From positions 62,001-126,000 of the forward strand of contig CANQBM010000004.1 in NCBI GenBank assembly GCA_947589575.1: a stretch of DNA of 64,000 nucleotides, read 5' to 3'. The DNA is from an uncultured Clostridia bacterium (GTDB taxonomy: Bacteria > Bacillota > Clostridia > Oscillospirales > Acutalibacteraceae). Positions 1 through 64,000 of this stretch are shown here, in pieces. The stretch's first letter is position 1, and every line of letters starts with the position of its first letter. The notes below the pieces were generated by a model, which was given only the letters and a program-made list of their open reading frames with translations, made no database searches and had not been told where the DNA came from. Made by a program: the position numbers and the translations under genes.

Positions 1-1
1 A

Positions 2-925
2 ACCGCAAAGGAAAAGGACCCTCTTAAGCTGCGCGCGTTTTTAGAGTCAATCGGAGACTGCGTTGTAGTTGTTGACGACAACGACATCATTAAGGTGCAC
101 GTTCACTCAAACGAGCCGGGAAATGTAATTCAGGCTGCGCTCAAATACGGTCAGCTTATCAACATAAAAATTGATAATATGCGCTATCAGCATGCAAATG
201 CCGAGCTTGGCGTCAAGGACGGCGAAAAGGTCATTGAGCCTACTGTGTCCGCTCCTGAAAACGACTACGGATTTGTTGCCGTATGCGCCGGAAAAGGACT
301 TGAGGAGCTTTTCAGCGATATAGGCGCGGACGTTATTGTAAACGGTGGTCAGACTATGAATCCGTCAACTGACGATATTTTGAACGCCGTTATGAATACC
401 CCTGCTAAAACAGTATTTGTCTTGCCTAACAATAAAAATATAATCATGGCTGCCGAACAAACAATTCCTCTTGCGTCGGACAGAGAGGTAAGAGTTCTTC
501 AGACAAAGACTATTCCGCAGGGCATTTCCGCAATGCTTGCGTTTGACGATACATCAAGCGCGGACGAAAACCAAATGGCAATGATGACTGCCGCGGAGAC
601 TGTTGAAACGGCACAGATTACATTTGCCGCAAGAGACAGCGAAGTTGACGGCAAAGAGGTACACAAGGGCGAGATTATGGGTCTTTGTAACGGCAAAATC
701 AGATTTATCGGTGACAGTATAACCGATATTGCGTATAAATCTGCGGACAGACTTTTCAAAAGAAACGAACATTCTCTTATAACTATTATTTACGGAGATG
801 GTGTTAGTGAGGAGGACGCCGTAAAAGTTGAGGAAAAGCTCAACAAAAAATACGGCTCTGATGCCGAAATCAGCATTGTAAACGGTGGTCAGCCTGTTTA
901 TTACTTTATTATTTCCGTGGAGTAA
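2..925 (+). CDS. FakA/YloV-like DAK2-family protein, C-terminal part (5' end outside window)
   Basis: The reading frame is open from base 2, so only the last 307 codons are present. The visible part has the VHVHSNEPG stretch followed by the long alpha/beta C-terminal domain typical of YloV/FakA proteins, which in Firmicutes act as the ATP-binding subunit of fatty acid kinase working with DegV-type FakB. The ATP-binding DAK2 part would lie upstream. recG follows after 3 bases, the same order as yloV and recG in the Bacillus chromosome, so they are probably cotranscribed. Family assignment rests on motif recognition; kinase activity cannot be judged without the N-terminus. Confidence 0.8.
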   Translation, partial: TAKEKDPLKLRAFLESIGDCVVVVDDNDIIKVHVHSNEPGNVIQAALKYGQLINIKIDNMRYQHANAELGVKDGEKVIEPTVSAPENDYGFVAVCAGKGLEELFSDIGADVIVNGGQTMNPSTDDILNAVMNTPAKTVFVLPNNKNIIMAAEQTIPLASDREVRVLQTKTIPQGISAMLAFDDTSSADENQMAMMTAAETVETAQITFAARDSEVDGKEVHKGEIMGLCNGKIRFIGDSITDIAYKSADRLFKRNEHSLITIIYGDGVSEEDAVKVEEKLNKKYGSDAEISIVNGGQPVYYFIISVE

Positions 926-928
926 ACC

Positions 929-2959
929 ATGTTAAATTCTGAAAGTAACATAAAATTCATTAAGGGCGTCGGCGAAAAAAGAGCCGAGATGTTTTACAAT
1001 CTCGGCATCTTTGATGTTGACTCCCTTATTCATTTTTTTCCGAGAAAATACGAGGACTGGACTAAAACAAAATCCGTATCCGAGTCTGAAAACGGTGAGG
1101 GCATTGCCATAAGAGTCACTATGATTACACCCGTTAATGAGCAAATGGTGAGACGCGGAATGACTCTCTATAAGTGCAGGTTTTCAGACGGTGAAAGTGT
1201 TATTAACGTGACAATATTCAACAATAAATACCTCGCAAAGTCGCTTAGAATATATGAGGATTATGTCCTCTTCGGCAAAATTGAAAAAAATCTTACGTCT
1301 GCGTCAATGTCCTCGCCTAAAATTGAAAAGCTTGACATGGGTATACATATTCATCCCATATATCCTAAAACAGGAAAACTGACATCAAATGCTATTGCAA
1401 AGGTCATAAGAACCGCACTTGAAAATCTTGGTGAAATACAGGAAACTCTCAATGATGAAATCAGAAAAAAATACAATCTTATCTCACTTGACACAGCAAT
1501 AAGAAATATCCATTTTCCTGAAAATGAAGATGACATCTTAGAGGCGCGCAGGCGTTTGATATTTGAGGAACTGCTCACGCTTCAGCTTGGACTTCTCAAA
1601 CTGAAAAGCAGTAAAAAAAGTGAAACTCCCTTAAAAATCACAACGGACTATACAGATGATTTCATCTCACTTCTCCCCTTTACGCTGACAAACGCGCAGA
1701 AAAGAGCTATTGCGGAATGTATCAAGGATATGCAGGGAAAATATCCTATGAACAGATTATTGCAGGGTGATGTTGGATCGGGAAAAACCGCGGTCGGAGC
1801 CGGGGTAATATACACCGCTGTTAAAAACGGTTATCAGACTGCGCTTATGGCACCGACTGAAATACTTGCCCTCCAGCACTTTGAAAGCCTTTCAAAGATG
1901 CTTGCCGGTCAGGAAATCACAATACGCCTTTTAACAGGCTCAACAAAGCCCAATGAAAAGCGGGAAATAAAATCTGACTTGATAAACGGTAAAATTGATT
2001 TGCTTATCGGAACTCACGCTATAATCCAAAATGACGTTGAATTTAAAAATCTCGGCTTGGTTATTACCGACGAACAGCACCGTTTCGGCGTTAAACAGAG
2101 AGCAAGCCTTGTAAATAAGGGATCCGGCATACACACTCTTGTTATGAGCGCTACTCCTATACCGAGAACGCTCGGGCTTATTCTTTACGGTGACCTTGAC
2201 ATCAGTATACTTGACGAGCTTCCGCCGGGCAGACAGGAGATAAGGACAGACGTTGTCGACTCAAGGTATCATCAAAGGCTTTATAAATTCATATGTGACG
2301 CGGCTGACAGAGGCGAGCAAAGCTACATAATCTGCCCTATGGTTGAGGAAAGCGATGATATGGAAAGCGTTAAATCCGCCGAACAGCTTGCGCGGGAGCT
2401 TTCACAAACCGCCTTTAAAGGTTTCAATCTCGGTCTGCTTCACGGCAAGATGAAGTCAAAGGAAAAGGAAAATGTAATGAAAGCCTTTGCGGACGGTGAT
2501 GTTAAGATACTTGTAGCAACAACCGTAGTTGAAGTCGGCGTTGACGTGCCGAACGCCACGATTATGGTGATTGAAAATGCCGAGAGATTCGGTCTTTCAC
2601 AGCTTCATCAGTTAAGGGGACGAATCGGCAGGGGCAGTAAAAAAAGCTACTGCGTACTTGTGTCCGACAGTAAGAGCGAGGTATCACGCAGCCGCCTTAT
2701 GACAATGAAGAATTACAGCGACGGTTTTAAAATAGCCGATGAGGATTTAAAACAGCGGGGGCCCGGCGACTTTTTCGGTGAAAGGCAGCACGGTCTCCCA
2801 AAGCTGAAAATAGCCGATATGCTAGAAAATATCGACATTCTTCATCTTGCACAGGACTGTGCCTTTGACATCATCAAAGAGGATTACAATCTTGATTCGG
2901 AAAAGAACAAACCACTCTGTAACGCTGTCACAAAAATGTTCAGGGAAATTGAGTATTAA
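929..2959 (+). CDS. recG: ATP-dependent DNA helicase RecG
   Basis: 676 residues, the usual RecG length. An N-terminal wedge (OB-fold) region of about 230 residues precedes a superfamily 2 helicase core: Walker A GDVGSGKT, a DEQH box in ITDEQHRFG, SATPIPRTL, and the C-terminal VVEVGVDVPNA and LRGRIGRG motifs. RecG reverses stalled replication forks and branch-migrates recombination intermediates in the cytoplasm. The ATG is preceded by GTGGAG at suitable spacing and lies 3 bases after the FakA-like stop, which suggests an operon. A hairpin follows the stop. Nothing appears broken. Confidence 0.96.
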   Translation: MLNSESNIKFIKGVGEKRAEMFYNLGIFDVDSLIHFFPRKYEDWTKTKSVSESENGEGIAIRVTMITPVNEQMVRRGMTLYKCRFSDGESVINVTIFNNKYLAKSLRIYEDYVLFGKIEKNLTSASMSSPKIEKLDMGIHIHPIYPKTGKLTSNAIAKVIRTALENLGEIQETLNDEIRKKYNLISLDTAIRNIHFPENEDDILEARRRLIFEELLTLQLGLLKLKSSKKSETPLKITTDYTDDFISLLPFTLTNAQKRAIAECIKDMQGKYPMNRLLQGDVGSGKTAVGAGVIYTAVKNGYQTALMAPTEILALQHFESLSKMLAGQEITIRLLTGSTKPNEKREIKSDLINGKIDLLIGTHAIIQNDVEFKNLGLVITDEQHRFGVKQRASLVNKGSGIHTLVMSATPIPRTLGLILYGDLDISILDELPPGRQEIRTDVVDSRYHQRLYKFICDAADRGEQSYIICPMVEESDDMESVKSAEQLARELSQTAFKGFNLGLLHGKMKSKEKENVMKAFADGDVKILVATTVVEVGVDVPNATIMVIENAERFGLSQLHQLRGRIGRGSKKSYCVLVSDSKSEVSRSRLMTMKNYSDGFKIADEDLKQRGPGDFFGERQHGLPKLKIADMLENIDILHLAQDCAFDIIKEDYNLDSEKNKPLCNAVTKMFREIEY

Positions 2960-2980
2960 CTGAATAATCGCAAAAAAACA

Positions 2981-3015
2981 GACCTGCTGACTTATAATCA
3001 GCAGGTCAATATTTT
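2981..3015. terminator. Bidirectional terminator between recG and pckG
   Basis: A perfect 10-bp stem (GACCTGCTGA / TCAGCAGGTC, loop of 7) sits between the converging recG and pckG genes. It has a run of A on its left (U tract for the minus strand) and AATATTTT on its right. The minus-strand version, serving pckG, looks stronger. Confidence 0.8.
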
Positions 3016-3026
3016 AATATTTAGAA

Positions 3027-4808
3027 TTATTTTTCAAGGTCAGCCTTAACCTCTGCAAGCTCTTTCGCGAGCTCTTTCGGAAGAGTATCTCCGAACTTGG
3101 CATAAAGCTCTTCTACACCCTTAAGCTCTTCTTCCCACGCATTCTTATCTACATCAAGAATCTTGTCGAGGTCAGCCTCCGTCATATCAAGACCCTCAAG
3201 GTTAATATCCTTAGCGTAAGGAAGATAACCGATAGCTGTCTCCTGAGCGTCGACCTTACCGTCGCAACGGTCGATAATCCAGTCAAGAACACGAAGATTG
3301 TCGCCGAAACCGGGCCAAAGGAAATTACCCTCGTCATCCTTTCTAAACCAGTTTACATTGAAAATCTTAGGAGCCTTATCAGGATCAAGAGTTTTACCGA
3401 TTTCAATCCAGTGTTTCCAGTAATCACCCATATTGTAGCCGCAGAACGGAAGCATTGCCATCGGGTCGCGACGGACAACACCTACGGCGCCTGTAGCGGC
3501 AGCGGTTGTTTCAGAGCCCATAATTGAACCAACAAATACGCCGTGGTTCCAGCTCTTTGACTGATATACAAGTGGAGTGAGCTTTGCACGGCGTCCGCCG
3601 AATACGAAAGCGGAAATCGGAACACCCTGCGGATTTTCAAATTCAGGTGAAATACACGGGCAGTTTACAGCGGGAGCTGTGAAACGTGAATTCGGGTGAG
3701 CGCCCTTTTCATCACTTTCAGTTCCGTTCCATGGATTGCCCTTCCAGTCGATTGCGTTTGCAGGCGGATTCTTATCAAGTCCTTCCCACCAAACTGTGTT
3801 ATTATCAAGATTATGACATACGTTTGTGAATATGGTACCCTTCTTTGTTGACGCAAGCGCATTCGGGTTTGACTTTTCATTTGTACCGGGAGCTACACCG
3901 AAGAAACCGTTTTCAGGGTTGATAGCATAAAGACGTCCGTCCGGACCTTTTCTTATCCATGAAATATCATCGCCTACGCACCATACCTTATAGCCTTTTT
4001 TCCTATATCCCTCAGGCGGAATAAGCATAGCAAGGTTTGTTTTACCGCAGGCAGACGGGAATGCGGCGCAGATATACTTGGTTTCCCCGTTTGGCTTTTC
4101 AAGGCCGAGAATAAGCATATGCTCAGCCTGCCAGCCTTCGTTCTTACCGAGGTAAGAAGCAATACGAAGAGCAAAGCACTTTTTGCCGAGAAGAACATTT
4201 CCGCCGTACGCTGAGTTTACCGAAATAATGGTGTTATCCTCAGGGAACTGGCATATCCATCTCTTTTCAGGGTCAACATTACACTTGCAGTGCATACCGC
4301 GTACCCAGTCGTCAGAATCACCGAGACAGTCAAGAACAGCCTTACCTACTCTCGTCATAATATTCATATTAAGAACAACGTAGATTGAGTCTGTAATCTC
4401 GATACCAATTTTTGAGAAAGGCGAACCGACAGGACCCATTGAATAAGGGATAATATACATTGTTCTGCCCTCATATGAGCCTGCTGCAATTTCATAAAGC
4501 ATTTTATAGCATTTTTCAGGATCCATCCAGTGGTTAGTAGGACCGGCGTCCTTTTCATTCTTTGTGCAGATAAGAGTTCTGTCCTCAACACGCGCAACGT
4601 CATTTTCAGCAGTTCTGTGAAGATAGCAGTCAGGAAGAAGCTCCTCGTTGAGTTTAATCATCTCGCCTGTTTCAACAGCCTCTTTCTTAAGAGCGGCAAT
4701 CTGCTCTTGAGAACCGTCAATCCAAACGATTTCAGACGGCTTAAGAAGCTCAACCTTTTCATCCAGCCAAGCAAGCAGAGACTTGTTTGATGTAAGATTC
4801 GTTTCCAT
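3027..4808 (-). CDS. pckG: Phosphoenolpyruvate carboxykinase (GTP)
   Basis: 593 residues, the length of GTP-dependent PEPCK. It carries the GTP-type P-loop FPSACGKTNLAML with its reactive cysteine, GPVGSPFSKIGIEITDS near the N-terminus, FGGRRAKLTPLV, and NWFRKDDEGNFLWPGFGDN near the C-terminus. The enzyme interconverts oxaloacetate and PEP in the cytoplasm. In anaerobes that ferment through succinate it often runs in the carboxylating, nucleotide-gaining direction; the direction here is inference. The ATG has AAAGGAG at good spacing. It is monocistronic, with its own promoter and a palindrome between promoter and start codon, so specific transcriptional control is likely. Confidence 0.95.
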   Translation of the reverse strand: METNLTSNKSLLAWLDEKVELLKPSEIVWIDGSQEQIAALKKEAVETGEMIKLNEELLPDCYLHRTAENDVARVEDRTLICTKNEKDAGPTNHWMDPEKCYKMLYEIAAGSYEGRTMYIIPYSMGPVGSPFSKIGIEITDSIYVVLNMNIMTRVGKAVLDCLGDSDDWVRGMHCKCNVDPEKRWICQFPEDNTIISVNSAYGGNVLLGKKCFALRIASYLGKNEGWQAEHMLILGLEKPNGETKYICAAFPSACGKTNLAMLIPPEGYRKKGYKVWCVGDDISWIRKGPDGRLYAINPENGFFGVAPGTNEKSNPNALASTKKGTIFTNVCHNLDNNTVWWEGLDKNPPANAIDWKGNPWNGTESDEKGAHPNSRFTAPAVNCPCISPEFENPQGVPISAFVFGGRRAKLTPLVYQSKSWNHGVFVGSIMGSETTAAATGAVGVVRRDPMAMLPFCGYNMGDYWKHWIEIGKTLDPDKAPKIFNVNWFRKDDEGNFLWPGFGDNLRVLDWIIDRCDGKVDAQETAIGYLPYAKDINLEGLDMTEADLDKILDVDKNAWEEELKGVEELYAKFGDTLPKELAKELAEVKADLEK

Positions 4809-4853
4809 TACGGTATTCTCCTTTAAATATATAGTCTGTAATATTAATGATAT

Positions 4854-4871
4854 AATTACCTCACGGTAATT
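4854..4871. promoter_or_regulatory. Palindrome downstream of the pckG promoter (candidate operator)
   Basis: AATTACC-TCAC-GGTAATT, a 7-bp perfect inverted repeat, lies just downstream of the pckG -10 box, where a bound repressor would block elongation. No regulator gene is adjacent. The binding protein is unknown. Confidence 0.45.
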
Positions 4872-4882
4872 TCATTAAGTAG

Positions 4883-4910
4883 ATTATACCAAATTATAGT
4901 AAAAATTCAA
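4883..4910 (-). promoter_or_regulatory. Sigma-A promoter of pckG
   Basis: On the minus strand TTGAAT, a 17-base spacer and a consensus TATAAT, placed about 75 bases upstream of the pckG start codon. Confidence 0.75.
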
Positions 4911-4958
4911 TAGTGACAGTAAAAATTCATTAAAATGTAACAATAAGATTATTAAGTG

Positions 4959-5978
4959 TCAATTTGTTTTGTAGCTTTTATCAATAGGCATTGTTGCATA
5001 GGCATTAAGACTTTCATCCGCCGTAATACCCTGCATAAATTCATAATAACCCTGCGATGCAATCATCGCGGCATTGTCGCCGCAGTATTTAAGTTTAGGC
5101 AGGTAAAGGCTCCATTTACGCCTTTCACACAATTTCTGCGCCTCTGCTCTCAGCTTTGAATTCGCGGAAACTCCGCCTGCAATAACAATTTTATTAAATC
5201 CCCTATCAACCGCAGCCTTTTCAAGATTAGTAACAAGACAGTCAACAACGCTTTTTTGAAAGGAAGCGGCAAGATCCGCAATATTAATTTTCTCTTCCTT
5301 TTGTTCTGCATTATGAATAGTGTTTATAACCGCGGTTTTAAGTCCGCTGAAAGAAAAATCGTACAGACTGTCGCTGACTCTCGGTTTAGGGAAGCTGAAT
5401 GCGTTTTCATTTCCTTCTTTGCTGATTCTGTCTATACTGACGCCTCCGGGATATTCAAGCCCCATAGTTCTGCCGGCTTTATCAAGCGCCTCGCCTGCAG
5501 CGTCATCACGAGTTTTCCCGATAATTTCAAAATCGGTATATCCGTTTACCGCAATAATATGCGAGTGACCTCCGCTTACAACAAGACACAAAAACGGAGG
5601 TCTTATATCACTTGATATATAATTTGACGCAATATGCCCTCTGATGTGATGTACAGGAACAAGCGGGGTATTGCAGGCAAGAGCAAGCCCCTTGGCAAAA
5701 TTCACGCCTACAAGCAGAGCGCCGATAAGACCGGGAGCATATGTAACGGCTATTGCGTTAATGTCTTTCATAACGCATCCCGCTTTCTCAAGAGCTTCCT
5801 TTACCACACCGCTGATTGACTCGGCATGACGGCGTGACGCAATTTCAGGCACAACTCCGCCGTAAAGCTTATGCTCCTCCAAAGAGGTGGCAATAATATT
5901 TGACAATACTTCTCGTCCGTCCTCAACAACTGCCGCAGCAGTCTCGTCACAGGAGGACTCAATACCTAAAATTTTCAT
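4959..5978 (-). CDS. tsaD: tRNA N6-adenosine threonylcarbamoyltransferase TsaD
   Basis: 339 residues with the Kae1/TsaD signature: GIESSCDET at the N-terminus, metal-ligand HHIRGH motif, VSGGHSHI, and GGVSANSKLR and GDNAAMIA toward the C-terminus. It transfers the threonylcarbamoyl group from TC-AMP to A37 of ANN-decoding tRNAs, normally with TsaB and TsaE, neither of which is encoded here. The ATG has CGGAG upstream. rimI and polA lie upstream on the same strand, 129 bases away, with a weak hairpin between, so it may be partly independent. Confidence 0.95.
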   Translation of the reverse strand: MKILGIESSCDETAAAVVEDGREVLSNIIATSLEEHKLYGGVVPEIASRRHAESISGVVKEALEKAGCVMKDINAIAVTYAPGLIGALLVGVNFAKGLALACNTPLVPVHHIRGHIASNYISSDIRPPFLCLVVSGGHSHIIAVNGYTDFEIIGKTRDDAAGEALDKAGRTMGLEYPGGVSIDRISKEGNENAFSFPKPRVSDSLYDFSFSGLKTAVINTIHNAEQKEEKINIADLAASFQKSVVDCLVTNLEKAAVDRGFNKIVIAGGVSANSKLRAEAQKLCERRKWSLYLPKLKYCGDNAAMIASQGYYEFMQGITADESLNAYATMPIDKSYKTN

Positions 5979-6034
5979 TTCGTATTTCTCCGGTTTAATT
6001 TTTATAATCCATAATTATAAAAATTATTTTAAAA

Positions 6035-6055
6035 ATAATGAAACACTTTCATTAT
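6035..6055 (-). terminator. AT-rich hairpin after rimI, possible terminator
   Basis: ATAATGAAA-CAC-TTTCATTAT, a perfect 9-bp stem, is followed on the minus strand by TTTTT. It could end polA-rimI transcripts or attenuate read-through into tsaD. The stem is AT-rich and therefore weak. Confidence 0.5.
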
Positions 6056-6107
6056 GAAAAGAAATAAAACAATTAATATTAATTTCCTTTTACTGTTCGG
6101 TATTTTA

Positions 6108-6536
6108 CTAATTAAAACACCTCGTCATAATAACTGCGTTTTCGGTCGGATTACTGTAAAAATTCGGTCTTATACCTACATTTTCAAATCCTGTTTTTTC
6201 ATAAAGACAAATTGCGGGTATATTGCTTTCACGCACTTCAAGGGTAATGAAATCCATTTTATTTTTCATCTGCTCATTAATAAGCGCCTTAGCAATACCC
6301 TGCCCTCTGTATTTCGGCAATACAGCGATATTTGTAACATATCCCTCGCCCGAAAAAATCTGAAGTCCCATATAGCCGACTGCTCTGCCGTCTATATCGG
6401 CAACTAAAAAATAAGATGTTTTGCTTTCAATCTGCCTTTTTAAATCCTCTCTTGACCATGGGTTTGAAAAGCAGACTTTTTCTATTTCATAAACATTGTC
6501 AAGATATTTTTCGGTTAAAGGTTTAATGAGCATCAT
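6108..6536 (-). CDS. rimI: Ribosomal protein S18 alanine N-acetyltransferase-like GNAT enzyme
   Basis: 142 residues of a GNAT acetyltransferase. The acetyl-CoA loop is seen in NIAVLPKYRGQGIAKALI (R/Q-x-x-G-x-A type), followed by LEVRESNIPAICLYEKTGFENVGIR, typical of RimI. It acetylates the N-terminal alanine of a ribosomal protein. Its start overlaps the end of polA by 14 bases, so the two are translationally coupled, and tsaD follows, a common Firmicutes neighbourhood for rimI. Substrate specificity is inferred from family and context. Confidence 0.88.
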   Translation of the reverse strand: MMLIKPLTEKYLDNVYEIEKVCFSNPWSREDLKRQIESKTSYFLVADIDGRAVGYMGLQIFSGEGYVTNIAVLPKYRGQGIAKALINEQMKNKMDFITLEVRESNIPAICLYEKTGFENVGIRPNFYSNPTENAVIMTRCFN

Positions 6537-9123
6537 ACCAAGTGTCTCCGATTTTACCGTCTGCCCGAAGCAGTACCTTCATCTTGCAGGCGTTTTCCAT
6601 TTCCTCTGTTACAATGGCAAGCGCCTTTTCAGCCTCATCCTCGGGAGCCTCAACAATAAGTTCGTCGTGTACTTGAAGAATAAGGTGTGACTGCATATTT
6701 TCGTCTTTGAGCCGTTTGTCTACCTTTACCATAGCAATCTTAATTATATCTGCCGCCGTACCCTGAATAGGCATATTTCTTGCGACCCTTTCGCCAAAAG
6801 CCCTCAGCATACGGTTAGATGCCGCAAGCTCAGGCAGATAGCGTTTTCTTTTAAAGAGCGTTTCACTGTAACCCTTATCCTTTGCAATATCAATCATCTT
6901 CTGCATATATGAATTAACTCCGCTGTATGTTGAAAGATAATTGTCAATATACTGCTTAGCGTCTTTATTAGATACGCCTATATCCTTTGCGAGCGAAAAG
7001 GCGCCTATCCCGTAAACAATACCGAAATTAACAGCCTTTGCCCTGCTGCGCATTTGGGGAGTCACCATTTCAATCGGCATATTAAACACCTGCGACGCCG
7101 TAATGGTATGAATATCATCACCGTTATTAAACGCATTTATCATAACCTCGTCATTTGCTAAGTCCGAAAGCACTCTAAGTTCAATCTGGCTGTAGTCAAC
7201 ATCGACAAGTTTTTTCCCTTTGCCCGCAACAAAGAATTTTCTCATTTCTCTGCCAAGTTCGGTTCTTATGGGAATATTCTGTAAATTAGGCTCAAGCGAG
7301 GAAATCCTGCCTGTTCTAGTTTCCACCTGATTAAATCTTGTATGGATACGTCCGTCCTCTTCAATAACCTTCAAAAGTCCGTCGCAATATGTTGACTTAA
7401 GTTTTGCAAGAGAGCGGTACTCGAGTATCTGCGAAATTACGGGATGCTCATAAATAAGTCCCTCAAGAACCTCCGCATTAGTTGAATAACCTGTTTTTGT
7501 CTTTTTTTTGCAAGGAAGACCCAAATCCTCAAAGAGAGCAACACCGAGCTGTTTGGGAGAGTTGATATTAAATTCATATCCGACGCTCTCGTAAATATCC
7601 TTTGTCAGCTTATTTACTTTTTCACCGAGCATTTTACCAAACTGCTCAATACCCTCTTTATCAACCTCAAAGCCTGCATATTCCATTTTTGCAAGCACGG
7701 CTGAAAGCGGAAGCTCAATGTCCTTTAAAAGATTTTCCTCATCATTTTCTTTTATGAGCTTATCAAGCTTTTCAAAAAGCGGTTTAATTACAGAGGAAAT
7801 TGAAACCGTCATATCACGTTCGCCCAGAGAAGTAAGATATTCGGGTACCTTAACACTGTATTCAAGGCAGAGGTGTTCAATGTCATAATTGTTGTCACTC
7901 GGTCTTAAAAGATAGGCGGAAAGCATTAAATCTCCGCAGACATTTTTAAGTTCAACACCATACCTGCAGGCAAGGCGGTGAAGCTCCTTTGTATTATAGG
8001 AATATTTCTTTATACTATCGTCCTCAAAAAAGCTGCGGATAAAATAAGAATATTCCGGCGTTTCTGACGGCATAACAATTATTTCATCACCAAAGGAAAA
8101 ATATAAATCGGTAATATTTCCCCCAACAATATTCGGATAAAAGTACGCATCATTTTCACGAACTCTTTTAAGAAGATAATCGGCATCAACACAGGTAAGG
8201 CGCGTAAGCTTTCTTTCTTCTTCCTTAACCTCTTCTGCCGGCTGAGCGTTATTAGGGTCGAGATTAAATTTAGTAATAAGTGAAAACAGCTCAAGCTTAA
8301 TGAATTGCGATACAGCCTTTTGTCTGTCACCGTCTGTAATTTTATAATCTGCGATATTCAAATCAACAGGCGCGTCTGTACGTATAGTACCAAGCTCAAG
8401 TGAAAGATAAGCCTTTTCCTTATCGTTTTCAAGTTTAGCCTTAACGCTCGCTTTTATATCAAGCTCATCAATGTTATCATAGATATAATCTATCGTGTGG
8501 AAACGCTGAATAAGGTCAAGGGCGGTTTTTGCTCCTACTCCCGCAACACCGGGAATATTATCGGAACTGTCACCCTGTAACGCTTTTACCTGAATAAGCT
8601 CTTGAGGCGTTACACCGTATTCATCCATAATTGCGTTTTCCTCATAGACGTCGGTTACAGCCTGTCCTGTTTTTGTGCGCGCAAGAAGCACCTTAACACC
8701 GCCGTGTGCAAGCTGGAGCGAATCCCTGTCGCCCGTTGCAATAAAACATTCGTCGCCGTTTTTACGGCACGCCTGTGCAAGTGTGCCGAGTATATCGTCA
8801 GCCTCCCAGCCCTCCTGTTCAAGAATCGTTATGCCGAGATTATGAAGCATCTCCTTAAGAACAGGCATCTGTTGCCTAAGCTCATCAGGCATACCATGCC
8901 TGCCCGCTTTGTATGCGTCATACATTTTATGGCGGAAGGTAAGAGCGTGAACGTCAAAAGCAACCGCAACCGCATCGGGATTGCAAATATCCATCAGCTT
9001 AAGATAAATATTTAAAAAGCCGTAAATTGCATTTGTATATTCTCCGTTTTTCGTTGTGAGAAGTTTAATACCGTAAAATGCACGGTTTACAATACTGTTT
9101 CCGTCAATTACAAGTAATTTCAT
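6523..9123 (-). CDS. polA: DNA polymerase I (proofreading domain apparently inactive)
   Basis: 866 residues from the ATG at 9123 (MKLLVIDGNS); an upstream in-frame start exists but would add 58 residues foreign to the family. The 5'-3' exonuclease domain spans about 1-300, with acidic residues in GDRDSLQLA and GDSSDNIPG. The middle exonuclease-fold domain lacks the DxE and D residues of active DEDD exonucleases: the usual FDTET motif is not found and the Exo II region reads YSYNTKEL. The polymerase domain has DYSQIELRVL, RSRAKAVNFGIVYG and QVHDELIVE. It removes RNA primers and fills gaps. It overlaps rimI. Confidence 0.95.
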   Translation of the reverse strand: MKLLVIDGNSIVNRAFYGIKLLTTKNGEYTNAIYGFLNIYLKLMDICNPDAVAVAFDVHALTFRHKMYDAYKAGRHGMPDELRQQMPVLKEMLHNLGITILEQEGWEADDILGTLAQACRKNGDECFIATGDRDSLQLAHGGVKVLLARTKTGQAVTDVYEENAIMDEYGVTPQELIQVKALQGDSSDNIPGVAGVGAKTALDLIQRFHTIDYIYDNIDELDIKASVKAKLENDKEKAYLSLELGTIRTDAPVDLNIADYKITDGDRQKAVSQFIKLELFSLITKFNLDPNNAQPAEEVKEEERKLTRLTCVDADYLLKRVRENDAYFYPNIVGGNITDLYFSFGDEIIVMPSETPEYSYFIRSFFEDDSIKKYSYNTKELHRLACRYGVELKNVCGDLMLSAYLLRPSDNNYDIEHLCLEYSVKVPEYLTSLGERDMTVSISSVIKPLFEKLDKLIKENDEENLLKDIELPLSAVLAKMEYAGFEVDKEGIEQFGKMLGEKVNKLTKDIYESVGYEFNINSPKQLGVALFEDLGLPCKKKTKTGYSTNAEVLEGLIYEHPVISQILEYRSLAKLKSTYCDGLLKVIEEDGRIHTRFNQVETRTGRISSLEPNLQNIPIRTELGREMRKFFVAGKGKKLVDVDYSQIELRVLSDLANDEVMINAFNNGDDIHTITASQVFNMPIEMVTPQMRSRAKAVNFGIVYGIGAFSLAKDIGVSNKDAKQYIDNYLSTYSGVNSYMQKMIDIAKDKGYSETLFKRKRYLPELAASNRMLRAFGERVARNMPIQGTAADIIKIAMVKVDKRLKDENMQSHLILQVHDELIVEAPEDEAEKALAIVTEEMENACKMKVLLRADGKIGDTWYDAH

Positions 9124-9182
9124 ATATTTCAGCAGCCTTTCCGCTTTGATACTGCGCCTTCGCGCATTTGAACAGCAATAAT

Positions 9183-9205
9183 AAATGCGTAATTTTGACG
9201 CATTT
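9183..9205. promoter_or_regulatory. Inverted repeat in the polA leader
   Basis: AAATGCGT-AATTTTG-ACGCATTT is a perfect 8-bp inverted repeat between the putative polA promoter and start codon. It could be an operator or a leader hairpin. No U tract follows on the minus strand, so it is not an obvious terminator. Confidence 0.4.
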
Positions 9206-9225
9206 TTAATCGCATATTTTGTAAT

Positions 9226-9255
9226 ATTATACCATAATATATATATTCTCCGCAA
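9226..9255 (-). promoter_or_regulatory. Putative promoter of polA-rimI
   Basis: Minus strand: consensus TATAAT preceded by TTGCGG with an 18-base spacer, about 100 bases upstream of the polA ATG. Confidence 0.5.
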
Positions 9256-9270
9256 GAATATAGAATATAA

Positions 9271-9308
9271 AAAATCCCGACTTAATAAAAAAATCAAGTC
9301 AGGATTTT
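9271..9308 (-). terminator. Terminator after the PASTA pseudokinase gene
   Basis: On the minus strand a 13-bp stem (AAAATCCTGACTT / AAGTCGGGATTTT, one G-U pair) is followed by a T-rich run. It lies 10 bases past the stop of the gene ending at 9319. Confidence 0.75.
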
Positions 9309-9318
9309 ATAAACAAAT

Positions 9319-10980
9319 CTACTCTTGCGTATCATCAAAATGGGTAGTTGAAACAGACTCTCCGTAAACCTGTAGGATAATTTCCTCGCCGACCGCTATC
9401 TCCTCTCCAGCCGCGGGAGCCATACCGTAGTTTGCTTTTACTGTATTAGGAGTCTGTCCGCCGTCATTGTAAACCTCAACGGTTGATACTTTAAAACCGA
9501 GGTCTTCAAGTTTTTTCGTTGCCTCTTCAAGAGACATACCGCCGACGTCGGGAAGCTGCGCCGTTTTAACTCCTTTGCTGACAGTAAGGAGAATTTCCGC
9601 TCCCTTGTCAACCGTCTGACCTGCCTCAACGCTTTGCTTAAAGACAATACCCTCTTCAACATCCTTTGAATAATCGGCAACAAAGGAAATTTTAAACTGT
9701 TCGTTCCACGCGCCGTTATTTTCAATATCGCTTTGAGTATATCCCGCCGATACAAAGTCGGGCACAGAATATGTTTCAAGCACAGGCGCTGTGGTCTGCT
9801 CCGACTGATGCTTACCTATGCCTCCGTTTTTAACAACATATACGCCTGCTATTACAGCTGCAATAATAAGGATTACAAGAACAGTTACAGCTATTTTAAA
9901 TCCCTTGGATTTCGGCTTATACATATCATCATATTCGGGATACCCTTTGTAATGCTCTTCCTCCTCAATCATATCTCTCTCGACAACCTCAGGATTATTA
10001 GCCGCTGCCGCAACAACAGCAGGAGCCGCATTGAGCTTCTCTCTGAACTCGTCGATTGTTTGTGTCCTTTTTTCAGGATATATTTGAAGTCCGCCGCCGA
10101 GAGCTTTAATAATATGAGTAGGAATTTTTTCCGCGATTGAATTAGGAATCATAAGCTTATCATTAGCCTCACGTGACTTAGCATCGGGAGGATTCTGACC
10201 AACAAGCGCACGGAAAATACATGCTGAAAAGGCATAAATATCTGTTGCGGGGCACATTTTATGATTATTGTCATATTGCTCAAGCGCAGTGTAACCGTCG
10301 TTTACATTAAATTCCAAATCAGATGAACTTGTATTCGCCTCTGAAATACAGAAACTCTTGAGCCTTACCTTGCCGTCCCGGCAGAGTACAAGATTATCGG
10401 GATTGATAGCGCCGTGAATTATACCGTTTGAATGAAGCACCTCAAGTGTAGTAAGCACGGGCATAAACATAAGTCTTGCCTGATCCCAAAGGATATTGCC
10501 GTCAGGATTTCTGAGTAAAAATTCACGAAGAGAAATTGAATCCATACTCTCGCTTACAGCATATGCCGTGCCGTTAAGTTCAAACACATCAAAAGTAGGA
10601 ATAACAGCGGAAAGATTACGCATTTTTATAATAGTTGTCCAAAGGTTGATAAATGAAGTCTTATATTTTTCATAGCTTGATTTAAAACGCTCTCTTACGT
10701 GAACATCAAGATTACCTTCAAGACGGTTTGCCATTCCCTTCGGCAAAAATTCTCTTATATTAACGAGCGTGTCAAGCTGATTGTCATAAGCCGCGTAGAC
10801 TGCCGCGTCACTCTCGTGCGCCAAAACGGCGCCGATAATATAACGGTCAGCCAAAACCGTCTTTGGCTGAAGATACATCATGTCAACCTGAATATCATTA
10901 TCATAACCGCAATTTGCACAGATACTTCCGTCCGTAAGCTCCTTAAAGCAGTTCATACAAAGATTGTCAATATCGTTCAA
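9319..10980 (-). CDS. Zinc-ribbon, membrane-anchored pseudokinase with two PASTA domains
   Basis: 553 residues. Order: N-terminal zinc ribbon (CMNCF...CANCG), protein-kinase fold about 40-320, linker, one transmembrane helix near 365-385, two extracellular PASTA domains. The architecture is that of PrkC/PknB kinases, but the catalytic signature is lost: the HRD loop reads HGAINPDN, the DFG region reads LKSFCIS, and the VAIK lysine position reads VNIREF. It is therefore probably a cell-wall-sensing pseudokinase or scaffold. The start is TTG at 10980 with GGAG upstream; the next ATG would remove the first zinc-ribbon cysteine. It has its own promoter and terminator. It is unrelated to the kinase of the inserted element. 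Confidence 0.85.
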   Translation of the reverse strand: MNDIDNLCMNCFKELTDGSICANCGYDNDIQVDMMYLQPKTVLADRYIIGAVLAHESDAAVYAAYDNQLDTLVNIREFLPKGMANRLEGNLDVHVRERFKSSYEKYKTSFINLWTTIIKMRNLSAVIPTFDVFELNGTAYAVSESMDSISLREFLLRNPDGNILWDQARLMFMPVLTTLEVLHSNGIIHGAINPDNLVLCRDGKVRLKSFCISEANTSSSDLEFNVNDGYTALEQYDNNHKMCPATDIYAFSACIFRALVGQNPPDAKSREANDKLMIPNSIAEKIPTHIIKALGGGLQIYPEKRTQTIDEFREKLNAAPAVVAAAANNPEVVERDMIEEEEHYKGYPEYDDMYKPKSKGFKIAVTVLVILIIAAVIAGVYVVKNGGIGKHQSEQTTAPVLETYSVPDFVSAGYTQSDIENNGAWNEQFKISFVADYSKDVEEGIVFKQSVEAGQTVDKGAEILLTVSKGVKTAQLPDVGGMSLEEATKKLEDLGFKVSTVEVYNDGGQTPNTVKANYGMAPAAGEEIAVGEEIILQVYGESVSTTHFDDTQE

Positions 10981-11014
10981 TCTATATCACTCCATACATA
11001 AACGCATATAAAAT

Positions 11015-11043
11015 ATAATAACAATCATCAAGTATTTTGTCAA
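11015..11043 (-). promoter_or_regulatory. Promoter of the PASTA pseudokinase gene
   Basis: Minus strand TTGACA, 17 bases, TATTAT. It diverges from the promoter at 11055-11083, so the two regions are back to back. Confidence 0.7.
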
Positions 11044-11054
11044 GAAAATTAGCA

Positions 11055-11083
11055 TTGAACATATAGTTAATTTATTGTATAAT
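11055..11083 (+). promoter_or_regulatory. Promoter of the YhaM-like gene and prmA
   Basis: TTGAAC, 17 bases, consensus TATAAT, ending 36 bases before the start codon at 11119. Confidence 0.75.
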
Positions 11084-11118
11084 TATTGTTAACAAATATA
11101 AAAAACAGAGGAGTAATT

Positions 11119-12048
11119 ATGGCATCATTCGCAATGATAAAAGAGCTTGCCGAAAAAAAGGACAAGAACGGAAACGGTTATCTTGATATGACTATTATAG
11201 GCAGCGACAAAAAGGAATATCCCGCAAAAATATGGAGATTTGAAAATAACGGTCAGTTTGAGGCGGGCGAGGTAATTGAAATAGAATATACCGTCGACAG
11301 CTACAAAGGCAAAACACAGCTTAACATTACAATGATTAAAAAGGCGCCCGAGGAAATGATTAAAGACTTTGTTCCGGAGGCAGAATATGACGGAAAAGTT
11401 GTTTTTAAAATGCTTCTTAAAAAAGCTGAAAACTTTAGTGACAATGACTTTAAACAGCTTGTAACAAGCATTTTGCTGAAAAACAGAGAAAAGCTTGAGG
11501 TATACCCGGCGGCATACAGACTTCATCACGCAATAGTCGGCGGACTTATGCTGCACACAGCGTCTATTGTCGAAATGGCTGAAAAAATTTGCGTCATTTA
11601 TCCTAATATTAACAGAGAACTGCTTATCTCCGGCGCAATCCTTCACGACGTTGCAAAGACATTTGAAATGGAAACGGGCAAAACGGGACTCTGCAGCGGA
11701 TACTCAATCGGCGGTGAACTTATAGGACATCTTGTAAAAGGCGCGATGTATATTGAGGAAACGGCAAAGGAGCTTGATATTGATAGGGACAAAGCTATAC
11801 TTATTGAGCATATGATACTTTCACACCACGGCGTGCCCGAATACGGTTCTCCTGTCAGACCTATGTTTTTGGAGGCTGAAATTCTTTCTGCGCTTGACTC
11901 ACTTGATGCTACAATTTTTGAAATAAATAACGCGACAGATAAAATTGAACCGGGTAAATTCACCGAAAGACAATGGGCGCTTGATAACAGAAAGCTGTTC
12001 AATCACGGGCTCTCATCAACACAGCATAAGGTAAATTTAGGAGAATAG
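11119..12048 (+). CDS. YhaM-like 3'-5' exoribonuclease (OB fold plus HD domain)
   Basis: 309 residues from the ATG at 11119, which has AGAGGAG six bases upstream; an earlier in-frame start lacks this support. An N-terminal OB-like domain (about 1-85) is followed by an HD phosphohydrolase domain: LHHAIVGGLMLHT, GAILHDVAKT and EHMILSHHG provide the metal-binding histidines and aspartates. This is the layout of YhaM, a manganese-dependent nuclease that trims RNA 3' ends. prmA follows after 3 bases in the same operon. RNA as substrate is inferred from the family. Confidence 0.88.
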   Translation: MASFAMIKELAEKKDKNGNGYLDMTIIGSDKKEYPAKIWRFENNGQFEAGEVIEIEYTVDSYKGKTQLNITMIKKAPEEMIKDFVPEAEYDGKVVFKMLLKKAENFSDNDFKQLVTSILLKNREKLEVYPAAYRLHHAIVGGLMLHTASIVEMAEKICVIYPNINRELLISGAILHDVAKTFEMETGKTGLCSGYSIGGELIGHLVKGAMYIEETAKELDIDRDKAILIEHMILSHHGVPEYGSPVRPMFLEAEILSALDSLDATIFEINNATDKIEPGKFTERQWALDNRKLFNHGLSSTQHKVNLGE

Positions 12049-12051
12049 AAT

Positions 12052-12999
12052 TTGGATAACAAAGTAAATGAAAACTGGACGGAAATTGCAATAACAGTCA
12101 ATACAAAGGACATTGATATTGCCGGAAACATAGCAAATATGGTAGTCCCCTACGGAATTTATATTGAGGATTATTCATCCCTTGAAGATGAGGTTATGGA
12201 AATAGCCCACATTGATTTAATAGATGAAAGACTTTTGATGTCCGACAGAACAAAGGGTGTCATTCACGTTTATGTTAATCCTCATGAAAATCCGCTTGAG
12301 GCAGTTTCTTTTGTTAAAGACAGACTTGAAAGCAACAATATTAAATACGATATAAAAATTGCGGACTGCGCGGCTGAAGATTGGGTGAATAACTGGAAAA
12401 AGTATTTTCACCCGATGCCGATCGGTAAAAAACTGCTGATCCGCCCTACATGGGAAGAAAAATACGATGCCGGCGAAAGAAAGGTTTTGCATATTGAGCC
12501 GGGACTTGCATTCGGCACAGGCGGCCATCCTACAACAAAGCTCTGCCTTGAAACACTTGAAAAATATGTTAATAATAATTCAACGGTACTTGACATCGGA
12601 TGCGGAAGCGGTATTCTCTCAATAGCCTGTCTGCTGCTCGGAGCAAAAAGCGCTTTCGGAGTTGATATTGATTCTCTGGCTGTCAAAACCGCTAAGGCAA
12701 ACGCTGAGGAAAACGGCTTTGATAAAAGCAGATTTAACGCAGTTCAAGGTAATCTTTCCGACAAGGTATCAGGTAAATATAATATAATAGTCGCAAATAT
12801 AGTTGCTGATATAATAATTGAACTAAACAAGAATGCCGGCGGATTTCTTGATGACGACGGAGTTTATATAACAGGCGGCATAATAGAAAGCCGTGAGGAT
12901 GAAGTGCTGTACTCCTTCAGTCAAAACGACTTTAAAATGATTGAGCGTTTTGAGGAAAAGGGCTGGCTCGTATTCGTACTAAAAAAAGCCGGCAACTAA
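12052..12999 (+). CDS. prmA: Ribosomal protein L11 methyltransferase
   Basis: 315 residues. The N-terminal substrate-binding domain is followed by a Rossmann-type SAM methyltransferase domain with EPGLAFGTGGHPTT, VLDIGCGSGILSIA and VANIVADIIIEL, all diagnostic of PrmA. It trimethylates ribosomal protein L11. The start is TTG at 12052 with AGGAG eight bases upstream, and it lies 3 bases after the YhaM-like gene. A strong terminator follows. Confidence 0.94.
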   Translation: MDNKVNENWTEIAITVNTKDIDIAGNIANMVVPYGIYIEDYSSLEDEVMEIAHIDLIDERLLMSDRTKGVIHVYVNPHENPLEAVSFVKDRLESNNIKYDIKIADCAAEDWVNNWKKYFHPMPIGKKLLIRPTWEEKYDAGERKVLHIEPGLAFGTGGHPTTKLCLETLEKYVNNNSTVLDIGCGSGILSIACLLLGAKSAFGVDIDSLAVKTAKANAEENGFDKSRFNAVQGNLSDKVSGKYNIIVANIVADIIIELNKNAGGFLDDDGVYITGGIIESREDEVLYSFSQNDFKMIERFEEKGWLVFVLKKAGN

Positions 13000-13013
13000 A
13001 ATAATGCAGGCAA

Positions 13014-13052
13014 AGACCCTCCCGATGTGTCCAATACCGGGAGGGTCTGTTT
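13014..13052 (+). terminator. Terminator of prmA
   Basis: A perfect 11-bp GC-rich stem (AGACCCTCCCG / CGGGAGGGTCT) is followed by GTTTATTATTTTTT. It separates prmA from the converging surface-protein gene. Confidence 0.9.
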
Positions 13053-13053
13053 A

Positions 13054-16000
13054 TTATTTTTTATCCTTTTTTCGCTTATTAAGAATGATTAAAATGATAA
13101 TCACAGCAAGTAAAATCAAGCCTAAAACCGAACAGATAATAATAGGCAATTTATTGCTTTTCTTTTCAATGTCCGTCTGTGAATTGTTTTTATCATCAGA
13201 GGGCACCTTATTATCTTTTTCCTTATCAAGTGAGGCGGTTTTTTCATTTTCAGGCTGACTGTCATTATTTTTCGCAATGCTTTCTTTATCAGCGCTTTTT
13301 GGGGATTTTTGATTCACCGACGCGGTCTGCACAGAACTTTCGGAATTACTGCCTGAACTGTTTGCTTTGTCCTTGTTGACGGAAAAATCAGAAGAATTAT
13401 TAGATTTATTGTTGTTTTGATTATTATTTTCCTTATTATTAGCAGTACCAAAGGAATTGCCATCCTGCTCATGAGAATTTGTATTTTCACTTTGGTTGCT
13501 ATTCTGACTATCAACCGCCTTATTTGCAAGAGAATAATCCTTGACATACATAACAACAATATCTTCGCCGCCTGAGAGCTCCTGAGCATTCATATATGAA
13601 TTTACAAACACGTCTCCTACTGTATACATCCAGCCCGAGTTTTTACCGTAATCAAATTCCGAAAGGCCGTTTACGGAAGAAATATAACTGCCCTTTGCGG
13701 TGTAAGCTATATTATTATCGCAAAGCACCTTTTTAAACACATCAAAAACGGTTGCTCCTTTAGTGAAAGATGTCACCTTGGTTTTAGCAATCATAGGCGC
13801 GCTGTTAAGTCCTAAAAGTGTAAAGCTTACGCTGATCGGCTTATCAATTTCTTTTTTGTATGCGTACAGGGCGTCATTATACGCAGACGCCTTCAGCATT
13901 TCGGGCATAGATGCAAAGGTTTCAGTATAATTACCCGCGCCGACTGCCATTACATATGCGCTTACCGGCTGTTTATAAAGCTGTCTGAACTTTGACAATG
14001 CTTCAACGTCATAATCTTTATTATTTTGGAATTTAGTATAATACTTGCCTAAGGTTTCGTCTGTTAATACGCTGTTGATTTTAACAAATGTATCCTTGGT
14101 TGGCGTTTGATTAAGAATCAAGGTTTCGTTTGAAATTAAATCCCGCTCACTTGTACGGAACAAACGCCAGTCCTCCTGCTCTTCCCAACCGGGAAGCTCG
14201 TCAACAATAATTCCGCCGCCCCGCATATCTGTATTACGGTAAATAAAATCAACGCCCGATTTATCATTATTCCATACAATTTCCTTAAATGGAGTAAGAT
14301 TGTCAATAATGCTGTAAATATCAGAATTTTCTCCGAGCAGTCCGTAGGAATAATTTGTTTTTGCCTGATCCATCAATTCAAGCGAGGCATTAATCTCCGC
14401 TCTGCTTAAGTGCTTAACAGTAACCGTAATATCCTTTGTTACATAGAGATTCGGGTTTGCTTTGCTCTCCATTTTTACGGTCAGAGTTACCTGCTTGTCA
14501 GAACCGCTGTCCTCGCCGAGCGGTCTGTAAACATACGCGCGGAAACTGTTTATATCAATAACATTAGTATCAGAGCTTGTAACGGTAAATCTGTAGTTCC
14601 AGTAATCCCAGTATTTACCGTAATCAAGGGTTTCAAGTTCTTGTGCAGTTACAACATTTTTTGGAATAACAAGCTGAATATCATTATCAACGGCTCTTGT
14701 ATCAAGCTTTCCCTTTGTTGCAAAATTTGTCAGTTTGTCTGCCGTATAGCAGTTTAAAACGGCTTTCATTGTATCCGCACTCTGATTTAACTGCTCGTCT
14801 GAAAGAGGACTGATTGTAACATCAAATGTTCTTATAACCGTAATATCTGTTGACGGATTTGTAACTGTGGCAGTCAAGGTGACGATATGCTCCTCACTGT
14901 CCCGATAAACTCTGCCAGTAAAAGAATTATATAAGGAGTCGGCGCCGCTCTGCCTTTTTTCATTGCTGACAGCAAGATGCTTTTCATCAGATGACTGCCA
15001 TGTTATCCATGCGAATGAATATTTGTCTCCGTCTATAAATGACGGTAAATTCAAATCCGAGGTAACTGACTTTAAGTCTGTGTTGTCCGCGCGGATAGCA
15101 TCTTCTGTCAGTACATTATCCGTCGAAGCCTCCAGCGACTTTTCGGCATCTGCCGTATCCCATGGAACTAAAATGGAGTAGATATTTGATGTGGGATAAG
15201 TAACCGTTTTGCCGTCTACTGTCAGGTTAAAATATACCTGTACCTGCTTTCCGTTTGCAAACGTACCGCTGTCAGGAACAGCGGGATAATTTATTTTTCC
15301 GTTTGCTGAAATCAGGCTCTCGTCCGAGGTTGAATTAACAGTAACGGTTACGCCGTCATATCCTCTGCTTTTAAGAATATCGCTGAATTTAAAAAGAATA
15401 TTTGTATCCTCACCGTAAGCAGGCTGAAGAAGTTTAAAATCCCATTTCATACTCTCAAGCACATTTTGGAGATATACGTCGGCGTCAACATCTGTTGCCC
15501 ATACATCTATATCAAATTTCCTGCTGTCTGACACATTACCGCAGGAAACATTTGCTGTTAACGTAACCGTAACAATATTTTTATCAGGCAGTTTGACAAC
15601 GCCTGTATTGCTTATAATCTCAGGATTACTGCTTGACCAGCAGACAGAGCAGTCACCGATTTGAGAAGGGAGATTTAAGATTGTTTCTTCCTTAATTATA
15701 TTTTTATCCAAAGTAAGAGCGTTAAGAGCCGCCTTAACCTTATCACTGTTCTCTTTTTTAATTAAATTATCGGATTTTTTAACAGGACCGATAACGGCAA
15801 AAGCTTCAGAGTTCTCCTCCCCTTTTACAGTAACTTTAACATATTTTCCCGCATAATCGGCTGTATCGGGGATATTAAATGTACCGCTTTTAGCATCTGC
15901 AATATCTGTAAAGCCGACGCCGTCATCTGAGACGGACCAGCGGTATTCAACATTTGTCGCGGTTTTTTCATTTTCACCAAGCGCCTGCGCTGTAAGTACA

Positions 16001-17052
16001 GCACCCGTAACCGCATCGCCGAGGATAATTACAGCCGTTACTGGCACAACCTCAACACCGGAAACAAGCTGCCATGTAAGAACGGGATAGCCGTTATTCA
16101 TATTTGACGTATCCTCGCTGAATAATTTTTGAGCGCCCGCGTTAAGATTTTTTAAAAGCGCGGATTTATCGGTTATTTTTTCATAGCCTGCCGCTGTTCC
16201 GCCGGGCGCTGATACCTCATCATTCAGATAGTAACAATTTGTAATCACAGCGTTACTGAAACCTGCAATACCGTTAGCGCTGCCGCCTGTATTATAACAA
16301 TAGCTTATTTCGCCCTTACTCTGCTGACCCGCAATGCCCGCGCTTCTTGTTTTACCGGAAATATCACCCGTATTATAACAACTGCTGACGCTCGCTGACT
16401 GGCTGGTATAGCCGATAATACCGCCTGCGTATGAACCGCTTATGTCAGCCGTATTGCAGCATCCTGTAATAACCGCATTCTTAGATACAATAGTTCCGAC
16501 AATACCACCTGTGTAGCCCTTTGTACTTGTTCCCGTCGAAGTAACCGAACCGCTGAAGGAACAGTTTTCAACCGTTCCCGTCTGAAGCTTGCCGATAATA
16601 CCTCCAACCACATTGTTTGATGTAATTTCGCCATAGACCTTTAAGTTTTTAACCGTACCTGTATTGACAGTTGCGAATAAGCCGTAGCCTCCGGCGGAAG
16701 CGTCAATCTTAAGTCCTGATACGGTGTGATTCTGACCGTCAAACGTACCCGCATAAGCGTCTACAACATATGTAACCAGTCCGATAGGCGTCCACGGTCT
16801 GTTACCTAAATCAATATCATCTGTCAAAACAGCGTTAAGGCTGACAAGTCCTGTGTCCTCCGCTCCAAGAGTATTAACATATTCTGCAAACCAGGCAAGC
16901 TCATTTGCACTGCTTATCTGATAAACACCGTCAATCTGTTGAGGCTTTGTTTTCGTACTGCCGTCCCAGGCCTGCGCAAAAACGGGAATTGCCGGCAACG
17001 CGGATGCAATCAATGTTATTGATAATAACAAGGATAAAATTCTTTTTTTCAT
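13054..17052 (-). CDS. Large surface protein with Ig-like domains and C-terminal DUF4430 (transcobalamin-like), probable cobalamin-binding protein
   Basis: 1332 residues from the ATG at 17052 with AAAGGAG upstream. Order: signal peptide (1-27), GLUG-type repeats to about 310, Ig-like and atrophied bacterial Ig domains (CWSSSNPEIISNTGVVKLP and similar), a DUF4430-type domain near residues 1110-1180 (FDVFKKVLCDNN..., NSGWMYTVGDVFVNSYMNAQEL), an Asn/Ser/Lys-rich stalk, and a C-terminal transmembrane helix followed by KRKKDKK. DUF4430 resembles the beta domain of transcobalamin, and the transcript begins with a cobalamin riboswitch, so surface capture of B12 is the best inference. It starts one base after the small HNH-repeat gene, implying coupling. 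A protein-protein adhesive role is the main alternative. Confidence 0.8.
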   Translation of the reverse strand: MKKRILSLLLSITLIASALPAIPVFAQAWDGSTKTKPQQIDGVYQISSANELAWFAEYVNTLGAEDTGLVSLNAVLTDDIDLGNRPWTPIGLVTYVVDAYAGTFDGQNHTVSGLKIDASAGGYGLFATVNTGTVKNLKVYGEITSNNVVGGIIGKLQTGTVENCSFSGSVTSTGTSTKGYTGGIVGTIVSKNAVITGCCNTADISGSYAGGIIGYTSQSASVSSCYNTGDISGKTRSAGIAGQQSKGEISYCYNTGGSANGIAGFSNAVITNCYYLNDEVSAPGGTAAGYEKITDKSALLKNLNAGAQKLFSEDTSNMNNGYPVLTWQLVSGVEVVPVTAVIILGDAVTGAVLTAQALGENEKTATNVEYRWSVSDDGVGFTDIADAKSGTFNIPDTADYAGKYVKVTVKGEENSEAFAVIGPVKKSDNLIKKENSDKVKAALNALTLDKNIIKEETILNLPSQIGDCSVCWSSSNPEIISNTGVVKLPDKNIVTVTLTANVSCGNVSDSRKFDIDVWATDVDADVYLQNVLESMKWDFKLLQPAYGEDTNILFKFSDILKSRGYDGVTVTVNSTSDESLISANGKINYPAVPDSGTFANGKQVQVYFNLTVDGKTVTYPTSNIYSILVPWDTADAEKSLEASTDNVLTEDAIRADNTDLKSVTSDLNLPSFIDGDKYSFAWITWQSSDEKHLAVSNEKRQSGADSLYNSFTGRVYRDSEEHIVTLTATVTNPSTDITVIRTFDVTISPLSDEQLNQSADTMKAVLNCYTADKLTNFATKGKLDTRAVDNDIQLVIPKNVVTAQELETLDYGKYWDYWNYRFTVTSSDTNVIDINSFRAYVYRPLGEDSGSDKQVTLTVKMESKANPNLYVTKDITVTVKHLSRAEINASLELMDQAKTNYSYGLLGENSDIYSIIDNLTPFKEIVWNNDKSGVDFIYRNTDMRGGGIIVDELPGWEEQEDWRLFRTSERDLISNETLILNQTPTKDTFVKINSVLTDETLGKYYTKFQNNKDYDVEALSKFRQLYKQPVSAYVMAVGAGNYTETFASMPEMLKASAYNDALYAYKKEIDKPISVSFTLLGLNSAPMIAKTKVTSFTKGATVFDVFKKVLCDNNIAYTAKGSYISSVNGLSEFDYGKNSGWMYTVGDVFVNSYMNAQELSGGEDIVVMYVKDYSLANKAVDSQNSNQSENTNSHEQDGNSFGTANNKENNNQNNNKSNNSSDFSVNKDKANSSGSNSESSVQTASVNQKSPKSADKESIAKNNDSQPENEKTASLDKEKDNKVPSDDKNNSQTDIEKKSNKLPIIICSVLGLILLAVIIILIILNKRKKDKK

Positions 17053-17053
17053 T

Positions 17054-17326
17054 TTACTGACTCTCCTTTTCTTTCTGATGTTCCTTCCTGTATTTAATTT
17101 GATTTTCCTTTGCGCGCCTGCGCTTTTCACGCTTTTTAATAATCCTCTCTCCATTAGGCTTTTTAACGCCCGCCGTCTCCAAAGCCCTCGGCCACGGTCC
17201 GAAAAAGGATTTAATCATGCTGACGTCCTCATTGTCAAAATCAGATTTTTTTGGAATACGTCCGAGCTCATCCGTCTTTTGACGTATTAAAACAATACAA
17301 TCATTTTTTGTGAGTTTATTTTTCAT
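17054..17326 (-). CDS. Small HNH-repeat protein (homing-endonuclease-associated repeat)
   Basis: 90 residues with one copy of the repeat seen beside HNH/homing endonucleases: ELGRIPKKSDF...SMIKSFFGPWPRALETAGV. No catalytic HNH motif is present. The last third is very basic (Lys/Arg), suggesting nucleic-acid binding. The ATG has AGGAG upstream and lies between a cobalamin riboswitch terminator and the surface protein gene, so it is expressed under B12 control. Its stop codon is one base before the next start. Function is unknown; a regulatory DNA-binding role is possible. Confidence 0.75.
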   Translation of the reverse strand: MKNKLTKNDCIVLIRQKTDELGRIPKKSDFDNEDVSMIKSFFGPWPRALETAGVKKPNGERIIKKREKRRRAKENQIKYRKEHQKEKESQ

Positions 17327-17354
17327 TTTTTCTCCTAATCAAGATAATTGTAAT

Positions 17355-17398
17355 ATAAAAATAAAAATGCACATTCTGCTAAAAAGCAGAAATGTGCA
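17355..17398 (-). terminator. Riboswitch-controlled terminator
   Basis: On the minus strand TGCACATTTCTGC pairs with GCAGAATGTGCA (one bulged T), followed by TTTTTATTTTTATATT. It lies between the aptamer and the first gene, as expected for a transcription-terminating expression platform. Confidence 0.85.
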
Positions 17399-17414
17399 AC
17401 AATTATTTGAAAGC

Positions 17415-17480
17415 GGGTTATCCAAAAGAGTACAACTGTCCCTTGGCGCTCACATCAAACGGCTGCACTCTTCCTTACCC
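17415..17480 (-). ncRNA. Structured RNA element between aptamer and terminator, unassigned
   Basis: On the minus strand GGGT and ACCC enclose AGAGTGCA pairing with TGTACTCT (17464-17471 with 17427-17434, one G-U), with an internal region holding GCAGCC and GGGACAG. It could be the platform stem that kisses the aptamer, since GGTAA here complements TTACC in the aptamer's P5-loop region, or a separate element. No known class is assigned. Confidence 0.45.
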
Positions 17481-17513
17481 AAAAGTGTTCATACAGGTTA
17501 AAACCTAATACCA

Positions 17514-17632
17514 CTGTTTTCGGCAGGAATCCCGACTTATTAAATCTATGGATTTAAATCACGGTAATGGCGGTTGCGACGGATTTTCACCGAACTTCCC
17601 CTTGAATGTTAAAAAACAACACCGAAAAACAG
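17514..17632 (-). promoter_or_regulatory. Cobalamin riboswitch aptamer
   Basis: Read on the minus strand: closing stem CTGTTTTTCGG (5') with CCGAAAACAG (3'); AAGGGGAAG, then CGGTGAAAATCCG, a CCGCCATTACCGTGA segment in the position of the CCCGCNACTGT box, and a B12 box AGTCGGGATTCCTGCCGAA (17520-17538). These are the conserved parts of cobalamin aptamers in the right order. With the downstream terminator it should switch off the surface-protein operon when cobalamin is plentiful. Confidence 0.88.
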
Positions 17633-17650
17633 TTATATTCAATTTTCATT

Positions 17651-17679
17651 ATTTTATCACCGTATAAATCCTGTGTCAA
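17651..17679 (-). promoter_or_regulatory. Promoter of the riboswitch-controlled operon
   Basis: Minus strand TTGACA, 17 bases, TAAAAT, placed just upstream of the aptamer. Confidence 0.8.
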
Positions 17680-17684
17680 GAAAA

Positions 17685-17709
17685 AAGAGAAGATTAACAA
17701 TCTTCTCTT
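17685..17709 (-). terminator. Terminator after the feoB 3' fragment
   Basis: Minus strand: AAGAGAAGATT-GTT-AATCTTCTCTT, a perfect 11-bp stem running into a T tract. It is the original terminator of the feoAB operon. Confidence 0.85.
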
Positions 17710-17718
17710 TAAAAAGTT

Positions 17719-18418
17719 TTAGAATATAAAACTGATTAATGCGCAAATAATTACGCCTGTCATTAACGGCGTTAACACCGACAGTAACGTCCATTTGACG
17801 CTTTTTGTTTCCTTCCAGATAGTCAAAAGTGTTGTGGAACAGGGAAAATGAAACATTGAAAAAATGCAGGTGCAAAGCGCTGTCACCCACGTCCAGCCGT
17901 TATCAACAAGAATTGTCTTAAGACTTTCAAGCGTGGAATAGTCGCCCATTTCACCTGTTGAAAGGTAAGCCATAAGCGCAATCGGAATAACGATTTCATT
18001 TGCCGGAAAGCCGAGAATAAACGCAAGCAGCATTACTCCGTCAAGTCCGATAAAATGACCTAAAGGGTCAAGGACATCCGCTATTTTGCAGAGCATGGTT
18101 GTGCCTGCAATATTTATATTTGCAAGCACCCATATTATAAGTCCTGCGGGCGCTGCCACAATTACCGCCCTCAAAAGTACAAAAATTATTTTTTCGCGTA
18201 TTGTATCGCCTATCAGACTAAGTATTTTCGGCTTTCTGTACGGAGGAAGCTCAAGCACAAATGAGCTTGAAACACCTTTAAGCACAGTAGATGTAAGCGC
18301 CTTTGAAGCCGCAAAGGTCATCAGCATTGACACGGCAATTAATGCTAAAAGTATTACAGCCGACAAAATACTGCTCCTGCAAAAGAACATTGATATTATT
18401 GCTATCAAAAGAGGAAAT
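17719..18418 (-). pseudogene. feoB: feoB, 3' part (separated from its 5' part by the inserted element)
   Basis: About 230 codons encoding the C-terminal membrane half of a ferrous iron transporter: the gate-type sequence LELPPYRKPKI, the segment GFPANEIVIPIALM, CTCIFSMFHFPCSTTLLTI, and several hydrophobic helices. The frame continues upstream to the GAGGAAAT core at 18411-18418 and beyond that reads element DNA. Joining base 18410 to 48664 (minus strand) gives an uninterrupted 682-codon feoB, R-F-P-L-L-I across the junction. There is no ribosome binding site for this fragment, so it is probably not translated while the element is integrated. Confidence 0.93.
18411..18418. repeat. attL core
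   Basis: GAGGAAAT, identical to 48664-48671. In the reconstructed circle the core lies between TTGGTGG and CCACCAA (10 bases apart), an inverted repeat typical of serine-integrase attP sites. Confidence 0.85.
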
Positions 18419-18479
18419 ACGCCACCAAAATTGCGGAAACTTTTGTGCGCTTTTCGGTGAATAAACGGCTGAAACTGCT

Positions 18480-20084
18480 TTATTCACCGTACATAAAAAT
18501 ATGTAAATCCGCCCCGTCCCATTCGATTTTTTGAATGAGCAGTCTTATAATCTGCCGTTTGTCGTAGATTGACAAATCGTCAAATAAATTCTTAAATGAT
18601 TTTACACTTTCAATTAATGCGTCTGTATCAAAATCTATATTATCGCTTGTCTGATTTTGCTCTGTGAGTTCGTTTTCAAGAGCGTGTAAATATTCGGTCT
18701 GTTCCACAATTTTTTTGTCAATGGCACTGATTGATGCCTGACTTAATGTTGTATCGGTCAAACGGTTTACAAGTGTATTCATTTCGTTTTGTACAGCTTC
18801 AATGTCCTTTTTTATTTTCTCTGTTTTATCAATATTCTGCTCCTTTTCATATTCTCTTTTCAGATTTTCAAGAGCAGATGTAAAGGTCTCAAAATTATCA
18901 AATTCGCCCTTTATATAGTCAACAACCAAATCGTCCGTCTGCTTACCTGTAAGATTGGGACAATCACAAAGCGCATTGTTGCCTTTCAGCTTGCTTGAGC
19001 ATATATAACTAAAGCTATCACTCGTTGCTTTGTGCTTTTTCGAGAACATTTTTTCACCGCATTTGGTGCAGTAAATCAAGCCCGACAGCAGACCTGTTTC
19101 GCTATGATTGACAATCTTTTCCTTATGATTATTGTGAAAATATTTTTGAATCGACACCCAGTCCTTACCGATGATAATTCCCTCATGCTTGCCGATTGCA
19201 ACAATCCACTCATCAAGCGAATTTCTCGGCGCTCCCGAACGGCTGTAATCTCTTTTATTGTAGGTTGAAACGCCGTGCTCACCGTCCCACAATTCTTTAT
19301 CCTGACAAATATCAGAGCCGTTTTCGTCAAAGTAATGATAAGCGTTTTCATCGGCGATACAGTAAACAGGATTTTGCAGAATATCACGGATACCGAGTAC
19401 GGAAAAATATTTGCCCGTGGTCTTTGACCTAACCTTTTTTGCAATCAGATATTTGCTTACGGCTGATACAGAATGCGTTTCAAGAAAGTGATTATACATC
19501 AGCTTTACCGTGTCAATTTCATCACTGAACACTAATTTATGCGAGGTCTTGATCTTGCCGTCAACAATAACCTCGCTCTCCTCCGCTCCACGATAGCCTG
19601 TCGGCGGAGTACCGCCGAGCCAACGACCTGTTCGAGCCAAGAGGTGCATATTGTCACGGACACGCTCTGCAATCGTTTCACGCTCAAGCTGAGCAAACAC
19701 AGAGGTGATATACATCATAGCCTTGCCCATAGGAGAAGAGGTGTCAAAATGCTCTTTGATGCAAATCAGGTTTACGCCCTTGTTGTTCAGTTTTTCAATC
19801 AAGCCAGAAAAATCACTCACATTACGGCTCAGCCTGTCAAGCCGATAACAAACGATATACTCAAATTTGTATGTATCAAGATCCTTCATCATCTGCTGAA
19901 ACTGCGGGCGTTTCAAGTCCTTTGCGGAATATCCCTCGTCTTCATAGACGAATATATCTTCATCGGCAACATCAATATCAGCCATTGAAAATTTGATGTA
20001 TTGCTTACACATTTCAATCTGATTTTCAACACTCTCGCCCTTGCCTGTAAACAAAGACTTTCGGCTGTAAATTGCAACTTTCAT
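18480..20084 (-). CDS. Large serine recombinase (site-specific integrase)
   Basis: 534 residues from the ATG at 20084 with AGAGGTG upstream. The N-terminal resolvase domain has the nucleophile serine in YSRKS, YRLDRLSRNVSDF and QLERETIAERVRDNM. A recombinase domain (about 155-290) follows, then a zinc ribbon (CTKCGEKM...CSS...CDC) and a coiled coil (about 370-450), the full layout of phage/ICE large serine integrases. The stop codon is 62 bases from the attL core, as is usual when attP lies beside the integrase gene. It probably integrated this element into feoB. Confidence 0.93.
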   Translation of the reverse strand: MKVAIYSRKSLFTGKGESVENQIEMCKQYIKFSMADIDVADEDIFVYEDEGYSAKDLKRPQFQQMMKDLDTYKFEYIVCYRLDRLSRNVSDFSGLIEKLNNKGVNLICIKEHFDTSSPMGKAMMYITSVFAQLERETIAERVRDNMHLLARTGRWLGGTPPTGYRGAEESEVIVDGKIKTSHKLVFSDEIDTVKLMYNHFLETHSVSAVSKYLIAKKVRSKTTGKYFSVLGIRDILQNPVYCIADENAYHYFDENGSDICQDKELWDGEHGVSTYNKRDYSRSGAPRNSLDEWIVAIGKHEGIIIGKDWVSIQKYFHNNHKEKIVNHSETGLLSGLIYCTKCGEKMFSKKHKATSDSFSYICSSKLKGNNALCDCPNLTGKQTDDLVVDYIKGEFDNFETFTSALENLKREYEKEQNIDKTEKIKKDIEAVQNEMNTLVNRLTDTTLSQASISAIDKKIVEQTEYLHALENELTEQNQTSDNIDFDTDALIESVKSFKNLFDDLSIYDKRQIIRLLIQKIEWDGADLHIFMYGE

Positions 20085-20108
20085 ATAATCACCTCTTATT
20101 ATACACAT

Positions 20109-20137
20109 AATATAACATCAAAAAGGAAATGCTTCAA
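20109..20137 (-). promoter_or_regulatory. Putative promoter of the serine recombinase gene
   Basis: Minus strand TTGAAG, 17 bases, TATATT, ending 25 bases before the start codon. Confidence 0.5.
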
Positions 20138-20183
20138 GGCTCAATATGAATTATATTCTTAAAATATTTCTTAAAATTTACTG

Positions 20184-20212
20184 TTGAATATTATGTAATA
20201 TCAGGTTATAAT
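20184..20212 (+). promoter_or_regulatory. Promoter of the toxin-antitoxin operon
   Basis: TTGAAT, 17 bases, consensus TATAAT, 25 bases before the antitoxin ATG. Confidence 0.75.
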
Positions 20213-20236
20213 ATGATTGTGAAAGGAGCTGTTCAT

Positions 20237-20503
20237 ATGCCTAATATTAAACCGATTTCTGATTTAAGAAATTATAATACTGTTTTACAGGATGTTGCTG
20301 TCGGTTCGCCTGTATTTTTAACCAAAAACGGTCATGGTAAATATGCTATCGTAGATATTGCCGAACAAGAAGAATATGAAAAAACTAAAGCAGCGCTCAA
20401 GCTAATTTGCGAGCTTGAAAAAGGCAGAAAATCCGGAGAGGAAGAGGGATGGCTTACTGAGGCTGATATAAGAGCGCATTTCTCTAAAAAAGCAAATGGA
20501 TAA
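20237..20503 (+). CDS. Phd/YefM-type antitoxin
   Basis: 88 residues from the ATG at 20237, with AAAGGAG upstream. PISDLRNYNTVLQDVAVGSPVFLTKNGHGKYAIVDI matches the DNA-binding fold of Phd/YefM antitoxins; the acidic C-terminus would wrap the toxin. It overlaps the toxin gene by 8 bases. Such antitoxins repress their own operon. The pair may stabilise the element in the host. Confidence 0.85.
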   Translation: MPNIKPISDLRNYNTVLQDVAVGSPVFLTKNGHGKYAIVDIAEQEEYEKTKAALKLICELEKGRKSGEEEGWLTEADIRAHFSKKANG

Positions 20504-20807
20504 TAAAATTCACTATTCACCAAAGTCATTGTCTGACCTTGATGAAATTTTTGACTATATTGCTTATGAGTTAAAAGATATAATCGCTGCCGAAAATACT
20601 GTCAATGGTATTATTGATTCTATTCATACTTTAAAGCAATTTGCAGAGAGTGGTTCTATACTCTGCATTCCAACCGGTGAGGTTACAATTTACCGATATG
20701 TTGTTTACGGTAATTATTTATCCTTTTATCATATTTCTGAAAATGAAGTGTATATTGACAGAATTATATACGGTAAACGCGATTATATTAAAATACTTGG
20801 ATTATAA
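20496..20807 (+). CDS. RelE/ParE-family toxin
   Basis: 103 residues. IHYSPKSLSDLDEIFDYIAYEL at the N-terminus, RYVVYGNYLSFYHISENEVYIDRIIYGKRDY at the C-terminus are typical of the RelE/ParE fold. ParE-like members poison gyrase and RelE-like members cut mRNA; the subtype cannot be told here, although the phd-like partner and overall form favour the ParE-like group. Translation is coupled to the antitoxin by an 8-base overlap, and a terminator follows. Confidence 0.82.
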   Translation: MDNKIHYSPKSLSDLDEIFDYIAYELKDIIAAENTVNGIIDSIHTLKQFAESGSILCIPTGEVTIYRYVVYGNYLSFYHISENEVYIDRIIYGKRDYIKILGL

Positions 20808-20811
20808 AACT

Positions 20812-20842
20812 AAAGCACTTGCTACTGATTAGCAGGTGCTTT
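20812..20842 (+). terminator. Terminator of the toxin-antitoxin operon
   Basis: AAAGCACTTGCT pairs with AGCAGGTGCTTT (one G-U) followed by TTGTCG. It may also serve the converging DUF6076 gene. Confidence 0.7.
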
Positions 20843-20848
20843 TGTCGT

Positions 20849-21751
20849 TTAATCTGTCATAATCATTTCCAATGCTTCATTTACTGTGAGTTGGTTATTA
20901 AGATACAAATTTTTCGCATTGACAGCAGTGCTTAGCCAGGCTGTATATTCATCATAAGAAACGGACTTTAATGTTTCACCGAATGTAAATGCTCTCTCCA
21001 TGCGCTTGTACATTTTATTTTTCTCTTTTTCAAAAGTTTTTAAAACAATATCATTTTCAGCAAGTGCCTTATATTTTTGTGTTGGACCAATCTGCTTGCA
21101 GGTCTTTCCGTCTTTAAAAGCTCTGTCACAGTACAGAGTTTTCTTTTTTGTCTTCGGAACAAATAGCCTGTTGCAGTTTTCACATTCGCAGACTGTTTCG
21201 TCATGCTGATAGAATGTAAAAATCAGATAGTCATAGTAATTTTTAGGCTCATCAAAAAATAAAATTTCTTCTCCGCTTCTGCTTTTTACAACCTTGTATT
21301 CAACTTTATCAGGCATTATATATTTAAGAAAATCAGTCAGCAATTTCTTATTTTTCATCGCATACAGAAATTTATTCATATACCCTTTCATATATGGCAG
21401 TATCTGCATTCTGACGCTCACGGTTTCCAGCTTGTTTTTGATTTCATCAGATGTGTAAATTTCTTCAGTCAGTTTTCCGTGAACAAGGTATTTATTGATA
21501 TCAGCCTTAAGTAATATACCTAAAACGATATTGTCTTTTAGAATTGCATCTGCAAAGTCATATGCACAATCAACAGTATAGTTATCGTATATTTCTGGTA
21601 ATTCATAATCATAAAGTGCAATCAGTTCGTTCCTGTAGTCAATAGGCTCTAATTCAGTAATATCCAAATCATCAACTGCTACCCGCTCAATAATATTCCT
21701 GCTTTTAAATTTTATATATAATCCTGTTCTTGAATAAATGTTTTTGTCCAT
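20849..21751 (-). CDS. DUF6076 family protein with zinc-finger motif
   Basis: 300 residues from the ATG at 21751 (a TTG two codons earlier is possible). A C-terminal zinc-binding segment CECENCNRLF...LYCDRAFKDGKTC resembles the CGNR-like fingers of DUF6076 proteins common on gut Firmicutes mobile elements. The N-terminal two thirds has no recognisable motif. It stands alone between the toxin gene and the oriT-like region. Function is unknown; nucleic-acid binding is a reasonable guess from the zinc finger. Confidence 0.65.
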   Translation of the reverse strand: MDKNIYSRTGLYIKFKSRNIIERVAVDDLDITELEPIDYRNELIALYDYELPEIYDNYTVDCAYDFADAILKDNIVLGILLKADINKYLVHGKLTEEIYTSDEIKNKLETVSVRMQILPYMKGYMNKFLYAMKNKKLLTDFLKYIMPDKVEYKVVKSRSGEEILFFDEPKNYYDYLIFTFYQHDETVCECENCNRLFVPKTKKKTLYCDRAFKDGKTCKQIGPTQKYKALAENDIVLKTFEKEKNKMYKRMERAFTFGETLKSVSYDEYTAWLSTAVNAKNLYLNNQLTVNEALEMIMTD

Positions 21752-21916
21752 AATCAATCTTTCTCAAAAATTTCAGTTATCACTTACGCATAGTTTTTCA
21801 TTTCTGTACTTATTAAAATGATACCACAGGAAGAATTGTATTACAAATATAAATCCTGAATTTATAGTACAGAGGTGAAAAAATATGTAGCTGATAAAGA
21901 ATTTATTGCCGGTTTC

Positions 21917-22000
21917 GCATTTGTATTACGCCACGGCGATAACAAATGCAATCGGGAAACCCGAACCCCCTTACCTTTTCTTTGTGGAAAGAAAAGGTAA
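21917..22000 (+). other. Candidate oriT region
   Basis: Within the 292-base gap upstream of mobC: GCATTTGT...ACAAATGC (21917-21924 with 21942-21949) enclosing CGCC-AC-GGCG; a mini-stem CGGG-AAA-CCCG; then a perfect 13-bp inverted repeat with a 4-base loop (21971-21983 with 21988-22000). Stacked inverted repeats immediately upstream of mobC and relaxase genes are typical of origins of transfer. The nick site is not identified. Confidence 0.6.
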
Positions 22001-22043
22001 GCCAAAAGAAACGAAAATTTAAATATAAAAGAAAGGAAACTTT

Positions 22044-22361
22044 TTGAATAAAGTCAAAAACAGAACAGAAATACTAACCTTCAGAGTAACTCCTGAAGAG
22101 AAGAAATTGATTGAAACCAAGGCACTTTCATCATACAGACTTGTTAGTATGTACCTCCGTGACTGTGCTTTGGATAAAGAAATTATTGTAATTGACGGAG
22201 TGAAAGATGTCGCAACTGAACTAAGACGCATCGGAAACAATCTCAATCAAATTACAAAAGCGGTCAACAGCGGAGTATATGCCGTTGACTTAACTGAAAC
22301 GAAAAAGGAGGTGCAAAAAATTTGGCAATCGTTAAATTCGTTACCTCAGGCAGTCCGATGA
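22044..22361 (+). CDS. mobC: MobC-like relaxosome accessory protein
   Basis: 105 residues. A ribbon-helix-helix-like start (EILTFRVTPEEKKLIETKA) and the MobC segment TELRRIGNNLNQITKAVNSG are seen. These proteins bind oriT and help the relaxase nick. The start is TTG at 22044 with AAAGGA upstream. It overlaps the relaxase gene by 40 bases, a usual arrangement for mobilization modules. Confidence 0.85.
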   Translation: MNKVKNRTEILTFRVTPEEKKLIETKALSSYRLVSMYLRDCALDKEIIVIDGVKDVATELRRIGNNLNQITKAVNSGVYAVDLTETKKEVQKIWQSLNSLPQAVR

Positions 22362-23266
22362 ATAATATCTTTCCATATATTATGAAAGAAGAAAAAACGG
22401 AGCAAAAATTAATCAGCGGTATCAACTGTATGCCGGAAACGGCTATGGAAGAGTTCATCTCAGTCAAAAAGCAATTCAACAAAACAGATGGCAGACAATA
22501 TTATCATGTGGTGCAATCGTTCAGTCCCGATGATAATATCACGCCCGAAACCGCACACGAAATCGGATTGAAATTTGCAGAATACTTTGGCAATTATCAA
22601 ATGGTACTTGCTACTCATACAGACAGAAATCACATTCACAACCATATTGTTTTTAACTCGGTAAACTTTCAAAACGGTAGAAAATTTCATCAAACGAGAG
22701 ATGAAATGATACAGGCAAAAGAGTATTCAAATAAGATTTGTCAGGAGTACGGACTCACTCTTACAGAGGCAAAGGCCACCAGATACAATATGCCGAAATG
22801 GAAACGCAAACTGCTTATAAAAGTTGAGTACGCGATGAAACACAGCAGTAGTAAAGCAGAATTTATATTGATTCTTGAACAATTAGGCGTAACAGTCAAC
22901 TGGCAAGACAATCACAAATATATTACTTTCACTAAAGATGACGATCACAAATGCCGTGACAACAAGTTATTTGACGAACGTTTTCTAAAAGAAAATCTTG
23001 AAATCTATTTTGAGCTCGGCGGTTCATATAGCGTTATTGCTGAAGAATATCAAGAATATGAAACACCGCAGACAGGAATTATTTCTGATGATTTATTCAA
23101 TCTTATAGGCAACCTACTTGATTTGGAAATACAAAAAAACACAAAATGCAAATGGATGCCACATCATAGTAAAAAAGAAATTGAAAGGCTCATCGCCCAG
23201 GGTCTTAAAATCACTAACGAAGATTATGACGAAGAATATAATGAGTATCACGGAATGACTTGGTAA
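22322..23266 (+). CDS. MobA/VirD2-type (MOBP) relaxase
   Basis: 314 residues from TTG at 22322 with AAGGAGG upstream. The relaxase core is visible: an N-terminal AIVKF...YIM segment, YYHVVQSFSPDD, and the metal-binding HTDRNHIHNHIVFNSVNF (HxHNH motif III). Downstream basic sequence would bind DNA. It is shorter than many relaxases but lacks only the C-terminal extension. It would nick oriT and pilot the strand into a recipient using another element's conjugation machinery. Confidence 0.9.
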   Translation: MAIVKFVTSGSPMNNIFPYIMKEEKTEQKLISGINCMPETAMEEFISVKKQFNKTDGRQYYHVVQSFSPDDNITPETAHEIGLKFAEYFGNYQMVLATHTDRNHIHNHIVFNSVNFQNGRKFHQTRDEMIQAKEYSNKICQEYGLTLTEAKATRYNMPKWKRKLLIKVEYAMKHSSSKAEFILILEQLGVTVNWQDNHKYITFTKDDDHKCRDNKLFDERFLKENLEIYFELGGSYSVIAEEYQEYETPQTGIISDDLFNLIGNLLDLEIQKNTKCKWMPHHSKKEIERLIAQGLKITNEDYDEEYNEYHGMTW

Positions 23267-23375
23267 GGAGGAATGACAGAAAACAATTAAAATGTTGTGG
23301 TATTATGCCACGGCAAAATTCAAAAAGGAATAGGTCAAGCAGCTCAAAAAATATATTTTACAGAGGTGTTTGCAG

Positions 23376-23549
23376 ATGAAAAAGAGCAGAATTCAAAACA
23401 TCTGTATCCACCGAATAAAAATATCGCAAGAAGAGCAAAAAGAAATTTTAGAAAAACTAACCTATTACCATGCAAAATCAGTAAAGCAAAAGCTGGATAG
23501 TTCTTATTTATCTGTAAAAGATAAACTAAAAATCTTATCCAACAAATAA
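23376..23549 (+). CDS. Small protein downstream of the relaxase
   Basis: 57 residues starting MKKSRIQNICIHRIKIS, Lys-rich and predicted helical, with AGAGGTG seven bases before the ATG at 23376. It is followed directly by a terminator hairpin, so it is likely the last gene of the mobilization operon. No family is recognised. Confidence 0.55.
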   Translation: MKKSRIQNICIHRIKISQEEQKEILEKLTYYHAKSVKQKLDSSYLSVKDKLKILSNK

Positions 23550-23555
23550 CAAATG

Positions 23556-23587
23556 GGCTGTATCATAGAATGATTTATGATACAGCC
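23556..23587 (+). terminator. Terminator of the mobilization operon
   Basis: GGCTGTATCAT pairs perfectly with ATGATACAGCC across a 10-base loop, followed by TTAATATTTAATTT. Confidence 0.75.
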
Positions 23588-23612
23588 TTAATATTTAATT
23601 TAATATCTAATT

Positions 23613-23930
23613 TTATTTTCTGCTATTAAAATCCATATTTATTTTATCACTCCAATTAGAAGCAATCGGTGCACAGGCTCTCATACAGCAAACCGTGTCT
23701 GCGACTGTATCATAAACAACGCTTGTTCCCTGACTGTCTGCGTGATAATTTACTGCTCTGTCTTCAGCTATTCCGAAGCGACTTGCGGTTTCAACAGCGT
23801 CAATGTTCGCGCCGATGAAAAGAAATTCCCAGCCGTATTTTTCTTTTTCATGTTCAATCATTGATTTAACTCTATCACTTGTATAAATACGGCTTGCGTT
23901 TGCATTAGTAAAGTAATTTTTCGTCCACAG
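23613..23930 (-). pseudogene. Remnant of a von Willebrand factor A domain gene (3' end)
   Basis: The open stretch encodes NASRIYTSDRVKSM then IEHEKEKYGWEFLFIGANIDAVETA, which matches the C-terminal part of vWA-domain proteins of the YegL-like group. The MIDAS-bearing N-terminal half is absent and the frame begins after a TAG at 23931-23933. The expected TDGMENAS-type motif is degraded to FTNANAS. It is probably a decayed cargo gene between the mobilization and secretion modules. Confidence 0.65.
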
Positions 23931-24037
23931 CTATATTTAATTTCTCAATTATAGTATCAAAGTCGTAAATATTCAATTATTATAAAAAAACAACTATTAA
24001 GCTCAATTGTCACACAAATATAATATATTTATCTTGT

Positions 24038-24514
24038 TTAGTCTGTATTAGGTAAAAAACAAGATAGACTTTCTTGTAATTTATTTAGGTCGTCGCAATT
24101 GAAGATAAAATCAAAAGTTTTTTTTCTGATTTTTTTTGGCTGTCTATTTGTTATATTACATGTCTGTATTACTGCTGAACCATTATCGAAACAATCTATA
24201 TGTTCAATACTATTGTAACTTATAATATATCCATCCGACCATTCGACTGGTAAGTCTCTAAATTCTAAATATAAAAAATTTTTATTAAAAGAAAAAATGG
24301 CTGTGCATTTTTGATAATGATTTAAAGACTTTTTTAATTTGATATAATTTATTCCTAAAAAAAACATTGGAGCTAATAGAACAAGCATATAATACTTTGA
24401 ATATATCATTTCTATAACAATTGATATTGCAAACAAAATAATTGCAGTTATTTGTAATTTTGTTCTTTTGCTATGTTCTTGAACCTTAATATAAGCAGAT
24501 AATACTAATTCCAT
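24038..24514 (-). CDS. Two-helix membrane protein with bPH-like C-terminal domain, T7SS cluster
   Basis: 158 residues. Two hydrophobic helices (about 20-60) are followed by a soluble beta-rich domain (FLYLEFRDLPVEWSDGYIISYNSIEHIDCF...) resembling YcxB/bacterial PH-type domains. It is the last gene of the type VII cluster, behind a hairpin at 24537-24564. It has the same layout as the product of 26492-27070. Position after the WXG100 genes suggests an accessory or immunity-type role; this is inference. Confidence 0.6.
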   Translation of the reverse strand: MELVLSAYIKVQEHSKRTKLQITAIILFAISIVIEMIYSKYYMLVLLAPMFFLGINYIKLKKSLNHYQKCTAIFSFNKNFLYLEFRDLPVEWSDGYIISYNSIEHIDCFDNGSAVIQTCNITNRQPKKIRKKTFDFIFNCDDLNKLQESLSCFLPNTD

Positions 24515-24536
24515 TTTTTATCCCTCTTTAAAACAA

Positions 24537-24564
24537 GCAATCCACCCCGTGAAGGATGGACTGC
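24537..24564 (-). terminator. Hairpin between the last WXG100 gene and the terminal membrane protein gene
   Basis: Minus strand GCAGTCCATCC pairs with GGTGGATTGC (G-U pairs included) followed by TTGTTTTA. It looks like an attenuator that lowers expression of the last gene of the cluster. Confidence 0.55.
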
Positions 24565-24571
24565 CTATAAT

Positions 24572-24856
24572 TTATTGGCCAGAAAGCTGCGTATCGATAT
24601 CAATAATTGTATCTTTGCAGTTGTTGATGAATTGCTTAAAGCTGTCAACATTTTCCGGTACAGTTTTTGTCAACAACGTTTGATACTCTTCTGCATATGT
24701 TGCCTGTGCTTTGTCATAGGCAGCACCCTGCCAATATGTAGGAAGTTCACCCATCGTTGAATCGATCTGAGAAGCTGCGGTCTGTAAATCTTCGATTGCT
24801 TGCTGAATCTTAGAGATACATCCTTCAATGCCTTCTCTTTCAACATAAATTGCCAT
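24572..24856 (-). CDS. WXG100 family protein (ESAT-6-like), secretion substrate candidate
   Basis: 94 residues, the standard WXG100 length. Two helices are joined by YWQGAAYDKAQ, the W-x-G turn. Such proteins are secreted as helical hairpin dimers by ESX/type VII systems and are often needed for secretion of larger effectors. The gene has AGGAGG upstream and follows a second WXG100-like gene after 41 bases. A C-terminal YxxxD/E-type signal is not obvious. Confidence 0.9.
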   Translation of the reverse strand: MAIYVEREGIEGCISKIQQAIEDLQTAASQIDSTMGELPTYWQGAAYDKAQATYAEEYQTLLTKTVPENVDSFKQFINNCKDTIIDIDTQLSGQ

Positions 24857-24897
24857 TGCCTTTCACCTCCTTATATCAGAATTAATATGATAATGTA

Positions 24898-25182
24898 TCA
24901 TAACTTTGACACTTCATCATCAATCTTGTCATATTCTGTTATTACAGCTTGAAGCATTGACTGTAAACCATTAAGCTTCTTTACATATTTTTTTACATAA
25001 ACAGTCCATGTGTCTTTATGGTCTTTAAAGAACTTTTTACCTGCATCTGTATCCCATCCTTTTTTTAATTCGGTAAGGTCATTATTTAAGGCAGTGTTGC
25101 AGGCATCTAATTCGTCTTTAAGTCCCTTAATAGCTTTCTTTGCGTTTTTTAAGTCATCTAAATCATAAGATAAATTTGCCAT
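24898..25182 (-). CDS. WXG100-like protein
   Basis: 94 residues of helical hairpin type with the turn KKGWDTDAGKKFF, where W-D-T replaces the W-x-G spacing (W at the turn is kept). The C-terminal helix ends ITEYDKIDDEVSKL, with a Y-x-x-x-D pattern like the type VII export signal. It sits between the TPR gene and the canonical WXG100 gene, and could form a heterodimer with the latter. Confidence 0.82.
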   Translation of the reverse strand: MANLSYDLDDLKNAKKAIKGLKDELDACNTALNNDLTELKKGWDTDAGKKFFKDHKDTWTVYVKKYVKKLNGLQSMLQAVITEYDKIDDEVSKL

Positions 25183-25194
25183 AATCTACCTCTC

Positions 25195-26490
25195 TTACTC
25201 AATACTAAACGCAGGGTCGATTTCTTTTATTTTTGCTAACAATTCTCCTGCTTTTTCTTCGTTACCTTGTTCCTCATAGATTGTATATTCCATAATATAA
25301 CCATCAGGGCGTTCTGGGAACAAGTTTTCAATATAATCTGTTAAACGCAAAGCCTCATCATATTCTCCCAATTCTTTGTGGGATAACACTCTGTATATAT
25401 AACCTTGATAAAAAGAAGGGTCAACAATTGTGTAGTTTCTCAGTTTTTTTACAAGGACTTTAAACTCTTCCTTTGCCTCGTCTTTTTTATCGAGTTTATT
25501 CAGTGCTTCGGCATGATAAAAATAAGCTGTAGAATCGTAGAAAAGATCGTTATCTTTATCCATCATATATTCTGTTATTTCAATTATCTTCTCAAAATTT
25601 GCAAGAGTTAAATAAATGTTAATCAATACAAAAGCAGCTTGACTATTGTCATATTTATTCTCTAATGCTGTTTCTAAACAGTTTACCGCTTCTTCAAGTT
25701 TCTTAGCCCTTACATATATATCCGCTTCTAACAGTGCGTTTTCTTCTTTCTGAGGTTCATATAACCCGTTCTTTTTCATTTCATCTACATATTTGAGTGC
25801 TTCATTGTCCTTCTGGAATTTGACCAGAACCCTTAACTTTAGATATGCAATACTTGGGTCATTTGGAAATCTATAAACGGCTTTTTCAACAGTTGAAATA
25901 GCATTGTTGTAGTCCTCTTTAATTGTATATATCTCGGCAAGCATATCATATGCCTCGAATGCATCAGGTAAAACAGCATTTAGTTCTCTAAGAGTTTCGA
26001 TTGCTTCATCAGCTTTTTGTTGGTCTACGAATATTCTTGTTTTTGTCAAATAATATTCACCATTAAGCGGATTAAGTTTAATGGCTTTATTTATGTATCT
26101 TATTGCCTGAACATAGTCTTCATTACTTTGAAAGATATCAGACAATACATCATACATTTCTTCATTCATTTCGCCCGTATCTTCAGCCTGGTTATAATAC
26201 TTTAAAGCGTCCTCCAATGAACCCTGAAGATACGAAAGGTTGCCCAAACCAAACAAAACCTCAACATTTTTTGAGTCGAGAATTAAAGCTTTTTTGAATG
26301 CCTGTGTTGCTTTATCAAATTCTTCAAGACTAGCATATGCGTTTCCTAAATTAATATAACAATCTATATATTTAGGTGACTCTTGAACAGCTTTTTCAAA
26401 GCATTTAGTAGCCTCTTCATAGTTTTCTGTTGCCATTAATGTAGCGCCTTGATTCAATAAATCAAGCGTTAATTCGTTAAAATCATTCAT
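25195..26490 (-). CDS. TPR-repeat protein of the T7SS cluster
   Basis: 431 residues made almost wholly of tetratricopeptide repeats, for example YEEATKCFEKAVQESPKYIDCYINLGNAYASL and YVQAIRYINKAIKLNPLNGEYYLTKTRIF. There is no signal peptide or membrane helix, so it is cytoplasmic. It is one base from the preceding gene and 12 from the next WXG100-like gene. It could serve as a chaperone or adaptor for secretion substrates; this is inferred from fold and context only. Confidence 0.85.
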   Translation of the reverse strand: MNDFNELTLDLLNQGATLMATENYEEATKCFEKAVQESPKYIDCYINLGNAYASLEEFDKATQAFKKALILDSKNVEVLFGLGNLSYLQGSLEDALKYYNQAEDTGEMNEEMYDVLSDIFQSNEDYVQAIRYINKAIKLNPLNGEYYLTKTRIFVDQQKADEAIETLRELNAVLPDAFEAYDMLAEIYTIKEDYNNAISTVEKAVYRFPNDPSIAYLKLRVLVKFQKDNEALKYVDEMKKNGLYEPQKEENALLEADIYVRAKKLEEAVNCLETALENKYDNSQAAFVLINIYLTLANFEKIIEITEYMMDKDNDLFYDSTAYFYHAEALNKLDKKDEAKEEFKVLVKKLRNYTIVDPSFYQGYIYRVLSHKELGEYDEALRLTDYIENLFPERPDGYIMEYTIYEEQGNEEKAGELLAKIKEIDPAFSIE

Positions 26491-26491
26491 A

Positions 26492-27070
26492 CTAAATCTC
26501 CTTCACTAAGATATTATTCTTTTTAGACCATTCAATAAAATCTTTGGTAAAGATATTCAAAAAGTCTATTGAGTTGATATCAGTTTCTTCTATCATTTCA
26601 TCTTCAACCGCAGTAACAAATTTAATGTTACCTGCTATAACAACTTCGTGTTTGTTTTTGTGATATTCAACAAAAGATATGCTATGACGGTCAGCAATGT
26701 ATGTGTTGTTTACGCCTTTAATATAATCATCATATGTATATTGCACCGTCTCCTTGTCTAATCCCAGTCTTTCATTTCCTCTAAATTTATATTTTTTTAG
26801 TACCCAGTTGTTATATACCGCCCTAAAAATCAATGAAAGTCCATAAGGAAAACCAGCAGTCATTATTAGAAACAACAAAAACAAAGGTTCGTGAGAAATA
26901 AATATAACATTAATTAAATTTAATATTGCTAATATTATTCCGACTACAATCAATACTTTTTCAAAAGCAAACGAAAACTTTACAAATTTTCCATATTCAT
27001 TAATTGAATTCTTAATGTAGTCTTTGTGTATTTTCTTTAAGTTTTTTTCGTTAATACTATAGAATTTCAT
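26492..27070 (-). CDS. Two-helix membrane protein with bPH-like C-terminal domain
   Basis: 192 residues. Two hydrophobic helices (about 35-85) are followed by a soluble domain with ERLGLDKETVQYTYDDYIKGVNNTYIADRHSISFVEYHKNK, similar to YcxB/bacterial PH folds. It directly follows the LXG-like effector candidate (11-base gap), the place where immunity genes usually sit in type VII loci. The similar protein at 24038-24514 suggests a small family within this cluster. Confidence 0.6.
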   Translation of the reverse strand: MKFYSINEKNLKKIHKDYIKNSINEYGKFVKFSFAFEKVLIVVGIILAILNLINVIFISHEPLFLLFLIMTAGFPYGLSLIFRAVYNNWVLKKYKFRGNERLGLDKETVQYTYDDYIKGVNNTYIADRHSISFVEYHKNKHEVVIAGNIKFVTAVEDEMIEETDINSIDFLNIFTKDFIEWSKKNNILVKEI

Positions 27071-27081
27071 TATTTTGCTCC

Positions 27082-28464
27082 TTATGAAGCTAAATCTTTA
27101 ATTGTATCAATAATCTGACCTGCTGTTCCATCAATATCTTTTAGCGGAGAAACAATTCTCCATTTTTTACCGGATACATCGCTAGTACCAGTGATTATTT
27201 TGATTACACTCTTGCCCTTGTCGTATACGCCGGTATCTTTAGAAATGACTTTTTCAGCATTGTCAACAACACTTTTTGCTTTTCCGGGCTTTTTCGAGAT
27301 TTTACCAATTTTATCTATAGTTTCTAACTTCTTTCTGGTATAGCTGTTTTTGTTGCCAAATTTATTTCTCAAAGCCCTATCTTTTGCCAGGTCTTGTTGA
27401 CCTAAAGCACTACCTCGAGTTGCTTTTTTGGAGCTGAACAAGTTTTTCATGCTAAATTTGTACTTACCTGTTCCAGGTTGTTTTTTGAATCCAATTTTTT
27501 CAAGAGTAGTATTTTTCAAGTTGCCTTTAACAATTGTTTTATCATAATGTCCATTAGCATTTATTCCAGCAGCACCTACAGAACCAGCAACAACTGCTGT
27601 AACATCTGCGGCTGTATGTGTAACATCATACGCCGTTCCAATACCACTCCAAACTTTATTGGCGGTTTTACCGCCCATATCGTATTTGCCAATAGTAGAG
27701 CTTACACCATCTATATTTCCATAATATCGTGCTCGTCCGGGGTCGTTTGAATCTTTTGAGATTTTTAGTGCCTTAATATTATTATATATACTAAACCCAG
27801 AGTCCACTAATGTCATTACTGTACCAACACCAGAAGCTATGGCTGCTATTAATAACGGCCCTCCAGAAGCAACTGTTGCAGCGGCGCACAGTGCAATTGC
27901 AGATATTGTGCCAGCGATTGCTGCAACATCTCCTAATACAGATAGAGCAATATTTAAATAATATTTACCGTCGCCGTGCTTAAACCAGTCAATTGCTTTA
28001 TCAAAGCCGTAATCGACATAATCCAATCCTGTCTTTATTAAATTGCCCAAACCTCTGTATATAGGATTAGTATTTAGGAGGTCTACACAAACCGTGCCAT
28101 ATATCCAATCTCCGACTTTTTGGTACCATTTTCTATTTTTTAATTCCAATGTATCGATTGCAATTCTTTCAACATTTTTCTTTGCATTATTTTCATGACT
28201 TTCGATGTTGGTTTGAAGTGAATAGAGCTTTTTTGATAACGATGAATAATCGCTCTTCTTTTGATTAAGCGCTCTAACCTTTGTGTTTATAGAACCCCTT
28301 GCACTAGAAATGTACCCGTACGAATCACTCCCGTAACTTATGCTAAGTTTATTATATACTTTGTTTGTAAGTTCAGAAGCACAGTCGCCATAGTAATCAG
28401 CCGCTTTTTGAGCAGCTTTTGCGGAACTTTTTATATTTGAATAATTAATTGTAACTTTACTCAT
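27082..28464 (-). CDS. LXG/WXG-like large secretion substrate (effector candidate)
   Basis: 460 residues. A helical N-terminal domain (1-110, VTINYSNIKSSAKAAQKAADYYGD...) resembles the LXG/WXG targeting region. A hydrophobic glycine/alanine-rich stretch (about 165-225, GDVAAIAGTISAIALCAAATVASGG) could insert in membranes. The C-terminal 200 residues are Lys-rich and contain no known toxin motif. Two small helical proteins (28469-28870 and 28884-29210) lie immediately upstream, like the Lap-type partners of LXG toxins, and a membrane protein lies downstream. Toxicity is unproven. Confidence 0.65.
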   Translation of the reverse strand: MSKVTINYSNIKSSAKAAQKAADYYGDCASELTNKVYNKLSISYGSDSYGYISSARGSINTKVRALNQKKSDYSSLSKKLYSLQTNIESHENNAKKNVERIAIDTLELKNRKWYQKVGDWIYGTVCVDLLNTNPIYRGLGNLIKTGLDYVDYGFDKAIDWFKHGDGKYYLNIALSVLGDVAAIAGTISAIALCAAATVASGGPLLIAAIASGVGTVMTLVDSGFSIYNNIKALKISKDSNDPGRARYYGNIDGVSSTIGKYDMGGKTANKVWSGIGTAYDVTHTAADVTAVVAGSVGAAGINANGHYDKTIVKGNLKNTTLEKIGFKKQPGTGKYKFSMKNLFSSKKATRGSALGQQDLAKDRALRNKFGNKNSYTRKKLETIDKIGKISKKPGKAKSVVDNAEKVISKDTGVYDKGKSVIKIITGTSDVSGKKWRIVSPLKDIDGTAGQIIDTIKDLAS

Positions 28465-28468
28465 ACTA

Positions 28469-28870
28469 TCACTCCCATGGCATTAGTGTGCCGCCGAGTT
28501 CTTTGATTTTTTGTTCATAGTATCTAATTTGCCTATCACAGGTTCTGATTTCTGTGTTGCATCTATTAATCTCTGAACGCATTTCTGTTATTGCATCGGA
28601 ATAAGGATATTGAGATGAAACGGAACTGGTCTCCTTCTTACTACTAATGTTGCTACTCTTTTTTGAAGCTACACTTGAGCCCTTTATTCCATTGCGCAAA
28701 CTGTCGGAGCAATCACTAATTTTGTTATTAATCTTGGTCTTGTAATCATCCATATCGTATGCCTTGTTCAAAGCTTTTTGAACAGCATCTCTGCGATTTA
28801 TGAATGTTTTTCTACGAGTTTTTGTGTTCCTTCTTTGTCGCTTATATTCTTCGACAGAAGCTGCAACCAT
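28469..28870 (-). CDS. Small coiled-coil partner protein (DUF5082/YwqI-like)
   Basis: 133 residues, nearly all helical, with a Ser/Lys-rich middle (SSVASKKSSNISSKKETSS) and a C-terminal coil with EINRCNTEIRTCDRQIRYYEQKIKELGG. Similar short helical proteins precede LXG effector genes in other Firmicutes. It lies 4 bases before the effector candidate gene. It probably helps targeting of that effector to EssC; the family match is tentative. Confidence 0.6.
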   Translation of the reverse strand: MVAASVEEYKRQRRNTKTRRKTFINRRDAVQKALNKAYDMDDYKTKINNKISDCSDSLRNGIKGSSVASKKSSNISSKKETSSVSSQYPYSDAITEMRSEINRCNTEIRTCDRQIRYYEQKIKELGGTLMPWE

Positions 28871-28883
28871 AATTTATGCCTCC

Positions 28884-29210
28884 TTAATAGTCCTTCATTG
28901 TAATCTCACCTTCAGATTTACCATTAATGGCCTTTGCTGCATCAGTATCCGCTTGTATGTAGCTTTCTTCTGCGGCAACTATATCTTCATACAATTCCCA
29001 TAATCCATTTTTTATATCTGAAACCTGAGATTCAAAAATATGATATTTTTTTTCAAATTCATTTCTAGTTTTTCCAGACCAATCAAAATATAATTTATCT
29101 ATAGCCTTGTCACAATCAAGGATTGCATCCTCTAGTTTCTCGGCAAGCTTTTTTGCAGAATTTGCTGCATTTGAAAAACTACTTGTATCAAGTTTGAAAT
29201 GAGTTTGCAC
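28884..29210 (-). CDS. WXG100-like small helical protein
   Basis: 108 residues: two helices joined by YFDWSGKTRNEFEKKY, a W-x-G turn, and a C-terminal tail. It is the first gene after essC (2-base gap), the usual place for an Esx-type substrate or Lap partner of an LXG effector. It may act with the product of 28469-28870. Confidence 0.8.
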   Translation of the reverse strand: MQTHFKLDTSSFSNAANSAKKLAEKLEDAILDCDKAIDKLYFDWSGKTRNEFEKKYHIFESQVSDIKNGLWELYEDIVAAEESYIQADTDAAKAINGKSEGEITMKDY

Positions 29211-29212
29211 AC

Positions 29213-32200
29213 TTACACCTCCTCAACAAATCTTATTTTATCAATGTCGTTTTCACGAATAAAGAAACCTTCTGTAATTTCCAACGGTTTTTTATTTTGA
29301 CGCATAAACGGAATAGGAATATCAAAAATCTTGTGTTCTTGTAAACCAGAGAAAATAAATGCCGTTTTGCTTTCTTTAATCTTTTTATATAGTTCAGGTG
29401 CAGAATAACCGATATTTGAATCTTCAATTCCTGTAAATAGAATTGTAAACTTCATTGATTTATACTTTGTCATAAAAGTGTTATACATTTCCATTAATGG
29501 TTTGGATTTAGAAACATACTCAATGGCATCAGCACTATTGATTATTAAAAGCAGATATGGGGCATTATTCAAGTTTTCAATACCATTATCTATTACATCA
29601 TTATATCTTTCTTCAAGTTGCATAGACACGCCTTCAAATATACCATCAATATTTGAATAGTCTACGGTATACTGATTAACATAAGCTTCATTTTCAAAAT
29701 TCTTAAATTCTCTTTTGAACGAATCTATGATATATACTTCTGAAGGTCGATCAAAATAATAATTCTTTATGTTGTCCAGCACTGAATTTACAAACAAATT
29801 CATTGATTCAGTTCTTTTTCCTACAACTGAAAGCAACGGCATAGATGTTAATTCAATAATGACGGGTTCAACTGTTTGATAACTTAATGCGATTGTAAGC
29901 TGTGAAGCAGGATTGATATTGTAGTTTTGTTCGATATAATCTGCAGATAAAACGCTTGGAACCTCTGGTATCTTTTTTGCGGATATATCATATTTTTGAT
30001 TACATTGTTCTACGAAACTACGAATAGAATTAACTCTATCAATCTCCTTTTTGCCATCAAAAGCAAGGTAAGTCTGCATTTCGTAAATTACTTTGTTAAA
30101 TGATGTAATCGCTCGACCCGGTACATTTTTAGGTTCGATTCTACATCTATCGAAAAGATTAGAATATTCGCCAGTATCATTGCAGGAAAGTGCAATGTGT
30201 TCAGAAAAATTCGAAAGATATTTGTAACCCAACCCGCTTGTGGATGGTGAAGTCATCACAAATGTCAATCCGTAAGTTAACCCCTCACGAATCAAAAACA
30301 ACAAATCGTCTTCATATTTTTCTGAATATAATTCCTTGAATACTGGATAATTATCGATAAAAATGTAAATATACGGAAAATCAGTAAATCCTGCATCAAT
30401 GAAAGCAGAAAACGAACTAACACCTACAGAAAGGAGTTTTTCTTTTCTCATATTAATTTCAAGAGATAGTAATTTAATAAGATTTTTAAGTTTTTCTTCT
30501 TCTGTAGATGTTACAACACCACCAACATGTTTAAGCAACTCAAAGTTTTTCATAATCATTGAGCCAAAGTCCAGAATATAAAAGTTTGCCTCTTTTGGAC
30601 TTTGCTTGCTGGCAATGCTTCTTATTAAAAGTTGTAGTAAGTTAGTTTTTCCAGTTTGTGAAGAACCAATTATTAGCAGGTTGTTTTCATTGATATTTTT
30701 AAACATGTCACCTTGATACTGGGTGTCCGGATCATCATAGAATCCAACCGCTACTTTATCAGTATTTTCTCCTCCATCAGTAAATCCAATTTCATCAGGA
30801 AGTGGTGGCAAACAAATATCAGGTAATTTTTGGATAGAGTTACTTAAACAAAAATCATTTACATAACTCACTATTGCATCAAGTTGAGTCCGATTATCTT
30901 CTTCGTTTTTCTTTTTCTTTTGTGCAAAAACTTGACTTCTTTTTCCGTATTCATTCAAAGAATTAATTTCAAATTCTTTTACTGACATAATGTCATTACG
31001 CTCTGAAGCGCCACTATAAGCAGACTGGAACAATTCAAAAATTTCATTATTACCAACCTGTAAGTAGGCACGACCTGGTTCCTTGATTTCAGCTGCTAAT
31101 GGTGATTTTATTACTTCGTTACTGTCAGCTTGGTCTTGAACTTTAAGACATAATTTAAAACGTGAGTTAGACCAGATTTGTTCATTTACTTGTCCAGACG
31201 GTTTTTGCGTTGCGAGAATAAGATGAACGCCTAAGCTTCTGCCTATGCGTGCAGCAGAAATAAGTTCTTTCATAAACTCGGGTTGCTCTGCTTTTAATTC
31301 TGCGAATTCATCAACTATTAATATAAGATGAGGAATTGGAACTGCTACTTCACCTTTTCTGAATTTTTTTATGTATTTATCAATATGGTTTACTTCTGCT
31401 TCGGCAAATAGTCTCTGACGCTTTTGCAATTCAGCTTTTATTGATTTTAATGAACGGTCTATTTCTTTTCCATCTATATTAGTGATTGCACCAATTAAGT
31501 GAGGGAGTTCTTTAAATTGATTAACCATTCCGCCGCCTTTAAAGTCAATTATAACAAAACCAACTTCATAGGGATGAAAAAGCGTAGCCATAGACAGAAT
31601 ATAAGTTTGTAATATTTCTGATTTACCTGAACCAGTCGTTCCGGCAACCAAACCATGAGGGCCATGCGCTTTATCATGAAGGTCAAGATTAACGACTCCA
31701 CTTTTTGATACACCTAAGGGAGCAGCCATGCTCTTAAACACTTGTGACTTATTCCAATTGTTTTCAAGGTCAATATCATCAACTGACAATATGTTTAACA
31801 ACTTAAATAGCGAAATATTTTTTGTCAATGTTCCTTCAAGTGATATTTCTTCAGCGTATACAGGTGCCATTAAATTTACAATATTACTGAAGTCGTGATT
31901 AGAAATCGCATTATACTTAAAACTCTGTGACACTTCTGAGTTAGCTGTTGCGATTAATGTTGCTTCATTTGCTGTAGTTATGTCGATTAAATAATCACAT
32001 CCGGTTGTAATATTTTCTTTAATATCAGACAATAACACAAAAGTAACACCAATATCTTTAGCCGTATCAATAAACTTTGAAATAGGATGACTTTTAAAAC
32101 TATTGTCATCTAAAATAAATACGACAATGTGTTTGCTAAAGGATTTTGCATCGACTCTTGTAGTTAGTTCCTTATATAAATATTCAAAAATGAAAGTTTT

Positions 32201-33697
32201 ACTTTCATTATCAGTTACAATGTTTCTATAACCAGTATTTTTGTTAGTTACCTGTGGCAACAATCTTAATAGATGTAGTATCGACAATTCATTTTCATCG
32301 GAAGTATCTGATATAAAGAATAATTCAACATCGTTACAAAATTGCCTTGCTACTATATCTAAAACTATATTTTTAAATAAACCTATTCTATTGTTCTTTT
32401 CACCGTAAATTCCAATAGCGTTTATTTCTTTGAAATCGCATACAATAGGTACATTATCTATTGTTTTATACTTATCACTTAGATTTTGCGGTATTTCTTG
32501 TAATTCATCTTCTACTTCTAACTTTTCTTGTTTTTTATATGTAATACTTTTTATTGCAGGTAATGTTCCAGAGCCGAGATTTACTTGAAGAAAATCACTA
32601 TCGCTAGTACGCCTATCAAACAAGTTTGATGAGAACATTTCAAATTCTTCTATTTCTTTATCTTGATTGATATATATGTCGTTTAATAATGAACACTCGT
32701 CTTCTCTGTATTCTTCAATCTCTGCTGTCTTGTTTTCTATATATTTGTTGTATTTTTCAATTCGCTCTTCAGTTCCTTTTTTAAATTCTTTTTTATCATT
32801 TACTAAACTAATAATCGCAGTAATTACGCCCATAGCACTTGATAATAGCATAAATGGGGAAACTGAAATCATCGCTATTCCCATTACAATCATTAATGCG
32901 GATGGTAATAGTTTTGTCAACAAACTTCCTTTTGGCTTTTTAGGCGCAGAGGGAGGATCCAATACTTGTATTGGTTCATTATCTACAACATGTTTAACTC
33001 TAGTGTTTCTATTAAATTTTGGGTACTCTCTTGAACATTGATTATCGAAATATGTAATATTGGTGTTAACACTATCTGTTGCCTCTGTGTATAACTTTCC
33101 GTTTTTATAATAAAAACTAAAATTAGCAATTGATAAAAAATCACCATTTTTAATGTTTTCACCATTGACTGCCTTTTTACCATTGTGGTAAACGCCATAG
33201 TTTGCGTGATTTATTTGTAATGATAATCCCTTGTCGGTTGATTTTAGTGCAACACTGTCATTCTGTACATATTTACTATTTATTATAATATTATTGCCAC
33301 TTGCACTACCTATTGTAACAATTGGCATAGAAGAAATATCAATTATGCGGTCGTAGTTTTTCTTATCATTTTCAAAGTCATACAAAAACTCAACTTTAAA
33401 TACTTCTTGTCCTGAATTTTGATAACGCACAACAAACAAATCGCCATGTTTAAGGCTTTTTGATACAAGCTTTCTCACATCGCCATCGTCAATATATATA
33501 TTTTCAGAACACATTACCTCCCAGGCATTATCTTTTTTTGTAAACGACATCTGAAATGCCTCGAAAAAATCTTCTTTATATAATCGGACATCACAAGACA
33601 TATCCATTCCAAGATTTAACACTTCAGAATCTGCTGGAAGTTGAATTTCTCTATAAACTTTTTTACTTGATAATTTTATAATATAACCGTACTCCAT
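29213..33697 (-). CDS. essC: EssC-type FtsK/SpoIIIE secretion ATPase
   Basis: 1494 residues from the ATG at 33697, which has GGAGAG upstream; an ATG 12 bases earlier directly abuts the esaB stop. Order: two FHA-like domains (about 1-200), two transmembrane helices (about 260-300), then three P-loop modules. Module 1 has GTTGSGKS (about 686-693) and LILIVDEF; module 2 has GSSQTGKT (about 1011) with IFIDN in place of the Walker B DE; module 3 is degenerate (VVGKRTES). This is the motor of Firmicutes type VII secretion (EssC/YukB). Only the first module looks fully catalytic. Confidence 0.95.
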   Translation of the reverse strand: MEYGYIIKLSSKKVYREIQLPADSEVLNLGMDMSCDVRLYKEDFFEAFQMSFTKKDNAWEVMCSENIYIDDGDVRKLVSKSLKHGDLFVVRYQNSGQEVFKVEFLYDFENDKKNYDRIIDISSMPIVTIGSASGNNIIINSKYVQNDSVALKSTDKGLSLQINHANYGVYHNGKKAVNGENIKNGDFLSIANFSFYYKNGKLYTEATDSVNTNITYFDNQCSREYPKFNRNTRVKHVVDNEPIQVLDPPSAPKKPKGSLLTKLLPSALMIVMGIAMISVSPFMLLSSAMGVITAIISLVNDKKEFKKGTEERIEKYNKYIENKTAEIEEYREDECSLLNDIYINQDKEIEEFEMFSSNLFDRRTSDSDFLQVNLGSGTLPAIKSITYKKQEKLEVEDELQEIPQNLSDKYKTIDNVPIVCDFKEINAIGIYGEKNNRIGLFKNIVLDIVARQFCNDVELFFISDTSDENELSILHLLRLLPQVTNKNTGYRNIVTDNESKTFIFEYLYKELTTRVDAKSFSKHIVVFILDDNSFKSHPISKFIDTAKDIGVTFVLLSDIKENITTGCDYLIDITTANEATLIATANSEVSQSFKYNAISNHDFSNIVNLMAPVYAEEISLEGTLTKNISLFKLLNILSVDDIDLENNWNKSQVFKSMAAPLGVSKSGVVNLDLHDKAHGPHGLVAGTTGSGKSEILQTYILSMATLFHPYEVGFVIIDFKGGGMVNQFKELPHLIGAITNIDGKEIDRSLKSIKAELQKRQRLFAEAEVNHIDKYIKKFRKGEVAVPIPHLILIVDEFAELKAEQPEFMKELISAARIGRSLGVHLILATQKPSGQVNEQIWSNSRFKLCLKVQDQADSNEVIKSPLAAEIKEPGRAYLQVGNNEIFELFQSAYSGASERNDIMSVKEFEINSLNEYGKRSQVFAQKKKKNEEDNRTQLDAIVSYVNDFCLSNSIQKLPDICLPPLPDEIGFTDGGENTDKVAVGFYDDPDTQYQGDMFKNINENNLLIIGSSQTGKTNLLQLLIRSIASKQSPKEANFYILDFGSMIMKNFELLKHVGGVVTSTEEEKLKNLIKLLSLEINMRKEKLLSVGVSSFSAFIDAGFTDFPYIYIFIDNYPVFKELYSEKYEDDLLFLIREGLTYGLTFVMTSPSTSGLGYKYLSNFSEHIALSCNDTGEYSNLFDRCRIEPKNVPGRAITSFNKVIYEMQTYLAFDGKKEIDRVNSIRSFVEQCNQKYDISAKKIPEVPSVLSADYIEQNYNINPASQLTIALSYQTVEPVIIELTSMPLLSVVGKRTESMNLFVNSVLDNIKNYYFDRPSEVYIIDSFKREFKNFENEAYVNQYTVDYSNIDGIFEGVSMQLEERYNDVIDNGIENLNNAPYLLLIINSADAIEYVSKSKPLMEMYNTFMTKYKSMKFTILFTGIEDSNIGYSAPELYKKIKESKTAFIFSGLQEHKIFDIPIPFMRQNKKPLEITEGFFIRENDIDKIRFVEEV

Positions 33698-33709
33698 AAT
33701 TCTCTCCAT

Positions 33710-33961
33710 TTATTCAGTAAAGAATATTACTGTTCCGTTTCGTATGCCAAATTCCGCTAGTTCTTTGTTGCCTTTAAGTAATACTATTGGATTTTCAGCT
33801 TTCAAATAACAATTTGAGACATCACTCACATCAATTCCTAAATCAAAGCTAATATTTAAAGCATTTACTAAATCATTTGCAGATATATCTAAAGGAATTT
33901 CTAAGTCTGTTTCAAAGTCTTTTTTGGGAATCTTAAATGTTACAATTGCTTTGTTTTCCAT
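33710..33961 (-). CDS. esaB: EsaB/YukD-like ubiquitin-fold protein
   Basis: 83 residues with the beta-grasp pattern VTFKIPKKDFETDLEIPLDISANDLVNAL...GIRNGTVIFF seen in YukD/EsaB. These small cytoplasmic proteins are core members of type VII loci. The stop codon is immediately followed by the essC start region, implying coupling. Identification combines fold pattern, size and position next to essC. Confidence 0.82.
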   Translation of the reverse strand: MENKAIVTFKIPKKDFETDLEIPLDISANDLVNALNISFDLGIDVSDVSNCYLKAENPIVLLKGNKELAEFGIRNGTVIFFTE

Positions 33962-33970
33962 ATGTTTCTC

Positions 33971-35026
33971 CTATACAATCAAAAAGGAAATTTTTTGAAC
34001 TTCAGGTTCGTTTGCTAATTCATTAATGCTTTTTTCATCTATTTTTTCAATTTTCTTGACATATTCATTGACTGAAAAATTAGATTTAATACTAGGTTCG
34101 TTCAGTGCATTAAATCTATTAGCGTCAAATTTATTACAAATAAAAATGTATTTTTCCGCATCGTGAAAATTCATATTTCTAACGAGAACATTTGTTGCAC
34201 ATTCAGATGCTCTTGTTTGTTCGGTCATGACAAATACTTTATTGGCAATACTTATTAACGAAGCAATCTTTGAATCAAAAGCACATTCAAGATCAACAAC
34301 AATAACATCATAATTTCTTGTTGCTTTAGCAGATTTAATTATCTCTTCATATATTGAATAATCAATGTTTAATGCAGAAAGAGACGATGTAAAAGGTGGT
34401 AAATAATCAAATTGTTCATTTCTGATAATGTGCTTTATTCTAGCAAAAAGGGTACTGTCAATTTTCGATAATTCGCCATATATACTGTTAGGTATGGAGG
34501 CTTTATTATCTATTAGAAAATGAAAGGAATTCAACCTCTCAGCGTTGATATAAAGAACTTTTTTGTAGTTTTTTGCTAAGCATTTGCTTACTGCCATAGA
34601 TAGCGTAGTTTTTCCAACTCCACCGGCTGCCGAGTAAAAAAGTGCCACAATAGTTTCTCGAGTCTTGCTAGCTTCAGCGTTAATGGTTCCTGAACTAGTG
34701 GCGGTTACTTGATTATATATTTCTTTCGTATTTGTATATTTGAAGATTTTCTTGATATCGAGAGCTTCAGTACCACCTTCATCTACGCTTTCAGTTAAAA
34801 CAAAAATATTAGATATGTTTTGTTTCTGTAATTCATTTGAATAGAGGTCTTCACTAACAACTAGTATTTCTGCGTTTTGCGGCTTAGAAAAATGCTCATT
34901 AAAATAACTTGGTTCAGTTATTATCTCAAGTTCAATTTTATCGTTTAATTCTTCTAGAAACTTTATTTCAAGCGGAGCAAGATAATCTTCATCTGTATCT
35001 GCAAGAATTATAATTGGTTTTGCCAT
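33971..35026 (-). CDS. ParA/MinD-like ATPase with receiver-like N-terminus (CpaE/TadZ type)
   Basis: 351 residues. The N-terminal 110 residues look like a pseudo-receiver (IIILADTDEDYLAPLEIKFLEE). A deviant Walker A (YSAAGGVGKTTL) begins near 133 and VIVVDLECAFDSK supplies Walker B. This two-part form is that of CpaE/TadZ proteins, which place secretion machines in the cell. It lies 9 bases before esaB in the same operon. A role in localising the type VII apparatus is inferred; it is not one of the standard Ess/Yuk genes. Confidence 0.82.
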   Translation of the reverse strand: MAKPIIILADTDEDYLAPLEIKFLEELNDKIELEIITEPSYFNEHFSKPQNAEILVVSEDLYSNELQKQNISNIFVLTESVDEGGTEALDIKKIFKYTNTKEIYNQVTATSSGTINAEASKTRETIVALFYSAAGGVGKTTLSMAVSKCLAKNYKKVLYINAERLNSFHFLIDNKASIPNSIYGELSKIDSTLFARIKHIIRNEQFDYLPPFTSSLSALNIDYSIYEEIIKSAKATRNYDVIVVDLECAFDSKIASLISIANKVFVMTEQTRASECATNVLVRNMNFHDAEKYIFICNKFDANRFNALNEPSIKSNFSVNEYVKKIEKIDEKSINELANEPEVQKISFLIV

Positions 35027-35039
35027 CTATATCGCCTCC

Positions 35040-35987
35040 CTAATAAGTTATTGAAAAATCACTGTTTGCAAGGCGAATAACATCACCACTTTTTATAGGA
35101 AAAGGAGAGGTGTTTCTTAGTCTTACATTATTAACATAGGTACCATTTGTGCTTGGTTTTGTTCCATCTCCATCTATTATGAAATATCCGTTATTAAATA
35201 CAATTTTACAATGTACTCGCCCAATAGCTTTGTTAAAACTAATTACCCCATTTACCTTTGCTGGATTTTTTCCTAAAACATAAACAGAAGAACTAATGTT
35301 TAATTGTAGTGGATTATGTGGATCAAGAGAAGTTAATACAAGTGGGGGTTGAGATATATTAATATTTTTTTCTTTGTTTTTAGAATTATCTACATTTTCG
35401 TTATCGGGTATATATGTCTGAGCCGAACTTTCACTTCGAATATTTTTATAAAGTTCATTTAAAGTTAAAGACCCATTAGATAATAATGAACTAATTCTAT
35501 TCATTTTAGGATTTGATAACGACGGTGTCGAGGTAATAATTTTAATAAGGTCTGTCCTTAACTCGTTTTCAAAAGCCGAAACATCATCATTGTCGTTATT
35601 AATTGGTAAATAGATTAAATGAACTGCGAAAGTGTGTGAATCAATAAAAATTTTATCATAAGTTAAATCCAAATTATTACATGACAAAAAACCGTTGTTT
35701 TTTATATCAATAACAGCTTTTAACAGATTGGATATTATAATTATAAAAGTATCTGTATCAATTAAAGAAAGCATACTTTTGAAGTTCTTTTGACCAGATG
35801 TAAAATACAGCAATTTGGTTTTACCGTTATGTAAAACTTTTGCACATGACACAAAATCACTGTTACCTTGACTCTTCAAAACCTTATATCCAGTAAGATT
35901 AAAAAGCGAGGCATCTTCAAGTATATATGACACATTTTGTGTGTTTTTTAATTCGGTAATTTTACCTGATTGTAAAAACTCTTTCAT
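35040..35987 (-). CDS. DUF6382-like plus FHA domain protein
   Basis: 315 residues from the ATG at 35987 with GGAG upstream; a longer in-frame start lacks that support. The N-terminal 170 residues (SYILEDASLFNLTGYKVL..., FAVHLIYLPIN) resemble DUF6382, and the C-terminal 85 residues are an FHA domain (VLGKNPAKVNGVI...GRVHCKIVFNNGYFIIDGDGTKPSTNGTYVN). The FHA domain should bind phosphothreonine made by the cluster kinase. No transmembrane helix is present. The N-terminal domain is related in pattern to that of the protein at 45568-46806 and could stand in for EssB; this is inference. Confidence 0.78.
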   Translation of the reverse strand: MKEFLQSGKITELKNTQNVSYILEDASLFNLTGYKVLKSQGNSDFVSCAKVLHNGKTKLLYFTSGQKNFKSMLSLIDTDTFIIIISNLLKAVIDIKNNGFLSCNNLDLTYDKIFIDSHTFAVHLIYLPINNDNDDVSAFENELRTDLIKIITSTPSLSNPKMNRISSLLSNGSLTLNELYKNIRSESSAQTYIPDNENVDNSKNKEKNINISQPPLVLTSLDPHNPLQLNISSSVYVLGKNPAKVNGVISFNKAIGRVHCKIVFNNGYFIIDGDGTKPSTNGTYVNNVRLRNTSPFPIKSGDVIRLANSDFSITY

Positions 35988-36118
35988 AATGCTTTCTCCA
36001 ATTAAGAACTTAAAAACTAAAATACATATTTTTGCGTGTGCAAAAATCCATATTTTAATCTTCAAGGTCTATATGCAAGGCGCAGCAAGTGCGCCTTGCA
36101 TAATTTAATTAATTAAAA

Positions 36119-39100
36119 TTATTCGACTTGTGCAGTCGGTTCTTCTTCGTCATCCTTCTTACGTCTCTTAAAGAGAATGAAGAATACTAATCCACCACCT
36201 GCTAATACTACTGCGCCAACGATAGCCCAGAATACCGGCGATTTAGCCCAAATTACAAGCTGATTGGTTGTTACCGTAATATTGTTAAAGAATACATATC
36301 CGGGGTCATAGTTCTTTTCATCATCAGTATCAATAACGTTGCCAGCTTTATCAGTAGCCACAATCCTTACTGATTGTTCGTTAGAACTTCTGTTAAGTGT
36401 GATTACGCCACCATCAAATGTATTAAAGTCATCAAAATCTTTTCCGTAAACATATGTGTTTTGAAGTCTGTTATCAACATATACCTCAACTTTTTCAAGT
36501 CTAATGAGGTCTTCAACAGTAAAGTTAATATCTAACTTCTCTGCTTTTGCGGCACCACCATCGTGTCCGGCAATCTTATTTACCTCAGTAGAATAATTGA
36601 CAGAGATAATATCTGCCGGAGTTGAATCGACTCTAAATGTTGCACTACATACATCATAGTCAACGGTTTGAGAAGTGATAGAAGCAGAGTCCTTTGAAGA
36701 TATACGAAGTGTATATGTTCCGTCCTCAGTAAAGTTCTCAGGACTTATTTCATACGTAAACCTACTCCAAGAGGTATCCGTCTGTCTATCATCCAGCGTT
36801 ATCTTGTAGTCTCTTGATTTCTCAAGAGTTGTCGAATCATTGTTTGCAATTACTTCGACATTTTCCTTGGTAAGTAATGTGGTATTATACTCATAAACAG
36901 TTAAATCATCTGATGTGAGTTTTTGAGTGTAACCATCATTTTCTGTAATCAACTTATAGAGACTATCACTGAAAGTAAAGACCGAACCGAAACGGTTTGC
37001 AGAGAACTTAATAATGTTTTTCTGAGTATCATATGCATTTCCGGCTTTATCCTTTGCTTCGATAGTTAAAGTGTAAATGCCATCGTTTTTAACTCCGTCC
37101 TTGTCTCTCTTTGGAATAGTGATTTTAGCCGTAGCATTTGAATTACCTGATGCGTTGCTTACAAATTGAGAAGTAACATCAACATTGTCTTCAACACATT
37201 GCTTTTCAGGATTATCTTTAACGTTTTCCTGTTCGGTGTCATAATTATTATTGCTTTCACCTACAACAAGAACTCTGCTTCTTGTAAGTTTCACATTGTA
37301 ATTATCAAGGTTAACATCGTTAATAATAATAGAGATGGTTGCGTCAGGATTTACAATTCCGTCATTAAGACCAAGAACTTCACCATCTTTGATGCCCTCA
37401 ACTTTTACAATTTCATTGTATGTAGTATCAATTGTAAAGTCTTTTCCTGCAACAGAAGCACCAAAGTCAGCACCAGTATCCTTATTGCCTGCCATATCGG
37501 TCATCTTAACATCAAATGTAAAATCTCCATCAAAATCATATTTGATTGTAGCTATATGCGTATTGCCATTGTGTGACCACGATATTCCAGGATCAGTAAT
37601 GTCATTTCCAGACAATTTGGAGTCTCTTGTCCATTCAACTCTGTCAAGGTCAAAGTTGTGTTCTATAATTGTAATGGTAGCTGTTCTATGAGCCTTAAAG
37701 TACTTCTCGTTCTGAACTTCATTATTGTCATATGAAACAGAGATTTTGGGAGCAGTTTTATCAATTGTGAATTTGTTATCAATACTTCTATCAGCATCAT
37801 TTTGTGCTGCATAGTTTGTGGTTTTGTTGCTGCTATACTTTACGGCTTTGTCCTCAACTTTGTTGTCTGCAAAGTCCTTAGCATTAACTGCAAAACTATA
37901 ATCACCATCATCAGTAAATTTATAACTCATCTTGTATACATAACATTCAACTCCATCAATTACGGTTTCACCAACCTTCTTGAATTCAGGAGTGATTTTT
38001 ATTGTAGATTTAGATTCGTTATCATCTACTCTTGAAACTACATAATTAAAGTCTTCTGATTTAAAGTTTCTCTCATAAACATAGATGTCAGCTGTTCTAT
38101 CAACATTGAAGAAACCAGCGTGCTTTTCATCATCGTTTTCATTCATTTGAACAGCGATTTTGGGAGCAGTCTTATCGATTGAAAGAACCTGTGTAACATT
38201 TTCAGTCTTGTTACCAGCTCTATCGGTAAGGGTAATCTTAATTTTAATATTATTACTATTATTAGAAATGGTAATATTGTTCTTAAGATTGATAACCAGA
38301 TTGCTTTCGTTTGTTGCAGTCCATTCACCAATGCAATCAGCGCTGTATCCTTCTTTTGCTTTTGATGTTACAACGCCATCATTGTCAACTGTAACCGTAC
38401 CTGCTTCTTTCTTGTCGTCGTAAGGAGAAACAATTTCCCAGTCTATCTGTCGGATACCAGAATATGAATCAACAACCTCTATTCCCACTGTTGTATTAGC
38501 TGCATAAAGATTATTTCCGTCAGCGTCCTTATAAGGTGTTTCCTTAAGGGTATATGTAACACTACTGCTTTTTTCGTGCTGCTCAGGGCTTTCTATTACT
38601 GCACTGTTGGGATTTGAATACTCGTCTGGAGTATTACCAACATTGTCTGTTGCCTTTGCATATATCTGACCCTTGAAATCTGCGGGAATTGTAAAATAGA
38701 TTTTATTGTTTTCATCTACAAGAGGTGATAATTCTTGGCTCTTTCCGCCATCCTTGTCAACTGTATAGTAGCTAATAGTTTTAATACCCGAAGTAGGCTC
38801 AACATCATGAGAAGTAATAGTAACTTTAGTATCCTCTATAAAATAGAAGCCATAAGTAGTTTCTTGAACGGGAGCCTGATTTGTTTCTTTAACTTCGGTA
38901 TCCTTATCATAACCAGTTGCTTCAAATTTAAAATCAATAATTGAAGGCTTATCAATGTCTTTGAAAATGGTCTCGGTATACAAATCGGAAACATTACCAG
39001 CATTATCTGTAACAGAAACAGTAATTGTATATGAACCATCTTCTTTTATATCAACTTGATCAGTATTAACTGTAAAGTCGAGTTCTGTAGTCTTTTCAGA

Positions 39101-42100
39101 TTTCTTATTAAATTCCTCAGCAATATTCTTTGAACTTTTGTCTGTTGTTATTGCTGTGTCATTAATCTTTACATCGACTTTTCTTATTCCAGAATCAGCA
39201 TCTTTAATATTGATATTAAAGTCTATATCGTCCGCATACCACTTGTTTGTGTCCGCTGTTGCAGGATTCTTATCGGTAGCTGCATCAAGGAATGTAACAT
39301 TTACTACTGGCTTTTTGGTTTCAATCATTAATCCGCTGTTGGCAAATGTTTCCGAATTAGTGGTTGTAGGCTGTATAAAATCTGCTGTAACATTGTTTAC
39401 ATTATCTGTAGCTTTTGCAGAAATCTCTTTGTTAAGGTGCATGGTTTCATCAGCTATGTCCTCAGCGGGCACAACAAATGTAGCTACGCCCTCAATAATC
39501 GGTTGCGTATCAAGAGCTGTTTCATCTCCATAAAGGGTAATTTCTTTTAATCCGGAAGAATCACCGCTATCATTGGCTGTTACTTTTATTTCAATTTTTT
39601 CATTAAAGAAGTTGCCAAATGTAAGGAAATTTAATACCTTCTCAAGTGCTGATATTCCTTTTGAAGCAAACTCAAAATTCGTAATATCAGGCTTAACGGT
39701 ATCAATATATAATGTGCCATTTATATTAGTTTTTTTACCGTTCTTTAAGGTAACTCTACCGGTAATGGTATTTGCACCTGTTTTTAATGTTCCGTCTTGA
39801 TTGGTGTTAATTGAAAATGTTTTTGTGCTGCTAAGTCCTTCGTTAATTGCGTTTCCTTGGGAGTCAGCAGTAATATCTGTTCCGTTAAGTTTAAGCTCTA
39901 TCTTCTTGATAGCAACTCCGGAATGATTAGAATCTATGGCAACTGTAAATAATGCGTCTCCGTTATACCAATCTTTGTTATCTGCATCAGTGTACTTGCC
40001 ATCGGTTTGATTTGTAACTGTTACACTTGCTTCAGTAGTACTAATTGTAACCTTGTTACTGGTGTATTCTGTTGTAACATCAGTCGGAGTTTTTACATCG
40101 CTATTATTGCCAGCTTTGTCAATGGCATATGCAGAAACAGTTTTAGCATTATCAAAATCACCTTTTTTAAGAGTGAATGTAGCCGAATTGCTACTATTAA
40201 CCGTCACTGCCTCGCCATAGGCATTTCCATTAACAAGAAGTTGAATCTTGCTAACGCCAGAATTGGTAACAGTACTGTCTTTATCCGAAGCAGTTACAGT
40301 TACTTTAATATTGTCGCTTGCATATATACCTGTGTCATCAGAGGTTTCATAGTCAGCAAACTCAAAGTTATCAACTGCGGGTTTTGTTGTGTCAATTTTT
40401 GCGGTAAACTGTTTTGCATTTGATACATTTCCTGCAACATCTACTGCGTAGATGTAATAAGTTTGATTTTGTTCTCCACTTAAAGTAAACGAGTAATTAC
40501 CATTTGTAATAACTGTTTTATTCTCTGTTTCAGCCTTTACAGCATCATTAGATAAAGATGTTTTGCTCCAAACAACATAATCCAGACCGCTTGAAGGATT
40601 GTTATTCGGATTTTGTGTATTATCAGTTACCGAACCAGTTACTGTATAGGAACCAGTTTTATCCCATTCCATTGCGGGTATATCGTTTACTTCTGGCTTT
40701 GTGTTATCAATAAGAACAATAATTCTAGCATTTGGAGCACCTAAATCAAGATTAATAGTATTTCTATATTTACCAGATTTTACCTGAAGCACTTCAATTA
40801 TCTTAGTACTGTTTATAGTCCTATTCGATTTCCATCCTTCATATGCCTTATATCCTGACGGAACTGAATATTTGACATCAAAGTATGTGTATGGCGTTTT
40901 AGGTTCAATTTTTACATTTGAACCACTCGTATAAGTCATTATGATATCATTGCCATTCGTTTTTTCACTAATAAGACTACCTGAAGTTGCAATAATTGAA
41001 ATTTTATCCTTCCAATCACCAGTGTCTTTGGGTATTTCTTTGAAAGTAGCATTAACAGAGGTATTAGCCTTTATGTTAGAGATTGTATAAGTTGCACTAC
41101 CATCTTTGTTTGCAACAAAGGAGTCAACTGTTTCAATATCAATTTCTGCACCATTTACAGATACAGAATCAACCATGTAGGAATTAGAGTCTGGGGTTAT
41201 TGTTATAACCGCTTGACCATCATAATCAACAGTTTCGTTACTCGTGGTTACAGAACCATTGTCGCCAGAAGAAGTTGTAACAGTATATGTGTTAACAGCA
41301 AATGTTACTATTACTGTCTTCTCGCCAGTCACATTTGATACAGTATCAGTGTAAGTTGTATCATCATTACTTCCATCTGTAAGAGGATTATCAGAATTAG
41401 TAACCTTTTCTACATGATAGCCTTCGGATGCATTTGCTTTCGCTGTAAATTCTACTGTTCCATTTTCATCAACAGTAACATCTGTTACCTGACCACCTAA
41501 AGCTGTTTTATCGGTATCGTAAGTCACTTCACCGTTTTTAGAAACGTCAAACTTAACAATATATGTCTGCTTATAGAAAGATACACTAATTGAATAATCC
41601 TGCTTAATATTACTAATAGGAATAGTAACACTCTGCTGACCTTTGTAGGCCTCTGTGTCGGAGCCATATCCAGTAACAGTATCTATTCTATATCCTGTGT
41701 TTGCGGTTATGGTAATTTCTTTTGATTCACCATATTCAACACCAGTGATACTGTCAGAAATCGAGCCATTGCTACCTGCGCTTGTCGTTATATTAAAAGT
41801 CTTAACAGTAAGGTCAATATCTGCTAACTCATTGTTAGAATCAGAGGGGGTAATGGTTTTATTAGCAACTGTATTATACTTATCATCAAATGTATAAGAA
41901 ACCGTGTATTTTACACCTTTATAAGCGTCAAAAGAATAGATTCCGTCATTATAATCGGCTTTGCCTGTTACTTTGCCATCGTATGCGGAATAATTTACAG
42001 TTACAGAAGTTGGCGCATTACCGTTTTCATCCGCTACTGCGCCTGTTACATTGATTTTTTCTATTGCAGTAAAATCGGTTGATGAAACTTCTAACTCAGA

Positions 42101-42424
42101 GCCCTCAATAGCGATATTATTAGCTGAATAGTCTTCGTATCCTATCAAGTTTGCAATAGAAAGATTATATGTTTTTTCATCATCAACAAATGTTTCAAAT
42201 ACTGCTTTGCCGTTATCAGCATCTACAGTCTTGGTATCTGTTGAATCCGTAGTAGAGGTAAGCGTTACCTTTGCCGATTCGTTATACCCAGAAATGTTTA
42301 CAGTAAACTCAGCTGCTTGCGAGGCAAATACTCCGACAACACTAGCTGGTACAGCACCAACCAAAAGTGCAATCGCAAGAAGCAATGCCATTAGCTTCTT
42401 TGAAACTTTTTCTTTAACAACCAT
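36119..42424 (-). CDS. Giant membrane-anchored Ig/repeat surface protein of the T7SS operon
   Basis: 2101 residues from the ATG at 42424, eight bases after GGAGG. A signal peptide (about 1-37, LMALLLAIALLVGAVPASVV) is followed by bacterial-repeat domains (TSSGDNGSVTTSNETVDYDG), then at least eight Ig-like repeats with D-x-A/V-G-N turns (VDVAGNVSN, IDKAGNNSD, TDRAGNKTE, TDMAGNKDT), and one C-terminal helix (about 2065-2088) with tail FKRRKKDDEEE. There is no LPXTG motif; it is held by the helix. Cotranscription with the kinase and essC suggests a surface stalk or sensor of the type VII apparatus. It could equally be an adhesin. Confidence 0.8.
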   Translation of the reverse strand: MVVKEKVSKKLMALLLAIALLVGAVPASVVGVFASQAAEFTVNISGYNESAKVTLTSTTDSTDTKTVDADNGKAVFETFVDDEKTYNLSIANLIGYEDYSANNIAIEGSELEVSSTDFTAIEKINVTGAVADENGNAPTSVTVNYSAYDGKVTGKADYNDGIYSFDAYKGVKYTVSYTFDDKYNTVANKTITPSDSNNELADIDLTVKTFNITTSAGSNGSISDSITGVEYGESKEITITANTGYRIDTVTGYGSDTEAYKGQQSVTIPISNIKQDYSISVSFYKQTYIVKFDVSKNGEVTYDTDKTALGGQVTDVTVDENGTVEFTAKANASEGYHVEKVTNSDNPLTDGSNDDTTYTDTVSNVTGEKTVIVTFAVNTYTVTTSSGDNGSVTTSNETVDYDGQAVITITPDSNSYMVDSVSVNGAEIDIETVDSFVANKDGSATYTISNIKANTSVNATFKEIPKDTGDWKDKISIIATSGSLISEKTNGNDIIMTYTSGSNVKIEPKTPYTYFDVKYSVPSGYKAYEGWKSNRTINSTKIIEVLQVKSGKYRNTINLDLGAPNARIIVLIDNTKPEVNDIPAMEWDKTGSYTVTGSVTDNTQNPNNNPSSGLDYVVWSKTSLSNDAVKAETENKTVITNGNYSFTLSGEQNQTYYIYAVDVAGNVSNAKQFTAKIDTTKPAVDNFEFADYETSDDTGIYASDNIKVTVTASDKDSTVTNSGVSKIQLLVNGNAYGEAVTVNSSNSATFTLKKGDFDNAKTVSAYAIDKAGNNSDVKTPTDVTTEYTSNKVTISTTEASVTVTNQTDGKYTDADNKDWYNGDALFTVAIDSNHSGVAIKKIELKLNGTDITADSQGNAINEGLSSTKTFSINTNQDGTLKTGANTITGRVTLKNGKKTNINGTLYIDTVKPDITNFEFASKGISALEKVLNFLTFGNFFNEKIEIKVTANDSGDSSGLKEITLYGDETALDTQPIIEGVATFVVPAEDIADETMHLNKEISAKATDNVNNVTADFIQPTTTNSETFANSGLMIETKKPVVNVTFLDAATDKNPATADTNKWYADDIDFNINIKDADSGIRKVDVKINDTAITTDKSSKNIAEEFNKKSEKTTELDFTVNTDQVDIKEDGSYTITVSVTDNAGNVSDLYTETIFKDIDKPSIIDFKFEATGYDKDTEVKETNQAPVQETTYGFYFIEDTKVTITSHDVEPTSGIKTISYYTVDKDGGKSQELSPLVDENNKIYFTIPADFKGQIYAKATDNVGNTPDEYSNPNSAVIESPEQHEKSSSVTYTLKETPYKDADGNNLYAANTTVGIEVVDSYSGIRQIDWEIVSPYDDKKEAGTVTVDNDGVVTSKAKEGYSADCIGEWTATNESNLVINLKNNITISNNSNNIKIKITLTDRAGNKTENVTQVLSIDKTAPKIAVQMNENDDEKHAGFFNVDRTADIYVYERNFKSEDFNYVVSRVDDNESKSTIKITPEFKKVGETVIDGVECYVYKMSYKFTDDGDYSFAVNAKDFADNKVEDKAVKYSSNKTTNYAAQNDADRSIDNKFTIDKTAPKISVSYDNNEVQNEKYFKAHRTATITIIEHNFDLDRVEWTRDSKLSGNDITDPGISWSHNGNTHIATIKYDFDGDFTFDVKMTDMAGNKDTGADFGASVAGKDFTIDTTYNEIVKVEGIKDGEVLGLNDGIVNPDATISIIINDVNLDNYNVKLTRSRVLVVGESNNNYDTEQENVKDNPEKQCVEDNVDVTSQFVSNASGNSNATAKITIPKRDKDGVKNDGIYTLTIEAKDKAGNAYDTQKNIIKFSANRFGSVFTFSDSLYKLITENDGYTQKLTSDDLTVYEYNTTLLTKENVEVIANNDSTTLEKSRDYKITLDDRQTDTSWSRFTYEISPENFTEDGTYTLRISSKDSASITSQTVDYDVCSATFRVDSTPADIISVNYSTEVNKIAGHDGGAAKAEKLDINFTVEDLIRLEKVEVYVDNRLQNTYVYGKDFDDFNTFDGGVITLNRSSNEQSVRIVATDKAGNVIDTDDEKNYDPGYVFFNNITVTTNQLVIWAKSPVFWAIVGAVVLAGGGLVFFILFKRRKKDDEEEPTAQVE

Positions 42425-42445
42425 TTTCATTTCCTCCATATCTCT

Positions 42446-43030
42446 TTATATAACTTCATCAGTATGAATGAACATGATATCTTGTATCATCTTCATTCCG
42501 ACTGTTGTTTTATTAAGTGCGGAATTTATTTGTTCATTCGACAAGACTTGTGTGCCATCATTTAGAATTTCAGTACCATTTTCATCATAGTCAAGTTTTT
42601 CCGTAGCATTCAAATCTTCCAGAACATCTGTTGCTCCGCTTCCAACACCTTTTTCTAAGTTCGGTTGTTGCGCTGACTTATTTGATTTTTGCGCCTTATC
42701 TTTTTTGATTTTTCCGCTTTGCTTTATTTGGTCAGTAAGTGGTCCTCTATCTGCTGCAACAGGGTGTGGTCTAAACGATTTTTTGCCACTCTTTTCATTC
42801 TCTGCTCGCATCTGTTCAATGGATTTTCTTGCAGTTCTACCAGATAAATCACCAATTATTCTTGGTATTCTAAATTTTATAAAGCAAAAAATACCAAATG
42901 CTAAGAAAGCTACAGCTAATATAAATGTTACTAAAGAAACTGTGTTTAATACTTTAGCAAGCTGCTCATAGTTTGTTGAAGTGTTTTTTTCTGCGGCATC
43001 GGCGGCAAATGCTATCAAAAGTGTATACAT
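42446..43030 (-). CDS. Single-pass membrane protein with T-x-[VIL]-L phospho-motif tail
   Basis: 194 residues. A short outer N-terminus, one helix (about 29-52), then a basic and finally acidic cytoplasmic tail. The tail carries TDVL (134), TEIL (153) and TQVL (160), the same T-x-[VIL]-L motif that is repeated in the FHA protein at 45568-46806. It lies 12 bases after the kinase gene and before the giant surface protein. It is a likely kinase substrate that docks FHA proteins at the membrane; this rests on motif recurrence and context. No family is recognised. Confidence 0.7.
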   Translation of the reverse strand: MYTLLIAFAADAAEKNTSTNYEQLAKVLNTVSLVTFILAVAFLAFGIFCFIKFRIPRIIGDLSGRTARKSIEQMRAENEKSGKKSFRPHPVAADRGPLTDQIKQSGKIKKDKAQKSNKSAQQPNLEKGVGSGATDVLEDLNATEKLDYDENGTEILNDGTQVLSNEQINSALNKTTVGMKMIQDIMFIHTDEVI

Positions 43031-43042
43031 ATCATCCCCTCC

Positions 43043-44752
43043 TTAGCCTTCAAGATGTTCATATTGAGTTTCCACAGTACTTCTAACATTATTTATATTA
43101 TTTAAAACATATATTTTTGTTTGGTAAGCACGGCTTTTCTCATTTTCAACTTCGTTAATACCATCAGCTTTCTGCTTAATCGTATCAAGCAAGCTTAAAA
43201 CTGTATCCTTATCAACTGCTCCAAAATTTGGGCTTGCTATATACTTAATGTTTGTATTAACAAAGTCTAATGTTGATTTATACATTGCAGCTTTTACAAA
43301 GTTAGCATTGCTTTCCTGATATTCATCTAGATAGTCAATACATTTTTGAATTGAATCAAAGACGTCTTCATATTGTTTTTTATAATCCGGAGTCTCGACT
43401 CCATTTCCACTATCAGATTTGTAGAAGTTACAAATGGTGTAGAAATTTGTAGCCATTTCCGACTCAGTAAAGTTACCGTCTTTAATGTTTTCAAAATACT
43501 TAATAGCTTTCAATGCACGTTCACTTGTTGAAGAGTCCGACGAGAATTCATAATAGAAGAAATTGTTCATTCCTGCTTCATATGTAATTTTTGCAAACTC
43601 TTCATCATAGGTTCCGTCTGTGTAGGTAGCCTTAAGCTGATTATATATTGTGCTAAAGCCCTGAGACTCTTTTTCAGTAATATTATCATCTGATATAATA
43701 TAAGAAAGGAAGTTTTCGTAAGCTCTCTTATCAGTTTTATTGATTTGAATAGCTGTATTTATATTACTAATCGCAGTATCGTAATCCTGACCGTTAATTT
43801 CTACTAACACATCATAATTGTTACTTTCGGCGTTCTTTGCAAGATTTGCAGTAACCAACCCCGTTATAGCAAAAATAATTGCCAACGCTATTGAGACAAT
43901 AAACATCAAGAGTTTTCTCTTTTGAGTTTTCTTAAAAGAATCTTCCTCTTCTGTATAGTGCTCTAAGGCATATAGAAGTTCATTACAATTCTGATATCTA
44001 TCTTTTGGGTCAGGAGATACACACTTATCAATTATTCTTTCAAGACCACCGGACAGTTCAGGATTCCATTGCCTTATCGGTGCATAAATATAATCTGCCG
44101 GTCTTGGATCAACACCCGTTACAAGATGGTGCATTGTCATACCAAGCGTATAAATATCCGACCTTGCATCAGTTTGTCGTGAACCATAGTGTTCCGGAGA
44201 AGCGTAACCCTTTGTTCCAAGAACTGTCGTATCTGCAAGATTTGTTTCTTTATACTCACGAGCAATACCAAAATCTATTATTTTGATGTTGCCTTCAGGC
44301 TTAAGCATTACATTTGCCGGCTTCATATCACGATAAATAATTGGCGGCTTTTGTGAATGCAGATACCCAAAAGCATCACATATTTGTTTTGCCCAATCGA
44401 TTACAAGTTCCTGCGGTTGAGCGCCATATTCATTTAGAACCTTATCGAGTGATTCACCCTCTACATAGTCCATAACAACATAGATGTACTCTTCATCTTT
44501 ATGGTCTATGATGTCGACTATTCTTGGAATAGCGGGGTGGTCTAACCTTTTCATCATTTCGGCATCGGCAGGCACTTCATTGACAATTTGCTCATTGTTT
44601 TTACCAACGCCGGTTCTTTTAATCTCTTTTACTGCCCACTGTTTATTAAGTCGCTTATCCATTGCCAGATAAACAGTTGACATTCCACCTTTACCGATTT
44701 GTTTAAGTATTTCATACTTGCCATCGATAACTGTACCGATCTGTGTAGCCAA
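43043..44752 (-). CDS. Membrane Ser/Thr protein kinase (Hanks type) of the T7SS cluster
   Basis: 569 residues. Catalytic domain 1-265: glycine loop IGKGGMSTV, lysine in WAVKEI (42), YRDMKPANV (HRD with H to Y, Asp retained), IIDFGIA, and activation loop ADTTVLGTKGYASPEHYG. One transmembrane helix (about 281-305) precedes an extracellular helical region of about 260 residues with no PASTA domains. All catalytic residues are kept, unlike the host pseudokinase at 9319-10980. The activation-loop TTVL matches the repeated T-x-[VIL]-L motif of its neighbours. A PP2C phosphatase gene lies 10 bases upstream. It probably controls the secretion system by threonine phosphorylation. Confidence 0.93.
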   Translation of the reverse strand: MATQIGTVIDGKYEILKQIGKGGMSTVYLAMDKRLNKQWAVKEIKRTGVGKNNEQIVNEVPADAEMMKRLDHPAIPRIVDIIDHKDEEYIYVVMDYVEGESLDKVLNEYGAQPQELVIDWAKQICDAFGYLHSQKPPIIYRDMKPANVMLKPEGNIKIIDFGIAREYKETNLADTTVLGTKGYASPEHYGSRQTDARSDIYTLGMTMHHLVTGVDPRPADYIYAPIRQWNPELSGGLERIIDKCVSPDPKDRYQNCNELLYALEHYTEEEDSFKKTQKRKLLMFIVSIALAIIFAITGLVTANLAKNAESNNYDVLVEINGQDYDTAISNINTAIQINKTDKRAYENFLSYIISDDNITEKESQGFSTIYNQLKATYTDGTYDEEFAKITYEAGMNNFFYYEFSSDSSTSERALKAIKYFENIKDGNFTESEMATNFYTICNFYKSDSGNGVETPDYKKQYEDVFDSIQKCIDYLDEYQESNANFVKAAMYKSTLDFVNTNIKYIASPNFGAVDKDTVLSLLDTIKQKADGINEVENEKSRAYQTKIYVLNNINNVRSTVETQYEHLEG

Positions 44753-44762
44753 GACGCACCTC

Positions 44763-45533
44763 CTACATTATGCTTTTCAGAAGTGCAACCGTAATGTTGT
44801 CTCGTTCATTTCTCTTTTTAACAACATCAATCAAATAGTCGCCGTTCTGTTTCATTGTTTCAATACTATTCAAGTTAAGAGGGTTAAACTTATCCAACAT
44901 CTCATTATCTTGAAGGACGTGTCTAAATCCATCTGAACAAGCCATATATACTGTATTTGGCACTACTGCTCCAAATGTAATAACTGGTTCTACATCTCTT
45001 GATGCGCCAACGCACTGTAAAAGCATGTTTCTTTTTGGATGTACAGCTGCTTCTTCTGGTGTCATTCTGCCTGCATTGATTTCTCGTCTGATAAAGGTTT
45101 GATCCTCAGTTAATTGGCTTACTGTATCCGAGACTTCATAAACTCTCGAATCTCCAACTTGTACAATCATATAATTATTTTCAATAACAATGAATGCACT
45201 TAAAGTTGTACCAAGATTCACTCCAATAGTCTTTCCGTATTCAAGAATTTTCTGATTTTGTTCCTTTATCATCCTTTTCCATTCTTCGGATAACTTTTCC
45301 CACGAATAATCATTAATTTTCTGTGGTAGTTCTTTCTCAAACCATTGTGCGCAGCGTTTTATCACAGTAGCAGAAGCAAGCTCGCCTTTTGCAAGTCCGC
45401 CCATTCCATCACAGATAACCATCATTGCCGCTTGACCTTTTCCGTCAAACTCTGCAATTTTTAGACAAGCACTATCTTGGTTTGTTTGTTTGACAATTCC
45501 AATATCGGTTGATACTGCTCCAAAATAATTCAT
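44763..45533 (-). CDS. PP2C-family protein phosphatase
   Basis: 256 residues with all PP2C motifs: STDIGIVKQTNQDS, VICDGMGGLAKGELAS, GTTLSAF, VGDSRVYEV, LTEDQTF, ACSDGF and ERDNITV. The metal-binding aspartates are present, so it should be an active Mn/Mg-dependent Ser/Thr phosphatase. It lies 10 bases before the kinase gene and 34 after the FHA gene. It is expected to reverse the kinase's phosphorylation of the FHA-binding motifs. Confidence 0.95.
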   Translation of the reverse strand: MNYFGAVSTDIGIVKQTNQDSACLKIAEFDGKGQAAMMVICDGMGGLAKGELASATVIKRCAQWFEKELPQKINDYSWEKLSEEWKRMIKEQNQKILEYGKTIGVNLGTTLSAFIVIENNYMIVQVGDSRVYEVSDTVSQLTEDQTFIRREINAGRMTPEEAAVHPKRNMLLQCVGASRDVEPVITFGAVVPNTVYMACSDGFRHVLQDNEMLDKFNPLNLNSIETMKQNGDYLIDVVKKRNERDNITVALLKSIM

Positions 45534-45567
45534 AAATTTACCCTCAAAAATAAAATTTCTTTAAAGA

Positions 45568-46806
45568 TTATGAAACATGAAACTCAAATGGTTCATTTGC
45601 CAGCATTAAAGTATCACCATCATATATTTCGGTTTCTTGATTTACCGGAATCATTGTTCCGTTAACAAATGTATGATTAGTTGAATTGTTGTCTTTAATG
45701 TAATAGCGGTTATTCCTCGTTACTATATCTGCATGAATTCTGCTTACGGCATTGTTGCTCATTACAAAAAAGTCAACATAACTTTTTTCTTTACCTATCC
45801 TAAAAACAGGTTTGTTTACGAATACTTTTTCAAATGTATTCAAACGAATTAAGTATGGAAATACAGGTGTGTTATCTTTTAGAACTGTTGTACCTTCATT
45901 TTCATCTAAAACAGTCGTTCCCTCATCATCGTAATCAAGAACGTCAGTTCCATAATTGTCACTTTCTTCTTCGAGCAATCCCGTGTCGCCGAAATCATCA
46001 TCTTCTTCGAGCAATCCTGTGTCGCCAAAATCATCATCTTCTTCAAGCAGCCCAGTATCGCCAAAATCGTCGTCCTCTTCCAGCAATCCCGTGTCACCAA
46101 AATCATCATGCTCATCAAGCAATCCCGTTGCTTCGTCGAAGTTATCAACTTTTTGGTTTTGTGACGAATAGTCTGAATCATATTTTTTTTCAAAATATGT
46201 TCTTCCAGTTTGCTGAAGTATTTGACTATCGCCTGGTTTTGACCTTTTAACTTGTCTGTAAACTCTTGGATAAACACCGATTATGTATTTTTCCAAATCA
46301 TTACTTGAAAAGGTTTTAGTACTGTGCAAATACTGTATTAGATGATTTATAAAATCTCTGCTTTCACTTATGTTTAGTACAGTTTCATTTATAATTTCAT
46401 AAATGAATGAATAAACATTGTTAGCTGCGTTCGCATCGTTAATTGGTTGATAGATAAACTGCACTTCTCTTGTCATTTGATTAAAGAAAATGTATTTAGT
46501 GTCAAGTATCAAATTATTTACACTAAACCCTTCTCTTTCCACTTTCTTTAAGCACTCAACAAATTGAGCAAATATTACAAAGAAGTCGTTTTTAGAAAGA
46601 CCGATTCTCAAGTAATCAAAAAGACTGATGTTGCCAGGAGCTGTATATTCAATTTTTCTTTTTCCTGTAACATTTGGTCGCATCAAACCACGAATAAACT
46701 TAGTCTTAAATATGTCAAGCTCGTTTTGATTTATAGACTGCGTTCTATCGATTTTGCATTTGACCAAAATTTGGGAGTTCTTTATGCTAACTTTCAACTT
46801 AGTCAT
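45568..46806 (-). CDS. FHA-domain protein with repeated T-x-[VIL]-L motifs
   Basis: 412 residues, first gene of the operon, with AAGAAGG before the ATG. The N-terminal domain (about 1-190) resembles DUF6382 (YIFFNQMTREVQFIYQPI). A linker at 227-309 carries eight motifs: TGLL five times in an acidic 12-residue repeat, TDVL once and TTVL twice. A C-terminal FHA domain (332-410) has FRIGKEKSYVDFFV, NAVSRIHADI and NSTNHTFVNG. FHA domains bind pThr with preference at +3, and these motifs place Leu at +3. It is therefore a likely multivalent scaffold that binds itself and partners once phosphorylated by the neighbouring kinase. Confidence 0.88.
   Translation of the reverse strand: MTKLKVSIKNSQILVKCKIDRTQSINQNELDIFKTKFIRGLMRPNVTGKRKIEYTAPGNISLFDYLRIGLSKNDFFVIFAQFVECLKKVEREGFSVNNLILDTKYIFFNQMTREVQFIYQPINDANAANNVYSFIYEIINETVLNISESRDFINHLIQYLHSTKTFSSNDLEKYIIGVYPRVYRQVKRSKPGDSQILQQTGRTYFEKKYDSDYSSQNQKVDNFDEATGLLDEHDDFGDTGLLEEDDDFGDTGLLEEDDDFGDTGLLEEDDDFGDTGLLEEESDNYGTDVLDYDDEGTTVLDENEGTTVLKDNTPVFPYLIRLNTFEKVFVNKPVFRIGKEKSYVDFFVMSNNAVSRIHADIVTRNNRYYIKDNNSTNHTFVNGTMIPVNQETEIYDGDTLMLANEPFEFHVS
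45965..46141. repeat. 36-bp coding tandem repeat
   Basis: About five copies of a 36-bp unit inside the FHA gene, encoding the acidic TGLL repeat (EEDDDFGDTGLL). Copies differ mostly at third codon positions, which points to selection on the protein rather than recent slippage. Confidence 0.85.
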
Positions 46807-46828
46807 ATTAACCTTCTTAAATTTTTTC

Positions 46829-46844
46829 GTAGAACTGTGAGTTC
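46829..46844. repeat. Left inverted repeat of the putative invertible segment
   Basis: GTAGAACTGTGAGTTC, the exact reverse complement of 48214-48229. It lies between the T7SS promoter and the first T7SS gene. The inner part GAACT-GTG-AGTTC is itself nearly palindromic, as expected of a tyrosine recombinase core site; the central GTG gives it orientation. Confidence 0.75.
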
Positions 46845-46876
46845 AAATCATTAAATAATTATTTTTATTCTGTCAC

Positions 46877-46906
46877 ATTTTATCATATATATCATTAATA
46901 TGTCAA
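46877..46906 (-). promoter_or_regulatory. Promoter of the T7SS/kinase operon
   Basis: Minus strand TTGACA, 18 bases, TAAAAT, directed toward the FHA gene start at 46806. It lies inside the segment bounded by the 16-bp inverted repeats. No other comparable promoter was noticed in the cluster, where genes are tightly packed. Confidence 0.75.
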
Positions 46907-46934
46907 TATAAATGAGGTGATTTTTATTAACAAA

Positions 46935-46962
46935 TTGATAACAAAGCATCTATATATAGAAT
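46935..46962 (+). promoter_or_regulatory. Possible promoter of the tyrosine recombinase gene
   Basis: TTGATA, 16 bases, TAGAAT, about 80 bases upstream of the recombinase start, diverging from the T7SS promoter. Confidence 0.4.
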
Positions 46963-46987
46963 AATTTTTAAATTCTGTTTCTATTTA

Positions 46988-46999
46988 TGGTCAAAATTA
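46988..46999 (+). repeat. Candidate arm-type site of the tyrosine recombinase (left)
   Basis: TGGTCAAAATTA, closely similar to the two copies at 48146-48170. Short direct repeats at both ends of a tyrosine-recombinase unit often bind the enzyme's N-terminal domain. Confidence 0.5.
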
Positions 47000-47039
47000 T
47001 GGTATTAATATTAACGTCAATTATAGGAGGGAGATTTAT

Positions 47040-48131
47040 ATGCCAAGACATGGTGAAAACATTTATAAAAGAAAGGATGGCAGATGGGAAGGGAGATATA
47101 TTTTTTCTTACAGTGACAGCGGAAGAGCAATTTACAAATCCGTATATAGTAAAACATATGCGGAAACTAAACATAAGCTTGAAATCGCAAAAAACAATAA
47201 ATCAAGCATTAACAAATCCACCCAAATAAATACATTTAGTGATTTGTGTTATTACTGGCTTGAATTTAACAATTCCAAGAATAAGCAAACAACACAGGAT
47301 AAGTATAAGTTTCTTATTAAAAAACATATCGAATCCGAACTTGGAAAAGTTAATCTTAACAGAATTTCATCATCAATGATTAATAAATTCATTGATGGTA
47401 AAATTAAAATTTTATCAAATTCTTATGTCAGAACTATGGCGATTATTATTAAATCTGCTTTACAACTCGGTATAAAGGAACAGTTTGTTTTTATGCCTAA
47501 TTTAGATATTCATTTGCCAAAACAAACAAGGCATGAATTGAAAATTTTATCTGTTACGGAACAGAATATACTTGAAAAATATATTTTGAATAACCTTGAT
47601 TTTACGGCACTTGGAGTATACATTTCTCTTTATGCAGGTCTTCGCATCGGGGAGGTCTGTGCCTTGCGTTGGAGTGATATTGATTTTGAAAATCATATAA
47701 TTAATATCAATTCAACTGTAATCAGAATTAAAGGATCTAATGGAAAAAGTTATGATGATATCAGCTCGGCTAAAACTAATGCGTCAATTAGAGATATTCC
47801 CATATTTAATAAGCTTTATATTCTGCTATTAAAAATGAAAAGATTAAGTAATTCGCCATATGTTATTTCTGCAAAGGCAGGTTTTGTTAATAAGAGAACA
47901 TATGAATATAATTATCATAAAATTTTGAAAAATGCCGGTATAAATGATATTAATTACCATGCCTTAAGGCATACTTTTGCAACAAGATGTATTGAGTGTG
48001 GTATGGATGTAAAATCTCTCAGCGAAATTTTGGGACATTCAAATGTTTCAATTACGCTTAATACCTATGTTCACTCGTCTATGGAGCTTAAGAAAATTCA
48101 GATTGAAAAGCTCAACAATTTAATAGCCTGA
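47040..48131 (+). CDS. Tyrosine recombinase (phage integrase family), putative invertase of the T7SS promoter segment
   Basis: 363 residues. An N-terminal arm-binding segment (GENIYKRKDGRWEGRYIFSY), a SAM-like core-binding domain (about 65-155) and a catalytic domain with all active residues: YAGLRIGEVCALRW (Arg I), HALRHTFATRC (H-x-x-R), LGHSNVSITLNTYVHSS (His/Tyr). The ATG at 47040 has AGGAGG upstream. The gene lies entirely within perfect 16-bp inverted repeats and next to the T7SS promoter. It could be an invertase or a captured integrase; the inverted orientation of the sites favours inversion. Confidence 0.92.
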   Translation: MPRHGENIYKRKDGRWEGRYIFSYSDSGRAIYKSVYSKTYAETKHKLEIAKNNKSSINKSTQINTFSDLCYYWLEFNNSKNKQTTQDKYKFLIKKHIESELGKVNLNRISSSMINKFIDGKIKILSNSYVRTMAIIIKSALQLGIKEQFVFMPNLDIHLPKQTRHELKILSVTEQNILEKYILNNLDFTALGVYISLYAGLRIGEVCALRWSDIDFENHIININSTVIRIKGSNGKSYDDISSAKTNASIRDIPIFNKLYILLLKMKRLSNSPYVISAKAGFVNKRTYEYNYHKILKNAGINDINYHALRHTFATRCIECGMDVKSLSEILGHSNVSITLNTYVHSSMELKKIQIEKLNNLIA

Positions 48132-48145
48132 TTATTTTCTATTGC

Positions 48146-48170
48146 TGGTCAAAAATTTTGGTCAAAAATT
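48146..48170 (+). repeat. Candidate arm-type sites of the tyrosine recombinase (right)
   Basis: Two direct copies of TGGTCAAAAATT, 13 bases apart, just after the recombinase stop codon. They match the single copy at 46988-46999. Confidence 0.5.
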
Positions 48171-48171
48171 A

Positions 48172-48210
48172 GCGGATGCTCTGTTTTATCGGAGTCTCCG
48201 CATTTTTGTT
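48172..48210 (+). terminator. Terminator of the tyrosine recombinase gene
   Basis: GCGGA-TG-CTCTG pairs with CGGAG-TC-TCCGC, an imperfect stem, followed by ATTTTTGTT. It lies inside the putative invertible segment and would insulate the recombinase from genes outside. Confidence 0.6.
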
Positions 48211-48213
48211 ATA

Positions 48214-48229
48214 GAACTCACAGTTCTAC
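48214..48229. repeat. Right inverted repeat of the putative invertible segment
   Basis: GAACTCACAGTTCTAC, the exact reverse complement of 46829-46844. The distance between the outer ends is 1401 bp. Confidence 0.75.
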
Positions 48230-48325
48230 ACAATAATTAAGTCTAAAATTTGTTGAATAGTAACTTTAAAAATTTGAAAAATCAACTTGATTTGCAAAAA
48301 CACTTATTTTTAGTGCAAAAAAAAG

Positions 48326-48349
48326 CAGCGCATTCAAACGAATGCACTG
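48326..48349. terminator. Strong bidirectional terminator outside the right inverted repeat
   Basis: CAGCGCATTC-AAAC-GAATGCACTG (one mismatch or wobble) is flanked by runs of eight A on the left and eight T on the right. It would stop a transcript from the T7SS promoter if the segment were inverted, and it also ends the converging HTH gene. Confidence 0.85.
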
Positions 48350-48398
48350 TTTTTTTTATATTTGATACATATCTTACTGAATTATAAAAATACACTTT

Positions 48399-48653
48399 TC
48401 AAAATTTTTTATTATCATATTCTCTCATAAACAGCAATAATTTTTTCCAGCACTTATAATGCGGTTTAGCTTGTCCGAGTTCCCATAGTTGAAGAGCATT
48501 TATTGAGATGCCTGTTAGATTTGAGAGTTCGGTCCGCTTGAGATTATGCTTTTTTCTGAAGTTTTTGATTTTGGTTGGATTGTACAAATTGACTGATGGA
48601 TTTATGGTTACTTTGACGAAGTTTTTATTCTTTTCAGCCATCGGAGTTGCCAT
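48399..48653 (-). CDS. Small HTH (XRE/Xis-like) protein at the right end of the element
   Basis: 84 residues with a helix-turn-helix: KIKNFRKKHNLKRTELSNLTGISINALQLWELGQAKPHYKCWKKLL. The start at 48653 (or 48641) has no clear ribosome binding site and lies 11 bases from the attR core, inside the tail of the truncated feoB frame. In the circular form it would lie directly downstream of the serine recombinase across attP. It may be a recombination directionality factor or a regulator; this is inferred from size and position. Confidence 0.65.
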   Translation of the reverse strand: MATPMAEKNKNFVKVTINPSVNLYNPTKIKNFRKKHNLKRTELSNLTGISINALQLWELGQAKPHYKCWKKLLLFMREYDNKKF

Positions 48654-48663
48654 AATGTTGGTG

Positions 48664-48671
48664 GAGGAAAT
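48664..48671. repeat. attR core
   Basis: GAGGAAAT, the direct copy of 18411-18418, at the point where the feoB sequence stops matching the family. Confidence 0.85.
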
Positions 48672-50020
48672 CTGCCGTTACAGGGGGACAATGAGTTTGT
48701 AATGATTGCGACTAAACGTTCGCGGGGTGAATCAATAATCCTGCATCCTGTTACGCCGACAGCATTACAGCCGTATCCCATACATGTAGTAAGAGCCTGT
48801 TTTCCGCAGGCACCGCAGCGTTCAAAGGCCCCGTCAAGATTAAATGCAATACGCGGCAGAACACCGAAATCCTCAAGAAGTGCAAAAAGCGGAAAAAAGA
48901 TTGCCATAGGAGGCAGCATCACCGCAACGACCCACAAGAGAACTCTGAGAACGCCATTGACGAGAAGGCTTACAATCGTCTGCGATACGCCTATACTTAT
49001 CATTGAATCTGCAAGCCACACTTCAAAGCGGTCAAAAACCGTCCGCAAAAAATCTGACGGATAGTTCGAACCTGCTATTGTTATCCATAAAACTATACCG
49101 AAAAGCAGCAGCATTACAGGTATTGACGTATATTTTCCCATCAGTATTTCGTCAAGCTTTTTTTCCATTTGCTCTTTTTTTGATGGAAGCTCTTTTACGG
49201 TATACTCAACAATACTGTTGGTTACATCAAATATTGACGAGGTAATGGACTTGACATAATTATCGGAATTTAAACCAAGCTGTGAAAGGTCACACCTTGC
49301 TTTATTCAAATTACCCCTCAGATTGCCTTTAAGAAAAACATCTTCACCGAAGTGTTTTTTAAATGAGTTATTAAAGCTTTCGTCATTTTCAAGAAGTCTA
49401 AGGGCGAAAAAACGAAGATTTTTGTCTGTATCAACAGTACACTTAAGCCCTTTTTTCACCTGCTTGACCGCACTCTCAATTTCGTTCAGATAAAAGAGAG
49501 TTTTTACTTCATTTTTAACTGTACCGTTTGATATGAGATGAACCTGCTCAAGAAGCTCGTTAATTCCCTTTCCGCTTCTTGCGGTTGCTTTTATAACCGG
49601 CACTCCCAAAAATCTTGACAGTCCTTGTATATCAACAGCTATATTTTTCTTTTTTGCCTCGTCCGCTAAATTGAGAAGCACAACAACCTTATCCGTTACC
49701 TCAATAACCTGCAATACCAGGTTAAGATTACGCAAAAGATTTGTGGCGTCAACAACGCATACAACACAATCATAATTCTCAAAGCAGAGATAATCTCTTG
49801 CAAGCCGTTCTTCCTCGCTTGAGGAAAGCAAACTGTATGTACCGGGCAAATCTATAAGCTCATAATTTAAAAACTTATAGTAATATTCGCCCTTAGCAAT
49901 GTCTACTGTCTTTCCCGTCCAGTTGCCTGTATGCTGATGTGAGCCTGTTATTTCATTAAAAACCGTGCTTTTGCCGACATTCGGATTGCCCATTAAAAGC
50001 ACCCTTTTTTTCCTTTTCAC
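48664..50020 (-). pseudogene. feoB: feoB, 5' part (interrupted by the inserted element)
   Basis: About 452 codons of a ferrous iron transporter. The G domain has GNPNVGKST, NWTGKTVD, DLPGTYSL and LNLAD; membrane helices follow (SIPVMLLLFGIVLWITI..., LRVLLWVVAVMLPPMAIFF), then GYGCNAVGVTGCRIIDSPRERL. After the core at 48664-48671 the frame runs 19 codons into element DNA (to 48608) and stops. The missing C-terminal half is at 17719-18410 and rejoins in frame. Its start overlaps the feoA stop by four bases. Without the second gate region iron transport should be lost while the element is integrated. Confidence 0.94.
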
Positions 50021-50238
50021 AAAACCACTCCTATCTTGTCTGCATCTTTTTTACGAAGAGCGACCTTGCAGCCGCGTAGATTATATGCAATAGGTGATCC
50101 GAGTGCGCTGACATTAACACAAGTTATATTCTGTCCTGCAATAAACCCCATATCAAACAGTCTTCTGGAAAGAGCCGAGTCACTTTCAATTTTAGTTATA
50201 GTAGCAATTTGATTTTCTCTCATATCGGATAGTGTCAT
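50017..50238 (-). CDS. feoA: FeoA family protein (partner of the interrupted feoB)
   Basis: 73 residues of SH3-like FeoA fold: LSDMRENQIATITKI...LSRRLFDMGFIAGQNITCV, GSPIAYNLRGCKVALRKKDADKI. FeoA supports FeoB in Fe(II) uptake in the cytoplasm. The ATGA overlap with feoB shows coupling. No TTAG-N6-CTAA site like those at the second feo operon is seen upstream. Confidence 0.92.
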   Translation of the reverse strand: MTLSDMRENQIATITKIESDSALSRRLFDMGFIAGQNITCVNVSALGSPIAYNLRGCKVALRKKDADKIGVVL

Positions 50239-50294
50239 AAAATCACCTATGGTTATTTTATGACAGGAAATTTTAATAGTGAATAATTAAGCTA

Positions 50295-50323
50295 TTGAAA
50301 TATTGTGATTATGATGATAGAAT
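50295..50323 (+). promoter_or_regulatory. Promoter of the aldehyde dehydrogenase gene
   Basis: TTGAAA, 17 bases, TAGAAT, 36 bases before the ATG at 50360. Confidence 0.6.
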
Positions 50324-50359
50324 AGTAAAGATAAAATTTATTTTAAAGAGGTATAATCT

Positions 50360-51865
50360 ATGGAAAAGCTAAAGTATTTTGTAAACGGAGAATTTAAGGA
50401 TTCCAAGACTGAAGTCTGGTATGACCTTCACAATCCGTCAACAGGTGAAATCACAGGCCAGGCTCCTTGCTGTACAAATGACGAAGTGCTCGAGGCAATC
50501 GAGGCGGCAAAAGCCGCTTATCCTGCCTGGCGCGCGACCCCTGCGAGAAAAAGAGCGCAAATTCTTTACAAAGTCAGAGAGCTTCTTCTTGAGCATATGG
50601 ACGAACTTACAATGCTTGTATGTGAGGAAAACGGCAAGACATGGGGTGAGGCTCAGGGCGATGTAGGAAAGGCTCAGGAAGGCACAGAACTTGCTATTCA
50701 AGCTCCGTCACTGATGATGGGTGAAAGCCTTATGGACGCGTCAACAGGCTTTGATACAGTTAAATATCGTGAACCTATGGGCGTTTTTGCAGGCATTGTT
50801 CCTGTCAACTTCCCTGCTATGATTCCGTTCGGCTGGATGGCTCCCGTATGTGTTGCCTGCGGTAACACAATGGTGCTTAAAGCTGCGTCGCTCACACCGA
50901 GAACCGCTATGAGAATAGGTGCACTTTATAAAGAAGCAGGTATTCCCGACGGTGTTATCAATATTGTTACATGTTCAAGAAATGAGATTAACACAATCCT
51001 TGAGCATCCTGATGTTAAGGGTATCACATTTGTAGGTTCAACTCCCGTAGGCCTTAAGATTTACGAAAAAGCCGCGTCAACCGGCAAGAGATGCCAGGCG
51101 CTCTGCCAGGCTAAAAACCACGCCCTTATACTTGAGGACTGCGCTCTTGAAAGAACAGTTGCAGGAGTTATCAATTCGGCATACGGCTGTGCGGGTCAGA
51201 GATGTATGGCTCTTTCTTGCTGCGTCGTTCAAGAGTCAATCGCTGATAAATTTGTTGCTGAGCTTAAAGCGCAGGCAAAGAATATTAACTGCGGTCCTGC
51301 ATGGGATAAGTCAACGCGTCTTGGCCCTATTACATATGAAAAGCACTACAAGGAAGTTCTTGCAGATATTCAGAAGGGTATTGACGAGGGTGCGACTCTT
51401 GTGCTTGACGGACGTAATCCCGAAGTTCCAAAGGGATATGAAAACGGATATTTTGTAGGTCCTACCATTTTTGATAATGTAACCGAGGATATGACAATCG
51501 GCAGCGATGAGGTATTCGGTCCTGTTCTCTGCATAAAGAGATGCAAGGATTTTGAGGACGGTCTTGCTATTATGAACGCAAACCCGTATGCAAACGGCTC
51601 GGTTATTTACACGCAGAGCGGTTACTATGCACGTCAGTTTGCAAGATTCACCGACGGCGGTCAGGTTGGTATTAACGTAGGTATTCCCGTACCTGTCGGC
51701 TTTATTCCGTTCAGCGGTCATAAGCAGAGCTTTTTCGGAGATCTCCATTGTCTTGGTAAAGACGCTTACCGTTTCTTCACAGAGAGCAAATCAGTTACAC
51801 AGCACTGGTTTGACGAGGAGGAAAAAAAGGCAAAAGAGGTTGATACCTGGGACGGTCTTCTTTAA
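50360..51865 (+). CDS. Aldehyde dehydrogenase of the methylmalonate-semialdehyde dehydrogenase type
   Basis: 501 residues. MMSDH-like features: the conserved glutamate of ordinary aldehyde dehydrogenases is replaced (QAKNHALILEDC), the catalytic cysteine lies in GCAGQRCMALS (Cys282), and the C-terminus has QVGINVGIPVPVGFIPFSGHKQSFFGDLHCLGKDAYRFFTESKSVTQHW. These enzymes make acyl-CoA from semialdehydes with CoA and NAD. No valine or inositol catabolism genes are nearby, so the substrate is open. It is monocistronic with its own promoter and a strong terminator. Confidence 0.85.
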   Translation: MEKLKYFVNGEFKDSKTEVWYDLHNPSTGEITGQAPCCTNDEVLEAIEAAKAAYPAWRATPARKRAQILYKVRELLLEHMDELTMLVCEENGKTWGEAQGDVGKAQEGTELAIQAPSLMMGESLMDASTGFDTVKYREPMGVFAGIVPVNFPAMIPFGWMAPVCVACGNTMVLKAASLTPRTAMRIGALYKEAGIPDGVINIVTCSRNEINTILEHPDVKGITFVGSTPVGLKIYEKAASTGKRCQALCQAKNHALILEDCALERTVAGVINSAYGCAGQRCMALSCCVVQESIADKFVAELKAQAKNINCGPAWDKSTRLGPITYEKHYKEVLADIQKGIDEGATLVLDGRNPEVPKGYENGYFVGPTIFDNVTEDMTIGSDEVFGPVLCIKRCKDFEDGLAIMNANPYANGSVIYTQSGYYARQFARFTDGGQVGINVGIPVPVGFIPFSGHKQSFFGDLHCLGKDAYRFFTESKSVTQHWFDEEEKKAKEVDTWDGLL

Positions 51866-51896
51866 TCCTGACAGACAAAAAGGAAAGAATTATGTT

Positions 51897-51935
51897 ATAT
51901 CCCGAAATACTCGATGTATTTCGGGATATTTTTAG
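51897..51935 (+). terminator. Terminator of the aldehyde dehydrogenase gene
   Basis: A perfect 14-bp stem, ATATCCCGAAATAC / GTATTTCGGGATAT, loop TCGAT, followed by TTTTTAG. Confidence 0.92.
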
Positions 51936-52026
51936 TGTTATTAAGACATATAACAGCACAAAAAAACGGGTAAAAAAGCTACACCCCTGATAAAATGTAG
52001 TCAGACGGTAAGAAAGGAATAGCTTT

Positions 52027-52929
52027 ATGAATTGGATTGACGGAGTACAGCAGGCAATAAATTATATTGAGGATAATATCACCGAAAAACTTGATATTGA
52101 AGAAATTGCGGCACGCAGCTTTTCTTCGTCCTATCACTTCCAGAGGGTGTTCAGCATACTTTGCGGTTATACTATCGGTGAATATATCAGAAACCGCAGA
52201 TTATCTCTTGCGGGATCTGAACTTCAGCGCGGTAAAATTAAGGTAATTGATGCCGCTGTAAAATACGGCTATGAAAGTCCCGACAGCTTTGCAAAGGCTT
52301 TTCACAAATTCCACGGCGTAACTCCGTCACAGGCAAAATCTGATTCTATTAAGCTAAAAAACTTTTCCCGTCTGTCAATAAAAGTTTCATTGGAGGGTGG
52401 AAACATTATGAATTACAGAATTGTTAAAAAGCCGGAAATTATTATAACAGGTCTTAAGAGGCGTTTTGACGGCTCACCTGCCGACAGGTATGAGCAACAG
52501 CACGGCTTTATGGTAAACGGCAACACAAGATTTATAAGATTTGCCTTGCAGGGTATGGCTAAGGACTGTGACACGGAATACTGTGTTATTTCCGACATTG
52601 ATGACAATGGATATTCATTTACTATCGGATCGGCTATACCTGACTTTTACAACAAACATCTGAAAGAAACGGTAGGTGAATATTCAAATTTACTCGACAT
52701 TATAAAAATCCCGGAAAACACATATGTTTCGGTAGAAACCGAAAGAAGCGTATTCTGTATGGACGAACATCTTGATTTGAGAAAACGTCTTGTAAATGAG
52801 TGGCTGGCAAATTCCGATTATATTATTGCAAACGCGCCTGAAATAACTATTATACATTTATACAATAATGACAAAGATAACAGCTATGTTGAATTACTGA
52901 TACCTATTAAAAAGAGAAAAACCGATTAA
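52027..52929 (+). CDS. AraC-family regulator with GyrI-like effector-binding domain
   Basis: 300 residues. The N-terminal 105 residues hold two helix-turn-helix units (IEEIAARSFSSSYHFQRVFSILCGYTIGEYIRNRRL and VIDAAVKYGYESPDSFAKAFHKFHGVTPSQAK). Residues 120-300 form a GyrI/SOUL-like ligand domain (YRIVKKPEIIITGLKRRF..., ELLIPIKKRK). Such proteins (Rob/BmrR-like) sense small hydrophobic compounds. The ATG has AAAGGAA upstream. No obvious target gene is adjacent. Confidence 0.88.
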   Translation: MNWIDGVQQAINYIEDNITEKLDIEEIAARSFSSSYHFQRVFSILCGYTIGEYIRNRRLSLAGSELQRGKIKVIDAAVKYGYESPDSFAKAFHKFHGVTPSQAKSDSIKLKNFSRLSIKVSLEGGNIMNYRIVKKPEIIITGLKRRFDGSPADRYEQQHGFMVNGNTRFIRFALQGMAKDCDTEYCVISDIDDNGYSFTIGSAIPDFYNKHLKETVGEYSNLLDIIKIPENTYVSVETERSVFCMDEHLDLRKRLVNEWLANSDYIIANAPEITIIHLYNNDKDNSYVELLIPIKKRKTD

Positions 52930-52944
52930 ATATATTAAAAACAA

Positions 52945-52983
52945 AAAACCGATGATGTCTGTTATAATGACATCATCGGTTTT
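52945..52983. terminator. Bidirectional terminator between the AraC gene and the feo operon
   Basis: AAAACCGATGATGTC pairs perfectly with GACATCATCGGTTTT across a 9-base loop, with A-rich and T-rich flanks. It serves both converging units. Confidence 0.92.
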
Positions 52984-52994
52984 TCTGTAATATT

Positions 52995-53159
52995 TCATTT
53001 ACAATGACCGCATTCCTGGCAATTACCGCAATCACAGCCGCAGGAGGATTTACCCGATTTTTTATCCCTGACCATTTTTACAACAACCACCGCAACAACT
53101 GCTATAACTATGAGAAGCACAATGATTGTACCGATATTCTTTGATAAAAAAGCCAGCAT
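52995..53159 (-). CDS. FeoB-associated Cys-rich membrane protein
   Basis: 54 residues: an N-terminal transmembrane helix (IGTIIVLLIVIAVVAVVVV), a basic turn (KMVRDKKSGK), and a Cys-rich tail CGCDCGNCQECGHCK. This is the short FeoB-associated protein often encoded after feoB in Firmicutes. The start at 53159 has AAGGTG upstream and is 9 bases after feoB. The cysteines probably bind iron or another metal near the transporter's cytoplasmic side. Its role is not known experimentally from this sequence. Confidence 0.88.
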   Translation of the reverse strand: MLAFLSKNIGTIIVLLIVIAVVAVVVVKMVRDKKSGKSSCGCDCGNCQECGHCK

Positions 53160-53168
53160 AAAATCACC

Positions 53169-55583
53169 TTATTTCTTTTTAGACGTAATCTTAATTTCAT
53201 TTGTTTTAACTGTATTGCTTTCGTTATATGGGCGCATAATCATAAAGAGTATGAATGCAAGAACAACTACCGCAGCTATCACGCCTATAATATTTGCCTG
53301 ACCCATAAAGAGCATACCGAGCTGATATACAATAAGCGAAACAGCGTATGCAAACACACACTGATAGCCGATTGCGAAACAAGTCCATTTAGGGCTGTTC
53401 ATCTCTCTTCTGATTGCACCCATCGCCGCAAAACAAGGAGCGCAGAGAAGATTGAAGATAAGGAAGGAGTAACCCGCGAGAGGAGTAAGACCTTCAAAAT
53501 CAAGCACGCCGAATACACCTACAACTTCTTCTTTAGCGGCAAGTCCCATTACTGTTGCGATTGTAGCTTTAATATTACCGAAACCGAGAGGTGAGAAAAT
53601 CCATTTAACAGCATTGGCTATCATACCGAGTACAGATGCCTCAAGTTCCATATCAGCGTTAAAACCGAAACCTCCGCTTTCAAGAGTTCCGAAATGTGAG
53701 GATGCCCAAATAATAATTGAAGCAAGAAGAATAATTGTGCCTGCTTTTTTGATAAAGGAAGACGCGCGTTCCCACATTGAGCGGAGAACATTTGATACTG
53801 TCGGCCAGTGGTAAGCGGGAAGCTCCATTACAAACGGTGCAGGCTCACCGGCAAACATCTTTGTCTTTTTAAGCATAATGCCCGAAATAATAATTGCGGC
53901 TATACCGATGAAATACGCGCTTGGTGCAACCCACGCGGCATTATGGAACAACGCGCCCGCGATAAGGGCAATAATCGGGAGTTTTGCGCCGCACGGAATA
54001 AATGTTGTTGTCATAATCGTCATACGTCTGTCACGTTCATTTTCAATCGTACGTGACGCCATAACACCCGGAACTCCGCATCCTGTACCGATAAGCACCG
54101 GAATAAACGATTTGCCTGAAAGACCGAAACGGCGGAAAATCCTATCCATTACAAACGCTATACGCGCCATATATCCACAGCTTTCAAGAAAAGCAAGGAA
54201 TATGAATAACACAATCATCTGCGGAACAAAACCGAGTACCGCGCCGACACCGCCTACTATACCGTCAAGAATTAAGCCTGAAAGCCAGTCAGCGCAGTTT
54301 ATCTTGTTAAGCAGATTTTCAACAAGAACGGGAATTCCGGGAACCCAGCCCTTATATGTTGCGGGATCCGGCATACCTTCGCCCTCAATCGCGGCGTCAA
54401 CAAAGGAAATGTCATAGCCCTCCTCTGCAAGGGAGTCGCCGTAAGAGCCGTAAGCCTCTTCAAAAGCGCCGTAATCAGAATCATTAACAGCACTTTGAAT
54501 ATCCTCGGCGCCGACTACATTTGCTTTGACCGCTTCATCTACGGCAGAGGATAATTCTTCTGTAAATATATATTTTTCCGCATAAGCGTCAACATCATCG
54601 TTATAAGCGGTACTGCCCGTTATAAACCATCCGTCGCCGAAAACGCCGTCATTTGCCCAGTCGGTTGCCCATGCGCCTACTGTAGTTACGGAAATATAAT
54701 ATACAACAAACATAACTAATGCAAATATCGGCAGGGCAAGAACACGGTTTGTTACAACCTTATCAATCTTATCCGAGGTTGAAAGCTTACCTGCACGCTG
54801 TTTTTTATATGCGCTCTTAATAATAGATGCAATATAAACATATCTTTCATTCGTAATAATGCTTTCAGCGTCATCATCAAGCTCATTTTCCGCGTCCTTA
54901 ATATCTTCTTCAATATGCTCGATAACCGTTTCGCTTAAATTAAGCTTTTCAAGAACCTTCTCGTCCCGCTCAAAAATTTTTATCGCGTACCAGCGTTGCT
55001 GCTCGGCAGGCATATTGTGAACCGCCGCCTCTTCAATATGAGCAAGAGCATGCTCAACAACACCCGAAAAGCTGTGCTGCGGAACGGTTGCCTTACCGTT
55101 TGCGGCATCAATCGCAGCCTGAGCGGCGTCCGTAATTCCCGTTCCCTTAAGCGCTGAAATCTCAACAACCTTGCATCCAAGCTGGCGCGAGAGTTCATCA
55201 ATACGTATTTTATCACCGTTCTTTTGAACAACGTCCATCATATTAACTGCTACAACTACAGGTATTCCGAGCTCGGTAAGCTGAGTTGTAAGATAAAGAT
55301 TCCTTTCAAGGTTTGTACCGTCAATAATGTTAAGGATAGCGTCAGGACGTTCATTAATCAAATAGTTACGCGCGACTACCTCCTCAAGAGTATAAGGGGA
55401 AAGCGAGTAAATACCGGGTAAGTCCATAATAACAACATCATTGTGCTTTTTGAGCTTACCCTCTTTCTTTTCTACGGTAACACCCGGCCAGTTTCCGACA
55501 AACTGGTTTGAGCCCGTCAGGGCGTTAAACAATGTTGTTTTACCTGAGTTGGGGTTACCTGCGAGAGCAATTTTTATCTCCAT
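53169..55583 (-). CDS. feoB: Ferrous iron transporter FeoB (intact second copy)
   Basis: 804 residues from the ATG at 55583 with AAAGGA upstream (a start 8 codons earlier is unlikely). Cytoplasmic G domain: GNPNSGKTT, NWPGVTVEKKEG, DLPGIYSL, VNMMD. A GDI region follows, then the membrane domain with Gate motifs IGTGCGVPGVMASRTIENERDRR, TTFIPCGAKLPI and APCFAAMGAIRRE. A loop of roughly 100 residues after the first transmembrane helix is acidic and extracellular, as in other long clostridial FeoB. Two feoA genes precede it. It probably provides Fe(II) uptake while the first feoB is interrupted. Confidence 0.95.
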   Translation of the reverse strand: MEIKIALAGNPNSGKTTLFNALTGSNQFVGNWPGVTVEKKEGKLKKHNDVVIMDLPGIYSLSPYTLEEVVARNYLINERPDAILNIIDGTNLERNLYLTTQLTELGIPVVVAVNMMDVVQKNGDKIRIDELSRQLGCKVVEISALKGTGITDAAQAAIDAANGKATVPQHSFSGVVEHALAHIEEAAVHNMPAEQQRWYAIKIFERDEKVLEKLNLSETVIEHIEEDIKDAENELDDDAESIITNERYVYIASIIKSAYKKQRAGKLSTSDKIDKVVTNRVLALPIFALVMFVVYYISVTTVGAWATDWANDGVFGDGWFITGSTAYNDDVDAYAEKYIFTEELSSAVDEAVKANVVGAEDIQSAVNDSDYGAFEEAYGSYGDSLAEEGYDISFVDAAIEGEGMPDPATYKGWVPGIPVLVENLLNKINCADWLSGLILDGIVGGVGAVLGFVPQMIVLFIFLAFLESCGYMARIAFVMDRIFRRFGLSGKSFIPVLIGTGCGVPGVMASRTIENERDRRMTIMTTTFIPCGAKLPIIALIAGALFHNAAWVAPSAYFIGIAAIIISGIMLKKTKMFAGEPAPFVMELPAYHWPTVSNVLRSMWERASSFIKKAGTIILLASIIIWASSHFGTLESGGFGFNADMELEASVLGMIANAVKWIFSPLGFGNIKATIATVMGLAAKEEVVGVFGVLDFEGLTPLAGYSFLIFNLLCAPCFAAMGAIRREMNSPKWTCFAIGYQCVFAYAVSLIVYQLGMLFMGQANIIGVIAAVVVLAFILFMIMRPYNESNTVKTNEIKITSKKK

Positions 55584-55606
55584 ATGTAATTCCTTTCTTC
55601 TAATCA

Positions 55607-55622
55607 ATTAGCGGTAACTAAC
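55607..55622. promoter_or_regulatory. TTAG-N6-CTAA site upstream of feoB
   Basis: ATTAGCGGTAACTAAC, the same half-sites and spacing as the two sites at 56182-56222. It may be a third binding site of the DtxR-family protein, internal to the operon. Confidence 0.5.
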
Positions 55623-55663
55623 CGCATTTTATAAAAACAGGGATTAACCCTGAAATTTAAGCA

Positions 55664-55885
55664 TTATTCAATTTCAATCATTTCAGCGTCAGCCTTGCGC
55701 AGCGAAAGCTCATAACCACGAACGGTAATCTCAATAGGATCTCCTAAAGGAGCAACCTTGCGAACAAAGATACTGATACCCTTTGTGATACCCATATCCA
55801 TAATACGGCGCTTAACCGCGCCTTCGCCGTGGAGCTTAACAACTGTTACGGTATCCCCGATTTTAGCCTGTCTTAAAGTTTTCAT
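55664..55885 (-). CDS. feoA: FeoA family protein (second of two)
   Basis: 73 residues from the ATG at 55885, eight bases after GGAGG; longer in-frame starts lack a binding site. SH3-like FeoA: LRQAKIGDTVTVVKLHGEGAVKRRIMDMGITKG, GDPIEITVRGYELSLRKADAEMIEIE. It is more typical of FeoA than its neighbour. It lies 31 bases after the first feoA and 80 before feoB in the operon. Confidence 0.92.
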   Translation of the reverse strand: MKTLRQAKIGDTVTVVKLHGEGAVKRRIMDMGITKGISIFVRKVAPLGDPIEITVRGYELSLRKADAEMIEIE

Positions 55886-55916
55886 ATCATTAACCTCCAT
55901 ATTGTTTAGATGAAAA

Positions 55917-56129
55917 TCACACCATAATTTTTGAAGCCATTTCCTTGCTGATTGCAACACGCGAGCCTTTTACATTGACAATCAGATTGCCCGCAAGTGA
56001 GGAAATCACTCTTATACTTCCCCCTACCACAAAGCCGAGATTTTCGAGATGTGAACGCACCTCTGATTTACCGCCGATTTTTAAAATTGTCAAATCACTG
56101 CCCATATCTGCATATGTAAGCGGCATCAT
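55917..56129 (-). CDS. feoA: FeoA family protein (first of two)
   Basis: 70 residues counted from the ATG at 56129 (GGAG lies 8 bases upstream; ATG and GTG starts 6-9 bases earlier sit too close to it). PLTYADMGSDLTILKIGGKSEVRSHLENLGFVVGGSIRVI and NLIVNVKGSRVAISKEMASKI fit FeoA. It is the first gene of feoA-feoA-feoB-FeoB-associated, just below a DtxR-type control region. Why two FeoA proteins are kept is not clear; they may form different contacts with FeoB. Confidence 0.9.
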   Translation of the reverse strand: MMPLTYADMGSDLTILKIGGKSEVRSHLENLGFVVGGSIRVISSLAGNLIVNVKGSRVAISKEMASKIMV

Positions 56130-56181
56130 AATCATCACTCCGTTTCATTGCGTCAGTAAGAAAACTGTCAGGAAAAATTAA

Positions 56182-56197
56182 GTTAGCTGTTTCTAAC
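56182..56197. promoter_or_regulatory. DtxR-type operator candidate 1
   Basis: GTTAGCTGTTTCTAAC: GTTAG and CTAAC separated by 6 bases, just downstream of the feo -10 box. It is 25 bp, centre to centre, from operator 2. Confidence 0.65.
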
Positions 56198-56204
56198 TGC
56201 TTAT

Positions 56205-56233
56205 ATGTTAGCACTGACTAACCTTTTTGTCAA
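56205..56233 (-). promoter_or_regulatory. Promoter of the second feo operon
   Basis: Minus strand TTGACA, 17 bases, TAACAT. The operator at 56207-56222 fills the spacer and part of the -10 box, so bound repressor would exclude polymerase. Confidence 0.65.
56207..56222. promoter_or_regulatory. DtxR-type operator candidate 2
   Basis: GTTAGCACTGACTAAC, similar in half-sites to the iron box recognised by DtxR/IdeR (TTAGGTTAG...CTAACCTAA pattern), lying over the feo promoter. Confidence 0.7.
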
Positions 56234-56289
56234 GTAAAAATTTTAATTTTTTAAATTTTCTTTCATAAGCAATATATGAATCGTTAAAC

Positions 56290-56318
56290 TTGAAAATAAC
56301 GCCTGACAGTGATATAAT
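56290..56318 (+). promoter_or_regulatory. Promoter of the DtxR-family gene
   Basis: TTGAAA, 17 bases, consensus TATAAT, 33 bases before the start codon at 56352. Confidence 0.75.
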
Positions 56319-56351
56319 AAAAATATAACATTTTCATTAGGGTGTGTATTT

Positions 56352-56711
56352 ATGAAAATTCACGAATCGGCGGAAAATTATCTGGAAACTATTCTTATGA
56401 TAAAGAATAAAAAGGGCGCTGTGCGCTCAATCGACATAGCAAACGAGCTTGAATTTTCAAAACCGAGCGTCAGTGTGGCAATGAAAAATCTTAGGGAAAA
56501 CGGCTACATAGATGTTGACGCAAACGGATATATCACTCTTCTTGAAAGCGGAAAGGAAATTGCGGAAAAAATGTACGAGCGTCACACAACGCTCTCAAAC
56601 TGGCTGATCGGTCTCGGCGTCAATCCGGAAACCGCAGTTGAGGACGCGTGCAGGATAGAGCATATAATCAGCGCGGAAAGCTTTGAGGCGATCAAAAAGC
56701 TTGCAAAATAA
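56352..56711 (+). CDS. DtxR/MntR-family metal-dependent repressor
   Basis: 119 residues. Winged helix at the N-terminus: ESAENYLETILMIKNKKGAVRSIDIANELEFSKPSVSVAMKNLRENGYI. The dimerization part contains metal-ligand candidates ERHTTL, DACRIEH and E/D residues. It lacks the C-terminal SH3-like domain of DtxR and is closer to the short MntR/IdeR-like forms. It is divergent from the feo operon and its likely operators lie between them, so Fe(II)-dependent repression of feoA-feoA-feoB is the natural inference. Manganese as co-repressor is the alternative. Confidence 0.88.
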   Translation: MKIHESAENYLETILMIKNKKGAVRSIDIANELEFSKPSVSVAMKNLRENGYIDVDANGYITLLESGKEIAEKMYERHTTLSNWLIGLGVNPETAVEDACRIEHIISAESFEAIKKLAK

Positions 56712-56741
56712 CTTTATAATAAAAATAATACCAAATTAACA

Positions 56742-56779
56742 AATCCCCCTGAGCTGTTCAAATACTGCTCAGGGGGATT
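56742..56779. terminator. Bidirectional terminator between DtxR and MFS genes
   Basis: AATCCCCCTGAGC pairs perfectly (13 bp) with GCTCAGGGGGATT, followed by ATATTATTTC on the plus strand and T-rich sequence on the minus strand. Confidence 0.9.
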
Positions 56780-56782
56780 ATA

Positions 56783-57949
56783 TTATTTCTTTACTCTTTT
56801 TCTCAATATAAGCGTTGAAGCTAACATTACAAAAAAGCATACAATCAAATATACCGGGAAACAGATAATGCCTAATCTGTCAGAAACCCAGCCGAAAATT
56901 ATCGGCGTGAAAAGGATAGCGGTATATGCAAAACCCATTTGTGTTCCTATAACCGCCTGCGAAATTTTTTCATCAAAGTATTTGACAGTAAGTTGAGTCA
57001 TATTCGGGAAAAACGGTCCGTTGCCGAAACCGACAAGAAACAGGCCTATAACCGCGGCAATCGTATTTTGAAATACAAATAATATTATAATAGCGGCAAG
57101 GGTGAGCGCCTGACCTATGTAAATTACCGTTTCACAGGATAATCTTTTTACGGCTATTCCCGATACAAACCGTCCCAAAGCAAGTCCGATAAAATAAAAC
57201 GTAATAATTCTTGCTCCGTATTCAGGGGAAAGACCTTTGGCGTTTACAAGATATGTACTGCCCCATACAAGGCATACTGACTCAATAGCGCACGAACCGA
57301 TAAAGGCAAGCCATTGTATCCTTACAGCTGGATTTTGAAATAAAACGGAAAATTTGACAGAAACCTTTTTCACAGAAGATTTTTCGTATTCCGTATTGTC
57401 TGCCCTTTTCCATAACGGCAGAGAGAGAACAAGAATAATCAATATCGCAAGCTGAATAAAAAACATCGCTCTGTATCCGTTTTGCCATTTCATACCGTTT
57501 TTAAGAAAGAGCGACATAATATACGGGCTTAATGCAACGCCGATACCGTACGAGCAGTGAAGAAAGTTCATATGCGCCGCGCTGTAATGCTTTGCGACGT
57601 AGTTGTTGAGAGCAACATCAATAGAACCGGCGCCTATTCCCTGCGGTATGGCGAATAGGCACAACCAAAGCATATTTTTTGAAAATGAAAAACCGAGCAA
57701 AGCTGTAACGGTTAAAGCCGTACTTAAAACAGTAACAGGAGCGGTTTTAAATCTGTTTACAATTTTTTCGCTCATAAAGCTGGATATGATTGTTCCTACG
57801 GATATAATAAACGAAACTAAGCTCACATTTGAAACATCAACGCCAAGCTCGGTATATATCGCGGGCCATGCGCTTCCTAAAATGGAATCAGGTATGCCCA
57901 GACCGATATAAGAAATAAAAATAACAATTAATATAACTGTTGTAACCAC
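56783..57949 (-). CDS. MFS transporter (FucP/YfkF-like, 12 helices)
   Basis: 388 residues with 12 predicted helices and major-facilitator features: FISYIGLGIPDSILGSAWPAI in helix 1, DVALNNYVAKHY in helix 5 and GFGNGPFFPNMTQLTVKYF in helix 9-10. The start is GTG at 57949 with GGGAG upstream. The GH28 gene ends 72 bases upstream on the same strand, so it probably transports an oligosaccharide or sugar acid released by that enzyme. The substrate cannot be read from sequence. Confidence 0.83.
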   Translation of the reverse strand: MVTTVILIVIFISYIGLGIPDSILGSAWPAIYTELGVDVSNVSLVSFIISVGTIISSFMSEKIVNRFKTAPVTVLSTALTVTALLGFSFSKNMLWLCLFAIPQGIGAGSIDVALNNYVAKHYSAAHMNFLHCSYGIGVALSPYIMSLFLKNGMKWQNGYRAMFFIQLAILIILVLSLPLWKRADNTEYEKSSVKKVSVKFSVLFQNPAVRIQWLAFIGSCAIESVCLVWGSTYLVNAKGLSPEYGARIITFYFIGLALGRFVSGIAVKRLSCETVIYIGQALTLAAIIILFVFQNTIAAVIGLFLVGFGNGPFFPNMTQLTVKYFDEKISQAVIGTQMGFAYTAILFTPIIFGWVSDRLGIICFPVYLIVCFFVMLASTLILRKRVKK

Positions 57950-58021
57950 AAAACTTTCTCCCTAATATAACATAAATTAATATATCATATCGTTTATATT
58001 ACTTTTGCTGTTCAAAAATTT

Positions 58022-59569
58022 TTATATTACATCCTCTTTAATAATTTCTTTTTTCCATGTTTTCTGCGGATGGAGGCAAATAAAATTTTCAATGCTTATA
58101 TTAGCGGCGTGTCTTATCCAAAGCGCATACGCAGGGAGATTTCTGAATCTCCAGCCCTCCGGATATTCCTTCGCATATTCCGGTATAAACGCGCGCCTGT
58201 CAACCGTTTCGGGAATATCGGCATATTCAAGCCTGATATTTTTAAGAGTAACATTTTCCACTCTTTTAATTCTACCCCTCTGCTTATAACCCGCAATAAT
58301 TACAGGCAGTTCAACCCCTATTGCCTTAACATCGGTAATAATAATATCGCTTACACTGCTTTTGCCGTCAAAGAGCTTTTTGGAATGTTCACCGCCCTTA
58401 TGCGCTTCCACGCCGAACTCGATTGCGTTTGCGCTCTGTGTATTAACAATACTTGCGCGGTTGCGGTTGGCAAGGCGGATAAACACAGGACATGTGCATC
58501 TTTCCATAGTGATATTGCGTATACGGATATTACTGAGAGCCGTTCCGTCACACGCCTCAAGGGAAATTCCAGACACACTGCCGGGATAAAGGTCAGTCAT
58601 AAAAAGTTTGCAGTCTTCAATAGTAATATCGTTTATATCATATGTAGTTTCAGTACCCACCTTAACTGCATTTGTTCTGCTGATAATTTCACAGCCGGTA
58701 ATTTTAATATTGCTCATTGCGTTATTGTTACCAAGCCAAACAGCGTTTTTGATAACAATACCGTCGTCTGCAGTTGAGATAAAACAATGCCTAATATCTA
58801 CGTTGTTTGACCCTGCGATGTCAATTCCGTCCGCGTTTGCCACATTCCTGTTATTGTTAATTATAAAATTCTTAATAAGAACATTATTACAGTTTGATAG
58901 CTTAAGCGTCCAGTAGGGACTGTTTTCAATAATAAAATTATCAAAAGTAATATTACTGCATTCCTTGATAGAAACAGGTCCGCCGTACTTGCTCGGGTGA
59001 GGGAAACGCAGTTGTGAGCGATAGTCACGGCGCATTTCAATGACATCAATATATTTATCCGGGGAAGTGTTGTTCCTGTCAGCAACAGGCTTTCTGCCGT
59101 AAAGATGTCCGTTGCACCTGAGCCTTCCGCCTCCCGTAAAAACTATATCGTGTTCATTCTCTGCATAAATCAGCGTCTGCTTTTCCTCAAAGCCATTGCC
59201 ATCAATCCTTGCTGTGATTGAAGAATCCTTTGCAATAAAAAATGTTACACCCGATTTAAGTGTAACAGTGCTTGAAATATAATCGCCTCCTGAAATCAGC
59301 ACCGTTCCCCCTGCCTTACCTGCGTCTGAAACAGCTTTATTAATAAATGGGGCATTATCATCGTTTGAAACATCGGCGCCGTAATCACGAATATCAAAAA
59401 TATTCTCACAAGGCGGTTCTTGATTATAAATATATTTTTCCTCAGGATAGTAGGAGGAAAAGTCAAAGTCCCTGATTTCGGTATAAGGCTCACCCTCGGT
59501 TACACGTATATCCTTACCGAAAAACAGGGTATTCAGCTTATCTAAGACATTTCTTCTTTTTTTTGACAT
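58022..59569 (-). CDS. Glycoside hydrolase family 28 (polygalacturonase-like), apparently cytoplasmic
   Basis: 515 residues of right-handed beta-helix. Start: FDIRDYGADVSNDDNAPFINKAVSDA as in GH28. Active-site region: NADGIDIAGSNNVDIRHCFISTADDGIVIKN, giving the N-x-D and DD acidic residues; the usual G-H-G motif is replaced by NAVKVGTETTYDINDI. There is no signal peptide, so it would act on oligogalacturonides inside the cell. It forms an operon with the MFS gene downstream. Activity on another uronic acid polymer is possible. Confidence 0.87.
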   Translation of the reverse strand: MSKKRRNVLDKLNTLFFGKDIRVTEGEPYTEIRDFDFSSYYPEEKYIYNQEPPCENIFDIRDYGADVSNDDNAPFINKAVSDAGKAGGTVLISGGDYISSTVTLKSGVTFFIAKDSSITARIDGNGFEEKQTLIYAENEHDIVFTGGGRLRCNGHLYGRKPVADRNNTSPDKYIDVIEMRRDYRSQLRFPHPSKYGGPVSIKECSNITFDNFIIENSPYWTLKLSNCNNVLIKNFIINNNRNVANADGIDIAGSNNVDIRHCFISTADDGIVIKNAVWLGNNNAMSNIKITGCEIISRTNAVKVGTETTYDINDITIEDCKLFMTDLYPGSVSGISLEACDGTALSNIRIRNITMERCTCPVFIRLANRNRASIVNTQSANAIEFGVEAHKGGEHSKKLFDGKSSVSDIIITDVKAIGVELPVIIAGYKQRGRIKRVENVTLKNIRLEYADIPETVDRRAFIPEYAKEYPEGWRFRNLPAYALWIRHAANISIENFICLHPQKTWKKEIIKEDVI

Positions 59570-59710
59570 ATAGTAAATTCCCCGACCATCAATTCATTGC
59601 AATATATTATACCAAAAATCTTCACTAAAGTAAATACTGTTTATTGTATCTGTTAAGGTGTATAATTATATTACAGGGGAACCTGATTATTAATCAAGGA
59701 GGCTGAAATT

Positions 59711-60259
59711 ATGATTAATATTACAGCACGGGGTTTTGAACTGAAACAGGGAGCAAAGGACGGAATTGACAAGGAGCTTAAAAGAATTGAAAAGATGCTC
59801 CCCGACTCCGCGTCATTTGACGTCACCTTATCAAAGAAAAAAGACGGATATAAATGCGATATAACTGTTATAAATGTCGGCTCCTTCATACGAGGAGAGG
59901 CAGAGGCTGACCGAATTGAGCCCGTAATTGATATGACTGTTGACGACCTGAAAAGAAAAATAAGAAAGCTCAAGACTTATCTGGTAGACAAAAAAAGAAA
60001 GGGCGCTATTGACGAAATTGTAACAGCTTTTGAACCCTTGAGCGATGAAATCAGTATGGAAAATTTTGAACAATATGACGCGTCATCGGCAGAAATAAAA
60101 AGGCAAAAAAGTATTTCTCTTCAAATGATGACGGACGACGAGGCAATCGTTCAAATGGAAATGCTCGGTCACAGCTTTTTTGTATATCTCGGAATTGACG
60201 GCAAAACAAAAATTATCTATAAGCGTATCAAGGGCTACGGACTTCTGATATGTGAGTAA
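59711..60259 (+). CDS. hpf: Ribosome hibernation promoting factor, long form
   Basis: 182 residues. The N-terminal HPF/YfiA domain (NITARGFELKQGAKDGIDKELKRIEKML, with a basic face) is joined by a linker to a C-terminal dimerization domain (SISLQMMTDDEAIVQMEMLGHSFFVYLGIDGKTKIIYKRIKGYGLL). Long HPF dimerizes 70S ribosomes into 100S in stationary phase or stress. The ATG has AAGGAGG upstream. It is monocistronic with a hairpin after it. Confidence 0.95.
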   Translation: MINITARGFELKQGAKDGIDKELKRIEKMLPDSASFDVTLSKKKDGYKCDITVINVGSFIRGEAEADRIEPVIDMTVDDLKRKIRKLKTYLVDKKRKGAIDEIVTAFEPLSDEISMENFEQYDASSAEIKRQKSISLQMMTDDEAIVQMEMLGHSFFVYLGIDGKTKIIYKRIKGYGLLICE

Positions 60260-60264
60260 AAAAT

Positions 60265-60291
60265 AAGCGGTGAGCTGATTGCTCACCGCTT
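60265..60291. terminator. Terminator between hpf and the aldolase gene
   Basis: AAGCGGTGAGC pairs with GCTCACCGCTT (11 bp, loop TGATT). The minus-strand side runs into ATTTTTT, so it mainly ends the aldolase operon; the plus side has TTTAATTTATG. Confidence 0.85.
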
Positions 60292-60304
60292 TAATTTATG
60301 TTTC

Positions 60305-61522
60305 TTATTTATTAATCTGCTTTGAATATTTTGCAAGATAAACCGTTCTCATAAGGAAACATTCTGTCTTTGGAACATAATGCGGACGGTTGAAAATATC
60401 AACATCAACAGCAGCCTCACAGCCCTTTTCCATAATAATTTCAAGAGCCTGCATATCGCCTGAACTGTTACCTGTTACAAGAGCGCCGTTGCCTTCTATA
60501 AGTATGGCATTTCTTGAGCTGATACCATCTGCAATATCCTCTGCGCACTCATCTGTATCGCCGTCAATCCAAGGACAATTCTTTACATCAACGCCGACAA
60601 TCTGAGCGAAATCATCAATCATCGGATACATTGTCTCTCCAAGGCAGGATACCGCAACAATATAAGGATTAGTCAGATGATTAATCATTGTGCAGCCTTC
60701 ATTTTGGTAAATCGCCCTGTGAAGCTTTGCGCACTTTGGAGCAATACCGTTTACGGCAAGACCTGTTTCTATATCAACGTCAACCTTTTTTCCGCCATCA
60801 TATGTTAATGTAAAAATATTACCGTTTCTGATAGACGAGCCAAGGTCGCAGATTGATTCGGGCATCTTTCCGGCATCATTTTTATTGAGGAAATAATTTC
60901 TCTTTGCGTCCTCTGAATATACCTTATCCCAAGAATGACGAAGGTAGTTATCCTTAATTACCTTTTCACAGCATTTTTCAAGAGTTTCTGCCACATTAAA
61001 AGCTTCCTCATAGCTGTTGCCCAAGCAAAGCGTGCCATGGTGCATAAGCATAAATGCACGGCAGCTCGGATTCATCATCATGCACTTTTCAACCTTTTTA
61101 CGAAGAGGATTTGTGGTTGACATTGCATACTCCGCAACGGGAACTATATCACCGAGAACAGGTTTAAACTCATTATATACGTTCCTGATTTCCATACCTG
61201 TGATGCTGACAATTGTAGCAGCCTTCTGATGAGTATGGATAACAAAATCCACTAACGGATGATGCTTATATGAATCAGCGTGAATACCCTTTTCAGAGGA
61301 CGGTTTAATATCGCCCTCGTGTGAACAGTCATCAATATTGACTACTACAACTTCATCGGGAGTAAGCGTATCATACGCGCGTCCTGACGGAGTAATAACG
61401 AACTGGGTATCACTTATTCTTGCTGAAACATTACCCCATGTGCGAGCAATCAAGCCTGTTTCAAGAAGCTTTTTACCTGCCTCAACGACTAATCTTTTTG
61501 CCTCTTCAATTTCGTAAGCCAT
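60305..61522 (-). CDS. Tandem class II aldolase/adducin-domain protein
   Basis: 405 residues in two class II aldolase-like halves. The first (about 1-215) has RTWGNVSARI, PSSEKGIHADSYKHHPLVDFVIHTHQ and LMHHGTLCLG with the zinc histidines and catalytic Glu. The second (about 235-400) keeps LHRAIYQNEGCTMINHLTNPYIVAVS and LIEGNGALVTG but seems to lack the full histidine set. It follows the aminotransferase gene by 30 bases. It may cleave a sugar or aldol phosphate; the pairing with a class III aminotransferase does not match a pathway that I recognise. Confidence 0.8.
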   Translation of the reverse strand: MAYEIEEAKRLVVEAGKKLLETGLIARTWGNVSARISDTQFVITPSGRAYDTLTPDEVVVVNIDDCSHEGDIKPSSEKGIHADSYKHHPLVDFVIHTHQKAATIVSITGMEIRNVYNEFKPVLGDIVPVAEYAMSTTNPLRKKVEKCMMMNPSCRAFMLMHHGTLCLGNSYEEAFNVAETLEKCCEKVIKDNYLRHSWDKVYSEDAKRNYFLNKNDAGKMPESICDLGSSIRNGNIFTLTYDGGKKVDVDIETGLAVNGIAPKCAKLHRAIYQNEGCTMINHLTNPYIVAVSCLGETMYPMIDDFAQIVGVDVKNCPWIDGDTDECAEDIADGISSRNAILIEGNGALVTGNSSGDMQALEIIMEKGCEAAVDVDIFNRPHYVPKTECFLMRTVYLAKYSKQINK

Positions 61523-61552
61523 AAATAATTTTCTCCTTAAAATTATTTCAGA

Positions 61553-63037
61553 TTAATAGTCAATCTTCTCACACTTGGAAAGTACATTGTCAAAACGACG
61601 GATACATTCGTCAATATCCTCTTCTGTATAAGCAGATGAGGTGTAAAGACGTGAGCCTGCAAGAGTTACAAGACCCTCTGCCATATAAGCAGCGCCCATA
61701 TACTGCATCTCTGTCTGACGGATACCTGTCTGCTTAAGTACGGTAGGAATTGTCCAAGGTCTCTTCCAGTCAACCTTGAAGTGCATTGTAGCTACTGTGT
61801 GAAGGTGGCATACCGAACCGATGTTGTAGCAAACAAACGGAAGGTCATACTTCTTAATTGATTCATTTATACCTTTAACAAGTCTGTCAGCCATCTGACC
61901 GGCGACCTGGCAAGCGTTTCTTTTTTCAATTTCACATATTACCGTATAGCCGGCACAGCAGGAAATAGGAGTAGCAGCCATTGTACCGCCGCACATAGCC
62001 TTATGAATTTTCTTGCCCTCAGCCTTGTCAAGACCTGCGCCGAGATATTTCATAACCTCTCTGTGACCGCCGATACCGCCTGCGCCCGGATAACCGCCTG
62101 CAATAATTTTACCGAAGATTGTAATATCAGGATCAATGCCATAATAACCCTGAGCGCCTGAAAGTCCGATACGGAAACCTGATACAACCTCGTCGCAAAC
62201 GAGAAGAGCGCCGTACTTGCGGCAAAGCGCCTGAACGCCCTTAGGGAAGTCCTTATCTACAGGACGTGTTGCTGATTCAGGACCGATAGGCTCAATGAAT
62301 ACAGCAGCAGTACCACCGCGGAATTTATTGATAATGAGCTTTTTCTCAAGGCTCTTAAGGTCATTCGGGAAGAATTCCTGTGTATGCTTGAATACGAACA
62401 TAGGAACACCGTGCGACTGCATATTAAGCGTACCGGGAACACGCATACCCCAAGCAAGCTGATCCGACCAGCCGTGATAAGCGCCTCCCATTTTAATTAT
62501 GTTTTTATGACCTGTTGCAAGACGAGCAACACGAACCGCGCACATGCAAGCCTCTGTACCCGAGCCGAGCATACGGAACATTTCAACTGACGGAACACAC
62601 TCTGAAATCTTTTTGGCAAGCTCATACTCGTATGGGTGGAAAAGACCTGTTGAAGGACCGCAATCATCAAGAAGCTCCTTAACCTTTTCCTTAACTACAT
62701 CATCATTTGAACCGATAATTGTGGGGCCGCCTGCCTGAAGGAAATCAAAATACTCATTTCCGTCAATGTCATAGAGCTTATTACCCTTTGCCTTTGTCAT
62801 AACGATCGGGAAAGGATAGTTAAAAGCAAGGTTATGCTGAACGCCGCCGGGAATAACCTGCTTTGCCTCTGAAATCATTTCCTTTGATTTTGCGCATTTC
62901 TTGTTGAAATATTCCTCTTCATATTTCTTAAGTGCGTCACGGTTGATTGAATAGATTGGTTTTTTGATGAGCGCGTCAAGACGAGCTGTGAGAACCGCTG
63001 CATCAGGATACTCTGAAATAGCAAATCTTGTATCCAT
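61553..63037 (-). CDS. Class III PLP aminotransferase, glutamate-1-semialdehyde aminomutase-like
   Basis: 494 residues. HemL-like core: GSGTEACMCAVRVARLATGHKNIIKMGGAYHGWSD, FIEPIG, LVCDEVVSGFRIG, and the PLP lysine in ITIFGKIIAGGYPG. It is about 60 residues longer than HemL, with an extra N-terminal 60 residues, and lies outside any heme locus, so a different amino-substrate is likely. The ATG has AAGGGGG upstream. It is first in the operon with the aldolase and is preceded by two palindromes and a divergent TetR gene. Confidence 0.83.
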   Translation of the reverse strand: MDTRFAISEYPDAAVLTARLDALIKKPIYSINRDALKKYEEEYFNKKCAKSKEMISEAKQVIPGGVQHNLAFNYPFPIVMTKAKGNKLYDIDGNEYFDFLQAGGPTIIGSNDDVVKEKVKELLDDCGPSTGLFHPYEYELAKKISECVPSVEMFRMLGSGTEACMCAVRVARLATGHKNIIKMGGAYHGWSDQLAWGMRVPGTLNMQSHGVPMFVFKHTQEFFPNDLKSLEKKLIINKFRGGTAAVFIEPIGPESATRPVDKDFPKGVQALCRKYGALLVCDEVVSGFRIGLSGAQGYYGIDPDITIFGKIIAGGYPGAGGIGGHREVMKYLGAGLDKAEGKKIHKAMCGGTMAATPISCCAGYTVICEIEKRNACQVAGQMADRLVKGINESIKKYDLPFVCYNIGSVCHLHTVATMHFKVDWKRPWTIPTVLKQTGIRQTEMQYMGAAYMAEGLVTLAGSRLYTSSAYTEEDIDECIRRFDNVLSKCEKIDY

Positions 63038-63066
63038 TTAAAAAATCCCCCTTTAATATTTTTAGT

Positions 63067-63082
63067 GTGAGCGGCTGCTCAC
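63067..63082. promoter_or_regulatory. TetR-type operator 1
   Basis: GTGAGC-GGCT-GCTCAC, an inverted repeat between the aminotransferase promoter and start codon. Confidence 0.7.
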
Positions 63083-63091
63083 TCGCACGGT

Positions 63092-63107
63092 GTGAGCGCC
63101 TACTCAC
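63092..63107. promoter_or_regulatory. TetR-type operator 2
   Basis: GTGAG-CGCCTA-CTCAC, 25 bp centre to centre from operator 1 and with the same outer half-sites. The divergent TetR-family gene is the obvious partner. Confidence 0.7.
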
Positions 63108-63122
63108 TATTTTTACACTTTA

Positions 63123-63150
63123 AGTATATCACTTTTTAACGATTTGTCAA
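63123..63150 (-). promoter_or_regulatory. Promoter of the aminotransferase-aldolase operon
   Basis: Minus strand TTGACA, 16 bases, TATACT. Both operators lie just downstream, where repressor would block transcription. Confidence 0.65.
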
Positions 63151-63302
63151 ATACATTTCGGTTAAAATTTAGTCATATTTATTGCAAAAAAATAAAAATA
63201 ATGTTAGTATACCTTTGATAACAACAAGAAAAGCGAGGGAGATTTGTAGACCTTGTACAAATAGCTGACTGCCTTTTTGTGCAATACTACAAAATTCATC
63301 AA

Positions 63303-63968
63303 ATGGCAAAAAAAAAATATCACAAGGAAGCCTTTGAAAGAGCTGACGAAGAAAGAAAAAATTTAATCCTTGAAGTCGGTATAGAAGAATTCTCATCAAA
63401 GGGATATGAAAATGCAAATATTAATGTCATTGCAAAAAGAGCGGGTATATCAATAGGACTGATGTACAAATATTTTTCAACCAAAGAGGATTTATTTATA
63501 ACCTGTTTAAGCCACGGTATGGATATACTTGAAAAAGCCCTTTATGATATTATGATAAGTGATGACAAGCTACTGAAAAAAGCCGAAAAGCTGATTCGCA
63601 CCATATGTATGCACTCAAAAAAGAATTCAAACTACATTAAAATGTACAACGAAATCAGCTCTGAAAAGGGCTCTGTCGAAAGAATAAGGGCGATTGTTGA
63701 AGAAATTGAGAGCAGGCGAAGTTCCATTTATATAACCTCAATCGGCAGAGCGCTTGCAAACGGCGATGTGCGTTCAGACCTTAATCCGCGTCTTTTCGCA
63801 TTGTTTCTTGACAATCTTCTGACATCTCTGCAGTTTGCTTACACTTGTGATTATTACAGAGAAAAATTCAGAATATATACAGGCGTTGATCTCAATGACG
63901 CGGATGACGAGCAGATTATCACACAGCTCCTGAAATTCATTGAATCGGCATTCACATTCAGCAAATAA
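63303..63968 (+). CDS. TetR-family transcriptional regulator
   Basis: 221 residues counted from the ATG at 63303; a GTG at 63279 is possible and neither has a clear ribosome binding site. TetR helix-turn-helix: LILEVGIEEFSSKGYENANINVIAKRAGISIGLMYKYFSTKEDLF. The C-terminal 150 residues form a ligand-binding helical domain. Divergent from the aminotransferase-aldolase operon with two palindromes between, it probably represses that operon and perhaps the gene starting at 63997. The ligand is unknown. Confidence 0.88.
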   Translation: MAKKKYHKEAFERADEERKNLILEVGIEEFSSKGYENANINVIAKRAGISIGLMYKYFSTKEDLFITCLSHGMDILEKALYDIMISDDKLLKKAEKLIRTICMHSKKNSNYIKMYNEISSEKGSVERIRAIVEEIESRRSSIYITSIGRALANGDVRSDLNPRLFALFLDNLLTSLQFAYTCDYYREKFRIYTGVDLNDADDEQIITQLLKFIESAFTFSK

Positions 63969-63996
63969 ACAATACTTTTTTATATGGAGGACTAAT

Positions 63997-64000
63997 ATGA
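63997..64000 (+). CDS. Start of a gene cut by the window edge
   Basis: ATG at 63997-63999, preceded by TGGAGG at ideal spacing and 28 bases after the TetR stop, implying an operon with it. Only the start codon lies in the window. Confidence 0.5.

Follow-up and report, generated by a model that had tools for sequence, protein, structure and literature searches.

A putative self-contained invertible promoter switch before a type VII secretion operon on a mobilizable element of gut Clostridia

A 1.4-kb segment (46829-48229) situated ahead of a type VII secretion system (T7SS) operon is proposed to be a self-contained invertible promoter switch of that operon, a reading to which we assign a probability of about 0.86. 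The window, by which we mean the entire 64,000-nucleotide stretch of DNA analyzed, derives from an uncultured Clostridia bacterium. In related genomes the segment occupies this same position in either direction, and it is for this reason that it probably turns the T7SS on and off. The features of the segment and its immediate surroundings are as follows.

46829-46844, plus strand: left inverted repeat (putative recombination site), GTAGAACTGTGAGTTC, located by repeat search and by a 16-mer search of the organism's own genome
46906-46877, minus strand: outward promoter TTGACA-18-TAAAAT with TGn before the -10, directed toward the T7SS operon; 11/12 match, present in four whole cassettes
47040-48131, plus strand: tyrosine recombinase, 363 aa (Pfam Phage_integrase, E 3.3e-26; Phage_int_SAM_3)
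48172-48208, plus strand: terminator-like hairpin of the recombinase gene, inside the right repeat (z -4.6)
48214-48229, minus strand: right inverted repeat (putative recombination site), complement of GTAGAACTGTGAGTTC
48326-48349, found on both strands in the terminator scan: terminator outside the right repeat (fold z -6.3)

The initial annotation had described perfect 16-bp inverted repeats at these positions, and the two copies are indeed identical at 16 of 16 bases; extended, the pair reaches 25 nt at 88% identity. In the 700-bp flanks of the recombinase gene the longest perfect inverted repeat is 16 bp, compared with 8-13 bp in 100 dinucleotide-preserving shuffles, and since the shuffled flanks reach at most 13 the repeat is beyond chance expectation. 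Allowing up to two mismatches, the 16-mer occurs at only these two places in the organism's own genome (1.96 Mb, 32 contigs). A master recombinase serving further copies of the site was also considered, and the genome holds none at that tolerance. When viral contigs were scanned for the window site, 11 contained a single match. The left repeat and the bases next to it form the dyad TAGAAC-TGTGA-GTTCTA, and each repeat is part of such a dyad, the structure expected of a tyrosine-recombinase core site; repeats of the GGTCAAAA type, which we infer to be arm-type sites, lie within the segment on either side of the recombinase gene. The cores of the repeats vary between loci (CTGTGAG, CTGCGAG, CTACGAC), the two copies at each locus agreeing with one another, which is what continued recombination would require. 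The gene between the repeats, previously annotated as a complete tyrosine recombinase, proved to be intact, and its product contains the motifs GLRIGE, HALRH, LGHSN, and NTY, which presumably hold the catalytic residues.

The operon ahead of which the segment lies comprises 17 minus-strand genes (46806-24038; 22.8 kb) with gaps of 0-57 nt. Its earlier description as a T7SS/kinase operon was upheld, with EssC, YukD, WXG100, and kinase proteins recognized among the products of the 17 genes; the parts of the operon are given here in order of transcription.

45568-46806, minus strand: FHA-domain protein, first gene of the operon (domain search)
44763-45533, minus strand: PP2C phosphatase (domain search)
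43043-44752, minus strand: Ser/Thr protein kinase (domain search)
36119-42439, minus strand: 2106-aa protein with weak Ig-like and OmpL47-like matches (domain search)
35040-36065, minus strand: second FHA-domain protein (domain search)
33710-33961, minus strand: YukD/EsaB-like T7SS protein, 83 aa (Pfam YukD, 31.2 bits, cut-off 27)
29213-33709, minus strand: T7SS ATPase EssC (TIGR03928, 1111 bits, cut-off 778.4)
24038-29210, minus strand: remainder of the operon, including three WXG100 proteins and a TPR protein (domain search)

EssC, YukD/EsaB, and WXG100 proteins thus occur within a single operon, the combination by which a Firmicutes T7SS is recognized; EssA, EssB, and EsaA gave no match among the operon proteins scanned. 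The FHA, PP2C, and Ser/Thr kinase genes at the operon start, together with the second FHA gene, suggest that phosphorylation control may be imposed on top of the switch. The nearest T7SS relative is found in genome G014, whose EssC is 57% identical and whose contig begins at the large repeat protein, and EssC relatives are also present in G037 and G049.

Segment and operon reside together on an element that splits feoB, for which the following features were recognized.

18413-48671: mobilizable element, 30.25 kb, splitting feoB, with GGAAAT at both junctions (recognized from the feoB parts and the junctions)
18480-20108, minus strand: large serine recombinase (Pfam Resolvase, Recombinase), the probable integrase of the element
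22044-22361, plus strand: MobC/NikA-like mobilization protein (domain match)
22322-23266, plus strand: relaxase (domain match)
48399-48653, minus strand: small helix-turn-helix protein at the element end, just inside the feoB junction (HTH_3, 25 bits, cut-off 23)

The C-terminal part of feoB lies at 17719-18408 and the N-terminal part at 48608-50020, the GGAAAT copies occupy 18413-18418 and 48666-48671, and unsplit feoB homologs exist in members of the genus, among them G011 and G023. An integrase, genes for mobilization, and junctions within a disrupted target gene, here feoB, are what characterize an integrative mobilizable element and, as had been claimed from the outset, the T7SS is accompanied by a MobC/NikA-like protein and a relaxase; judged by gene content, the 30.25-kb element is mobilizable. 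A Phd/ParE-like toxin-antitoxin pair (20213-20807) lies beside its mobilization genes. The small helix-turn-helix protein, which relatives also have with other neighbors, is a candidate regulator of the element or of the switch.

Five loci carry the segment at the same place on the feoB side. The promoter points toward the operon in two, the window and L047 (CAMNST010000015.1), and away from it in three, namely L046 (JAIDVA010000386.1), G008 (the genome of locus L033) and, in part, G015 (the genome of locus L232). Comparison of relatives for inverted copies had been proposed as a check on the switch, and both orientations at one locus, a defining property of invertons, were found across related genomes; the repeats enclosing an outward promoter of the neighboring operon, a second such property, are present in the window. 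The left flank of L046, read outward from the repeat, aligns with the right flanks of both the window (79% over 3.0 kb) and L047, and its right flank corresponds to the left flank of L047 (92% over 2.6 kb), the two cassettes themselves being 92% identical. Because the flanks match crosswise, L046 is inverted relative to both L047 and the window. In L046 and L047 the identification of the T7SS rests on the FHA-PP2C-kinase genes, as the contigs end before EssC. In G008 the recombinase faces the T7SS and EssC starts 40 bp beyond the 16-bp core; in G015 it is the promoter end that adjoins the feoB side, on a contig that breaks off 31 bp after the repeat. A 256-bp promoter-end probe against 80 genus genomes (E below 1e-30) matched the organism's own genome, G008, G081, and G097, of which the last two add no cases since they are contigs of L046 and L047. 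Two further genomes share the feoB-side end with no cassette in view, other genes being next in G021 and the contig starting there in G004. Simple integration of the 1.4-kb unit was also considered; the locus that it predicts, in which the unit is precisely absent and one repeat copy is left, was not encountered among the loci examined.

The -10 of the outward promoter sits 71 nt upstream of the FHA start codon, and the promoter is kept in four whole cassettes that include both orientations. A promoter does precede the operon as annotated and is the best match there, but its description as the only strong one needs qualifying, since a second minus-strand 11/12 match begins at 35761 within the second FHA gene. 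One 11/12 match is likewise present on the opposite (plus) strand over these 23 kb, so that one hit this good may arise by chance; it is nevertheless possible that the match at 35761 gives partial internal transcription, leaving the second half of the operon partly on. The strong terminator noted just beyond the right repeat was recovered, and L047, L046, L033, and L232 have a similar hairpin beyond the feoB-side repeat, that of L046 being only weakly better than shuffles (z -1.55). The automatic terminator scan of the window, L046, L033, and L047 listed a feoB-side terminator in the window only. The window, L046, and L047 each have a hairpin just inside the recombinase end (z about -4.5 in every case), with a stem sequence in the window that differs from that in L046 and L047, and one is visible in the alignment in L033. 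This arrangement of promoter and terminators is compatible with ON and OFF states.

In the mechanism that we propose, the tyrosine recombinase would act on the two inverted 16-bp sites and flip the 1.4-kb segment. The window orientation would be ON, with the outward promoter reading into the T7SS operon, while in the inverted, OFF state transcription from the promoter would run into the terminator outside the repeat on the feoB side; the recombinase would then be transcribed toward the T7SS, but only as far as its own terminator just inside the repeat. Because the gene travels with the segment, the recombinase would be present in both states and the switch could be reversible. Inversion would be expected to occur, and to be reversed, within one population, with T7SS expression following segment orientation, and switch and T7SS would be carried together on the mobilizable element inserted in feoB.

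The segment belongs to a wider family of cassettes. A flanking inverted repeat of score ≥15 was found in 65 of 80 genome loci encoding relatives of the recombinase (60 of 75 when six identical cassettes are collapsed); in ten shuffles per locus, made by moving two-base blocks, a score of 15 or 16 was reached in three loci. Some of the 15 loci without a repeat of score 15 have little flank. In a comparison of 17 recombinases from the genus and order, two of which lacked flank, repeats of 16-31 bp accompany 7/7 close relatives with enough flank, and none of the eight distant recombinases reaches a score of 14. All ten cassettes re-examined in genus and order genomes, which are 1158-1507 bp long, reach a repeat score of ≥14. 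The organism's own genome contains a second cassette of the same family (G000:C6:90424-91812), with a 41% identical recombinase and 14-bp inverted repeats. Between the left repeat and the gene, a promoter match of ≥10/12 is present on the outward strand in 53 of 65 cassettes and on the other strand in 12 of 65 (L057 and L139 left out, L061-L065 collapsed, L077 of score 14 kept); mean best scores are 10.6 outward, 8.7 inward, and 8.4 in shuffles made by the same block procedure, and no clear outward promoter is seen in 12 of the 65. In a tree of 63 rows, a chosen part of the loci from which 10 minus-strand rows were left out (the repeat searches being strand-independent), a group of 51 rows (SH-aLRT 99) gathers 39 of 40 repeat-flanked recombinases and 12 of 21 without a repeat.

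The first cargo genes next to these cassettes are diverse, no function being dominant among the 70 of 115 candidate genes scanned. Across 62 distinct loci, several of them on contigs that end close by, genes run away from the recombinase's end only in 26, from the promoter's end only in 10, from both in 18, and from neither in eight; should the target be the cargo on the recombinase side, the majority of sequenced copies would be in the OFF state. T7SS cargo is seen in the feoB group and, separately, at L098 in Lachnospiraceae, an unrelated lineage, where the recombinase is 38% identical and EssC (945 bits, cut-off 778) starts 2 bp past the repeat. One identical 1411-bp cassette is found in Butyricicoccus, Blautia, Agathobaculum, Negativibacillus, Eisenbergiella, and Brotaphodocola records (L060-L065), and its identity in six genera indicates that it moves across them. 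Family cassettes with inverted repeats and the recombinase toward the cargo were also observed on Enterococcus plasmids, upstream of a WxL surface-protein operon in L242 and before a signal peptidase/glucosaminidase operon in L244. It is somewhat better than an even bet that the family represents a widespread, exchangeable plug-in phase-variation cassette of ~1.2-1.5 kb, made up of a tyrosine recombinase, an outward promoter, and inverted sites, centered on Clostridia and placed independently before T7SS operons at least twice (the feoB-element lineage and L098), such that mobilizable elements would deliver a T7SS that is on in part of the population.

Such mobility raises the question of whether the segment is a small mobile cassette, an integrase between terminal inverted repeats, whose two orientations record separate insertions rather than flipping. 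The recombinase is integrase-like, its best sequence matches among solved structures carrying the name Int protein, related cassettes adjoin very different cargo, and one identical copy is shared by six genera. However, all five feoB-side loci have the segment at the same place and in both orientations with no precise absence, the two cores co-vary within pairs, and the outward promoter is conserved, so that we regard separate insertion as improbable. A segment that was formerly invertible and is now locked, its orientation having been fixed in different species long ago, appears just as improbable. It would account for each orientation being known from a different species only and for near-identical copies of other family members sharing a single orientation: no orientation change was found among the six identical Clostridia cassettes, nor in the Enterococcus raffinosus plasmid pairs L239/L240 and L244/L245, each pair having one orientation. 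Against it, the repeats are perfect at each locus while the cores drift between species, and dN/dS of the recombinase is 0.077-0.116 in six pairwise comparisons among relatives (dS of 0.9-1.4 makes the ratios rough in five), by which measure the gene is under purifying selection.

Least probable of all is that the inverted state of the relatives was created by assembly at short repeats. L046 and L047 are metagenome assemblies, the G015 contig breaks shortly past its repeat, and with repeats of 16-26 bp in the relatives misassembly is possible for any single assembly; yet the inverted state is found in three assemblies, repeats of this length should be spanned by reads, and an assembly mixing the two would itself indicate that both forms exist. 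The invertible promoter switch remains the preferred reading.

If this reading is correct, the orientation of a DNA segment would make the T7SS of these gut Clostridia a bet-hedged trait, and one that moves between strains along with its switch. Reading out orientation in cultures or stool metagenomes would show when the T7SS is on, making its use by commensals testable. The family of cassettes also resembles a compact, naturally occurring ON/OFF module in which one enzyme serves one site pair per genome.

The kind of system proposed here is known, since self-carried recombinases, invertible promoters, invertons on mobile elements, and phase variation of T7SS have each been described. In the Hin segment an internal outward promoter sets a downstream operon ON or OFF, and inversion is catalyzed by a recombinase of the serine type with the help of Fis and an enhancer. 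As in the Salmonella Hin segment (fljBA), the recombinase gene of the window lies inside the segment that would invert (PMC5903667). The window segment differs in its sites, T7SS target, and location on a mobilizable element, and its recombinase is of the tyrosine type rather than a Hin-family serine recombinase; for this last reason it would work like Hin without being a member of that class. The recombinase also lies inside the segment in a putative case described for a fimbrial locus of Providencia stuartii, an 844-bp segment with 14-bp repeats beside an operon, which by that description differs from the window in its fimbrial target and lineage (PMC5903667). On this point the initial annotation went too far, since a recombinase housed within the segment that it inverts is not in itself new.

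Among clostridial systems, invertons of group 139 have been linked to tyrosine invertase group 35 and, as described, resemble the window in having a tyrosine recombinase beside inverted repeats in Clostridia; these groups may include the window cassette family, and T7SS is absent from the targets described in the portion of that account available to us (PMC11892184). C. difficile RecV is likewise a tyrosine recombinase that inverts promoters in a clostridial species, one reported to serve several sites (PMC5903667), whereas the window site has no further copy in its own genome. Integrative conjugative elements of Bacteroidales combine an invertible promoter with a local invertase on a mobile element, as the window does, but are described with the invertase outside and upstream of the invertible region, with resistance-gene cargo and in another phylum (PMC8748976). 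Phase variation affects a T7SS in M. tuberculosis ESX-1 variants, which are reported to arise by indels in homopolymeric tracts and not by inversion (PMC11898584), and large inversions in S. aureus were reported to be accompanied by lowered T7SS expression in switched colonies (PMC6778178). The term ‘secretion system’ does not occur in the available portion of a 2025 review (PMC11868660), and among the papers listed for invertible promoters, invertible DNA, DNA inversion, or phase variation in combination with T7SS none was found to place a T7SS under the control of an invertible promoter. Relative to these systems, the novelty lies in three things: the target is a T7SS, the tyrosine-recombinase cassette is self-contained and sits on a mobilizable element, and it occurs in both orientations.
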